DNA from: Maylandia zebra
Lineage: Eukaryota; Chordata; Actinopteri; Cichliformes; Cichlidae
Reading direction: 5' to 3'
NCBI RefSeq assembly: GCF_041146795.1
Contig: NC_135177.1
Coordinates: forward strand, 17,752,560-17,816,559
Length of the DNA: 64,000 nt
Shown: piece by piece, positions 1 to 64,000 of the stretch
Layout of the letters: each line of letters begins with the position of its first letter
How positions within the stretch are numbered: the stretch's first letter is position 1
Made by a program: the position numbers and the translations under genes
Notes under the pieces: generated by a model
The model's input: only the letters and a program-made list of their open reading frames with translations
Database searches by the model: none
What the model was told of the DNA's origin: nothing

Positions 1-895
1 CGGTACTTCACAGTCCAGGTTTAAACCCTGAATCACACGCCCTGTTATCCGGGAAAAGGTGCAGAGTGAGAGCTCTTACTGAAGACAGCGCTGTCAGCGC
101 TGTTTACGTAATACACATCCAATCAATCGATCAATCAAATCGACGATATCACACAGCTGGAGAAGCTGTGATAATGAGTCGTGTTTGTTTGGGTAGGATT
201 AAAAAGCTGCTTCAGTCTGTAAGAGTTCAAATTATATAGAAAAAATATATGAAGAGTTACAAAGTGTGATGTTCTAATACATACGACACAGTCTGAGTTA
301 AAATGCCTTCATCTCACATGTAAACACCTAAGTCAGCCTGCATATGTTAGATTAGATCTTTATTGAAGTCTGTTTTCATGCAGAAATGCGCAGTATTTTA
401 TAACTCCAGCCTCTAAATCATTTGCTGCATTTCTCACTAGAAGTGTTTTTTTAAACACTGCTAATTAAAACATGTCCTTGTAACTGTCTGAAGGTGTTAC
501 TTGGGACTAATAATAGTGTCTATTTCACTCCTTTTTTCTTAAATATTTCAAACTAATCAAGAAACTAACTACTCGATCAGTCCATAAACTACACCAACAC
601 ATAACAGGTAAGAGGTATTTATGCTGTTAGCTTCAGCTCTGGAAGGGGCCTTTGTTTTTATAGACTTATGAATACTTTTGTTGTGTGATTTTAGTATTTT
701 TGTGTGATTAAACGCTCTGAATATTACTTCCACTAGTGTTGAATCTATAAAATGACTAAATTGTTAGTCAATGATTAATATATCTGAGCAATGTAAATTC
801 ACCAGGTACACACTGTGCTATAGAAACCATGAAATAACAGTGTATGACAATAATAACGCATGCCAACAACTCCTCAAACACATATTGACAACATT
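1..895. other. intergenic flank, nothing recognised
   Basis: AT-rich sequence downstream of the xylose isomerase gene. I see no exon with coding potential, no transposon ends and no RNA gene. Confidence 0.5.
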
Positions 896-901
896 TTTAT
901 T
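896..901 (-). terminator. polyadenylation signal of the xylose isomerase gene
   Basis: Reads AATAAA on the minus strand, about 145 nt past the stop codon at 1044-1046. It is the first canonical signal after the stop, so it is the likely transcript end. Confidence 0.6.
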
Positions 902-1043
902 GAATTTAAGTGTCACTTCAAAAGTTTGCGTGACTACAAATGCATGACAGGACTAAATAAAGTACAGTGTTGAAAATGAGTGGGCTTTCCTACAAGTAAG
1001 GCATCACCTGACGGCCAATGCTGCATATGCAGAGGTGTTTTGA

Positions 1044-4000
1044 TCATATGTAGTGGTTAAAGACGGAGTCATACTTTTCTTGCTTCCCTGATGTTACTTC
1101 TGGCTCACCGTTCTGCTTGATGAAATCCTGAAATAACAAAAAGACACATCATGTAGAGTTGCTACAAATATAAACTCCAGTTTAAATAGAAGCTCAAGCT
1201 GAGTCTTACCTCCATCTCCTCTAAGGTGGCAGTACCATTCTCCACCTTCTGTCCGAGGCCATGACTAAAGCTTGAGTACCGCTCCTGTTTAACATTACAC
1301 ATAACTTGCATTTTCCTATTAATATTATTAACGTATACTTTACACTCAAGTAGCTGCACACATACCTGCATCATACTAGCAATAACCCCATCCTCAATGA
1401 TGTGAACGGCGTTCCTGAGTCCTCTTGCAAAGGCGTCCATGACTCTGATGTGACTAATGAACAGGTCCTCGAGGTCAGTGGACTCTATGTGCGCCTTTGC
1501 AACAAAGTTCAATCCTCCTGGATGCAGGCCGCCTTGTTCAACAATCACCTGGACACACAGAGGAACGAGGAAGTTCGATTATCTCTCATCTAATGTTATT
1601 AACAGTGAAACCATTGATCTAAAAATTCATCCTTTTTCATCCAATTCATTCAAGCCAAGCTTTGTTTTAATCTAATCTAGCATCATTCTAACAGATGCTA
1701 GATTAATGATTGATTCATCTAAACTAGCCATAGTAACTCATAAAGTGCAGTTTTAGAATTTTTATTGTTTTGAGCTCACATAGATTTAGACATAAAGAGT
1801 ACATGTCATATTGTGGGGACCCAGCAATGCATAGCTAATGTTAAGTATTGACTTGTTGTCCAGTACTAATGTATTATCTGAAAAAGGCTCACTGCCAGTA
1901 ATGCACATGCCAAGCTTCAACACAGACTGCACTAGATAATCTCTGGTACTGGAAGCTTTCTGGTCATTTTCTAATAATATACTATTGTAAGTGACCAGAG
2001 TTCTGTTGACCAATCATCTTTGAGTAGGCTTTAGTTTCACACTAAACGGTCAATATGGATCGCAATCATCAGATATTCACTTGTAGCCAGGCAACACTGG
2101 AAGAGATTAAAAAAAAAACAAAACACTGGCTACTGCTCCAAGTAGCCAAATCAACAACCAACCTAATAAGCTCTCAAATTACTGTCATCTTCTGTCCAGT
2201 CTGCAACATTTACTTAGAATTTCATTTTATCAGAGGCAGGCAGACCAATTCTTTTGATGAGCATTACTGTATGCCATCTCCCAAGCACAAATCAGATTAT
2301 AAAGCTAGCAACTACCTAGCTAACAATAAACATGCCACAGCACTTAGCTGCTAAAGACTTTTTCTACACTTTCCTAATGAGGAAGGAAGAAAAGTGCCTG
2401 CCTGACAGAAATTTCCAGTCAGCAGCTAGCTAGTGAACAGAGGACTCAGCTAATAGTAATACATATTTTTACTGGACCCCAACCAACCTACACTACCTCT
2501 AAAGGAAGAGTGATCGCTGGATTTATATTTGTTGTATATTGTTGTACATGCGAGGCATCAAGAAAGTGTAACCACCTATTTAATCATTCCAACTGCTGCA
2601 GTTTACCAAATCTTGTAAATTTCACCTAAAATATAGCAAACTTAACTTATATTGACTAACATCACTTTAAATAAACCGTTATATATTTAGTTAGCTTACT
2701 TTCATGACCAAGGTGGTGTTCCTGATGTCCAGGGGGCACTGATCTGTGTCCCACCCCAGGTAAGGATAGCCTGTGTTGGAGTCAATCGATCCCAGCATCC
2801 CAAAACTGTGCACCAGCAAGCAAGAATGATTAAAAAAACAAAACAAACAAAAAGCATGAACATGCTACAAAGTTAGACTTCGGTTACTTCACAAGAGAGT
2901 GACTCACGCAGATGCCATGACAATATCGTGTCCTCCTAGAGTGGTGTGGTTGGGCTCAATTTTTAACTTAAAGTCACTGTCCAAACCAAAATGCTTTAGG
3001 AATCCTATAAGACTCATTGCATCTACAGAAAACAACAGACATAAGATGCAACACTGAAGAAGCGTATTGGCTTAGGTTACTTTATGATGAGCTTTGGAAG
3101 CCTCACCGTAATCATACTGGTGTTTGCTGGGCTCCTTTTGTTGGGGCGCAATCAGAAACTGACAACTCAACCCAATCTTCTCTTTGTAGTCTGCAGACAA
3201 ACACGCAGACATGAAACAGAACAGACACAGCTGACAAACTCAAAACTCAAAGCCTGTCTGCTGTTCACGTGCACACTTACTGACAGCCATTTTGAAGAAG
3301 ATGGCCATGTGATTGAGTTCAACAGCAACATCAGTGTTATGGATGGAGTGGAAACCTCTTCCTCCCCAAAAAACTAAAAAGCCAAAAATGTGCCGATTAA
3401 AGCGCCACTTACACAGAAGAGTCACAACATTACAAGATCGTAACCATCAAATCCATCATACCAAAGTTTTCTGCACCCAGCTTCTTGGCGATTTCCAGAC
3501 TTTTTTTCACCTGAGCACCAGCATAGGCCAGCACATGGCAGTCAGGGTTAGTGGCTGCACCATTCATGTACCTGTAGTACGATGTTTATAGACAGAAATC
3601 TGCATAACTGACTGAACCATTCATAACTTTCTGTGCTCCTGAAACTCAGGTTTAACAAAAAAAGAAAAAAGTGAGGTTTAAGGTATGACTACAGTGTTAA
3701 CCTTAAGTGAGTAAAGAGGTTACAGGTGATCCACAGCAACTTCACTCCAGTCTGGTTCTGTAGCTTGAGAGCCAGGTCTGTTATTTCATCCAGATTGCGG
3801 TTGGACTCCTCCAGCGTGGAGCCCTCAGGGGCAATGTCTCTGTCGGGGGCACAGGGCTAAGCACTCAATTTCAGAGCACCAGAATAATACAGTATACAGA
3901 TACTATTACCACTGAGTGAAAATACCCTCTTATCTCCCAGACCGTACAATTATACATAAAATTGTCGCAGAAAACATGTAGAAATAAAAGCATATGAGGT

Positions 4001-6178
4001 GATTATACTGTAGATAATCAGGGAATGTGGATAAAAATGTTCGTAATCCTCATATAGTTAATGCAATACTTTTGTTAAAACCCTTCAATTAAAACTGAAA
4101 GTCTGCACTTTAGTCACATCAGGACCTTTTCATTTTAAAATCATGATGGTAGTGTGCAGAAGCAGGTCTACAAAAATACTGGTGGCTGCCAGTGCTACCC
4201 CTCAGCCTCATCGTAGATGCACCTACAGTATAAATTAGATAATGTTAGGTCATTTTGAGAAAACCTGACCTCTGACCTTGAATTCAAGGCCACCGAGACT
4301 GAAACTCTTCTGATTGTTAGTAGATGCAGCTTTGGAATGAATGTGAAAATCCTATCTCACCTCATTCTCAAGTTATCGCATTCCCAAACTCAGATGTCCA
4401 CGCCATGTAAGAGCTGAGTTTGTGTCTGTCCATAATTGTGACATGGATGAAGTTCCAACCATATTTTGAGCCTAATCAAAGCATCCTGGTAGTTCTAAGT
4501 ATATCTGAAGAAAACTACAGCCCAGACTGCACTGGCTATTTTCATGAATTCAATGTATAACTACATGCACCCCATAAACATGGTACATTATGTTCTTCTA
4601 CATTCCACCAGAACTTTTTCAGGTCAGGGTGAAATCAAGATAACTTCAGCTTTCTTACCTGTCATGGAAAGTGTAATATTTTACCTGTGAAAACAAACAG
4701 ACGTCAATGAGGAATTATACTGTGATCTGGTCAGCTCTGAGATATTAAAAGCCTCACTCCAAGCTTGGTGAAAAACTCAAAGACTGCACAGAGTCGCTTC
4801 CTGGCTGATTTCATAGGAGACCCTTTATTCCAGAGCCGGTGGTGGGTTGGAACTCCAAAAGGACCGGCACCTACCAAACAGAAAACAAGGCAATATTACA
4901 AAGGAGATGTGCTGATCTGAGAAAAGTAAAACTGTATGTGTGCATGAGTCAAAGCCTGCGGGACACATTTGTAACCATCGACCTTCAGACTGTTTAATGA
5001 GTTGCACGAGTGTTGGCTAAATCGCAACATTACCCGGTCCACAGAAAGAGTGCCAGTAGCAGACTGAAAACCTCAACCAGTCCTCCATCGTCCTCCCCAT
5101 CAGCACCTGCACACAGGAACACCGAGCTCCACACAGCCTTACACAACTCTAACTGTGCAGTCAAAACCATGACACAAACAGAGTTAGGTCAGCATGTTAT
5201 TGTATTAACCTCCTGAGTGGCCCCGGAGCAAAAATGTACAGCTGACATTATGGTTTTTTCCAATATCAAACTAAGACGACTAAAAACATCTGCATAGATA
5301 AAGCAGTTTAGGTTGTACTGTGCAGTTAATTGGATTTTGAAACAGTGTGTCCTGGAGCATGCCATTATTAATGTCGCACTTTAATAACAAACAAGAAATA
5401 ATTACATCAAATTCCAATTATTTGCCCACTTTGGTTTTCTACCCCTGAGTCTGCTTGACATATCTGTGTGTGTGTGTGAGTGTGTGTGTGTCTCTCACCT
5501 ACCTCTTCTGCACTGTAGTGTTTAAAACACATGACATCACCAGGTCCAGCATCGGGTTTATACTGGATTTTGGGAATTCCTGTGCAACATGTTTTTTAAT
5601 ATTTGTTTTAAAACATCCTAAGGAGTGACAGCTCTTTCAATATTAACTTTGGAAAGACCAGCCTGAGGATAAAAAGGCTCACAGATTTAGTTACTGCCAT
5701 CAAATCACATGTAAAACACATTTTACAGACTTGTTTTTACATGATTCCATTTTATCTTTTATCTTCTTGTTATCATATTTCAGTTACCTTTCTTATTGCC
5801 TGCATCTAACCTTTCATTGATTTATTTACATTTTTAATTGTTTTTTTCTTTTTTAATAATCTGTGTGCAGGCATCGTCTATTTGTTTAAATTGTTCCCTG
5901 TGAGTATTCCTTTTGTCTGTTTGCCAAAGTACTTTGTGATCTCTGTTCTGGTAGTTCATTATTATTATTATTCATCTTGGGAAGATGGGAAGAAATACAT
6001 TTTTAAACAAGTTATTTAACTCAGAGTGAAGATCATATAAGAGTGGTAAAAGACCACAGACTGCAGCAGGACACTAAGCTTTAAGGTCTATAAACCCTTT
6101 TGGCCTCCCTCCCTCACACACACTTTACCGTTTCAAAAATCTCTGTTTACCTGCAAAGAACTTCTCCTGCGCTGCCAT
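1044..6178 (-). CDS. xylose isomerase family protein, 14 exons, predicted pseudoenzyme
   Basis: Fourteen minus-strand exons in consistent phase join into 434 residues, the usual class II xylose isomerase length (about 440). Exons: 6151-6178, 5503-5579, 5034-5106, 4758-4870, 4659-4684, 3702-3839, 3462-3571, 3281-3373, 3107-3190, 2908-3022, 2700-2805, 1366-1548, 1210-1284, 1044-1127. Family blocks seen in order: [12 protein letters not shown] (res. ~45-56), [11 protein letters not shown] with His104/Asp107, [10 protein letters not shown] (~153), FWGGRG (~190), KHQYDY (~243), IEPNHTTL with Glu270/His273, GSID with Asp294, GWDTDQ with Asp305/Asp307, and GGLNF (~332). Such enzymes interconvert aldose and ketose sugars on a two-metal centre. 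Here the metal-1 Glu (family motif IEPKP) is Ala234, the catalytic Lys two residues on is Gln236, and the last metal-1 Asp (family NFDAK) is Val337. Metal-2 ligands remain. Four residues are missing after His279. The start ATG at 6176-6178 opens exon 1 without an earlier in-frame ATG. Family assignment is certain; loss of catalysis is inferred. Confidence 0.93.
5465..5491. repeat. (GT)n microsatellite
   Basis: Short, slightly interrupted GT run lying in xylose isomerase intron 2, about 12 nt beyond the exon 2 donor at 5503. Confidence 0.7.
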
Positions 6179-6767
6179 TTTTCGGTCCGCACTACGAGCC
6201 CTGCCAGCAGGCGCTAATTTCTTTTGTCTTCCTCCCTCGTTGGTTCCACTACGCGGCCTCTGAACATGTACAGGTTTTCAAGATTCAGCAAAAGTTCGTG
6301 CAATACCAAAATTACCTTAACTATTATCAGTGCATATTATTTGAAAACAGTGATATATATAATTACATCCGAATGTGGCGACCCGTATCGTCTTTGAATT
6401 TGAATCTACATGTTTTGCTTGTTCACAGTCACACTGCAAAATGGGCACACTGTTCATTTGGACATCAATTTATTTTTCATTCACTGGTCAAGGTTTGATC
6501 TAGCTTTAATGAGTCAAAAAAACTTCATAATGGTCACAAAGTGATGCAACTATTGGATATAGAGTGCATTTTAAGTGCCACTTGTACATCTGTACAAAAT
6601 AAGACATTTGAGACTGCATGCTGACAAATGTCAGGGTTACTTGAACAATTATATACCTGGCTTTAGGTTCTAACACATTTTAGTCACACAGACTTATAAT
6701 GTCATCTATGAACTTTTACCTATATAAAGTATACAGTACTATAGTGGAAAAGGGGCATAATATTTAC

Positions 6768-7475
6768 CTTAATACACTGCAACGGCTGCACAGCAGCCAG
6801 TGGGTTCCCATCTTTTTGACACTGGTCCCATTCCAGAATCTTTAAGATAAAATATTTATAAAGTATGAGTTTTTATTCTTATGTAATAAAATTACTTAAT
6901 GGCGTTTTCTCTGAAAATCAATCAATCTAGCAACAGTACTTGATATGGATGTCTTAAAATCTCTGCCAGGTCTACAGGTTATTAATGTAATTACTTAAAC
7001 ATATTTATTTCTATTTTGCTAATGTACTGTTTGTCTTTTAGTTGCTAATAAAAAAATTGCTGATTTTAAACACTATTTAACTACAACACAAACAGTTAAT
7101 ACATACCCAATTTTTAATGTCAACCGTCATACTAAACCAGTAAAATCCGGAACACACTGCTGCTAGCGTTTTCTGTATGCCAGTGTGTCCTCCTATTGGA
7201 CATGAATGAAACTCATGAAAGATCCTCCTGGCATCGTCCATGGTTTTAACTACTCTTCTGGTTCCAAAAAAAGAGTTCTCCATCTACAGAAAAAAAACTA
7301 TTTACAATGTATTTAATCAAATATGTGATTTGTTAATATTAACAAAAAATTACTGACCATTCAGTTTGAATTTTGAGGCATATCTTCTGAGGTTTTGCCT
7401 CTGAGCCTTGTCATATTCTGAAGGGTAGGACCCAGCAGAAAGTAACGAGTATATCTCTTCCCATTTCTTCTCCAT
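6768..7475 (-). pseudogene. decayed integrase zinc-binding (KRBA2/SCAND3-like) gene
   Basis: Three minus-strand exons (7358-7475, 7107-7283, 6768-6839) encode a short N-terminal helix beginning MEKKWEEIY, then an integrase H2C2-type zinc-binding domain: HEFHS, IGGHTGIQKT, a YW-x-M-x-D block and a terminal CQKDG. This domain occurs in retrotransposon integrases and in host genes derived from them. Two defects are visible. Exon 2 joined to exon 1 needs a frame change at a run of seven T (7268-7274 region). The first cysteine of the final zinc pair is Trp (EWDQC instead of a Cys pair). Splice sites are otherwise intact, and no catalytic integrase core follows. It could be a young pseudogene, a sequencing slip in the homopolymer, or a truncated domesticated gene. 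Confidence 0.6.
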
Positions 7476-7886
7476 ATCTACAAACGTAAACAGACATTTT
7501 CTTTTGAGCTTCAATATGTGCAGCAAACAATGCATACAATTTAACCTATTAAATAACCACATTACCTAAGTAGACTTAACAGAATATAACGGTCTTATCA
7601 CTCAGCAAGAATGCACTGCAAACTTTCTAACTTTCTAGATAACATCATATGTGTACAAGCTTAAATCATGACTTGAAACTAGACTTAACCGAAGCTGCAA
7701 ATTCGATAATTTTGTGGAAAACGCAGACAGCACGTTCACTTTAAAATTAACAAACATTCACAATGGCTTAAAAAAACCAAGTATCCACGGCAATAAAGTA
7801 TCAATACTTACCTATTTTCCAAATATCAAAAACGTAGCATGAAATTACAGGCGGACGCTATCCCTGAAAATTCCGGTTTTGTGTTG
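7476..7886. other. 5' flank of the integrase-like gene
   Basis: No coding exon is seen. The stretch holds the presumed 5' UTR or first intron leading to the promoter-like sequence at 7887. Confidence 0.4.
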
Positions 7887-7910
7887 TGCGCATGCGCAGC
7901 TCATGCGCAG
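7887..7910. promoter_or_regulatory. NRF1-type palindrome
   Basis: A perfect TGCGCATGCGCA palindrome (7887-7898) is followed by a half-site CATGCGCAG (7902-7910). This is the classical nuclear respiratory factor 1 site, common in CpG-type vertebrate promoters. It lies about 410 bp upstream of the ATG of the integrase-like gene, in a CpG-richer patch. Confidence 0.55.
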
Positions 7911-9540
7911 AAGCAATGGGTAGGATGGATTATCAGAACACAACCGCATCATCGCTGCAGATGAAGGTTTGCACATTTTAAGTGGCAGTTGTAAATTTTA
8001 TAACCTGTAAAGAGAATTAGTGAAACAAATTCATTCATTTTTCTTTCTACTATATCCGCCCGTCCCTTTTTTTACATGAACAACTACAGAAACCACTTGT
8101 TCTTTTTGATGGCTAAAACGAAATGGTGCTTTACCGCCACCAACTGGCAGGGAGTGGGAATAACAAACAAGAAGCGTTCATATTCTCTTAAATTGGAAAC
8201 ATTACAACATCTGCATTTCCCGGAGGGGTAGAATTGCAAGGTATCCATCGTCCATCTTTTTAGCACTGCTACTTGAAGCCCACTATAGCGCAAATGCTTA
8301 CACATTCATAGGCCAATAGTAATATAATAATAGACAATAAAAATATAATCCAAGCAACACAGTGCTTCCAAATCTTGTTTTTCTTTCCTTACACGTTCAT
8401 TGCTCATACATAAAGGATGAGTGAGTGTGTAACCATCAGTTCAGCCAGTGTTGAAAGTGCAGAGAAAACATAAATATCGTAGAACTAACAGGAGAGTGAG
8501 AAGATCCTATGAAACTTGAGAAATCATTGGTGGACTAAACATATGACATGACAGGTCGCCCTCACTGCTGCTGAAAGTGGCACACTTTTGCCCAACGGCA
8601 TGCCATTAAATGGCAGCAGCAGGAAGAATGCCAGAGTGCACAGAAAAAAAATGTATCTGAAAAGCAGTTTCTTCAAAAAACATAACAAAACAACAACAAA
8701 AAACCCCAAACAATCTGCATCAGAGACAAAAACTGGCTAAGAAAACAACCAGGTTACAGAAATAAGTTTAATGTTCATTTCTGTCAGAGGGATGTGGACT
8801 CAGTCACTGGATTAAAATCCCATTCAGTCAAATATTAGTTTTTATCACCATGGTAGCTTTACTCATCCCTATTTCCTACAGAAATAATGACAGTCAGGTA
8901 GATATTTATAGACATTTACCTCCAACATCATTGTTGCTCAGTGGAACTGTGCTGTACTATAAACACACAGTGACGCTGAATTCAACCAAAATAGGAAACT
9001 AATAAAGTACATCAGCTCCTTGGCTGCCAACAAGTGATGTATCACCTGACTTGTGGCTAGAATTAGCTAAAAAGCTAAAATAAGCTAATATTCTCCAGTG
9101 ATTAGCTTATGTTCTTGGTGCTGTTGAGAGAACAAAGGTGGATAAGCAAACGCTTTTTAAGTCACATAAATAACCTCGCATTATCAGAGCAATTTTTACA
9201 TTTGCTTGCCAATGTTTCAGGTAAAATGTGTTTTAAATCAGCACCACAGATATGTATCATGAAGTTACCTCTTTGTCTTCTTTCAGGGACAGCTACAAAA
9301 GTTTTATACATTAATGACGAGCAGCGCTGCTGAAGCATGCAACACCTTTGTGTGCCTGCACTGTAACATCTAGAACTGGACATTTAAACCTGTTTTTGTT
9401 GTAACCTATACTGTCATCAGTAGACAAGTTTGTACAGACAAGTTTACAGTAGTTTTATTCCTACTATTACTCTGATGAAATTTAGGCATGCTTTAGCACT
9501 TGCCAATGATTGAAAATCCCCGAACTAATAATAGCAGATG
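7911..9540. other. intergenic, nothing recognised
   Basis: AT-rich DNA with only short chance open frames. A patch near 8110-8200 resembles dispersed repeat DNA, but I cannot assign it to a family. Confidence 0.4.
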
Positions 9541-10240
9541 AGTGTGTTTACTTGCAGGTTGAGGAAACGACATCATCCTGCAGAAGGTAGCCTCATCGAA
9601 TTCATCAGGATTATTGATCTTGATCAGTCGACATCTCTTCAGGTGGCGAGTAAGATGCTGAGGTTGAGGATGGAAAAGTCCAGATCGAAGCTGAACCTGA
9701 GGGTATCCTTCCACTCCTTGATGACAATTTTGAGTAAGATCACGTAATGGAAAGAGATGCGGACAATGAAGTCATAAATTATGATGTCTGGCTCAGTGAG
9801 GACTCTGGATATTACTCACTAAATGAGGATGAGAGATCTAATTTTGGTCTTCTCTCATACAGCAGTTAGCATGAGACATTTTTTGGCAGGGTTATGAGAT
9901 TGCTGTGACCATCTTGTCGATGCTCCACATGTACTTGTTCTACTTGCAACATGTAACATGTAAAGGATAATGGGCAACATGTTCTACACCAAGAACCTTC
10001 AGTCACTCAGAGGTTAGAAGAGGCTGCTCTCTCAACCTCAGGCATCAGCACCACCACAAAGAGGAACAGGGAAGAGATCTGTCCTGAGCAGGTAAATAGG
10101 TGTGAAAAAATATAGAGAGCTGATGAACAACCCGAGAAGTCTCTAACCATCGACTTCAGGGCTCAGCTCTTCAGCCAGGAGAAATGTGGACAGGAACTAC
10201 TAGGAGTTAGCATTCTCCACATGAGGCATCAGCTTCCATA
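9541..10240 (+). pseudogene. possible decayed coding sequence, unknown origin
   Basis: Plus-strand reading shows acidic, protein-like stretches broken by stops. One segment around 9660-9745 (reading ...EVEDGKVQIEAEPEG) ends in TAA. It continues in frame from an ATG near 9747 through DNEVINYDVWLSEDSGYY to a TAG near 9868. Another open stretch at 10003-10205 has a single internal TAG. Amino-acid composition is unlike the surrounding random frames. I recognise no family. It may be an old processed pseudogene or a transposon gene remnant, or chance. Confidence 0.25.
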
Positions 10241-10446
10241 GGAATGGAAATGGAAAGTCATAGCGAGTCAGCTCCTTTAACTTTACGTTTAAACTCCACT
10301 TTTAGTCCTCACAGAAGACTCTGCAAGATGTCTTTTGGGCGCTCATTGTGGGACAATGACAGGAACTCCTGTTGGTACCTGACAACACCGTTTACTGCAG
10401 GATACAGAAACTATGACACCTTTGTCTGTGAAGGTATAGTTTAAAA

Positions 10447-10517
10447 TTTGGTAGCCTTAGCTTCTGGCAGGGCTAGTATAAATTTGGTAGCCTTATGTAT
10501 GGCAGAGCTAATAAAGC
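10447..10517. repeat. imperfect tandem duplication, unit about 38 bp
   Basis: The motif AATTTGGTAGCCTTA, followed by GGCAG-x-GCTA, occurs twice in succession (starting near 10446 and 10479) with a few substitutions. Confidence 0.6.
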
Positions 10518-10744
10518 ACTTGTTAGTGACTTGCACCTGGGGTTTTCTGTACATATCTGAGAGTTGGATTGTTTAAAACTGATGCAGAAAATGTTACTGA
10601 CTGTAAGGCAAAAGTGAAGTATATTAGAAGAATCCTGATGGATTTTCATTTGTTTTATTTTTTGCTGAGTGATGCTTGATGGTAGCAGCAGACAGAAATA
10701 CAAGTGCTTTTTTGTATAGTTTATTAACTTACTCTTTGTATTTA

Positions 10745-10862
10745 AGGAGTGGGCAGCCACCAATCTAACGCCCGGTGTGTGTAGGGACAGTACCTTGCTC
10801 AGGTACCTCAGGGTAGCCATTCGGTAGATTTGAACCCCGGACCTTCCGATCATGGGACAAAT
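10745..10862. repeat. dispersed repeat fragment hosting the SINE
   Basis: Contains the CTTGCTCAGGTACCTCAGGGTAGCC and GAACCCCGGACC type sequence widely dispersed in teleost genomes. The adjacent SINE appears to have inserted at its right edge. Confidence 0.4.
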
Positions 10863-10863
10863 T

Positions 10864-11170
10864 GGGGCGATCATGGCTCAAGAGTTGGGAGTTCGCCTTG
10901 TAATCAGAAGGTTGCTGGTTTGAGCCCCAGCTTGGACAGTCTCGGTCGTTGTGTCCTTGGGCAAGACACGTCACCCGTTGCCTACTGGTGGTGTTCAGAG
11001 GGCCCGGTGGCGCCAGTGTCTAGCAGCCTCGCCTCTGTCAGTGTGCCCCAGGGTGGTTGCCATCACCAGTGTGTGAATGTGTGTGTGAGTGGGTGGATGA
11101 CTGGTTGTGTAAAGCACTTTGGGCCCCCTTAGGGACTAGAAAAGCGCTATACAAATACAGACCATTTACC
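10864..11170 (+). mobile_element. AFC-type tRNA-derived SINE, copy 1
   Basis: Begins GGGGCGATCATGGCTCAAG and contains a pol III B-box-like GGTTTGAGCCCC. It ends with the GCGCTATACAAATACAG tail typical of SINEs that borrow a LINE 3' end. It is closely similar to 35698-36010 in the same orientation. I recognise it as the African cichlid AFC family. Its last ~100 bp are also present in the second copy of the long direct repeat. Confidence 0.75.
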
Positions 11171-12657
11171 AAACGATCTACCTGCTGAGCTGTTGCCTCC
11201 TAGTGGTGCTTGTTTTGCGCCTTTAGATGATCACACAAAGAAAGCAGCAGTGCAGAAGAATGAGTCTCAGTTTACAGCAGTTGTGACAGATGATAATTGA
11301 GGCAAAGCATTTTGTGTTTATTTATAGCTTGCATGTGCACAAATAAGTACTGGAATAACAAGCAGCTGCTTTTCCTGTTTAATTAATTTTCAAGATTAAT
11401 TAAGAGAAATGAACTCTGCAACACAATACCATGAAGTTTTGTGCAGCATAACAGTTTCTGAAGTAGCAATGTCGTTGCAAGTGTGTCAGTGCGTCGGTAT
11501 AATCTTATGGGCATATAATCTGTCGTTATATTCACAAGAATGTTGTGTCTTGTGTGAAAAATTACACTACCTAGTGGACACTAGAGGAATAAAAAATAAT
11601 TGGCAGAGAAGCAATGCAATGGTCACATGTGTCTGTGTGCTGCAGTCAGCAATAAAGTTATGCTGCCACCACGGTCTGCTTCTTATAAACACCAGAAACA
11701 CTACATCTGTTTTTCCTTACTGTGCGCTCAACTTGTCAATCAGACAAAAAATAGAAAAACAAAAAAGCATCTCTGCTTCGTACAAAGACATCCATTTATC
11801 AAGTCTGCAGACTGTCCTAAAAGTTGTTTTTATACTTACAAGAAAATCTGTCTACTAAAGAGAAAAATCAGGTTTTCATGTTAAACAATAAATTTTATTC
11901 TCAGGATCCACTGTTTGCCTCTGACTGACTAACATATTTCCTTTATATACGCAGTCTAATCTTTTTAAATGATTATTTGCCTTCTTTCTGCTCGGTTTCT
12001 CTGACACCACATCAAATGGATCCAACTCTGTCTTGACATCATTAGACTTTTGTCTATCCTCCGTAGCTCTTCTTTCTCAGCCTTTGCTTTAATCTTGTGA
12101 AAAAAATGTCCTTCCCCATGCTATTGTTTCCCCATCAGTTTATGCCTAATAATCAAAAACATCAAGTGACTCCTCTCTGTGGGTTCGCCTCTGACCACAG
12201 ACCCCCCCCAATCATATGACATTAACAGCAAACTGTCTTTCTACATCTCTTGTTGGTCTTGTGACGTGGAAATGTTCTGCCTGAAATGCCCACTTAGCTT
12301 CTCAGACTGAACTGAGTGCAGTTTCTTGTTCACACACAGGGTGCCACTGAAATCCCTTTGAAGGTAACCTGTTTAGCCTCTGCTACATTTACCTCGGTCT
12401 TTGGGTCGACCCTGAACTGCCCGCACATTTATACGCCGCTAAACTCACTTTATTACTCCCTGTGCTGTTTTCTAATTCTAGTTGGGTCTTTGTAGCAAAT
12501 TCTTCTATCTAAGGTTAGAGTGGGGTGACCTGTGATCTTCACACTCACCTTCATTTTGAGTGCCATGGATGTTGGAGTGGTTTTGTCCACTCCAACATTT
12601 GTGACTCCTACTTCCAAGTCAGTCGCTGTTTCTCCTAGCTCCTAGCTTTGCTTTTGT
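11073..12657. repeat. long direct repeat, left copy (L1 target duplication)
   Basis: This 1585-bp segment recurs at 15774-17357. The parts compared are identical except for a C-run of eight against seven near 12213. It starts inside the SINE and stops exactly at the poly-T edge of the L1. The contained 149-codon open frame (11409-11858) is identical in both copies, but I see no family match or gene structure. Confidence 0.9.
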
Positions 12658-15600
12658 TTTTTTTTGTTTTTTTTTGTTTTTTTGTTTTTTTTTTTAAATG
12701 ACATCAGAAACAGCAGTATGCGACATTACGTGATGGCAGAGCTTCAGTTCATCCTTTGTCATTTTTTTTTTTTTTTTTTTTTTAATAAATAGGACAGGGG
12801 GAATGAATGAGAGAAAGAGGGGGAGAGAAAGAAAGAAAACCAAAGGGGAGAAGAGACGGTGAGAAGGGGGGGGAAGAGAGAGAAAAAAAAAAAAGAACTC
12901 CTGGGTCACCTGTATGGAGAAAAAAAAAAACAAACAAAAAAAACAAACAGAGGAGACAGCAAACAACAAAGAGCAACATAATAATAGAGAAAACAAAGCA
13001 CCATCATAATAAACTAGCTAGTCATAGATATCAGTATTTACTAAATAATAAACGATATTGTGCAGCACGCAAGATAGACAGCGCACAGTGTGCTTTGAGG
13101 CAGCAGCCAAGAAAGCTTTAGTCCGCGTCTGTGAATACCCATGTGTGCATACCTGTGTGGATCAGCATGCTTGCATTCCAAAGGTTTCTCCATGTAATGA
13201 TCTGCTAGGGAGTGTGGGGGGGCCACAGCCCCGTCCTCCAGGGTGTGAAGTGGGTATGGAGGAGATCAAAACTCCAGACATCCAGAGGCCCCCAGAACAC
13301 AAGAGACCATGGAAGACCAACAGAGGGGCAGCCGCGCCACTGTTCCAGTAAGAGCTGAGGAGAGTCCCAGATGAGGGCTCGCCCAGCAGCCGCGGAGCAG
13401 AAGTCAGGGGGAGTTGCAGTGACGCGCCCGTGAGCTCCGCCGGCCCCCAGCTGTGCCTGAGTGACCGAGCCCCAGGCCGAGAGGCCGGGGGCACCCCACC
13501 TCCAAAGGGGCCCGAGCGAGCCCCAGGCCCCGACAAGCGGCCGCCAAGGAGTGAGCCGGTGTGTACCTGGACGCCCATCCCCAGATACAAAGAACCACCA
13601 ACACACCGACACCTGAGGGAGTCCGCCACCGGCAGGGGAAGTGGTGGTGGGTGGAGATAGGCCTCCAAACCTTGGAGGGCCTGAGGTGTCCCCAGAGAGG
13701 TGGCGTCTGATACCCAACCTGACATATAGACACAGACATACGGGCACACACAGACACAAACATCCATTCCCACCCTCATGCTCTCATATGCACTCACTCC
13801 ACACTCAACCAACGTGGGGACAGACATAAAGAGACGCTGTACACACAATCACACTCCCCAAGCGTACTCTACAAACCGGGTCTAGGTACCCTTGCCCCTG
13901 GAGGGGGGAATTGCACCCAGACCCAGGTGGTGTTACCCTTTTCCCTGCGGTGGGGAGAGGCAGACCACCCCGACTCCGCAGCAGCAGGGAGGCCCCACAC
14001 CCCAGACCGCAGTCGGACGGCCAACTCCTCCTACTAGCCCTCCCGCTCCAGCAGGCCGCAGAGAATGGGGGTGGGAGAAGACTCCAAACCTCCCTCCACC
14101 CGCTCATTGTAGTGTTGATGCATATGTGTTCTAAGGTGCAATTAAAACCCAGGAGGGCATGGAGCTACCTGCCAAGGAGCAGCAGGTAAGCGCATAGTCC
14201 CTCCTGCTAGCCCTCAATGACTAAGTGTATTTAAAATTGAGAGGTGGGCAACGACGTCAGGGGTGAGGTATACACCCTGATGGTAATTTGGACTCTGTGA
14301 TTGTGCCCACCCCCAAGATCCTATATGTATGTGTAATGAGAGTGTGAATAATGTGAATGTCTAAGTTGTGGGATAAAATTGAGGCAGAGGCAGCCAGAAG
14401 GGGACGGGGGGGGGTAGCCTCCTCTGCACCCTGGTGACATACCCCCACTCCAAGGCCCTGCATGTGTGAGTGGTTGTGGAGGAGCGGGAAGAGGGAGGCA
14501 GCTGGAGATGGGGAGGGAAGGAAGGGAGGGGCAGGTAACCCCTCCCTGGGGCCAGCTCCCCCGCTGACCCCAGTAGGCACTCCCACCCTTCGCGACCCGC
14601 CAGGGAAGGGGGGCCCAGGCCCATCAGACCGGGGCCCAGTGCAGTAGCGCCCCCCGGCTCCACAGAGCCCTGGACAGTCCACCCAACCCCACCACAGAGA
14701 AAACTGCACCCACCCCACCATCCACACATCTTCCAGACTACATAAGACGGTAAACGCCCAGGCTGAGATCTTCCTCCACCTCTCCTGTATCTCCCCCTCC
14801 TGCAGAGAGTTCCTGAAGAGAAGAAAGCTCCTGCAAGATGTGACCATCCCCCCCACCAGTTGAAGAGCCCCCCAGGCGGCTCGACGCACCGGCGGCACCC
14901 TGCTCCAGGGCCGGGCCCCCATGCACCCACCCGCCCACAACCCCGGCAACACACCAACCAGGACCCAAGCCCCCGAGGCCCGGCCCGGGCCCCAGCCCAG
15001 AGACGGAGCGCCCCCAGAACCTCACGCCCATCCCGGACCCACCCAGGGGCAGCCAGGTTGCCAGGTCAGTAACCCACGTCCGTCAGCACAGACCCTCCCC
15101 TAGCCCCGCTGCACGCAGCCGCGAGGAAACAGTCACCTGAGAGCCAACAGAGCCCCCAACCGGACGTGACCGCTACCCCGGGTTGAGCCCCCCAAGGAAG
15201 ATGCCTCCGGGGAACCCCCCGACGCCCTAAGCCTGTCCCTACCCCCTCACCAATCACAACAGTGAAGGCGGGACCAAACTATGACCCCCCACCCCCACTA
15301 GGTGATGGAGCTGATAAAAGGGGCCCAGAGCAATTGATCTAATGTGGTGGCAGAGGCTGTGTCAAGACTAATGTAATCTAATAGATAATTTCTATATTGG
15401 TTAGAATTAAGATTATTTTTATTTTTCCAGTTCATGAGGACTGTTTTCTTGGCTATGCATAGGGCAGTGAAGATCATATGGGCTATATTCTTTTCTGAAG
15501 TGACATTATCTAAGCTGCCCAGTAGACACACTAAGGGGGAAGTTGGAATGTTACATTTCAGACACTTTGATAAGTCTTCACATATCTCGCGCCAAAACTT

Positions 15601-15773
15601 TTGCACTGGTGGACAGAACCAAAGAGCGTGGATGTAATTGTCTGGTGTATTGCCTTGACAGTGTGAGCAGTTGTTGGAAGATGTAAAGCCCATCTTGAAC
15701 ATCCGATGACCTGTATAGTGCACTCTATGTAGTATTTTGTATTGTATTAATTGCAGACACACACACATTCACA
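12658..15773 (-). mobile_element. 5'-truncated L1 retrotransposon with second poly(A) tract
   Basis: The element lies on the minus strand. Its 5' end is near 15773, the end of ORF2 at 15298, and a 3' UTR of about 2.5 kb follows. That UTR is very GC-rich between about 13130 and 15270 and purine-rich near 12800-12900. A poly(A) of about 22 nt sits at 12762-12783, then roughly 66 nt of unique sequence (12696-12761), then a second A-rich tail with single C interruptions (12658-12695). This order is the signature of an L1 transcript that read through its own signal and carried downstream sequence with it. The element separates the two copies of a 1.58-kb direct repeat. Confidence 0.8.
15298..15768 (-). 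pseudogene. L1 ORF2 C-terminal fragment
   Basis: About 155 residues corresponding to the C-terminal part of L1 ORF2. It includes QYKILHRVHYTGHRMFKMG and a CSHCQG...H...W-x2-P-x4-FW pattern typical of the ORF2 cysteine region. Endonuclease and reverse transcriptase domains are absent because the element is 5' truncated. It ends with an intact stop at 15298 and has no function on its own. Confidence 0.8.
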
Positions 15774-17357
15774 GTGAATGTGTGTGTGAGTGGGTGGATG
15801 ACTGGTTGTGTAAAGCACTTTGGGCCCCCTTAGGGACTAGAAAAGCGCTATACAAATACAGACCATTTACCAAACGATCTACCTGCTGAGCTGTTGCCTC
15901 CTAGTGGTGCTTGTTTTGCGCCTTTAGATGATCACACAAAGAAAGCAGCAGTGCAGAAGAATGAGTCTCAGTTTACAGCAGTTGTGACAGATGATAATTG
16001 AGGCAAAGCATTTTGTGTTTATTTATAGCTTGCATGTGCACAAATAAGTACTGGAATAACAAGCAGCTGCTTTTCCTGTTTAATTAATTTTCAAGATTAA
16101 TTAAGAGAAATGAACTCTGCAACACAATACCATGAAGTTTTGTGCAGCATAACAGTTTCTGAAGTAGCAATGTCGTTGCAAGTGTGTCAGTGCGTCGGTA
16201 TAATCTTATGGGCATATAATCTGTCGTTATATTCACAAGAATGTTGTGTCTTGTGTGAAAAATTACACTACCTAGTGGACACTAGAGGAATAAAAAATAA
16301 TTGGCAGAGAAGCAATGCAATGGTCACATGTGTCTGTGTGCTGCAGTCAGCAATAAAGTTATGCTGCCACCACGGTCTGCTTCTTATAAACACCAGAAAC
16401 ACTACATCTGTTTTTCCTTACTGTGCGCTCAACTTGTCAATCAGACAAAAAATAGAAAAACAAAAAAGCATCTCTGCTTCGTACAAAGACATCCATTTAT
16501 CAAGTCTGCAGACTGTCCTAAAAGTTGTTTTTATACTTACAAGAAAATCTGTCTACTAAAGAGAAAAATCAGGTTTTCATGTTAAACAATAAATTTTATT
16601 CTCAGGATCCACTGTTTGCCTCTGACTGACTAACATATTTCCTTTATATACGCAGTCTAATCTTTTTAAATGATTATTTGCCTTCTTTCTGCTCGGTTTC
16701 TCTGACACCACATCAAATGGATCCAACTCTGTCTTGACATCATTAGACTTTTGTCTATCCTCCGTAGCTCTTCTTTCTCAGCCTTTGCTTTAATCTTGTG
16801 AAAAAAATGTCCTTCCCCATGCTATTGTTTCCCCATCAGTTTATGCCTAATAATCAAAAACATCAAGTGACTCCTCTCTGTGGGTTCGCCTCTGACCACA
16901 GACCCCCCCAATCATATGACATTAACAGCAAACTGTCTTTCTACATCTCTTGTTGGTCTTGTGACGTGGAAATGTTCTGCCTGAAATGCCCACTTAGCTT
17001 CTCAGACTGAACTGAGTGCAGTTTCTTGTTCACACACAGGGTGCCACTGAAATCCCTTTGAAGGTAACCTGTTTAGCCTCTGCTACATTTACCTCGGTCT
17101 TTGGGTCGACCCTGAACTGCCCGCACATTTATACGCCGCTAAACTCACTTTATTACTCCCTGTGCTGTTTTCTAATTCTAGTTGGGTCTTTGTAGCAAAT
17201 TCTTCTATCTAAGGTTAGAGTGGGGTGACCTGTGATCTTCACACTCACCTTCATTTTGAGTGCCATGGATGTTGGAGTGGTTTTGTCCACTCCAACATTT
17301 GTGACTCCTACTTCCAAGTCAGTCGCTGTTTCTCCTAGCTCCTAGCTTTGCTTTTGT
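15774..17357. repeat. long direct repeat, right copy
   Basis: Second copy of 11073-12657, beginning immediately at the truncated 5' end of the L1 and ending at CTTTTGT before unique sequence. It carries only the last part of the SINE (to about 15880), whereas the left copy continues into the complete SINE. This shows that the left side is the original locus. Confidence 0.9.
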
Positions 17358-18190
17358 GGGTAACTTAATTTACAACTTTGACCCATTTCCTCTTGAATTT
17401 ACATTTATATGAAATATATACTGTGTTTCTAACTGCACGAGTCATGTGGTCTTTTAACCCCTGACACTGCATGACATTGCTTTTGGTGTGTGACACTACA
17501 ATTGTACAAAGTTGAAATCACAGATATTCTTACTTATGTTCAATCAAAAGTCCGCTTTGTGATATGAATTCTGACCCCACCATCTGAATGTCTCAGGAGA
17601 AATTGAGACTCGTGAGACCAGGCAATGTTTTTTTCAATCTTCTATTGTCCAGTTTTAGTGAGCCGCTGTAGCCTATCGAGGTTCAATGTGTTGTCTATTC
17701 AGAGATGCTCTCTTCAGCATACCTTGGGTGTAAGAAGTAGTTATTTGTGTTACTGTTAAGAGAATAGTAGTTTGGCTAAACCCTGAAAACGGTTTCTCAG
17801 GAAAATCCCAGCAGTTGCTCAGTTCGAATTCAGCAAGTTGTCTTGATAATGGCTACATGACTACATGGATTAAGTTGCTGCCATGTGACTGGTTGATCAG
17901 GCATCTGCGTTTGTTGTTGCAGCCAAAGGAAGCAGAAGAGCATCTCTAGATGCACAGCATGTTTAGCAGCTGAAGAGCAGAGCCACATAATGCTATTTAC
18001 AAGATATCAACGATGTAAAAAGACCAGATAATGGGTCAAAGTTCTTATGGTACACACTTATACCATTAAACTGACAAGCGAATAACTTAAACCATCTTAC
18101 AGTGCAGTGTTCTGCTAGGAAACCTTGGGTTGTTTGGGCTAGAAATGATAAACGTCAAAGTCACTGTCCAATGCATGTTCAGTTCATCGT
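17358..18190. other. intergenic, nothing recognised
   Basis: Unique AT-rich sequence between the right repeat copy and the 3' end of rnf144b. No exon, RNA gene or transposon end was found. Confidence 0.45.
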
Positions 18191-18191
18191 G

Positions 18192-18197
18192 TTTATT
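18192..18197 (-). terminator. polyadenylation signal of rnf144b
   Basis: AATAAA on the minus strand, about 890 nt beyond the rnf144b stop at 19091, implying a 3' UTR of roughly 0.9 kb. Confidence 0.55.
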
Positions 18198-19090
18198 TTC
18201 CATTTACAATGGCGCTTTTATAAAATATTTGATGCCGAAACATCAAAACAAATGTAGAAATGACACCATACACACATTCCCCATGAATACATATTAACAC
18301 ACTTTAGAAAAGTACACACTGTCCTCTTTAGAGCCTTTGGTCTGGAACATACACCAGGTGGAAACAACAAGCATCTGCAGAAGAAGAGTTCTCTCTGTGC
18401 ACCATTGAAGCCTTATCGTGTTTCGTATGAGTAAAGATTATACAGTGCACACATGGTTCCAGATGCCTTCTCCTAACACCTTAGAATGTTTTGCATCACT
18501 GCGGCGTTTATAACCATGCAGGATCCTGATGGTTGTCCATTTCCATAACGCTAAAATTATTTGCATAAGACAGAATGAAAGGCAAAGCAAATCGAACCAA
18601 GCACCAGGCACTGTAGAGCGAGGCACTTGAGCGCCCAACACTTCTGGTTTGGCTTCATGACATTTGGCACATGAGGGTGGCTTTGCACTTTAAACTGCAT
18701 GTATGTGTTTGTGTAGGTGTGTTGGTGAGAAAAAGAGAGCCCTGTCGAGGGAGATTCACACCTATTGCTGTCTCCTAATTATCTTGTTGTGCCTCTGAAA
18801 ACTGGCTAGACAAGTGACTTACATTCATTCTCCTCACATTTACACACCCACCATATAAAGTACGCACTCTCGTGATTCAAGAGTGATTTTTGAGCAGCCC
18901 TCTCACTGAGGCATAATGTAAAAGTCCGGAAAACCCGCTCACTTAGAGGGCTTCCAAAAAAAAAAGAAAAAAAAGGTAATCCATTAGTTCATGAGTGTTT
19001 TTTATTCCCATCATGCAGCGCTTAAACTTTCCTTGGCATTCATGAGGTTAGCAGAGTGATCCTGTGCGGACAGATGAAAGCAGGGAGCTG

Positions 19091-22000
19091 CTATGATGTG
19101 GAGGTGTCTGACTGGCTGAGGTCCTTCTTGCTCTTGTTCTTCTTCTTCTTCTTGTCCCCTTTGCAGGGCTTGCAAACACAGCACAGGATGCAGGGCGAGG
19201 CCAGCAGGAGGAGAGGTGACGTCACCAGCACAATGATACTGACTCCCACCAGGATCCCCACCACCTGAGCAGAGACACAGCAATAAATACTGTAATTACT
19301 CTTCTTATTAGCACTGGGTCAAATGACTGTGTCAAAGGACTTGGTCATAATGGCATCAGAGATTCATCATCTGACTCTCCCTACAGAAGTTGTTCAGTTC
19401 CCTGTTTTGGTTTTATAGTTTGTAACTTTACTGTCTTCATTTTCTGTTTAGATTCAGTTCTGGTGCAAACCTTCTTTACATCACCTACCCAGCAATAAAC
19501 ATTCGGAAAACATTAACAGGCAGCTGGTAAACACAACTGAACTTTTGGGAACTATGGAGACTTAAAAAAAATGAAATTAATGAAAGTGAACTTACATTTA
19601 CCAGCAAGACAGAACCAGGACTTCAACTGTCAAGAAAAGCGACTAAAGAACTCAGTCGCTTTTCGAATACTAGGGCTTGCTGTGTGGCTTATGAGTGTAT
19701 TTTGCTAACTAAGCTTGCTAACTTTGCCGATAACGTAACACTCGTTAATTCACATTAAGTTCACTTTTGACCCCATAAAACCAACCTGGTGGCGGCTAAA
19801 ATGCAACGCTGAAGTTTCAAAGTGTGAAGCCTAAAAGAAACGAATGATGTTGTTTTAACAAAGTTCCTCTTTTATATACAGTCTGTAGTTTTAAATTACT
19901 GTAACTGTTAAAACCTGATAGACTTTATTCATGTTAAATTGTTAAATCATTCATTCAGTAAACTTGATACACATACCATTATATGAATAATCCCTGTATG
20001 TGTAAACAAATAAGGCACACATATATATTTACATATCTTCGTGGACTTCCTGGTTTTCTGTTTCCCTTTGACAACACTCCCATGCACAAGCTGAGGTCCG
20101 TGGAGACATGTTTTGGAGTGAAAAGGCATGGCCTCCACTTAATCAGATACAGCACATTTGAGATGAACAGGAATGCCAAACTGTGACTCAATCTTTATCA
20201 GTCAACCTCAGCAGCTTACCTCAATAATTCTTTGGATGACTGTATGCTGCCGTAGCAGGGCAGACAGTAATAGCTGTGGTAGTGGATGTGACATGTTAAA
20301 TAACCACAGATACATGTCATATACCGATGTCAACATTGTTTTGGATATGTAGTTACACTAAGGGTCGGCAAAAAACATCGCAGGTTAAATCTAACAGACT
20401 CAAGTACTTAAATGCAGCGGTGGAAAAATAATTTAAGGTGAACATACTTAGAGGACCTGTTAGGCAAGGGTGTAACCAGCTCTATAATGAGTTGTTTTGC
20501 ACGAAACAACTTCGCTGCTGTACTTCAGCTCTTCACATACTTAGCGACCTGTACACACCGAGACGCAATCTGGAGATCCCAAGCAAACTTATCATGTGAT
20601 AATGGCATTAGAGGAGGAGAAAGCAGAAGGAAAGTAGGTCTGGTGGGCAGTTGTAATCTTTTTGTTGCATAGTTGGTGTCGTTATGGGCCAGGAATTTGA
20701 GATTAGCTTAGGGATTTGCTGAGTTTAAAGGATTTCTTCAATGAACTGTGGGAAAACAAGAAGTCGTAAACAGCAAACTATGTGAGGCTTTAATATTCTT
20801 AAAGTGATATATAGTAATAAACCAAGCAGCTGATAAACTGAAAGACAGTAATTATGTCCCATGTCTCATGGTGATTGAGAGCTGGGTTGAAGTCCAAAAT
20901 CCAGGTTATGTGCTGGTATGATTTGACTCAAATCCAGTCCCTGTATACAACAACCAGGTGGTTCTGTGGTCTAATCCATTCAGACAATAACAACATCACA
21001 AAATGCCACGCACTGCTGCCTTACAACTGGGCTCACCTGCGTTCTGTTCCACATAACCGAGGCCCTGGAGTGTCCCAGCTTGTTTCTGCATGGCCCCTTA
21101 TCATAATGTCTCAAAAAGATATCACCCTGCATTTAAACACAACATACACATGCATGCAAAGACGTGAACAGGTGACTATGCAGCAAAGGAAATATTCCAT
21201 TTGAATTTGGAAAAAAAGAAAGAAAAAAAGAAAAATGCATCACAGCTATTGTTTAGTTAGCAGGGGAGACTTACATCCAGATTCTGCAGACAGTACCAGC
21301 AGAAGGTGTGTTTGCAGCTTTTACACAGCATCTGTGCACAGCCTTGGTTTCTCTCGATGTAGATACCACACATAGGACACTGCTTGATGGGCATGTCAGA
21401 GTCACTGTCTGAGCGTGTCCTGTGAATTGGAACAAAGGCACACACGAGGAATGCCGTTAATGCCGCGAGGCCCTCCAGGCAGTGCGTGCAATCTTTATTT
21501 AGAGGCAAAGGTGAAGGGTTGTTATTCAATGTAAAGTGGGAAGCAGAGTCTTGAAGTTATGGTTAAGAGTTTACAAATACATATTTCTCAAGGCCGTTTC
21601 TTTAAACGCGCTAAAGGTAACATCTCTCTCATTCTAGATGTCATGCAGCCCTCAAAAAACCCTGTTTTTGATTAATACGAGATAGCAGAAGCTATCGCAG
21701 CTCATGTGATGTCAGAAAATAATACTGCAAAAAACACAAACAACAAATCTGCTCAAAAACACAAAGTCAGCAGGAGACAGAGACCAGTTCCTTGTTTTAA
21801 AAGAGGAAATTGAGCATTGTTTTGGGAAATAAAACTATAAGATATAAGATAAAATGCAAATGTAAAAACTACTGAAAGCCTCTGCAGGCTGAAAACCCCC
21901 CAGATATTATGCTGCCACGTTTGACTCAAAAGTGGATTTTAACTCATCTTTCTCATCCCCAGCGCAGGGATCATCACTTCACTGCTGTACAGTGAGGTAA

Positions 22001-25000
22001 TTGGATCGGTGCCCATCCTCCTCCTCCTCTGTTTGGCACAGAGACAATGGAATTCCGATATAACTCAGTGACTCCCCAGTGACATCAGTCAGTCTGGCAG
22101 AGTCACAGCTCAGCGCAGCGCAGTAATGTCCCTGCTCAACTGGGACGCTTCTGAGGCACACTAAGTTATTAATCCTGAAATAATGTTTTTATAGAGCAAA
22201 GGGTTTCTACAGAGAGATGAGGAGCTACCCATCACTTATGTGATTCATTCAGTGTGCTGTGAACATCCTACACCGGTGAAAGTTAGGTCTTTTATGTCAA
22301 AGGAAAGTCTGGGATTTTCCTCATGGTGTAAAACACCACAATTGAAAATAAATGTAATCCACGTAATGTCAGAGAAAAATTCATCTGCCTCTGTCATTTC
22401 ATCACATGCATGGCAACTGATTTGTGCAATCATGCATTGCTCACCAGTTTGGTTACAGCAAGTCTATCTCAGTGTCCTGACCTAATACCCTCCTCCAGCT
22501 TTTAGCCCAGTATCATTTCCAAAGTGCAGCTCTGTGGCTGCAGGCAGTGGGCAGCGGACCAAGAGGCTGGCTTTACTGACCTGCTTTGATGAGAAGGCGT
22601 CATCATGGCCTGCCGCTCGGGGCAAGCGTGGCCATCCTGCCAGGGCCCTCTGCAGCCGGAGCAGAAGACGGTGTGACAGGTCGGGCAGGGCACAGCGGCG
22701 GGGTGGCCTTCGGTGCTCTGCTCCACATTACACACAGCCTGACATTCAAGCACCGGGCACCAGGCTTTACTGGGGTCAAGCTTCACTCCTGTGGAGAGGA
22801 AAAGAACGGATGAGGCACATAGTCAAGATTTTCCCTTTCTGAAGAAAATGAGCGTGACGTGTCGCAGACAAAACAAAAGCAATCACTGTGAGCTGACTCA
22901 AACCCTTTACACTCCCAGCACATGCTTTCACTATGAATCATAACAAAAGGGACAACTGTAGTAAGACCGACTGCACTTTGCACTTTTTTGTTCTTACAAT
23001 AACACGAGTTTTATGATTTATGGACGGAGTAAACAATAACTGTTATTGGATTTGCAGTGTATTATTGCTGTGCAAATAGAAAATGTCAATATAGCTGCAC
23101 AGCAAACTACCCCTTTGTTTGCAGCTTATAAATGTCAACAGTGTTTCCCACAGAGGTGCTGTTTGCCTTCACAAACATTTACCTAACCAGTAGTACACAA
23201 TTTATCTCCACTGAGAATCTCTTTTCTTCAGATTAACAGATTATTAACATGGGTGTCTTATAGTAGTAACCCCTTTATTGTTTGATAGCTAGAATTTAAG
23301 TAACCTCTAGGCTAAAACTGTACCAGAATTAAACAGAACACAAAAAAAGCCTCACAATATGCCAGGCATGTTAAGATAAATACTGGCTGGGACTGTTTGT
23401 GTGACCTGCCTGTCATCAGACAATAGCATGTAAACACAACAGTGCTTACCTCTCTCAAACTTGAGACGCAGATACAGCTCCACCTGACCTGCTGCTGCCA
23501 AAGCAGCTATCTGCAATCACACAGAGGTACTTCAATTATTTTACTGACTCAGATTTTATGATGCAGATTTCAGAGATGTGGAAAAAACAGCACTTTGGAT
23601 ACTAGACTTCCTGAAGCTTGTGATAACATGTTCAAAACCAAAATCTTTCATGGTGCTCTAGATAAAAATGAGGTTGTTTACCATCATAGTTGACAATCTG
23701 ACGCTTCAAGTCATCTGCAATTTGCAGCATTATTTTCTAAAACTCATAAGCTGTTAAAAATGACACACTTTGCAGTATTTTCCAGAAAAACACTACTAAA
23801 GGATGGACTTCCTAGCACAAGAGTCTTAATAAAGTTGTATTCTGATTAGCAGAAGATTAAGGAAGGGGCACTTTTCATGTGGTTTTGAGTCAGCATTTTC
23901 AGCCTCCCCACTGAAACGTTTACTATGTATTGTTTTAATGTTTCCATCTGACGTCATTTCATTTATAGCGATTCACTCCTGAAACCAAAACTAGTTTCTT
24001 CAGAACTGTGATTAAGGGTGGATGTGCAGTATTTACACAATTTACACACTGTAAAAAGACAAGCGTGAAAGTCCAGCTTCCTATTTCTTGAGAAGTACGG
24101 CAATGGCCTTTATGTCTGAAACCAAACCGGTTGAACCACCAACCTGGGACATTCGAGGAATGTGCAACAACAAAAACGCAGATCACTGATCATGTTTGCA
24201 TTTTATCTCCTCTCATCATTTTTTCTGCTATGTGCATTGTTGCACAGGCCGTACCTCTGAGTCCAGCAGCACTCCAGTCTTTCGGCACGCCATGTCGGGG
24301 CAGGTGATTGGTGCCCCCCCACCCTCCATTATGGCTAGCTGAACATACTGCTGCAAACACTGGAGAGGGAAGAAGGACAATAGGGCATTAGACTGGACGT
24401 TTAATCAGACAGGGAGAACTGTCATATGCTCGCCAGCAGCATTTTATCTGAAACAAGTGCAGGAGCTCAGAGAGCCACAATGTTACTCAGGACGAAATGA
24501 AAGGAAGATGTTGGGTTAAACCGGGCAGCTGAAATGTCACAGATAGAGAGCTTCCTCACGAGTGCTCACAGAGTCAAAAGTCATGTGTTGCCCAAGCCAT
24601 GACATTGAGTAAGGCAGGAGAAACTGTGGAAGCACTGTTCATAAAAGCAGTGCTGTTTTCAAAAATTAAAGTTAAAAAATTCTTTAAAGAAGAAAAACTT
24701 TTGCATGAGCACAAACCTGTGCTTCCTGTGTGAATACAGCCCTAACACAGCATGAAGCACTGATCACACAAACAGAGCTGGAACAACACCAGGAACACGG
24801 TGTGCTCTTTAAGCAGACAGAAGGAGATGGTTCACATTTTTATACTAAAGATAAGTACGTGTTTCAGTATCAATTTCCCTCGCTGTGTCGTACCCTGCGC
24901 ATGTACGTGAGGTTTATCTGTGCGACCTTGTGCGTGCTGCTCTGACAAATGCAGCGAGCTTGGAAAGAGATTAACACCTGCCACTATCTGGCTCCGTTTT

Positions 25001-25771
25001 GATATGCAGGCAGGCACGCTTGAGACCAGAACAGTGCAGCAGCGGACCTTTGCACTCCTGTTATAAATATTACAGCTCTGTTATCTAAAGATAGCGCTTC
25101 TCATCATCTCACATGAAGGAGTGAAACTGAAACTCAGGATAAGTTTGTGAGTTTAAAAACAAAGAGAGAAGCGATAAAGCACATGAGAAAAAAAAATTCC
25201 ATGGACAATTCAAAGACGGTAAATGTGAAAGACAGACAGCCCTGTGTTGAAATCAGCATAATTTTACTGGAATGGAAGTGTGATAGATTTGCCTATAAAA
25301 GGATCTATTACTGTATACGGTCATAAAGGAGGAAGTGGTGTTGTAATAATAAAAGAAAAAAAAAATCTCATTCCAAGTAATTTAAACGCCGGACATTTGC
25401 CTAAATTGCCCAAATTGTAAAAAGCTGGTTTTGGATCACTGTCCTGAAATTTTCAGCACCTGCAGGAAATGATTAAACGCATGAGAAATGAAATAAATAT
25501 ATTTATATAGCTTGACACATGCACTCTGAGTCACTGACTCAAATGAAGACCTGGACACGATGAGAAGCAGCTCCTGAAAAAACCTGAATGCATCATCTGT
25601 ACCTACCGCTGTGCAGTAGATGCACTTGCAGCTCTGCAGTCCTGTGGTGGCTGTCGATGGCTGCTCGCTGAGGCACAGTTTGCAGAACACCTGCAGGTTG
25701 GCGGCAGCCTCGGGCGTCTCCGGAGCTGACTCCCGGGCTTCCCGGCTCACGGTGGGACTCCCGCTGGCCAT
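19091..25771 (-). CDS. rnf144b: RNF144B RBR-type E3 ubiquitin ligase
   Basis: Seven minus-strand coding exons in consistent phase: 25607-25771, 24255-24359, 23450-23510, 22581-22788, 21275-21419, 21037-21126, 19091-19264. They encode 315 residues (human RNF144B is about 303). RING1 starts at FCKLCLSEQ (res. ~29) and continues CKCIYC and [10 protein letters not shown]. The IBR zinc cluster includes [11 protein letters not shown] and [16 protein letters not shown]2 contains [15 protein letters not shown], whose last Cys is the expected thioester cysteine, and [27 protein letters not shown] follows. The last exon encodes a hydrophobic transmembrane segment ([14 protein letters not shown]...), a cysteine-rich tail and a poly-lysine end, as in RNF144B. 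RBR ligases receive ubiquitin from an E2 onto RING2 before transfer, here at a membrane. An in-frame ATG 36 nt upstream (25807) would add 12 residues; I chose 25771 because MASGS follows a better start context. A hAT element lies just upstream. Confidence 0.93.
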
Positions 25772-25917
25772 GACGAGGCGAGGCCGGCCGGCAGGAAAAG
25801 AAGTCACGAGGACGAATCAAGCCTCTCTTAGCCTTTCTGCTGGGAACGGAGAGCAGCCATGGCCTCCATGTTCCTAAAAAGCAGAAACAGCACTAATCTA
25901 TTTGTCTATTCAGTATG

Positions 25918-25925
25918 GGTGTAAC
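25918..25925. repeat. 8-bp target-site duplication, left
   Basis: GGTGTAAC, repeated exactly at 27599-27606 on the other side of the hAT element. Confidence 0.9.
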
Positions 25926-26996
25926 CAGAGGTGGGACCAAGTCATTGTTTTGCAAGTCTCAAGTAAGTCTCAAGTCTTTATCCTCAAGTCTCAAGTCAAG
26001 TCTCAAGTAATGTCAGGCAAGTCAGAGTCGAGTCTCAAGTCACTGGTGTAAAAGTCCGAGTCAAGTCACAAGTCTGAAACTTTGAATTTCAAGTCCTTTC
26101 GAGTCTTTAAAAAAAACAAACGAAAAAATAATGTTGCAGTTATGCTAAATGTAAATATTAGACCATGTAATTTTAAAATCTGTGTTTTTCTCAACACATG
26201 ACAAAATAGTGAACTTAGAAAATATACACAAATTGTGAAATTGCACCTCTTTAAAATGCAGCTCAATTAAACCTAGCTCCAAGAATAATTTTCACCGACA
26301 GTTCTGAGATACGCTGCATGTTATTCTTGGATGCGGTTGTAGGACCAGCTTTAAAATCGCATGACAAAAATATCATACACATTAAAAAAAACTGTATCAC
26401 CAACGTAGCCTGGACAACATTTGCTAGTTAGATGAAGTCAGCTATCTCATCTTAGCATATTTATATGCATATTTATAATTATACGGTTCTTGGAGTGAGT
26501 GCATACACTCATGAAGTTTAGTAACTTCAGGTCACTGCAACAAGCCCAGGTACAGTTTACCGACGGATGGGTGCAGGACCTTGAAATGCACCGTGTAGAA
26601 CGAAAGACCATCGTACGTATCATAAGTTTACCAGTCTCACAAATCGTCTTCATAAATACACATTCGTTAACCGTTTATTAATAGGACCTTTGAGCTCAAC
26701 GGTAATTAATTAGTAGTGGAAATAATTTCTGGTAGCATCACAGAAATGTAGCAGTGACAATAATACTGTATGCTGTAATCGTACTGGGCAATTAGTGATA
26801 CAAAACAACTGTTTTATCCTGTGAATAAAAGTATATGTTTTTGTCAGTGTACCATAATAACAGAGGCGAAACGCAATATTGTGTCAGGACAATTCACTAT
26901 TCATGCACAATAAACAAAGGAGCATAGCGCGACAATTTCTGTTCAGCGCCAGACTTGCTTGTAACCTATATCACCAATTATGTTAAAAAAATGACG

Positions 26997-27253
26997 CATT
27001 AACTACAACAGCAGACTGACCTTTGTGTAAATGCTTGGAGCAGACTAACCTGTGAGCTGGAGTGTTCTAGGACGTTATATTTGATCTTTGAATGGCTGCA
27101 ATCCAGTCGCCTCTTTGTTACTTCGGAAACATGGCTCGAACAATTTCTCTTCAACGACGTAATCCGATAACAACCGATCTCTTTACCCGTCGGCTTCCCG
27201 TGGCTGTCATGCGACCGGCTATTGCAGTTAATAATACAACAGCTTCTTGACAT
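26997..27253 (-). pseudogene. degenerate THAP-domain exon inside the hAT element
   Basis: From the ATG at 27251-27253 the frame reads MSRSCCIINCNSRSHDSHG, matching the start of fish THAP domain proteins (C-x4-C spacing). The later DWIAAIQRSN and VCSKHLHK blocks, including the closing Cys and His zinc ligands, lie in the +1 frame. One frameshift and one stop therefore break the domain. It is a captured fragment rather than a working gene. Confidence 0.65.
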
Positions 27254-27360
27254 TTTTGTGTTTCTTTTTATCGCTGTGTGACTGATTTTAATTGAAAGCC
27301 TGCGTGAGCTAGTACCGCTTGCCACGAGTTCCCAGAATCCTTTGCGGTTCTACCCGTGAA

Positions 27361-27368
27361 TGACGTCA
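27361..27368. promoter_or_regulatory. CRE palindrome within the hAT element
   Basis: Perfect TGACGTCA, about 110 bp upstream of the THAP start, next to a CCCAGAATCC motif. It looks like the captured promoter of the THAP exon. Confidence 0.45.
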
Positions 27369-27606
27369 CATTTTCAATCTCCATATAATATGCATGTTAA
27401 ATTTTATATTTGGGGTAAAATATCAAGTCTTTTCAAGTAAACCGGTTCAAGTCCAATTCAAGTCCCAAGTCATTGGTGTAAAAGTCCAAGTCAAGTCACA
27501 AGTCTTAGAACATTTTTTCAAGTCAAGTCTAAAGTCATAAAATTAATGACTCGAGTCTGACTCGAGTCCAAGTCATATGACTCGAGTCCACACCTCTGGG
27601 TGTAAC

Positions 27607-28140
27607 TCTTTGCTTTCCCTTCCCTGTCAGACAACACTGCACCCTCTTTCTAAAAACCGCCATCCCATTCTGATAACTGATGTAGCAACTCTGATGATTT
27701 CAGCTATGCCTGCAGCAAGGCCTTTGATTGTTTTGTTAAAGGAGTGACGATTACTCACAGCTTAAAGCTGCGTGATGTACGAAGCAAATTTGAGTTACAG
27801 TATGTGTTATTGCTACAGTAATATGAAAACAGCCTCATTATCCTTTGTTGTGTCTCCATATATTCTTGCCATTTTCAAGTCCAGAGTCCAAGGCGTGTGT
27901 TTACTAAGCCCGCAGTTATTGAGCAGCGCTTCATTTATCCTGACAGGAAGAACTGGCTACTGACTGTCACGTCCACTTTACAGAAACACGGCAAAGTCTT
28001 GTGTAATTATAGGTTGGGATTTTGTGAACATAATGCCTCAAGAGACTAAATTACATCAGGGGAAAGGTGGTTTTGAACACTCTGAACTGTAGTTAAGTTT
28101 AAAAAGTATTAAAAGCAATTAGCCGAGACAGAATGGTGAT
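27607..28140. other. intergenic, nothing recognised
   Basis: AT-rich unique sequence with no supported gene. Confidence 0.4.
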
Positions 28141-28149
28141 GCCCCACAC

Positions 28150-28372
28150 GCTTGTGGGGATAGGTTGATTGGATAATCCAAATTGTCACTAGGTGTGAAT
28201 GTGCGAATGAGTGTGAATGGTTGTCTGTCCTTGTGTGTTAGCCCTGCGACAGACTGGCGACCTGTCCAGGGTGTAGCCTGCCTCTCGCCCTATGACAGCT
28301 GGGATAGGCTCCAGCGCCCCCCGCGACCCTGAAAAAGGATAAGCGGAAGCGAATGGATGGGATGGATGGAGA
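28150..28372 (+). mobile_element. teleost LINE 3' end fragment
   Basis: Contains the widely dispersed sequence around CGACCTGTCCAGGGTGTAGCC and CAGCTGGGATAGGCTCCAGC. It then runs into GGATAAGCGGAAGCGAATGG and a GATGGATGG tail, typical of a fish non-LTR retrotransposon 3' end. It is strongly 5' truncated. Confidence 0.65.
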
Positions 28373-31300
28373 ATGGTGATGCTTCACGTCGTCTTTGCTT
28401 CAGTATTTAGTTGAAGCTGAACCTCTGAATCGGGCTTTGTAGGAGCAGCATGGTGACCTTGTTTTTGCGTTTATGGTGACACCCTCTGTAGCGCCCACTG
28501 CCACAAATGGGAGAGAGCTTTCTCCGAGCTAACAAAGAGAGAAAGACAAAAAAAAAAAAACCAATACAAAACAAAACAAAACTAGGAAATATGTATTTTA
28601 TTCTCTGAAATGCCTTTCAGTGTGTGTATTATCACATCATTATTATTAGTCTAAATGACATGTGAGATTCCCAGTGATTTCAGTCTGGACCAAATTAGTG
28701 AACTGGCTAACCAGCCAATACCAACATATTACCATCTACAAAGCCACAATGCAAACCTTCTTTGCTTATGAAAAAAATAAAAATAATTATGGACGACTTA
28801 TTTTAGGACAGCAAGACAAAGGTGAGTAAAACTCTAGTCTGAACTTAAAGGAAACTCAAGTCACCCTCCAAAAAATCCCTTTTGGTTCAGCCCTGTTCCA
28901 AAAAGCATGAGAAATAATAACCCCATAATCTGGGATTTGAGATTAATCGCATGGACAACAGTGGTTGGACAGAGAACAGGGTCACACAGGAAACTGTGGC
29001 GTTAAAAAACACACTGTGCAGCCTGAGCAGCTGCTGAAATCACACATGATCTTGTACATGATGTTCTCTGCTTCAGCAGCCTATCAATGTTGGCTGGAAA
29101 CTTTGGAGCCGTTCAATCAATATAGCAAACTCCGCCACTGGTGTCCTCCTTTGTAGTGTGTTAATGATCATTCCCTGGTAACACACACGATAGCTGGGCA
29201 TGCTGAGCTCTGTGCACGTTGCTATTTTTGCACAGTCATAGTCTGCTCTCCTGCACTACTTTCAGGCAGACGTGCTGAGCCGGCTGCAGTCATCGTCCCA
29301 CAATGCCGTCAGCCTGTCCTGTCCTGCCTGAGCATAACCACCCCTGTGGTTTCGCATGGGAAATTACAGCTTTCGTGCCTGCTAGCCTTGCTTCATGGAA
29401 ACTCCAGCATTATTAACAAAGTGAAGCCTTCATCCCGAAGCAACTTCAAAGTTTAGAATTTAAGATTACCTGGGTAACTTTCAGTCAACATATCAGGCGG
29501 AAGGCTTCATATCTTAGAAAATTTGATAAATCACATTTGTGATTGTCATCTGCCTTTCAGATCATGGATAAAAAGTAATTGTGATGTTTTCAGTGCTGCA
29601 CACACAGCGAGTGTACGGTGGAACAAATGATTACTTTGCACCTAAATTTAAATAAGTATCAATGCAAAGTCCTAACAACCGGAATCTTTAATCCAAAGCC
29701 TTTACTTTCAGAACTGTCCTTCAAAAAAACACACAAAAAAACCTTTCTGATTGTAATCCAAAAGCTCACATTCAACCTCGAATCTCCACTGTTGCAGCAC
29801 TTCCTTAATTAGAATGCTTTTGTGTGCAATTGCTTTCTTTTTCCGTGTGGAAGCTGGCCATTCAGCGATTAAAACCCTTCACGGATCAAGGTCTAAATGG
29901 CATTCCAGACATTGAGGGCAGGGTGAAGTGGGGTGAGGTGGTGGGGATCAAAGCATCATTGTTGACCTGGGAGGCAGAAACGGAAAAACCAGATCTGCCT
30001 GGTAAAAAGCTGCTGCTGCTTTCACACAGACTGTCACTGTTCTGTGGAAGGAGACAGCAGAGAGTGTGCACTGGGGTAGTAGAATTTATATGGCATCATT
30101 TGTACGTTTCCAATCACACCATGTGTGTGTGTGTCTTTTTGGGGGTTTTGTTTGTGTTTGTGTGTGTGTGTGTGTGTGTGGGTGGTGCATAGAATAAAAT
30201 GGCACATAAAGTTGAAACATAGCAGAAGGAAATGACAGTGTGGGAAAATGCAAGCCTTGATGGTAATGCACACCAGTTAATCACAAGTGTGCTCGGTACA
30301 GATATGATTTAAAGGCTGCCTTTGTGCATGCATATTCCCAGACTGCTGATATCTGGTCTTTCTGCACTGCGATCAACCACAAACACACACGTGAAATCTG
30401 AGACATCTGCAGCTGTGTCAAGGTTGTAGACCAGCACAGGTCACAGAGCGCTTTTTTCATACGCTTTTTTCTATGATACCACCTTAATGAACATCTTTGA
30501 GGGTGGACAGTACAGGTACAAATGGTGCGGAACCTACCTTCCCTGTGGACCACTGGGCGTAGAAGCAGTCTGAGTCCAGATCCACAGCCGCAGTGCTCTT
30601 GTTACTGTGGTACAGACACATGTGTTATAACACAGTCTGGTGCTGTAATAACCTGCTGTCAACGCCTAATGCCACTGCGACCGTCTCGATACCGCCTCCT
30701 CCAAGTGCGTTGCGGGATTAAAGAAAATCTAAATCATGTTTAACCCTCCTGCTCTCTCCTGTCCTGCTCTCTGCTTGTGTCTGAGTTTCGGTTCTCCTGC
30801 CTCTCGTCCCCATCCAGGAAGCAGCGCTCTTTGCTCTCCACTTATCTGGACTCTCGACTGCGCCTGCTGGCTGCTTCAATAAACTCATGCTGCTTTCAAG
30901 TACTGTCGGAAATGATCCCGCAGGAACAAAAAGAAGGCTTGACATAAACGATATTCCTGCAGCATAAATTTTTGATGGCACGGTTATTGTCTGTAGTAGA
31001 AATAACTATGTCAAGTTCATGTCATCAATTCAAGCTCAGGCTATCAGAATTTACAATCTTAAAATGTGGGCATTACTTGAGTAAAGGGGCTATTTGCATT
31101 TTGGGACATTTTTCGGAGCTACTTGTGCACGAGCTAGCTGAGCCATAGCTTGTGACTTTACGAAACAAATTCTAGCTAAAAAAGGAAGACAAAGGAAAAC
31201 AAATGCAGTTTTAATGATTACTCTTAGAATAAATATTCAGCATATCTACAAATCCTTACCTCTTCTAGCCCCCCAGACAGAAAAACACTTAGTTCACAGT

Positions 31301-31580
31301 GCAACAACTTCCTCTAGGGTTCTGGTTCACCTAGCAACCACAGCCTCATAAAACAAATCAGAATGGCCTCTGTTGCCTTGGCGTTGTGGTGCAAACAGTG
31401 GTACAAAAATGAAAAACAGATTATGGTGCTCAATACATACAAAATCCACCTGTATGCAGATGCTCTTTAATCAGAACAATATGTTTAATGATAACATATA
31501 ATTATTGTTGTTATCCATGTTATTTTTAAATTTACCGTTCAGAAAATTTCTGGAAAGTTTCTGGAAACATGGAAACCCTT
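28373..31580. other. long intergenic stretch without supported genes
   Basis: Only short, unlinked open frames. It includes an A-run near 28547 and a (GT)n tract at 30160-30182. I found no exon matching a family and no element boundaries. Confidence 0.45.
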
Positions 31581-31586
31581 CTATAA

Positions 31587-31880
31587 GGGAATTGATTGGG
31601 TCGTACACCAACGAGACAATGACACCAAGCATACTTCAACGGAATCTGGAGTACTGGAACTGATGGATTGGGCACGTCAAAGTCTGGACTTAAATCCTAT
31701 TGAACAGATTTGGAATTTAGTGGTCTTAAAGATGGATCGCAAAAAAAGTTTCATCCAAAAGAAGGAAGCAAAGAAACTTGTGAAAAGTACATAAAATAAT
31801 GGCAGCAAGAATGCGAGCTGCTGTCAAGGCCAAAGGAGGCTATAGGAAATATTATATTCTTCGATTATTATGTGTGAATA
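31587..31880 (+). pseudogene. Tc1/mariner transposase remnant
   Basis: Reading the plus strand gives a broken C-terminal DDE transposase region: HQRDNDTKHT, then SLDLNPIEQIWN and a lysine-rich tail, ending in a stop. QDNDxKHT and DLNPIE are hallmarks of Tc1-like transposases. The N-terminal half and inverted repeats are missing. Confidence 0.75.
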
Positions 31881-32048
31881 AGGACTGTTATTTCAGCTTG
31901 TTATTTGCTTAATAAGTAACAATATCATTTTTGGTTATAAACGCATTTTTGTTTGCATTTTCTTGTCTTTATGACATTATTATTAGGCCTGTTAGTTTGT
32001 TAAGATTGTTACTCCAACTGCTCAGTGCCCTGAGGTACTGGTCCCGAT

Positions 32049-32595
32049 CAGTGTTGGTCAAGTTACTTGAAAAAGTAATCAGTAACTAATTACTGATTAC
32101 GTCCCCAAAAAAGTAATCCCGTTACTTTACTGATTACTTATTTTCAAAAGTAATTAATTACTTACTTACTTAGTTACTTTTTAAAAACACGATTTTCAAC
32201 CTGAATAGGTGATAAAGCGATAGAGCTTTCAGCCCAATTCTACTTTTTCTACATAATCCATCATACAAAATGTAATCAAATGGAAAAGTCTCTTTTTTTA
32301 ACTTGTTTTATCAGTTTTAATCTTTTAACTTTATGCATCAAGCAAAAATTTAATTATATGCAACATTCTCTGACTTGAATAAATTAGTTTAACATTTAAA
32401 CCTATTTTCTACACATTCCAGCACATAAAATAAAATATTTTTTGTGTTTACACTCACTCTTTCAAATAGATGCAAGTAAAACACAGCAGAAAATAAATAA
32501 AGTCAAAGACTAAGCGGTCCTGTTGCTCTATTGCTCTAAAAAAGTAATCAGATTACAGTAACACGTTACTTGTAACGCATTACTGCCCATCTCTG
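32049..32595. mobile_element. non-autonomous hAT element, 547 bp
   Basis: Flanked by the exact 8-bp duplication GTCCCGAT (32041-32048 and 32596-32603). The ends read CAGTGTTGG and CCATCTCTG. The flanking AGTAATC/GATTACT repeats form long imperfect inverted arms. No coding capacity. Confidence 0.85.
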
Positions 32596-32603
32596 GTCCC
32601 GAT

Positions 32604-33730
32604 AGATTGCAACCTCCTGATGGACTGCAGCCCCCTGCAGTAATCTTCCTTGCCCGTCTGTGTCCTGGATGTATACAGGTGTGCAGAAATGGAGAAAGAT
32701 GTAAGAAAGATATCATCTTACTTGTAATGCAATAACCAATTTTAGAGTTTTGTGGTCAAGTTTATGATGAGCCATGTTTAACTGACAAAAGCTAAACAAG
32801 GGGTTTGTGGTCATTGTTAGGTTACATGACGGGTAGCAGGCATCGATTTATATTTAAGGCAATGATGATTAGATTTCCTTTTTATAGTAGCTTTATACTC
32901 TCAAGGGGTTAGAAATCAGACATATTGTGAAACATCTGCTCTAACCCGCCCAGCTTCGACAGGTAAATGCTACTTATATAATAATCGGACATGGGGGCTA
33001 GAATAAGCTTTAATACATTACAAGAAAACATTTTAAAAGTTGATTCGTGATTTTACACTAATTTCTGGGTCTTTGTTGCTGTGTGCCATATTAGCTTACG
33101 GTAGATGCCCACAGTTTGCCTCGCCACTGAAACAGTATGCGTGTGCGGGGATGCCCCATTACCTCATGAGAATGACCGGTTATTGTTTATCTTGTTAACA
33201 GTCTTTATCTGCTTTATATACATCTATAACTATACTTATTTCATGTAATACCATAATTTAGAAGAACAAATGGTTGATATCTGACTTTATTGGGCGCATT
33301 TAAAAAGATTTCACTCACACATTGAAAAGATTTCTCTGTTAGGCTACCCTGCTAGCAGCCTCAGCAGGCTAACCACAAACCAAAACCTACTTGCACGAAG
33401 TTGCATCATTTCATGCTATCGGCCTCGATGCTACAGTGCAAAATATAAGTAATTTAGATTTGATCGTGTCTTTTTTGTTAATAAATCATTAGGACATGTT
33501 TTGGATTTCAAGGGGAAAATAAAAAGTCCGAGGTTTAGTGAAGGTCGCATCTGCGTGAAAATAAAGAAGGAAATCTTTAACTTAGTGTTTAACAGCATCT
33601 CTAATGTTACTGTCTCATCACAATCACATAAAACACAAAAGTGTAACAGAATAATGTCCACAGCAATACAAACATTACAGAGAAACCCCTCTGAACCTGA
33701 AGTTAACTGCATGGAAACCCCGAGTTAAAG
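32604..33730. other. intergenic, nothing recognised
   Basis: AT-rich sequence upstream of the small RHIM-like gene. The last 100 bp become CpG-richer near the promoter. Confidence 0.4.
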
Positions 33731-33742
33731 TGCGCATGCGCA
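33731..33742. promoter_or_regulatory. NRF1-type palindrome, promoter of the RHIM-like gene
   Basis: TGCGCATGCGCA, identical to the site at 7887-7898, placed 83 bp upstream of the ATG at 33825. It suggests a TATA-less promoter. Confidence 0.55.
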
Positions 33743-33824
33743 GGGGCTTTTCCCAAACTACGGTTTATCAGTCGGCGTGAGTACGAGCGCGTCTCACAAG
33801 GACAGTATCACAAACTGGCGAAAG

Positions 33825-35403
33825 ATGGATAGCACTGACCCTCTGCCACTGTCTCCTTTTATTAACAACAGCTTTGCAAAGACGAAAGAAGGAAGCTTGT
33901 TAAATCAGGTGAGATTATTTAGAGCTTTCTGCTTCAATAACGGGCGGGATGTCATGTCTGAAATCTGAGTATGCCTCTCTTCTAAGTTATCATGTCCTAT
34001 TGTAGAATACCATGTATTTCATTTCACTATTTGTAATGTGGGGGAAATACTTTTAAAGTAGTTTTGCTTAAGTTTAAAACTTCTTTGGGATGTAGCACGG
34101 TTTCCGTGTTTTGTTCGTGAAGAAAGAAAATTCTCATCGACTTGTTGTAGGGAAGACGTCACGTGACCTAGATATAATACACAGGTGGCCTGTCCGGGTG
34201 GGATGTGGTTTGCAGACGAAAAAACCGCCGACTCAGTTGCCTCTGCAGAAAAACACGTTTTCATTTTAAAAGACGTCATGTCATCCATACTCATATTTTT
34301 TTAATGTATTTTTTTGTGCCCCCTCCCTCCAGGTGATGCCATCTAAAACCTCCACCGTGGCCACCGTGATCCAATTGGTGCAAAGAGCGGTGCAGAAGAG
34401 CTGCATAAGGGCCTGTCAGCTGCTCTGCCTGCCTTTTGACCCTGTGATGTGTGAAAAAGTCACATGTTGCTCAGGTAAAAAACAAAAACAAAACCGAACA
34501 AAAATGACTTTATTGGAGGTAGATTTTACATTTATTCTTTACATAACTATAATTGCATGAATACATCTGTTTATTTGTGTTTTGTCGTTATAATCACGAT
34601 GAACTTTCAGTTTGTCTGTGTAAGCTGGAAAGATAATGTGTCATTAGTAAAAAAGTAACCTTCCCTCTCTTATTGCCTTTACAGCTAAAACTCATCAGCC
34701 CAAGGAGAATAAAAACATTCAAGGTAACATTTTAACTTTATATGTTCAATAAAACGTTGGCTTCCTTAAATCTTTTTTGGTAAAATCTTTTGCTTCCCCT
34801 TTTCCCCATCTTTATGTTTTCCATTACTTATTTTTCACGAGCCTGGAGGCGTACTGCGTGATGGAAGTTTTTTTTTTGACGTTCGCCGCACATTCAGGAA
34901 CTTAAAACTGTGACATCACTATGGATCAACAACTTCTCATTTTCTCTTCCCTTTTCTCCTGCTTTCCCCGTCACACAGCAATGGCCCTTCAGAGTCCGCC
35001 GTCAACAATACTGATCGTCAACATCAGCAACTCCACGTTGATTGACTGCGTCATTGGAAACGGCACCCATACAGTGGCCGAGTGTCAGCCTCTCATGCAG
35101 GAAACTGAGCGCCACATGAAAGGTGTGTAACAGCAAAGCCTGGCCAGCTGAACATCTCTTTAAAATACGCTATGCCGACTGCACTCATGTGAAGTGCAAG
35201 CTTTTAATTTGAGTTGTGTTACAGGTCAGATGAGGTTTAGCTGCTACGGTGGGAAACAGGAGTCAGCACAGGATGCTGCTTTGCCACCACTTCCTCCATC
35301 AGAAGAGCATCCAAGTGTCAGCATCCACAGCTCCCACGTCAGCTACACCATCATTGGAGACAACAACAGCATGCATGTTGATATGAGCCAGCCGTCCAGC
35401 TAA
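33825..35403 (+). CDS. small protein with two RHIM-like motifs, function unknown
   Basis: Five plus-strand exons with GT-AG introns and compatible phases: 33825-33908, 34333-34474, 34685-34723, 34979-35122, 35225-35403. They give a 195-residue protein with an intact stop. I do not recognise the gene. It has no signal peptide or transmembrane segment. Residues ~37-70 form a likely amphipathic helix rich in Cys (VIQLVQRAVQKSC, CQLLCLPF). Two short hydrophobic segments resemble each other: residues ~101-121 with core CVIG, and ~168-188 with core TIIGDNNSMHV. The second matches the RHIM pattern I-G-x-x-N-x-M of RIPK1, RIPK3 and ZBP1, except that the Gln of the tetrad is Ile. A Pro-rich linker (PPLPPSEEH) precedes it. 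RHIMs assemble amyloid cores in necroptosis and innate signalling. That role here is inference from the motif alone. An NRF1 palindrome lies just upstream. Confidence 0.72.
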
Positions 35404-35697
35404 AACGGAAGATTCACAAGTGTGCCACATGTACACACACATGCAGACTCAAGAAACACTGTAGCCACGATTATAACTTCAGCTTAGTATCAGGGCAAAC
35501 ATTTTCAGTCTGGAGGTGAGAGGTAACAATGTCTCTGCTAATCAAAAACTCTGCCAGATAAGCAGTTTATTATTATAAAACACAAAAAAGAGCTGTTTTG
35601 TGGGCATTTTGACCATCATGACTGTTGATTTTTCGCTCTGGTCTCTTTTAGTTGACATGAGGGAAAGCTTTTTGTTTGTTATGTAAATGTTCTAATC

Positions 35698-36010
35698 GGG
35701 GGCAATCATGGCTCAAGAGTTGGGAGTTCGCCTTGTAATCGGAAGGTTGCTGGTTCAAGCCCCAGCTTGGACAGTCTCGGTCGTTGTGTCCTTGAGCAAG
35801 ACACTTCACTCGTTGCCTACTGGTGGTGGTCAGAGGGCCCGGTTGCGCCAGTGTCCGGCAGCCTCGCTTCTGTCAGTGCGCCCCAGGGTGTCTGTGGCTA
35901 CAATGTAGCTTGCCATCACCAGTGTGTGAATGGGTGGATGACAGGTTGTGTAAAGTGCTTTGGGGTCCTTAGGGACTAGTAAAGCGCTATACAAATACAG
36001 GCCATTTACC
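35698..36010 (+). mobile_element. AFC-type tRNA-derived SINE, copy 2
   Basis: Full-length relative of 10864-11170: GGGGGCAATCATGGCTCAAG at the 5' end, GGTTCAAGCCCC box B, GCGCTATACAAATACAGGCC tail. AAATGTT occurs at both edges (35684-35690 and from 36011) and is a likely target duplication. It lies in the presumed 3' UTR of the RHIM-like gene. Confidence 0.78.
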
Positions 36011-36254
36011 AAATGTTATCTTATGTCTGTCACGTCATGATATGGGCTTGGGTTAAAATGTATGGCCTATGGTCATTAAAAGTAGACTATTTAGTAGTAT
36101 TTATTACCAGAGGTGATTTTGATTTCCTGTGTCTCTATATTTGATATTGCTTAATATAAAATAACTGTGACTTTGTTATGTACATAAAACTGAGTAAGAG
36201 GACTATGAATGAATGAGTTTTAACTGTTGTAACGGTAACTGCTATTATATTTAT

Positions 36255-36260
36255 AATAAA
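36255..36260 (+). terminator. polyadenylation signal, RHIM-like gene
   Basis: AATAAA on the plus strand, 852 nt after the stop at 35403 and only about 75 nt from the end of the convergent iqcg coding region. Confidence 0.5.
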
Positions 36261-36288
36261 GACTTCACATACTGCATTAGTGTTTGTT

Positions 36289-36294
36289 TTTATT
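36289..36294 (-). terminator. polyadenylation signal of iqcg
   Basis: AATAAA on the minus strand, about 43 nt beyond the iqcg stop, implying a very short 3' UTR that overlaps the convergent transcript. Confidence 0.55.
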
Positions 36295-36336
36295 CAGATG
36301 ATCATGTCAATGACATTCGGCAGCACTATCAAAAAG

Positions 36337-37471
36337 TCATTTCTTCTTTTTCCTTCTTTCCTTCTTGTTCCCTTTCTTGCCTTTCTCAGCTTTTTTAAAA
36401 CCGCAGAGTCCTCGGCGTACGATGCAGCCTCTCCACCAGGCCTGCAGCTGCACAGAAACAGGGATTCAGTTCAGTTGTATTTATACAGCGGCAAATCAAA
36501 ACAACAGTCACCTCAAGGTGCTTTATATCGTAAGGTAGACCGTACAATAATACATACAGCAAAAACCAACAGTCATATGACCCACTATGAGCAAGCACTT
36601 TGGCAACAGTGGAAAGGGAAAACTCCCTTTTAACAGGAAGAAACCTCCAGCAGAACCAGACTCAGAGAGGGGCAGCCGTCTGCCGTGGTTGGGAATGAAT
36701 ATGCCGCAGTCCATGTTCATTCTGCCTGCTGAATACCCTCGTATTCCTTAGCGTTGTTCTTGAATACGAGAACAACCGAACTTAAAGAGCATGAACTGTG
36801 TTGGATACTGTTACCTTGGTGGCAGCTCTGATCCGTGCCTGCTGTTGGTACAGTTTCTCTTGCTCCTCCCTGTCCTCCATCACCATCTGCTCCATCTCCT
36901 TGAACTGAAATCAGGAAGTAATTGACATTCACTTAATAACGAACTAATTAGCATCTGCATCTGTTCAGCACCGTGAGCCGCCAACCTTCATTTTCATGTC
37001 CTCCAGCCTGTCTAAGTTCAGGTCCTTTTTGAAGCACATGTTGTGGAGCTGCTTGCTCTTCTCCTGCACCATCTGCTCTGTGTGCTTCTGCAGCTCATGC
37101 AGCAGCTGCTGCAGCTCCTGATCAGCAACAGTGCAAAGTTAGGTTCACCATATTATCAGCAATCAAATTAATGAGATAAACAGTCTTCTGGAGAATGACA
37201 AACACAAAAAGATCAGCTACTTGATAAAGATGAGCCCAAACCACAGAAACTATGAATCCATACAAGCGACAAACCAGGAAAGAGCTTTTTAGTTTTAGAG
37301 AAACTGAAAGGACACACACACACACACACAAAACTGAGCACAGTGTTCAAGTTCAAGGTTCTTTATTTGTCACATGCATAGTTATACAAGTATAACACAC
37401 AGTGAAATGTAGCCTGACACGCTCCTCGACATGTGCAAAAATTGGGGGGGGGGGGGTTGTAGAGGAAGAAC

Positions 37472-37507
<36 letters not shown>

Positions 37508-40500
37508 CATATAGTATATACACTGGGTGAATGTGCAGTAGTAGCAGCAAGCAGGTGAATTCTGTACATTAATATGAATAGACATCTGACTATTTTACAG
37601 GATAGACAATATAAACATATTTAAAATTAAAGGAATTGAAATGTACATTGTTCCTTGGTTTAGTGTCTGGAAGAGTCCTGTCTCAGTCAATTATAGATGA
37701 TGTGAGAGGGCGGGTGTGTGTGTTTAGGGCACGGATGGCTTGGGGATAGAAGCTCCTCTTGAGTCTCTCTGTCCTTGCCCGGAAGATGCGGAACCTTCTA
37801 CCAGATTGCAGAAGTTGGAACAGTTTGCTGCCAGGATGGGACGGGTCCTTCAGTATCTGCGCTGCTCTAGTCCGGCATCTCCTGGTGTAGGTGTCCTGAA
37901 GCGGGGGGAGAGCAATCCTGCAGCAGCGTTCTGCTGTACGGATCACTCTCTGGAGAGCTTTTTGGTCCTTCACACAGCTGTTCCCAAACCACGATGTCAT
38001 GTTCTGTGTGAGGATGCTCTCCACAGCGCCTGTATAGAAAATCCTGAGGATCTTTGGAGAGACCCTGAACTTCCTCAGTTGTCGTAGGTGATAGAGCTGG
38101 GCGATATATCGAGTTTTTAAAACATATCGATATATTTTTATACGAGATATAAGATGTGACAATATCCTTTATATCGATATAGTCTATGTTACGTTATAAT
38201 TATAGTTGTGGAGCCGCAAGTTTGCCTCTCTTTCGTCCACTTTTGTCTCTACACAACGTTACTCCGCCTCGCCTTCACTGAAGACAACTCCCCCTCCTCC
38301 CCCATCGCTTCACGTGCAGGCAGCGACAAGACGGACACGGCAAATCTCCGTTAACGAGTTACTGCGCATCGCCCCATGCGTGGGGCTGGACGGCGTCAAC
38401 GTGCTAACGAGCTAAACATGCTAACGAGCTAACAGCGCTAACCCTAAAATCCTTTCATTCTCTCAAAAGTTGATAGCGCGCCTTATGTATGAATTCTGGT
38501 TGTGCTTGATGGCCGCGAACCGATTTTATGTGGTACACGGCGCTCAGCAATCTGTCAAAAATGTTTGAGTACGACTTTGGTAAGCTACGGAGCTGCACCG
38601 CTTGATAGATTGTCGGCGCATTACGGCTACCGAGGAGCTTCGCGGAGTGATACGTACTGTGCATCAACGTAATATTACCGTATTGTGTGTGTATAAGGAC
38701 CATAAATGGCACCTGTAAGAGAGGTGGTTATGAAGCGGATTTCAAACTCCAGGCTATCAGTCACACAGTAAAACTTGGGAACAGAGCAGCTGTGAAATCT
38801 GTCTTTGTTATTACGCTCAGTGTCTTTTAGTTTACATTTTGACTGCACAATTGTGAGCTCTTTGTTTAGCACAAAAACAACCTTGTTTTCTTTTATTTAT
38901 GGAGCATTATTATTTAATGAATTCTCATAATTTAATTTTGAGTAATTTTTCATGTACATCTGTGCTGTATGTTAATAAAAGTGCCTGTGTGACATCTGGG
39001 ACACAGCTTTGACTAAGAACTCTCTTTTTGTTCTTACTTTATGGCTTAAAAAAAAAAATCGAGATATATATCTTATATCGCCATCCAGCTAAAAAATATC
39101 GAGATATGAATTTTGGGTCATATCGCCCAGCCCTAGTAGGTGATACAGGCGCTGCCTAGCCTTTTTGGTCTGGACCTGAATGTGGGCAGTCCATGTCAGG
39201 TCTGAGGAGATGTGGACACCAAGATACTTGAAGGACTGCACCCTCTCCACTGGCGCTCCATTGATGATGATGGGCTTGTAGTCTCTGTGCTGACCCCTTC
39301 TGAAGTCCACCACCAGCTCCTTGGTCTTGCTGACGTTCAGCTGGAGGTGGTTGTCCTGGCACCACGATGCCAGATTCTTCACTTCATCCATGTAGGCCGC
39401 CTCATCGTTGTTGGAGATGGCACCCAACACCACTGTGTCGTCAGCAAACTTCACAATGGTGTTGGAGCCATGGGTGGCCACACAGTCTGAAGTGTAGAGG
39501 GAGTAGAGCAGTGGCGAGAGGACACATCCCTGAGGGGCTCCTGTGTTGATGGTGATGCTGTTGGAGAAGCACCTGCCCACCCTCACCACCTGAGTTCTGC
39601 CAGTGAGGAAGTCCAACACCCATGCACACAGACGGCTGTTAAGTCCCAGATCCCTCAGCTTTGTGAACAGTCTGCAGGGCACTATTGTGTTAAACGCTGA
39701 ACTGTAATCAACAAACAGCATTCGCACATAGTTACCCTGTTTCTTGTCCACGTGGCTGAGAGTGGTGTGTAGGACGTGGGCGATGGCATCCTCTGTGGAT
39801 CTGTCGGATCTGTAGGCGAACTGCAGCGGATCTGTGGTGTCTGGGATGGAGGAGGAGATGATGTTCTTCAGCAGCCTCTCAAACACCTTCATTACTACCG
39901 AGGTCAGTGCAACTGGCCGGTAATCGTTCAGGGATGAGGGGTTGCTGTTCTTGGGCACAGGGATGATGGTGGATCTTTTGAAGCATGTGGGGACCACAGA
40001 CTTCGCCAGGGACTCGTTGAAGATGTAAGTGAACACACCTGCTAGCTGGTCAGCACAGCAGCGCAGCAGACGGCCGGTGATGCCGTCTGGCCCCGCCGCT
40101 TTCCTTGTGTTCACTCTCCTCAGTGCCGCTCGGACGTCATGCTCCGCGATGCTGGTCACCGGTCTCTCGCTGATGACGTCACTGTCCTCGGTAGTCAGGC
40201 GGTAGATAGCATTAGCCGCCTGGCTAACCTCGAAACGGCCGTAGAACCGATTCAGCTTGTTGGTGAATGCAGAGTCGGCGTTGATCGGCGCAGTGTCCCT
40301 GGCTTTGTAGTCCGTAATGGTGCGTAGTCCGTGCCACATACTCCGTGTGTCGCCCTGGTGGAAGCGGGACTCCACACGTTCCCGGTACCTGCGTTTGGCA
40401 TCTCTCACCGCGCGCCGCACGCCGTATGATGCCGCTTTGTAGGCGCTCATATCGCCAGTGGCGAGACCCGCGTTGTAGGAGGCGGTCCTGGCGTTTACTG

Positions 40501-43192
40501 CAGTGCGGATCGATCTGTCCATCCACGGTTTCTGGTTTGGGAATGTGGTGACTCTCGCAGTGGGGATAATCTCCTCCGCTAGCATATTGACGAAGCATAC
40601 TGCTACTTCCGTAAACTCGTTGATGTCGACTGCGCATGCTCTGAACATGTCCCAGTCTACGTCGTTGAGTGCGTCCTGTAGCGTAGCTTCTGATTGGGCA
40701 GTCCACCGTTTTACCTCCCTCTTGGTCACGTCTTCCCTCCGTATGCTTTGTTTATACTGGGGAATGAGGAAGATGGCGTTGTGGTCAGACTTCCCAAAAG
40801 CCGGGTGTGAGACAGCTTTGTAGCCCTGCTTGTATGGCGTGTAGCAGTGATCCAAAATCCGATCCCCTCTCGTTGGACACGAGACATGCTGGTAAAAGTT
40901 TGGCATGACTTGTCTGAGGTTCGCTTTGTTAAAGTCTCCTGCTACAATGAGGGCTGCTCCCGGGTCCTTGTTTTGAAGCGAGCTCAGCACATCATGTAAT
41001 TCGGACAAAGCCATACCTGTGTCCGCTTGGGGTGGGATGTAGACCGCCGTGGCGATGACTGAGGTGAACTCACGGGGCAGATAGAAAGGGCGGCACTTAA
41101 TGCTCAGGAACTCCAGATGTGGCGAGCAGCCGCTGGAGAGAGTAGAAATGCTCCTGACATCACACCACTTTCTGTTTATCATGAAACACACTCCCCCACC
41201 TTTGGTTTTGTTCGACTCTGCCGTTCTGTCCGCGCGGAGCACAAAGAATGAATCCGACGGAGTTACGGCCTGGTCCGGCACGGTGGGGGTCAGCCATGTC
41301 TCCGTGAAGCACAGAATGTTGCAGTCCCTCATGTCACGTTGGAAGGTGACCCTTGCTCTTAGGTCATCGAGCTTGTTCTCCATGGATTGTACATTGGCCA
41401 GTAGGATACTGGGCAGTGGTGCGCGATGCGCCTGCTGTCTCAGTCTGTTCCTAATACCAGCGCGTTTTCCCCGGCGCTTCTTTGTTCTGTGCCTCGGATG
41501 AGCGGCCCGTCCTTTGTTGTTCTCCGCGCCGCGTAGAATCTCTGGCGGCCAGGAAGGGTCAGGATTAAAAGTGTCCAAGATTAGATGTGCAACCTTGGCA
41601 CCGATGTTTACAAGTGATCCGCTGTCGTATACTATAAGACTAGAGGATTTTGGGATGTAAACCAGAGCAAAAAATAGGTAAAAAACAAGAAAAGTGGATA
41701 GTCGGAGCGGAGCGGTCAGGAAGGCATCTGGACGTGGCCGCGTGTTGGTTTAGTTAAATCTCCTGATGGCTTATGAATCCAATCACATGGCGAATTCAAG
41801 TTATTCAAGCTGCTTTAGCCTTGACACAGTTCATCTCAAAGCTGCTTTGCAACCCAACTCCGCCGCCGCGTCTCTCTGTGATAGTATTTCTGACTTTATC
41901 TATAACAAATGTCATATTTGTTGTCATCGATGCCTACCCTGTTCTGTGCTAGCGACTTCCTTGTGCTCTCCATGGATACAGATAAAATACCAGGGAAAAA
42001 ATTACAGCAGATGGAAATCTTCTTTTGAATAGCGAGCGATCTCAAGTGAACTGCTCCAAAGCTAATTTAATTAATTTCAATTTAGTTTTATTTATGTAGC
42101 ACCAAATCCCAACACAGTTGTCTGAAGGTGCTTTATACAGTATGGTAAAGACCCCACAATAATACAGAGAAAACCCCAACAACTACATGACCGCCCATGA
42201 GCACGCACTTGGCAAAAGTGGGAAGGAAAAACTCCTTTTTGAAGTACAGCCTCTAAGCCACACAGCTGCACAACGCTGCATATAGTATTACTTCACCAAC
42301 CTCATGCTGCTTCAGCAGGAATTTCTGAGACTCCTCGTGAACTCTCACCTCCTCCTTCAACTGTTTCTTCAGCAGCTGAGACAGGATGAGCCAATGAAGG
42401 TGATTATTTAGTCATTAAACATTTGACTTTAAATCTAAAATGTAGAGCCGAGCGTGTCTTATATTTGGACCTACCTCCAGCTGCCCTTCCAGCAGTGCCT
42501 CAGCCTGACTGGTCTCACTCTGGATCTTCCTGAGCTGCAGCCCAGTGTCGTTCTCCTTAATGTTCTCTTTGCTTCTCATCTTTAACAAATGATCTTTCTT
42601 GTTTGCTTCATGGTGTATGACCTGCAGATACAGGTCCGGATGGAGACCAAGTAGTGGGATTACTGAACTCTTATTTTTTCGACCCTTACAGCTATTCATT
42701 CACAGTTGTTCCCTATGGGTCAGTTTCTTACCTGCAGTTTGAGAGTTTTCTGTTGGAGCTCCTCTTGTTGTTTCAGAAGAGTCTGTCTTCTCTTGTCCAC
42801 TTGTTTCATTTCCTCCCTGAAAGGAGAGTGACTTACATTATAGATGCTGATTATTTCTCCATGTGTTTTTTCTCCTTGTCCTCTATTTAGAACACCCCCT
42901 TCTTTTTTACCACCAAGGTCAGGATTACTGGCAAATCATTCAAAGAAGAACCTTTTCATGTTCGTATCCCTTCTCCTCTGCTCGACTTCCTCCACAGCCT
43001 GCAGCAGAGAGCTAAAACACTGTTTCTCCTCCAGCTCCAAATGTAGCTTGGACATCAGCTGTGAGATGTATTCACTGCAGTGAGATGAATTATTGAGAAT
43101 AAATAATGGCTTTGTTTATTTGTTTGTTTTCAGTGTGTTCTGTGCTTCTTACCAATCCCTTGTCAACTTCCTGAGCTTGGCTTTCTCCTGCA

Positions 43193-43287
<95 letters not shown>

Positions 43288-43506
43288 CATGTAATAACGC
43301 CCAAAACACAGTTTTTCACAACACTGCTAGATCAAAGCAGCAGGCAGCTGTTGACAGATGTTATCGTGGTAATACTGTGAAATCACCTGTGCAGGTCTTT
43401 CCCTGCGTATCCGCATTGCGAGAATATGTCCCAGTATTTCCAGCTGGTGTGAACAGTCCTCCAGTACTGCTACCAGTCTCAGACTCTGAATCCTGGATAA
43501 ACACAT
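36337..43506 (-). CDS. iqcg: IQCG / dynein regulatory complex subunit 9
   Basis: Nine minus-strand exons in phase: 43387-43506, 43153-43187, 42952-43074, 42732-42816, 42475-42621, 42301-42375, 36986-37117, 36815-36904, 36337-36447. They encode about 305 residues. The start region SLRLVAVLEDCSHQLEILG resembles the IQCG N-terminal block. The middle is continuous coiled coil (for example KRRQTLLKQQEELQQ and ELQQLLHELQKHTEQM). Near the C-terminus is an IQ motif (LQAWWRGCIVRRGLCGFKK), then a Lys-rich tail, exactly as in mammalian IQCG. The family is part of the nexin-dynein regulatory complex of motile cilia and binds calmodulin through the IQ motif. The protein is shorter than human IQCG (443), lacking the long N-terminal extension. 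The ATG follows an acceptor (ACAG|GATG), so an upstream noncoding exon is likely. The intron at 37118-42300 holds a LINE and a hAT element. An RFX X-box lies upstream. Confidence 0.87.
36462..36705. repeat. dispersed teleost repeat, copy in iqcg intron
   Basis: TTCAGTTGTATTTATACAGC, CACCTCAAGGTGCTTTATA, and an AGGAAGAAACCTCCAGCAGAACCAG block before GGGGCAGCC. Related copies occur at 42065-42250 and 53085-53160. It is a common fish interspersed repeat of uncertain class. Confidence 0.6.
37311..37331. repeat. (CA)n microsatellite
   Basis: Short CA run just left of the LINE 3' end. Confidence 0.7.
37475..37504. repeat. (AT)n microsatellite
   Basis: About 15 AT units, preceded by a 12-nt G run at 37445-37456, inside the LINE 3' UTR. 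Confidence 0.75.
37683..38083 (-). pseudogene. LINE ORF2 C-terminal part, right of the break
   Basis: Residues starting QLRKFRVSPKILRIFYTG, including a W-x-G-N-x-C motif and ending at TSSIID plus stop. This is the C-terminal domain of the LINE polyprotein. It is in the frame that would follow the upstream part if the hAT element were absent. Confidence 0.75.
38084..38091. repeat. 8-bp target duplication, left
   Basis: GTAGGTGA, repeated exactly at 39136-39143. Confidence 0.9.
38092..39135. mobile_element. non-autonomous hAT element nested in the LINE
   Basis: Ends TAGAGCTGGGCGATAT and ATATCGCCCAGCCCTA form near-perfect inverted repeats. The 8-bp duplication and TAG-GCTGGGCG ends indicate the hAT superfamily. 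The interior is CpG-rich near 38200-38450. On the plus strand around 38723-38803 it encodes GGYEADFKLQAISHTVKLGN, resembling the start of a pogo/CENP-B type helix-turn-helix. No transposase is present. Confidence 0.85.
39144..41578 (-). pseudogene. LINE endonuclease and reverse transcriptase, left of the break
   Basis: About 810 uninterrupted residues. The APE endonuclease region contains LLANVQSMENK, CFTETWL, VAGDFN and a KSDHNAI motif. The reverse transcriptase contains KAAGPDGI, PVALTS, FVDYSSAFNT, TGAPQGCVLSPLLYSLY and the catalytic FADDT, then a KYLGVHI block. All catalytic residues look intact. The frame runs into the hAT element, so the full protein cannot be made. The first codon used here is a TTG; the frame stays open further upstream with a hydrophobic N-terminal stretch. 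Confidence 0.8.
42065..42250. repeat. dispersed teleost repeat, second copy
   Basis: Shares the AGGTGCTTTATA block, CACGCACTTGGCAAAAGTGG and GGAAAAACTCC with the copy at 36462-36705. It lies in the same iqcg intron. Confidence 0.6.
43194..43285. repeat. (CA)46 microsatellite at an iqcg splice acceptor
   Basis: An uninterrupted CA run of 92 bp. On the iqcg strand it is (GT)46 ending six nt before exon 2 (acceptor GTGCAG at 43188-43193), replacing the usual pyrimidine tract. Confidence 0.9.
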
Positions 43507-43824
43507 CCTGTAGAAAATGAAGGCAGCGATGAACAGATAGATTCAAAGTTACACTCTTAAAGATGGGTTATTTTTAGCATGGCGCTGTCTAAGAGCTTGC
43601 TTGCGGAAATAAACCACAAGCTCTTTGAACCTCGGAGACATTGGCACTGGTGTCTGAAGGCTAAACGTTAGGCTCGGCGCTAGCTAACATTTCCGCTTCA
43701 CGACAAAGAACGTGGCAGGGGTACCAGGCAAAAACTGTGGCTTACTTCTCTCTTTCTCGCTTTGTGAATACCAGTAACCATTTCTAACACGAAACCAGAG
43801 CCGGAGATAAAGTTCAGGCTTTAT

Positions 43825-43838
43825 GTTACTATGGTAAC
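43825..43838. promoter_or_regulatory. RFX X-box
   Basis: GTTACTATGGTAAC (plus), reading GTTACCATAGTAAC on the iqcg strand. It fits the RFX consensus GTHNYYATRRNAAC at every position, 319 bp upstream of the iqcg ATG. RFX factors drive ciliary genes, which agrees with the role of iqcg. Confidence 0.7.
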
Positions 43839-44340
43839 AATGCCACTTTTTTCCCCTTGTAACTTTATTGACAGAATAAAACATTTACAGACCTGTTTAA
43901 CACTCCTTTTGTTAACTTCAAATGATGTATTAATTAATAAATAAAATCTAAAGGAACAACTTGTTTTTCCCCGGTCAATCAGGCATTATAAAAGATTATA
44001 ACATACAAAATTATACAAAATATACACAATTCCCTTCTTCTGATTGTCTATTTACAACACCATTACTACTACTACTACTATTATTATTATTGTTGTTGTT
44101 GTGTTTTATGATTTGGTGTTTTATAGTTAAAAAGAAATTGAATTCTTTTCGTTAGTAACCCTCATGGGTATCAAATTATGATCCAGGACTGAATAAAGAC
44201 TTCCTACCAACTCTATTAGACACTTGGAGACACTTGAAAAAACAAGGCATTATGTTTTTGGATACTTTAAAATAAAAGATGAATAAATAAATGATGAGGA
44301 TAAATAAATGATGAGGCTGTGGTCAGCTATTGCATTACAG
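43839..44340. other. intergenic between iqcg and the spire1 3' end
   Basis: AT-rich with a compound trinucleotide tract of ACT, ATT and GTT units near 44063-44101. No gene seen. Confidence 0.5.
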
Positions 44341-44346
44341 TTTATT
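44341..44346 (-). terminator. distal polyadenylation signal of spire1
   Basis: AATAAA on the minus strand, about 2.46 kb past the spire1 stop. The intervening 44347-46809 has no exons and fits a long 3' UTR, although nearer signals could also be used. Confidence 0.4.
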
Positions 44347-46809
44347 GTTTATACTTGTCATTTGTTGCACTCTCTGCAGGGAGTTACAGCTTGAAGGTAA
44401 TACAGACTGAAGGTACAAGCTACACTGTAGTACATGCATGATGCTGTCTGTCACACCGAGAGGTTTCTTCTGAAGACTTCGCAGCCCTCCTGTTCTTCAC
44501 ACATGGACAATTTCCCTCTCAGCTCTACAGCAGTCTCATTGTCAGCACTGTCATCTTTGAGGCAACACACCTGAACGTTAGAACAAACCCTTTGAAACGA
44601 TGTATGTACAGTAACAGCAGACGACTGTTCAACAGATGAGAGCGATAACAAAAGGCATCTTTTAAGGCAAAATATGAAAAGACGTGGAATGCGATGAAGT
44701 GTAAAATAAACATCCGGGCTATGAGGAAGTTATATCTCTCTGCCAGTGAGACTATGAATGACAAAAAAGAAATCATAAAGGCATTGTATTAACATTAACT
44801 CTGAGTGACTGAAAGCTGGGCAGCGTGCTGTTATTTTATGTATTATGATTCATCTTTGCAAACATACAGAAACAAATCATTAACTTGATTCATGGGAAAG
44901 CAAGAGCGTTGCATCAGTTTAAGGTATGTTTTGAAAAGATGCTGTAATGGACATATTTCAGGTAAAATACTTAAAGGCAAATCTGAACCATCTGGGTCAT
45001 AGTAATGTCTGAAATTATTATTATTATTATTATTGTTACAGTCCTAAAATTGTGTTTTTCCTCAGTCAGCCTCTGAGTAGGAGTGAGGGGATCGCAGGTG
45101 AACTCAACATTTGTTAGATGTTTTGATTCCCTTTAATCAAAGATACTTTGCTTGTGCTTTTGCTTCTGCCTAGAAACAGGTGATGTCATTCAAATGCTTC
45201 CATTTCCAAGTCGGTATTTAATGATAGTTGGAGATTTTTGCCTATAGAAGCTCGTCAGGGTGCAAGCGTAACTTCACAACTGATCAAAACTGGTTCATCA
45301 CAAAAGTAAGCTGGGATAGATTGTGGTGAGATCATAATTTTAGACTGATTGGAGAATTAATTAATGTTATAACTTGTCTTTTGAAAAAGTTCAAATCAGC
45401 TTTATTTATACCACACAAATTAACAAAAAAAAGCACCTTAGAGACATCTGTGCATACCAAGTGGTGTGCAGTTTAAGAGATTTTAAAAGGCATTTACCAG
45501 TTAATGGTAGGGACTAGAAATCTCAATAACATAGCCTCAGCTGTGTTTTGACCTTTTTTCCCCCTAAAGCACCTTTGATAAGATATTTCTGAGAAAGGCA
45601 AAACTAAATAACTGGAGCACCACACTGCTGTCACTTATCCCTGATCGAAACCACCTGCACAGATCTGATCAAGTACATTTATAATATTTATTAGCATTAA
45701 ACACTGATAAATGTTTTTCTTTGTTTTTCAGAGGGCTTATTTTAATCTCTATATTTTTGTTAAAATCCTTGTTTATCATATACTGGGCCTTGATGGAGCC
45801 AGATCAACTTTATTCTGATTGGCTGCCCCTCACAAACACAACGTTTGCATGAGCTTTTGACTCCGAGAGATTATTTAGACATAGGCTGGTATCAGTATTT
45901 GAAGCGTGGCAATGTTTAATATATTACAACAATCTATAGATGGCAAAATAAAAAGCATGACAGGAGTGTTTTAAAGAACTTTGATCATTGTCTAATTACA
46001 CATGAATATTTCATTTTAACAGAGACTGGAGCGCTTGAGGTGGTCTTCCTCCATTAGCAAGACCACTGCATAAATCAATAACTACATCAGGTGACATATT
46101 TATTTAAGGAGTTATTATTTGGCACTATAGTCAACATAAAAGCAGGTGATATTTCTCTTTGTGTAGCAACCTTTGGAGGAAAATAAAACGGGTAATTTAG
46201 CTTGAATTCCTCAAGGAAGCATGGTTTCAAGAGCGCTGTCAATAGCAGAGAGGAGTGAGAGTCTCCCTGAGCATCATCAGCAAAAGTCTGAACTGAAAAC
46301 AGAGGGTGACATTTTATCGAGTAATTATTTACTGTACATACATGTAAAAAACTAAATTATAGCCCATACAAAATGTACAGTTTTATCTTCTTTTTGATGA
46401 CCGTCACTCTTCGTTTACAATACGATCGCTTTTCTGTTTTGTGCTTTTTATGTGAACGCGAGTTTAGGTGGAGCAGACCGTGGCACCATCATGGAGGAAG
46501 GAAGTCAGTCCCCTTTGCACTTTGTCTCTGTTGAGTCAAATGCCTGTGTCCACACATTAAAGGTATTTCTGATATATTGATGATATTATTAAAAAAAAAA
46601 AAACACAAAAAAGACTGGCAGATCTACAGTACTGTCTAGAGAAGCTGATCACGATCAGGACACAGCAGCCAGAAACCTCACTATCCACCACCAAGGTTCT
46701 TACAGCCATTCAGGCAGCCTTCTCCGACTCACGTCCACTAATACAGTAAGATCATATCCAGTGTTGTGCCATTGGAGCTGGAAGCAGCCAGAAGGAGAGA
46801 TACAGAGTT

Positions 46810-49800
46810 TCAGATTTCACTGATTGTTCGTTCAGAGGGATGGTACTCCTCCCTATCTTTAGGGGAGGACATGTAGAATGACTGTGTCTTGCGTTTTAAG
46901 CGAGCCCTCTTGGTGGCCAGTGACAGACTGTGTTTGCTGGAGGCGATTATGTCACAGATGAACTTCTTGCAGTCCACACAGACCTCCATGGTAGCCCAGT
47001 CCTCCGTCAGCTCTGGGGGAAGCTCCAGTTCTTCATGAGACTTTAAAGAGCCGTGCTTCGAAAACCTACAGAGACAGAAACAGCAGAGGAGCTCGGCTTG
47101 AACGGGAGCGAAACACAACATTGTTTTGATATATTAACAATGTGAATTAGCTTTGGTTTCAAATTATCTAAAATGTGCATTCATAGCTAACTTAATCCAT
47201 GGGATATCAATTAAATGTGTTTAAAAACAAAAAAACACATGAAACAACTCATCCTGAAAAGACTTAATGAAAAGTTCAGTCATGCATGATAATACAGGTA
47301 AATTAAATCCAAACTTCATGATTGTCTTGCTGCTTTTCTGATAAGGACGCTGAATAATTTGGTAAAGTTTGACAATCAGCCAAGCAGTTTCTGATGTGGT
47401 AGTTGCAATTTTATCCACTAGATGTCAGCAACACCCAACAAATCTTCTGACTGAAGAGGACACGCTGTACCAAGCAGTAGTAGCTACAATGAACAAGGCC
47501 TTTACTTTGCATTGTGTGTGCAGTTTGTGATGACGAACACGAGATGTATGATCTCCTCCTTTTGATTATTGCACTGCTATTTCTAGTTTGAATAGTGTTG
47601 TTCATAGCTCTTACTTAGACATAGTCTTCTGGATGCTGTGGCGCTGTGGGTTACTGGAGGACTTGTCAGTTTTAGCAGCTGCTGCTGTTGTCGCTGCCCC
47701 AGGAGCTTTTCTGGGACCTTTAGATGCTCCTTTTGCAGGTTCTTTCAAAGCGGGGGATGCAGCAGCCCCTCCTGGTTTAGATGGACCTGGGGCTCCAGCC
47801 ACTGACAGTCCTTGTCCTACAGAAGCCATGGCACTTATTCTCTCCCTGGGGAGAGTGTTGGTGGAGCCAATGGAGTAGATGGGCAAGCTGGAATAAGGTT
47901 TGGATGGCAGCCGCATCTGTCAGAGATGGAAGGCATGTATGAAAGAGATAAAACTTCCTCACAATGCGTATGGAAGCACAGTAATGATGCAAAACAAGAG
48001 AGAAGAGTGTCGTCAGTTTGAATTTGGTTGATTGGGAAGCAATTAGCCAAAGATCAGTGACCACCATTTGCCACATTAGGAAGTATCTTACACTATTTAC
48101 TTATTTATTTTAAAGAGGTCCACTTTATTGTCACCAGCACAAAGATGTGATACTGCAGAAGAGGACTTATTTATCCCACGTGCCTTACCTTTTTGCAGCA
48201 CTGTGCGCACACAGGCCTGCAAAGAGACGATTGACAGAAGTTACAGGAGAAGGAATAAACGAAAGCAGCCATAGATCCTTAAATAATTATAAACAGAAGA
48301 GTATTAATGAAAAAGATGAAGATAATCATCTGAAATTGTTTACTTTTTGCAGAACTGGCAGGTGTAGGACCAGGTGAAGAAGGAAAACCTTTTGGCTCGA
48401 CAACAGAAGCAAAGCTGCAACAGAAATATAGAGATCGCAGTAAATATAAAGAAGGTATTTGGAACCAAAAAAACATTTTTCTCAGGATAAAAGTTATACT
48501 GTTTCCCTAACCCACTTATGGTGTTATAATTTAACTGTGCTCATTTAGAAAGAGTAAGTAATCCCTGTTTATTAAAGAGAGATTACTTCTTTATAATAGA
48601 ATTAGCCTAGGCAATAAAAAGATGTATTACCTTCCCCTTCTTCATGGCATTGTAGATGTCTTTGTACTGCTGGAACTTCTCCAGCTCTGCCTTCACCAGC
48701 ACCTGTCTGATGTGCATCACTTCCTCCACCGTCAGAGACAGACACTCCACAGGAAAACAAAACTCCTCCTGCAGCAACAACAAGAATTATACGCACAGCA
48801 GTCAGTGGACCCAGCAGACTCAAAACACAGGACTCAGTGTTTTTCATTCAGCATACACATGCACAACTCTCCTGCACCTTTAAGAGCACTGAGAGTGGGT
48901 CCAGGCTACAATTGGGTCATAAAAATATCCTCATTGTTCAGTGAAAGAAACGGCAGCTCAGAGTAGAATCGTGATGTGGGAAAAACAGTGAACACTTTTT
49001 TCCTGCAGCAGTGCCGAGAAATAGTGTTCACAAAGCGTGCAATGATTGTCTTCAAGAACTGGCTAAAAAAAGAGAATTTCTTTTTATATTTGTTATCCAG
49101 CTGGAAGCAGCCATCAGAACATGATACACTCATAAGGGCATAAGGGATGGACATGGTCAGCAACAATACTCAGGCAGGCTGTGGCATTAAAACAATGCTC
49201 AGTTGGTCCTAAGGGGCAAAATGTGTGCCAAGAAAATATCCCCCAAACCATTACACCCTCAGCAGGCTTAAGTATTTATACAGACATTGTGGCAGCAGAA
49301 ACAGAAACTCGTCAGACCATGCGCCGTTTTTCCAACCTGTTCTTCTATTGTGCAATCTTGGTGAGCCAGTGTGAATTGGGCCCTCAGTTTCCTGTTCTTA
49401 GCCCATAGGAGGGGCACCTAATGTGGTCTTGACCATGTCTACATGGAACTCAAGGAACAAAGAGAGCAATATTAAATAAGGGGAACTCCTAGATGACTGT
49501 GGTTTTATTGTAAGGGGAGGCTGTATATGTTTGTAGCCACAAGGTGTGTTTGTCTGCTACTCAGGGCATCCTCAGGGCCTTTGTAACAGTCGCACATTAT
49601 GAATCCTTGATTGACTGCTGAAGGACAAGTTAACGCACCGTGGTTCTTCCCATTTCTCTCTGTTACCAGAAACACAGAGGAGAGGAAACTTCAAATTCAC
49701 TTTTTAGTGTTCAGAAACATGAAAAAAAGAGATCTTTGATCCTATGTTCGTCTTTCCTGTTACTTCCTGTAAACGCTCTGACAGTTCTTTGTTAGTTCTA

Positions 49801-52800
49801 TGTTGCTATACGTTTGAGCCACTGTGTTAGATATCCAAAGCAATGTCCTCAGCCTGCTCTAGGTGAATGATATCTAGTGAAGAATTAGGAGGATGAGCAG
49901 CTACAGTTATTATGACGGGACAGACTGATGGGAGACGGGCAAACCTCGGCCGAGTCTCTTCGAAGGATGTAAACCTTCCTGCACAGAGCAAAAAGTGTCT
50001 TCACCAACCCCAACACAAACACCTCGATAGGGTTGGAGCTCCACAAAGGGCACAGAGTAGAGGGAGAAGGGTGGAGAAGGAAGGGAATCCAGGAGTGATG
50101 TGAGATTTCGATTCCAACCTGAGCAAGAGAAGGTGGAGGTGTGTGTGTGTGTGTGTGTGGGAGGGAGGAAGAACAGAAAGCCTGCAATTTAACAGAGATA
50201 CAGGGACTCGATGGTTCTGGTAAAAGAAGGAGGGAAGAAATCCTGAGAAAGGGGCAAACAGAAGAGAGATGACAGCATGTGTGTTTAGTTTCAATCCTTC
50301 CTCATTTCCCTACAGATCTTGATGCTCTACGTACTTATCTCGTTCTCCCTCTGCTTCTTTTGATTATTAAGTTATTTGACCACACTGGACACTGACAGCC
50401 ACTGGAACAAGTCAAAACAGCAATCGATGGAATATCCTTTGAAACTAACGCATTAGTAGATTTGTTTTTGATTTCAATCTGGTCCAGTTGTGACTCTCTT
50501 CCAAAGTGTGTCGTTTGTCTTGTCTTTCTCCCCTAACCCCCCAATCAGTCGTGACAGTTGGCTGCCCCTGTAGTGTATTTAACTTATAACATAAAGCGCC
50601 CTGAGGTGACTGTTGTTGTGATTTGGCACTATATAAATAAAACTGAATTGAACTGAACTGAATCCTATTTCCAAATGTTTATTTTTAAATGATACACGAA
50701 GCTCTGACTCACCAGGGACTTGGAGCTCTGCTTGGAGGGCGGCTGAAACGGTCGGACATTTGTGGGCGTTTCCTTCTCAATAGAGTGTCTTCTCTGGGGG
50801 GTCTTACGCCTCTCTGGTTGAGGTGTAGAGGAGATGGGCAGGAACATGGGTGGAGCTGGTGTTCATAGATAGAACGTAAGAGAGAGAGAGAGAAAAAAAG
50901 AGCAAGTTTAACTGCAAAGAAGCAATTGATTGGTTAATCTTTAGCTCAAGACCTACTGATTATAAATAATCTTTCAAATGAAAAGACTTTGGGAAACGTG
51001 ACTGGCAAGGCTGCAAGATTAAAAGCCATCGATCACTGCCAGCAGATAGCTTAGTTAAGGAGGCAGGGGGCGTCGAAAGGCTTCCTGACTCACTTTTCTT
51101 CCCCAGCACAGATTCTGGGGAAGTGTCATCCATCAGAGATGTCGCCACGCTGGAGCTGCTCGCTGATTTGCGTCCAACAATCTCATCCTGAATGCACAGA
51201 ATACACATGCACTTCAGTCGTCACTTTTTCTGCACAAAGTAAATGCATCTAGGAAAAATAAAATTCTAATACACAGAAACGCACTTCAGAGTCAGAGCTG
51301 TCCAGTTCAGCGAGGCTGGGAGCCTTCAGGAGCCGCTTTCTCTGAGGAACTGACTGAGATCCAGAGGATTCGACTCTGGGTGATCCAGATCCGTTGGTGA
51401 GAGACAAAGAGCTGGATGTCCTCCTGCCCATACGTGGGCTGAACTCATCTGCATAGAGCCACACAGGAGAGTGTCATTCAGACACAGCAGTTGAAACGAA
51501 ACCCAAAACACATCCTCTCTGGATTCTTTGCATCCAAACAGGTTATACTTTGCATCTTTCTTTTACTATCCCATTTGTTATATGGGGGAACAGATTTTTC
51601 AAGTTGTAGTGGGTTTCAGTGGGTGGTGAGGTGAAAGGATGCAATGAATGATGTTACAGAGGACTGAGTTTTGAGAGTCGCCGAAAGGTTAAAGAGGTTG
51701 GCGAAGGTTAAGTTTTTCCTAAGGGGAAGCATAGGAGCAGGGCGGTGTTACACGCAGAGCATGGATGCCTTCTTCATGAAATATTTAAACTGTGGACTCC
51801 TAAAAAAAAAAGCTTCTCTCCCATATCAACCCCCAGGGAACGTTTTTAGGGAAAGCTAAGTCCTTGAAACCAAATTTCCCAATTTACTAAACAGACACTC
51901 TTTACTGGCTAAAGTCTAAAAGTAGAAAAGACAACATTAAAATCAACCACCTACAATACCAAGCTGCCTGATTCTGACTAATTTCTGGGTAAAGCAAAAA
52001 GACAACCTGATGAGAGGGTTTGGAGGCAGGGAGTATGGGAAAAGCAGACAAGCGAGTGCTGCAAGAGACAGATAAAAAACACAGCTGATAGGATTGGTGG
52101 GAACCCTGAAACTCTCCTTTCTCCCTTCAGCCTCTTGTTTGTGGGAAAAGCATCCACATGAGCTCATCGTCTCAACACGAGCTCTGTTCCTGCTGCCCAG
52201 TCTTTTTATGACCAAAGATTCCTAAGAACCTACATCACCAGTTTTTCTCTATTCAGCCATCATTCTAAACCCTTTCTTTGTTTCACCCAAGTCTCAGCAT
52301 TCACATATTCAAAAAGAGGAGATATTAGTTTAAAGCTGGCGGGCAGGGGGGAGACAAAACAGACAAGACCATTAGGTTAAAATGCAAACATGGCCTTCCA
52401 AACCACAGCATTGCTCATACGTTACCTATTCCAGTACGGAATAAATCCTGCGGCATACTGCGAGTTTTGCCGAAACCTAAAAGGGAGACCTCCTTTAATA
52501 AGATGGCTACAAGTAAATTGACCACTCAGTACACCTGCCGTTTATATCCAAATAAAATGGAGTGACTGAAGTAGTAAACAGATTTGTGTTTGACAGAATA
52601 CTTTGGGATACTTTGTGTACGTGTACAGCTACAGGGAAATGGTCTGTTGTCTGGATTACATCATGAAACGTATAACTGCTCAATGTTAAAATACTGACCC
52701 TACAAAGGAGTCATTTTGATTCTAAAGTATTTAGTGCAAAATCTGATATTAAATGTTTTTATTTTGTCTATAAAATGATTTAAAATAGACATGGTTTTTA

Positions 52801-55800
52801 ACATATTATCTGTCTTTGTGTGGGTTAGAAGAAGTTTAGTATCACTCTCATGTTGCCTGGCTAAGTCAAGATGGTTCAGCTTAGTTCAGCATAAAGGCCA
52901 CAGCTTTCAGTTCAGTTAAGGTTTCATTTGATTTTTTTATGTCTAATGTTTAAGCATCTTAGCCATGCTTCAGATCAACGACATGACCAGGGTGTAGCCC
53001 AGCTCTCGCTGTATGGTAGATGGAATAGGCTCCAGAGAGAGAGAACTCCAGTGATCGACTGGTCCCCTACTAGCAGGCACTCAGAGATAGAGGGGTAAAA
53101 GACCTTCCTTTTAACAAGAAGTGACCTCCAGCAGAACCAGGCTCGGGGAGGGGCAGCACATCTGCTGTGTAGTTTTGCAGTAAATAGAACAAACACTTGC
53201 ATTGCATACCATGCAAGAGTTCTGATTTGAGAGTTTGGTTTGTTTGGGATCATTGTCATGCTGTCAGCCAATTTCTAGCTGGTATTGGATGGTGGATCAA
53301 AAATTTGTGGTGTTTTTCTTTGTAATTCCATCAATTTTAACAAGATTTTAAAAACACTGTCTGGAATGCAGCACAAAACCATGACAGAGCCTCCAACGTG
53401 TTTTACAGATAACTATGAACACTCGCGGTTTTACGTCCCTCCTCCTGAAAATGTCAGATTTTCAAGTTTCATTCATCAGACTTATTTCTACTGATTTTAA
53501 GTCCAGTCCTTGTATAATTTGGCAAACCTACCTGCCATTTCTCCCAGTTTCCCTTCTTTAAGAATGGTTTCTTAACAGCTACCCTCTGTGTCAGGTCTTT
53601 GCCAGCGTTATGTAATTTATTCTAGCGTTATGTAATTTGAAACATCACTCCCATTACGGATCGATTAAGTTGACATTTTCCTTTCAATTTTTTGTAGGGG
53701 ACCCCAGGGAGCCAATCAAATTACCCAAGTCACACCCTTGTTGCTAATCTAATCACCTGCTGACTCTAGCATTAAACAGAAGCACAGAGAGAGTGGCATC
53801 AACCTTCTCAACTAATGCACAACTACAACAAAATACTTAATGTCACATTTTAATGACAATTTAATTAGAACCAAGCAGCACCGCCTGCTCACGTTGCCTT
53901 TAAAACAATAAGCTATCACGAAGGCCCAACGCTGCGCGCAGCGACATGATACCTCACTGAGACTTGTGATCACAGCATTTAATCTCATGAAATCTATTTC
54001 CCCTTAGCCATACTCATTAATTTGTCAGCGGGAATGTAAAATCCCCACAAAGTACAGAGTTATCAATATGGTCACATCATATGGGAATGAGTGATTATAC
54101 AGGGAAGGTTTTACACAGGTCAACAGACAACACAAATGAGGGAGCTGTTTTGAGAGACACTGGCTTCAGTAGGAGAGAAAGTGGAGCACAGGATTATTCT
54201 AAATTGGCCACCTGAGCACTATTCCCTCATCGCAATCACAACACTATCTCCAAATTTGGAGACAGTGTTGGGCATGTTCCACTGCTGGTAGCCTGTAGCT
54301 CGTCATCTTAGACTATATATTTTACTATGCTGTGCAGAGCATGTGGCTGCGCACCGGTCCACCTGCGCACTGGCTCGATTCTGCAAAGTCACTGCTGCAC
54401 ACGAAAGACTCTTTTGTATAGATTCTTGGAGACGTTGACGGTGTCACGTATGCTTTTGGCTGTTCCTTGCCAACCCTTGATTAGATAGCTGGCAGCTCAT
54501 TTCTACTGAAGTTTCACATTATAGAGGAACCTTTAAGAAACTAAGTGCTTGGAAAAGGTGACACTTTTCCCAAGAAGCAACAGCAGGAATATTTTTCAGG
54601 AGGTACAGGAATTTCATGAAGACTGACTAGAATAAACTGTTTCCTCAAGGCTGCAATCATTTTAACAGCCAACAGTATTTTTTCTTTTTAAAAAAGAAGA
54701 AGATGTTGTTTGTATAGAAAGCAGTGATGTAATTTTACCATCCTTCCTTCAGAACGCTACATGCAAAAAAAAAAAAAAACAGCAACATTGTGAATAAAAT
54801 TCTTCTTGTTTTGTAGCACCTCTAAACACTTTAAATATCTCAGTCTGGCTGTGAGGCGATGTAATCTCTTCCAATCGAAGACATGTATTACACAAAGTAA
54901 AGATTCCTTTTATGACAAATGAAAGGCAGTGAGTTTTGAACATAAGCTCATTTTTTGCTGGTCTGTAGGATAAAGTCACATCAAATACTTTTCAAGATTT
55001 CTTTTAAATGATCTGTTCATATATTTTCTATTATTTTTTGAATTTTCTTTTGTTTTGCACACTGAAATATAAGGCAAAGTTTGAACATGAAGACCTTTTT
55101 TTTTTAAATATTTGAGATCACATTGAGATCAGTGTGTGCTAAAATATGAGACTTTACAGGACCGATTGTTTGTTTTCCTCATATTTTAACTAGCCAATAC
55201 TCAGACAGGTTCAGGAGGTTTTTATCTTTAAAGGTTTTCGAGATTTTCATGTTCAAGCTTTGCCTCAGGTTTCAACGTGCAAAAAATTGGTCTGAACGTT
55301 CATTTGATTTCCCTGGTTTTAAGGTTAACAAGTTTAAAGCATGGCCTGTGGATGTAGTTCAGCATGCCACTCATGTCACCTCGCTCTCATCAGCATCCTC
55401 CTACTGCCCAGTGTCCCACGGGTCCATTTTTCACCTCCAAAGGAGGCAATCACCAAACGATGAAGCACAACATGAAATGTGTGTACAATATGCAGATTGA
55501 TGCATTAAAAGTGTGTATCTGTGTCTGTGTGTTTGTTCGTGCTGACAGAACAGATGAGCAGCCACAACAAAGCGGGGAACAGAAAGTGATGAAAAGCCAG
55601 GTAAGCAGCGAGGGAGACTTTACCTGACGCGTCAAAACTGAAAGACATGCTAAGTGGCCGAATTACTGCAACGAGAAACGTCATGGACAGTTATTGTTTG
55701 TGATAGAGGCACATCAAGTCAAGACTTACTACTGTACATACAAGAAGTTGGTATTTAGTGAGAAAAGAATTGAAATGGCATGCTTATTGTCTTATTTCAG

Positions 55801-58532
55801 ATCCCAAAGGTTTCATTGCTTTCATGACGAGCAATAAGAGGATTTTTGAATAAGTCAGCCAATGGGGAGACACTGCAGACAACACAGTACTGGGTTCAGT
55901 GTGTTAATAGAAGTTGCAGACACTTAGCATTATTGTGGCATACGACTTATACTCTGTTGCAAACAATATAAGCCACAAAACAATAATAGGCATTAGTTGC
56001 AACACAAATATGAACGGTTAGGCAGCAGCAGCTACAATAGCACAGAGCATAGGCACAAAGTAGGAACATATAAAAGAACAGAAACAGCTCAAAGTAATGA
56101 AGCTAGTGCACACTTCTTATGTGATTCTGAGGTGCAGGCATCAGATCCATACTTCAGCTTAAAACGTCTTAAAATTTTAGAGCGAAGTATGGTTGCATGT
56201 GTATGGGAGTGTGCACGTGAGTGTGCACTAACGGGACTAAAAGATACCAAGAGCAGGGACAATGAAGTGGGACACCTCCTTACCCAGCCTTCCTCTGCGG
56301 ACCTCGTCAGGAGAGACCGGGCGAAGTTTCCGCTCTGCTTTGATCTCCTCCAGGATCCGCTCGTGCAGCGTGGGAGGAGGCTGAGTCTGTGGCTTCAGCT
56401 TCCGAGCTGACACCTAAGTAGTGTGGGTTGATGATGGGTGGCACAGAGTGAAAAAGGGAGCATACCAACACTGACACAAATGTACAGGGCTGTAGCCCGC
56501 AGGCCTGCTTCTCTTCGCCTCTTCGGGTCTACTTTGACTGATTGTTCACCTGATTGCTGAGAGATGAGAGCACTGCTGAAAAAGCAGCCTGCTAATCCTG
56601 CTGCAAGATTGATATCAGCACAGAATCCATTATTTCTCCAAATTCAGGCTGCAGTGAGACGTGAACACCCGTGTGCTTTACAGAGTCTGAATTTACAGTC
56701 GATCACATGTAGTGGAAATAGTCAAGTCTAATCATCGGGATGATTTTGGCTTTAGCAACAGCAAATCAACCTATAAACCATCTCCTGACATGAGAGTCAC
56801 AGTGTTTCCCACAAATAACACCAGGTTAGAAGCAGGAAATGTCTTTGTTAAAAATCCTTATTTTTTCAGAGTGTTTACTAATTTGCAAATGTGTAGAGGG
56901 ATTATGGGTTTAATCTCAGTTTTAATGTTTAAATCAATCAGATTTGTTAGTACTCACAGGATTGAGAGGGGGTCTGGACCTGATGAACTCCAGGATGACT
57001 TCATGAGCACTTTTCTTTAATCTTGGTGGGATGTCTCCATTGACCTGAAGCAAAGGAACAATTGGTCTGCTTATATTAGCTCAGACAAACGCTGCTTCTT
57101 TCAGGAGGTCATTTACTAGATGGAGAACATGATGGACGGAAAAATTAAATAATCCAAACTCAAATAAAAAAAAAACCACAATATCAAAAAAAGTATATAT
57201 GGACATTTTTAAATTTTCTGTTGCAAGACAACCAAACCCAAGACCACATACATAAGGCTGAGATTGATGATTATTTTTAATTATCATCAAGGCTGTCAAA
57301 TTTTCCAGCGTTGTTCTCAGAGCCCAAGAAGTTTAATCATGCTTGGGTCATCTGACAGTCAAAAAACTAGTAATATTCAATAATGGTTCTAATATAAAAG
57401 CAGCAACTCCTCACTGCTAAATAGAAAGACTTTAATCAGCGATCACAATAGTTACAAAATATTATTTGAAGTTTTCAGTTTTGCTATGAATAATGCCAAA
57501 TGGAAGAGTAAAGTCATGCATATGCAAGTTTACACCAAAGCAACCCGTTATGGTACCGTTTTCTGGAGCATTTCATTAAATGATTTGAACTGTGGTGGTG
57601 TGTTTTCTAGATGTGGACTTACACAACAACTTCAGGTATCACACTGAAGCCTTAAAAGACTAAAAACAAAAGTCAACAGTATACTAAAAAAGTGATTATT
57701 TGCCCTCGTAAACATGAAGCCATGTTTGAGTAAAATGCAGCTGAAATATATAAAATCAAAGGTTTATTTATTTAAATCATTAAGGAAAATATGTTTGGTA
57801 TAAAAAGAATCTAAAACAATCAAGTGAAATTTCCATTGACTAGATGCCATTAAATGTAACATAGCATTTTATGAGTGTATGCAGTCATCATTTCATCACA
57901 TTAGTGAAAGTCACAGTTATACAGTATCCAATAATAATCAATGCAACCTTATGATTTTCATGAAGCAAGCGTTTCCCTGCTGGATCAAAACAACAGTGCA
58001 GCACTGAGTGCAGCATTCGAGTAATATTTTCAAAGCTGCAACACGTGTTTTGACACTGACCATGACTTTACGTAGTTTGTAGCGTTTGGACCTGATGTCA
58101 TCCATGAGCATCTCATAGGGAGTGAGCTGGTACTCAATAGGCAGAGGGTTGTACTGACGCTCCTGCACCTTCTTCAGCTTGACTCCTTCACGCAGGTCCC
58201 TCATCACCTGAACCCAGAATCGAGCCTGAGAGGAGAAGAACTAGTGAAAGAGGAACCCAGTGTAGAAAAGAGAGGCTAGCCTCTGCTTGCACACAGAACA
58301 GGGAAACAGGGCGCCATCATCATGTGCAGTGGCCATATCAATCTCAGCATGGTTCCTGAGAAGTTCTTTGATTACTGTGTGTTTACCGTGATATATGAAT
58401 TCATGGAGATATCTTCACGTGAACATTTGAGGCTACAGCCAAAGGTTGAACATTGCATACCCAGTCAGCATTCTGTAACTCGTTCAGGTCTCGGCCAGGC
58501 TCCTCTGATGACTCCTCCATCTTACGGAGGTT
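46810..58532 (-). CDS. spire1: Spire type actin nucleation factor 1, C-terminal part
   Basis: Fourteen minus-strand exons in phase: 58461-58532, 58061-58225, 56958-57044, 56284-56413, 52426-52476, 51285-51448, 51094-51187, 50713-50855, 49945-50118 (alternative), 48631-48768, 48344-48414, 48189-48216, 47615-47916, 46810-47065. In order they encode: actin-binding WH2 repeats ([37 protein letters not shown]), the myosin V globular-tail binding motif ([15 protein letters not shown]), [16 protein letters not shown], the Spir box ([18 protein letters not shown]) and an FYVE-type zinc finger ([31 protein letters not shown]). It ends in TQSFYMSS...[10 protein letters not shown] with an intact stop. 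Spire proteins nucleate actin filaments on vesicle membranes with formins and myosin V. The N-terminal KIND domain and first WH2 exons lie beyond the right edge. The match to SPIRE1 rather than SPIRE2 rests on the C-terminal 100 residues. Confidence 0.92.
49945..50118 (-). other. spire1: in-frame alternative exon of spire1, candidate Spire1C exon
   Basis: A 174-nt open exon (58 codons) with CTCAG acceptor and GAG|GTTTGC donor, phase 0 on both sides. It lies between the PSKQSSKSL exon and the Spir-box exon. It encodes a hydrophobic/basic stretch ([20 protein letters not shown]). The mammalian Spire1C isoform has a 58-residue exon at this place that anchors the protein to mitochondria; length, phase and position agree. 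Confidence 0.7.
50137..50160. repeat. (GT)n microsatellite
   Basis: GT run about 20 nt upstream of the acceptor of the alternative spire1 exon on the coding strand side. Confidence 0.7.
50575..50662. repeat. dispersed repeat tail
   Basis: AAAGCGCCCTGAGGTGACTG, GGCACTATATAAATAAAACTG, then repeated GAATTGAACTGAACTGAA, a common teleost repeat 3' end. Confidence 0.6.
52975..53160. repeat. composite of two repeat remnants
   Basis: 52985-53035 resembles the LINE tail at 28250-28320 (CAGGGTGTAGCCCAGCTCTC...ATAGGCTCCAG). 53085-53160 resembles the 36640-36680 block (CTCCAGCAGAACCAG...GGGGAGGGGCAGC). Confidence 0.5.
53161..56283. other. spire1 intronic sequence
   Basis: Intron between the exons at 52476 and 56284. 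Several short open frames but no exon with acceptor, donor and phase support. Confidence 0.5.
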
Positions 58533-60467
58533 CTGGTGAAAAAGAACAAGATCAAATATAAAAAGTGCTGTTTTGGTAAATAACAAGACATGTTCCCATA
58601 TGTAAGCTGTTAAGTGGCTTCACTCAAATAGCTTTGAATTCACAGCTACACAAATCTTTATTTCTCTCATGCTGCCTGTTATGCAGCTCCTGATGTTAGT
58701 CTCTGGCTTCAAACAATCACTATTAGTTCCAGACTTTTAAAGATCCCCCTCTGTAAAATCATAGTTTTCTTACTGGAAAGTTTCACAGAAACTCAAGCTG
58801 TAAGAACTGTAAGCTTAATGCATATCTTTATTATTATTATTATTGGAAAATAATAATAATTTAAGACATTATAATTTAATAATTTAATAATTTGAGACAT
58901 TATGACAAGAAGTATGAAGTATGGAAGCAAGTCCCCTTTAATGCTCCCCTTTAACTTTTATATTAACAGGATGAGACCATAACAAGCTTGTAAAAAGCAG
59001 TAGACAGACTGAAAATGTGTTTCCTCTGGTTAATCTTTGCAGTGATGCTGTCCTGATCATGTCACCGGAGGGGAAAGTTTGGTAAGACAATCACGGGAGT
59101 TTGCCCAGCTGACTGCCGAGTTAAAACCTCAGGCCACAGGGGAAATTAGAATTCACCATCATCCTACGGGGGCACAGCTGTGTTGACTGACTGCTTACAT
59201 AATATCACTCGCAACAGGCTTTTTGGTGCATCACAAGTCAATATGTCTACAGTGCGTACAGTACTCCAATCAAAAGATAACAAGATGGTCCCTGATGCTT
59301 TATGATAGCCCATCAAAATAAATAACTGATAATCTAGCCAGTGAAGAGCATAACAACAGCTTAGTTCAACTGCTGTAAAACACCATTATCTCATTTGGAT
59401 GGACAGCAAAACTCCAGATCAGATCAAAGCAACATATTTTCCATTCCACTTGAGCAGCTTCTTCCACGTGTTCTGCATTAATTAAATCATGAAAAGTAAT
59501 CCACAATGTGAACGAAACCTTTTTGCTGCTAAAGGGGCCACAAAATAAAATATTCAGGGCATTTGCCAACTGCATGTAAAACCTTAGTAATTCTGCCTTC
59601 TGTTGATATTATTCATTCATTTTCTCTCTTAACAGCTGACAAGAAGCACGCAACCCTGAGCAAATAGGAGCACAAGTTGTCTGTGAATCACCACTAATTC
59701 AGTTGCTGTTCAGCAGCAGGAGGCATGTCTGTGGAAAGATATTTGGCAGCGATGTCTGGTAGCAGTGGTTGGATGAAGATGGACTTTTCTGAAATGTGTT
59801 TAACAAAGAACACCAAAACACACAAACAGGACAATGGGTTTGAAAGGAATTTAGGCACATTTGGTTCTTTACAGAATAATTACTGAGAGTCTACAGTTAG
59901 GTAGCAGGTATACGAGTCTGTACACGGACTAAACGCTGATTGATGTGTTTAGATTAAATAGGGATGAATCTATATGTCATTAGGGGAAATGGCAGATGCC
60001 GCTCATTTTATGCTGCTGCTTCTTATATCAGCTTACTATTAATTCTTAGGGCCAAATTTCTTTAACGGGCCAAAATAGCTAAAATAGCATCATTTTTACT
60101 TAATCACAGTTAATTTCACCATCAAGCACAAACAAAATAAGACATGCTTTTGTTTTGGTGCTAAAAGTTTGAGCAATAAACAGTAAAGTGCATATTGCAA
60201 ATGTATCCATCATTTTTGCCTTAAGAAAGAAAATCCTGAAAAAACATTTGCAACAGCTTCAGCACAAAAATCTGTGAGTTCCCATCTTTTACATGCAAAC
60301 TTGTCACTGTGCTCTCTTTGTAAGTACTGATAGTATTTTTTTTTTTTAATGCAACACATTATTAAATCTGCCCCTTATTGACTTCCTCTGTTGCATTTGC
60401 TGAATAGCCTAGATTGTATTCCTGCACAGTTGGCTATCCTATTCTATTTTTCTTGCCTCAAAGGACA
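58533..60467. other. spire1 intron, nothing recognised
   Basis: No exon-like open segment with splice sites. The next upstream spire1 exons are probably outside the window. Confidence 0.45.
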
Positions 60468-60475
60468 CTAGTAAG

Positions 60476-61203
60476 CAGTGTTGCCAACTCCTCAGTAAGG
60501 AAAATCGCTATTGGCTGTCCTAACAGTCGCTAGAAGTCGCTAAATGACATCATCGCCTAATTTGCATAATTGGTCATGCTAATGTAATTGCAACCTACGC
60601 TGTTGGAGAGAGAAATAACATCGTGAAAGAGAGATAAAGTCAGTAAAAAACGTCTTAAATCCATTTATAATTTATATCTTTTAGTAATTATTGTTTTTTA
60701 ATGTCACAATTCCAACCCTGCTGCTTTATCCGGGCTTGGACCGGCAAAAGTGACCCGAAATAGGCACTCTGGTGGAGTTACTTTGTGTGTGTGTGTGTGT
60801 GTGTGTTTATAAATATTTTAAAACCTTGTGGTCCACAAAACAACTGAACAGTAAAAGAACTGACTGCATTACAGTCAGTTCTTTTACTGTTCGTTCCTGC
60901 GCGATTCATTTGCAGTTTGGACGCATAGGTTTGAACGTCTCCTGCCCTGATAGCAGCTGGGGGAGGACTATCCTCCGCCTGTGAGCGCTTTGGCATGGGC
61001 AAGGTGCCCATGGCAGCACCCGCTGCTTATTGAGAGTAAGAGCGATACGCGTTTTCACGTCAAAAAGTCATAAATAAGGCTCCAATAACACCAGAAGAAG
61101 TCGCCAGATTTGTCGCTAGTCGCTTTTTAGGAAAAAAAAGTCGCCCAAGGGGGTCTGAAAACTCGCTAAATATAGCGACAAAGTCGCTAAGTTGGCAACA
61201 CTG
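60476..61203. mobile_element. non-autonomous hAT element with internal hairpin
   Basis: Inverted ends CAGTGTTGCCAACT and GTTGGCAACACTG with the exact 8-bp duplication CTAGTAAG (60468-60475 and 61204-61211). Subterminal regions are rich in AGTCGCTA repeats. It contains a (GT)n run at 60784-60807 and a perfect inverted repeat at 60846-60892. 728 bp, no transposase. Confidence 0.88.
60846..60892. repeat. perfect 21-bp inverted repeat with 5-nt loop
   Basis: Arms 60846-60866 and 60872-60892 are exact reverse complements around CATTA, so the transcript of either strand would fold into a stable hairpin. Confidence 0.9.
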
Positions 61204-61211
61204 CTAGTAAG

Positions 61212-63590
61212 GAATGTCTTAGCAAAAAACAGTATAATGGGTATTAGACAGGAGTGTACCTTGAAGTGGCTCGCAGATTTTCACTTGCTAGTGCCTCTCA
61301 CATATATATGGGGTTTGAAAATATAACTGCTACTGGAATTGTTAATCTTACTTATGGTAAATAACTGTTAATAAAATCTGTTTACCATGTTAACTTTTTT
61401 AATTTATTTGTGGTGACATTTTGATGTTTAGCATGTTATGTTTACCATCTTGCTTTAGCACTTTAGCATGCTAAGGTCTTTTGACATTGCATGAGAAGAA
61501 TGGCATAGGTGGTCACAATGACAATGCTAAGGTGATGTTTAACAGGTATATTATTCATAGTTTTAACTATTTTAAATATGTGTTAGCATTACTAAACTTG
61601 TTAATTAGCACAAAACAAAAAGTAGAGCTGAGGCTGATGGAAAGCTCATTCATTAGCATTAGCATTATAGGTTCCACACATGAGTTCTGTATAAATGGTA
61701 CAACATTTTATGTGGTACAAGAACCATCGCAAAGCTATACAATGGACTCTAGTTCTTTTGGCACGTAAAAAAAACTGACTACAAGAAATACGTCTGTATG
61801 CTATTGAGTTTTAACAAATGACAAACACAGCGATGGTAACAACTTCAGTTTACAATTACTGCAACCCCCAACTTTCCTCAAATTTAAGTTTCTGTCTTAG
61901 CCTGTTCCACTCTGCAATAAAACTCTCCTTTCCTCAGAGTTGCGTAACTGACCTAATCCTCCCCTGTATTCATTCAGCTGCATTACACGCAGTGAAAGGG
62001 CAGCAGCAGTAGTGCATAGCAGGAAGGAACCCTGAGGTGAGACGTACAAACACATGCACACAGCTCCTTAAGGAAACTGTTCCAACCCACAGCTGAGCTC
62101 CAAAATGCTCCCAAGGAAAACAAAGTCCACAATGACTCCTGCCTGTGATCTTAATGGTTGGGTAGAAAAATAAAATAAAAACAGAGCAACGAGACATGAC
62201 TTGAAATAAAAAAATGAGTCAATAAGACATCTTTGGTAAAAGAATCACGTTGTCAACTGGCATTACATTTGCTCTCAAAGACTTTTCTTTAGAAAGATTT
62301 AGAAAGATCTGCATTGTGTCTGTGCAAACCTGCTAATCATCGATCTCTAGGGAACATTATTAGAAATCACCTGCCAGGATCCCTGCCTACAACAGGCATT
62401 ACACCAACAAAATGCTGTGGAGAGAATTAATCTTCGGTGGTATGAGAACAACTTGTTAAAATATTATGGTGCAAACCATCCAGCCACTACAATAGGACTG
62501 TTTTCATGATCATGCCAGGCTGAAGGCTAGCTATGAGAACCTGAACTCAGCACTCTTGGAAGACTGAGAGTCAGCATGTCTGCAGATTTAGTCATCTATG
62601 TCTGACATGCACGACAAACATGTCACTATTTTTTTCATGGTGGCTCACTTCAACCTGTCAGCTGGGAGGGTGTCAGTACATGGCATGTCACCCGCACACA
62701 GCACCCTTGCCTTACCAGTTTATATCAAAATTGCTACTGCAAGTGTTTTGCTCTTAATCATCACTGTCACCATAAATGTGTTGCTACTTTGTAACCTCAT
62801 AGCTTGTTCTTGTATAAGGAAATCAGTAGTTTTATTTCTGTTCTCATTCTATTCCATGTATTCATGTATATTAGAATTAATGAGTGGCCCATAAAATGAA
62901 GACAATAAAATCTTCATTTTTAAAGCTGTGAGTCAGAATCATTTGTGGTTATATCACAGTATGAGTAATGTAGGTTGAGCACGCATGTATATTAATTCAT
63001 TCGCTCTTTCCCCAGCCATTCCCACGGATGCCTTTCTGCATCAGCTGACTGCCTTCTGCGCTGTCACACAGTAAACAGGGCTTTCACACACATACTGTCT
63101 TCATGTCTTTGTGAGTCACATTCATGTGTATTGTAAGCTACAGTCAAGCCTAGTGATGGTGATATAACTAAAAACCATTCAGGTGGTTTATAAGAATCTT
63201 TGATACTTAAGATAAGATTTATGGTTGTTACATAAAAATTGTCTTCTCTGTCAATAGTTAGTTAGTTGTTCTCAGGGCTAGCCAAGTGGTCAGCTAAATA
63301 ATTAGCTGTGAGTCATAACGTTATTATCCATCATTAAAAATTTAAGTTATGCAGATTTTCCTCCGTTTTGTCTTTTATTGCCTTTCTGACTTTTGGCTGA
63401 CGGAAATTCTTGTTTAATTTGGACACAGCACAATTTGTCAATGACATCAGTCATCTTAGGCAGACAGCTAGCTTCCGAGCATGAAGAAATCTGTGAGCCA
63501 GTCCATCATCAAATTAGGCTGTAACAGATGAGGCTACATAGCTGCAGAACAGCCAGGGTGCCCATGCTGACCCCTGTACACCAGCAAAAG
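61212..63590. other. spire1 intron or upstream DNA, nothing recognised
   Basis: AT-rich sequence without supported exons, RNA genes or element ends. Confidence 0.4.
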
Positions 63591-63599
63591 CATCAACAA

Positions 63600-64000
63600 T
63601 GGGCGCGAGAGCATCAGAACTGGACCACGGAGCAATCAAAGAAGGTGGTTTTGTCATGGTCCGGGTGAATACGGGGTGTTTCCACTCTGCTGGGCTCCAC
63701 CTTCAGACGGAGACTCCAATCAGCTTCCACACCTGGTTCCAATCAAGTCACCTGCATATAAGACCAGCGTTCACGACAGACCCCTGCCAGATCTTCTGCT
63801 AACACATGTTAGTGCTAGGCCGCCAAGCCCTTGCGAGAACTCTGGATTACTGTTTTTTCTCCTCACCGTGTTTTCTTTCCTTTTTCGCCATAGGACCCAT
63901 CTGCCTGCCTCCCTGCTCAGCTCCCCACTCCAAGCCTATTCTGGATCTGCTTTGGACACTCCTCACTCGGAACCCCCTGGACACTCCCTCCTCGATTGAC
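63600..64000 (+). repeat. probable 5' part of a dispersed retroelement
   Basis: An abrupt change to C-rich sequence with short phrases (for example GACCCATCTGCCTGCCTCCC and GGACACTCC repeated) that I associate with dispersed fish repeats. Two overlapping frames stay open to the window edge, but no protein family is visible. Confidence 0.3.

Follow-up and report, generated by a model that had tools for sequence, protein, structure and literature searches.

A xylose isomerase homologue of the cichlid Maylandia zebra with an intact gene and replaced residues at metal site 1 and the catalytic lysine

Results

The window, that is, the whole stretch of 64,000 nucleotides of Maylandia zebra contig NC_135177.1 analysed here, contains a xylose isomerase-like gene of 14 exons that runs from 6178 to 1044 on the minus strand, each exon being present once on that strand. 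The start codon lies in exon 1 (6151..6178, -) and the stop codon in exon 14 (1044..1127, -); exons 2 (5503..5579, -), 7 (3462..3571, -) and 13 (1210..1284, -) complete the spliced model together with the exons described below. The 14 exons joined in frame into a coding sequence of 1305 nt including the stop, which encodes 434 amino acids without internal stops, and 13/13 introns were GT-AG, bearing out the full-length, in-phase product proposed in an earlier note on this DNA. Marks of a pseudogene (lost introns, stops or frameshifts) were absent from the gene, with its 13 introns and canonical splice sites. The GC content at third codon positions of the coding exons was 0.556 (55.6%) vs. a GC content of 0.37 in the introns, and a candidate polyadenylation signal, AATAAA, was found by pattern match 142 bases past the stop codon (896..901, -).

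Neither a second copy nor an alternative exon was indicated in the 64-kb window, where the best of 213 tblastn matches outside the exons had an E value of 0.21, and none of five canonical xylose isomerase motifs was found elsewhere in it by six-frame search. Frames with IBR (half RING) domains were located nearby at 21260-21556 (-) and 22505-22822 (-), and a frame at 57941-58240 (-) had a single weak match in the Protein Data Bank, to an entry under the name N-WASP (E 0.0005). The latter frame is presumably part of a SPIRE gene. With its IBR-domain frames and this SPIRE/N-WASP-like frame, the neighbourhood of the gene looks animal. Bacterial contamination is ruled out by the 13 introns.

The M. 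zebra protein scored 566 bits against the NCBIfam equivalog profile for xylose isomerase (TIGR02630, cut-off 533.25), residues 7-434 being aligned to profile positions 1-435. This full-length score above a curated cut-off makes the protein, as judged from its sequence, a member of the xylose isomerase family by descent. It matched 45 distinct sequences of the Protein Data Bank, with identities of 46-49% to the best five solved enzymes (1a0e, 1a0d, 4xkm, 1a0c, and 6int). We take these five to be class II xylose isomerases.

Bacterial relatives were collected by a scan of GTDB genomes with alignment, which gave at least 593 candidate stretches and at least 582 relatives; the best 80 of these, chosen by their likeness to the fish protein, formed the comparison set. 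The scan patterns spanned the FHD motif and a stretch ending at Trp191 and hence favour relatives with an intact FHD, so that invariance at positions 103-107 and 183-191 is partly an artefact of selection; the columns of Ala234, Gln236, Lys268, and Val337 fall outside both stretches. For some comparisons a set of 78 sequences was used, from which a filter requiring the FHD and DTD motifs had left out two of the 80 that read WHD (L035 and L039). The fish protein was on average 47.5% identical to these 78 of the best 80 (of at least 582) bacterial relatives, and 50.8% at most, vs. a mean of 57.1% for the 78 among themselves. A search with the fish protein alone returned no relatives from genome contigs (25 pattern matches), and neither did a search of viral contigs (39 pattern matches). 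In the tree, the end branch of the fish protein was the only one flagged as long (1.64 vs. a median of 0.23); its place was not settled, and the naming of a bacterial donor of the gene was dropped.

Sites are named after the enzyme of Streptomyces rubiginosus, in which metal 1 is bound by Glu181, Glu217, Asp245, and Asp287, and metal 2 by Glu217, His220, Asp255, and Asp257 (PMC8070043). Alignment to 1mnz_A ended with fish residue 294 opposite position 245 of the chain, which is the metal-1 Asp245 of that report (PMC8070043). The remaining equivalences were inferred from conserved motifs and near-constant offsets between the two proteins, and they are to be understood in this sense throughout.

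In exon 9 (3107..3190, -) Ala234 and Gln236, and in exon 12 (1366..1548, -) Val337, stand in columns occupied by Glu, Lys, and Asp, respectively, in 80/80 of the best 80 of at least 582 bacterial relatives; that is, they replace a metal-1 glutamate, the catalytic lysine, and a metal-1 aspartate, as the earlier note had claimed. The same comparison confirmed the residues listed there as retained: the metal-2 ligands Glu270 and His273 (exon 10; 2908..3022, -) and Asp305 and Asp307 (exon 11; 2700..2805, -), Asp294 in the same exon 11, and the ring-opening pair formed by His104 (exon 5; 4659..4684, -) and Asp107 (exon 6; 3702..3839, -) were all matched in 80/80 of these best 80 of at least 582. 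Two of the four metal-1 ligands required for EC 5.3.1.5 are thus left (Glu270 and Asp294), and Gln236 occupies the position of the catalytic lysine (Lys183 equivalent) that this activity also requires. Further residues kept in 80/80 of the best 80 of at least 582 relatives were Trp53 (exon 3; 5034..5106, -), Phe64 (exon 4; 4758..4870, -), Thr144 and Phe148 (exon 6), and Trp191 (exon 8; 3281..3373, -); Lys339 (exon 12) matched in 79/80 of them. Beyond the changes already reported, Lys268 (exon 10), two residues before the bridging Glu270, replaces an Asn present in 80/80 of the same best 80 of at least 582; Gln237 (exon 9) replaces Pro, Gly62 (exon 4) replaces Asp, and His341-Ile342 (exon 12) stand where relatives have Arg-Arg. 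Two gaps, one of 1 aa in the GGREG motif (exon 8) and one of 4 aa after Gly278 (exon 10), each delete one near-invariant residue. The names used here for the aromatic pocket residues and for the Asn215 equivalent, which we take to be the Lys268 column, are assumed.

In the complex of the S. rubiginosus enzyme with xylitol, Lys183 and His220 contact O1; Glu181, Glu217, and Asp287 contact O2; Asp287 contacts O3; Glu181, Asp245, and Asp287 contact O4; and His54 contacts O5 (PMC8070043). The fish protein has other amino acids at three of the seven positions, those of Glu181, Lys183, and Asp287. Deprotonation of the C-2 hydroxyl has been ascribed to Asp287 (PMC11194214), whereas another study has the O2 proton taken by a metal-bound water and not by Asp287 (PMC4030948); the chemical role of this residue is therefore disputed and its metal-binding role is not. 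In calculations, Lys183 gives up a proton once the hydride shift has taken place (PMC4030948).

With the exception of the Asn, the replaced residues have thus been described as binding metal, sugar or protons (PMC8070043, PMC11194214, PMC4030948). Since the Lys183 equivalent and the active-site Asn before the bridging Glu are replaced along with two metal-1 ligands, canonical xylose isomerisation by the fish protein, judged from homologous structures, is very unlikely, and the loss of the isomerase reaction, which the earlier proposal of a pseudoenzyme implies, is well supported. Ordinary binding of sugar seems doubtful, because three of the seven xylitol-contacting residues are gone; sugar binding, suggested in the earlier note as a possible new role, is weakened on the same grounds, and binding in the usual mode was rejected as a likely role.

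The losses extended well beyond the active site. Columns with at least 97% identity among the bacteria were regarded as near-invariant; there were 99 of them in the best 80 of at least 582 relatives, and the fish protein lost 19 (17 by substitution and two in gaps), the same count being obtained with 78 and with 80 sequences. When each bacterium among the best 80 of at least 582 was left out in turn and scored in the same way, the maximum was four columns lost and 44/80 lost none. Within the 78 sequences (best of at least 582), the metal-1 ligands taken together with the Lys183 and Asn215 equivalents were enriched among the losses (4/6 vs. 15/93; Fisher P = 0.012), a value that serves only as a guide since the set was assembled after the changes had been seen. 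No enrichment was found in the same 78 sequences (best of at least 582) for the four metal-1 ligands alone (2/4 vs. 17/95; P = 0.17) or for the whole active site (4/17 vs. 15/82; P = 0.74), and a strong enrichment over the latter was rejected. The selective loss of one metal site, as formulated in the earlier note, is hence only partly right, being backed by the set defined post hoc and not by the metal-1 ligands by themselves or by the active site as a whole. As read from the alignment, the protein has diverged broadly, the metal-1 corner included, and has not simply been stripped of a single site. Part of the 17 substitutions may be ordinary in animal xylose isomerases.

Neutral decay was simulated from the present fish sequence, with transitions making up half of the substitutions, an indel ratio of 0.05 or 0.12, 80% of indels shifting the frame, and 52 splice-site bases; 97 of the 99 near-invariant columns were followed, leaving out the two in gaps of the fish protein. 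By the time 17 of these 97 codons had changed, 0/400 runs were intact at either indel ratio, the simulated gene carrying about 3.5 stops, 4.5 or 10.7 frameshifts depending on the ratio, and four splice-site hits. At 10 changes 0/400 runs were likewise intact, and at four changes intact runs numbered 44/400 (ratio 0.05) or 16/400 (ratio 0.12). As the real gene is intact despite the loss of 19/99 near-invariant columns, this suggests, in the one genome considered, continued selection on the protein, provided that most of the 17 changes postdate the loss of catalysis. That both gaps are in frame was dropped as evidence of selection, because gaps of any other kind would not appear when the protein of an open frame is aligned.

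Discussion

The gene described here encodes, as judged from the alignment, a variant of a known family: a xylose isomerase relative in which active-site residues have been lost. With class II xylose isomerases (TIGR02630) it shares its full length, 46-49% identity, the metal-2 ligands, the His/Asp pair, and the aromatic pocket; it differs from them in the replacement of the metal-1 Glu and Asp, the catalytic Lys, and the Asn, and in the gaps of 1 aa and 4 aa at invariant motifs. The reading that we favour, with a probability of about 0.6, is that of a vertebrate family member that has lost the isomerase chemistry and is still maintained as a protein, with a binding, structural or regulatory role. 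On the evidence of its sequence, the protein probably owes its retention to a function other than the conversion of xylose.

A gene inactivated only recently, its catalysis lost in this lineage and its open frame not yet decayed, is the alternative that survives best, and we give it a small but real chance. The 16 or 44 intact genes in 400 simulations after four neutral changes, the number seen in the active site, are compatible with it, and the long branch of the fish protein (1.64 vs. a median of 0.23) is as expected under relaxed constraint. With 19 near-invariant columns lost, however, and not one of 400 neutral genes intact at 17 substitutions, maintenance of the protein accounts better for the extent of the divergence.

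For the maintained protein that we favour, a mechanism can be outlined. The aromatic wall of the pocket, the His/Asp pair, and the metal-2 ligands are retained, and metal 1 would no longer be bound. Lys268, two residues before Glu270 and presumably on the same barrel strand, would point inward as Glu270 does, given the alternation of side chains along a beta-strand, and its amino group may occupy the former place of metal 1, by analogy with a laboratory mutant of xylose isomerase in which Lys was substituted for a metal-ligand Glu. This mutant, made by Allen in 1994 and reportedly affecting metal site 1, is said to have kept some ring opening and no isomerisation. In both proteins a metal site is removed and a Lys is supplied nearby; in the mutant the Lys takes the position of the Glu itself, whereas in the fish protein the Glu has become Ala and the Lys stands at the Asn position, in a geometry that we infer. 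The replacing Lys has been described as occupying the place of the metal without significant distortion (PMC3666897, citing Allen 1994). In the PHP domain of E. coli DNA polymerase III, which has also lost metal ligands but belongs to another family and is a domain within a polymerase, Arg is the commonest replacement at six of nine metal positions and is seen as a stand-in for the metal (PMC3666897). On this view the fish protein is predicted to form a barrel with one metal or none, incapable of the hydride shift and probably tetrameric like the rest of the family, and to act in binding, structure or regulation. A bolder form of this idea, in which fishes keep an ancient isomerase whose built-in Lys268 replaces metal 1 and which serves across teleosts as a conserved sugar-sensing or ring-opening protein, seems to us improbable.

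Leftover ring opening is possible, because the ring-opening pair and the metal-2 ligands are kept, and a binding, structural or regulatory role appears at least as likely. A one-metal enzyme with a different chemistry, either exchanging anomers by opening the sugar ring without isomerisation or acting on a new substrate, would fit the retention of His104, Asp107, the metal-2 ligands, Lys339, and the aromatic pocket, and the residual ring opening reportedly shown by the Lys-for-Glu mutant. The superfamily, moreover, has members with one to three metals and with new functions, CbiR among them (PMC7733943). Against such an enzyme, three of the seven xylitol contacts, including those to O1, O2, O3, and O4, are changed, so that the usual substrate would bind poorly, and a single sequence names no new catalytic group; we consider it more improbable still. 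That the protein remains a weak xylose isomerase through a shifted metal site is highly implausible, as the equivalents of Lys183 and Asp287 are gone, even if two of four metal-1 ligands remain. An error of sequencing, assembly or gene model, conceivable in that one genome is concerned, was rejected as having hardly any likelihood, the active-site changes being spread over three separate exons (9, 10, and 12), in well-aligned stretches with canonical splice sites, with no alternative exon or motif elsewhere in the 64-kb window.

Our literature search, which covered few subscription journals and is thus not evidence of unpublished status, found no paper on this vertebrate protein. Functional expression in yeast has been described as possible for distantly related xylose isomerases, the enzyme of the tunicate Ciona intestinalis being named as one of them (PMC5591498); the Ciona enzyme is likewise a chordate member of the family and, unlike the fish protein, is reported to be functional. 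Since this chordate relative is reported as active, the loss of catalysis probably came after the tunicate relative had split off, in vertebrates or in fishes. A transcript of Arctic charr is listed under the annotation name xylose isomerase (PMC5007756); to judge by this name, a second group of fishes would seem to have the gene and to express it.

A usual profile search labels this protein a xylose isomerase, with a score above the curated cut-off, though residues needed for the reaction are missing. If the loss is common to fishes, the protein would be a vertebrate pseudoenzyme derived from a textbook metalloenzyme, with a reportedly working tunicate relative for comparison, and would show to what uses the sugar isomerase barrel can be put once catalysis is gone.

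Other Features of the Window

An open frame of 886 codons on the minus strand (39089-41749) displayed a reverse transcriptase match together with a weak endonuclease match and, judged by its sequence, is a LINE-type element. Downstream of this reverse transcriptase frame, on the same strand, a frame of 161 codons (37686-38168) matched the Pfam domain ALKBH8_N, which is frequent in elements of the LINE type.

Two further minus-strand frames, at 21260-21556 and 22505-22822, each presented a match to the IBR domain, and both are probably pieces of one gene for a RING-between-RING ubiquitin ligase. Exon-like frames were also found at 46813-58240 (minus strand), which we take to belong to a SPIRE actin-nucleation gene; a Pfam search with four of them gave no match, and one frame of this region matched weakly a Protein Data Bank entry named N-WASP.

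Short open stretches at 6780-7480, minus strand, may represent a zinc-binding integrase piece. Two direct repeat copies of about 1.58 kb each, at 11073-12657 and 15774-17357, lay on either side of a GC-rich segment some 3.1 kb long, and in the parts compared they did not differ except for a one-base shift near 12200. The repeat pair with the segment between them suggests an insertion or a duplication of recent origin.
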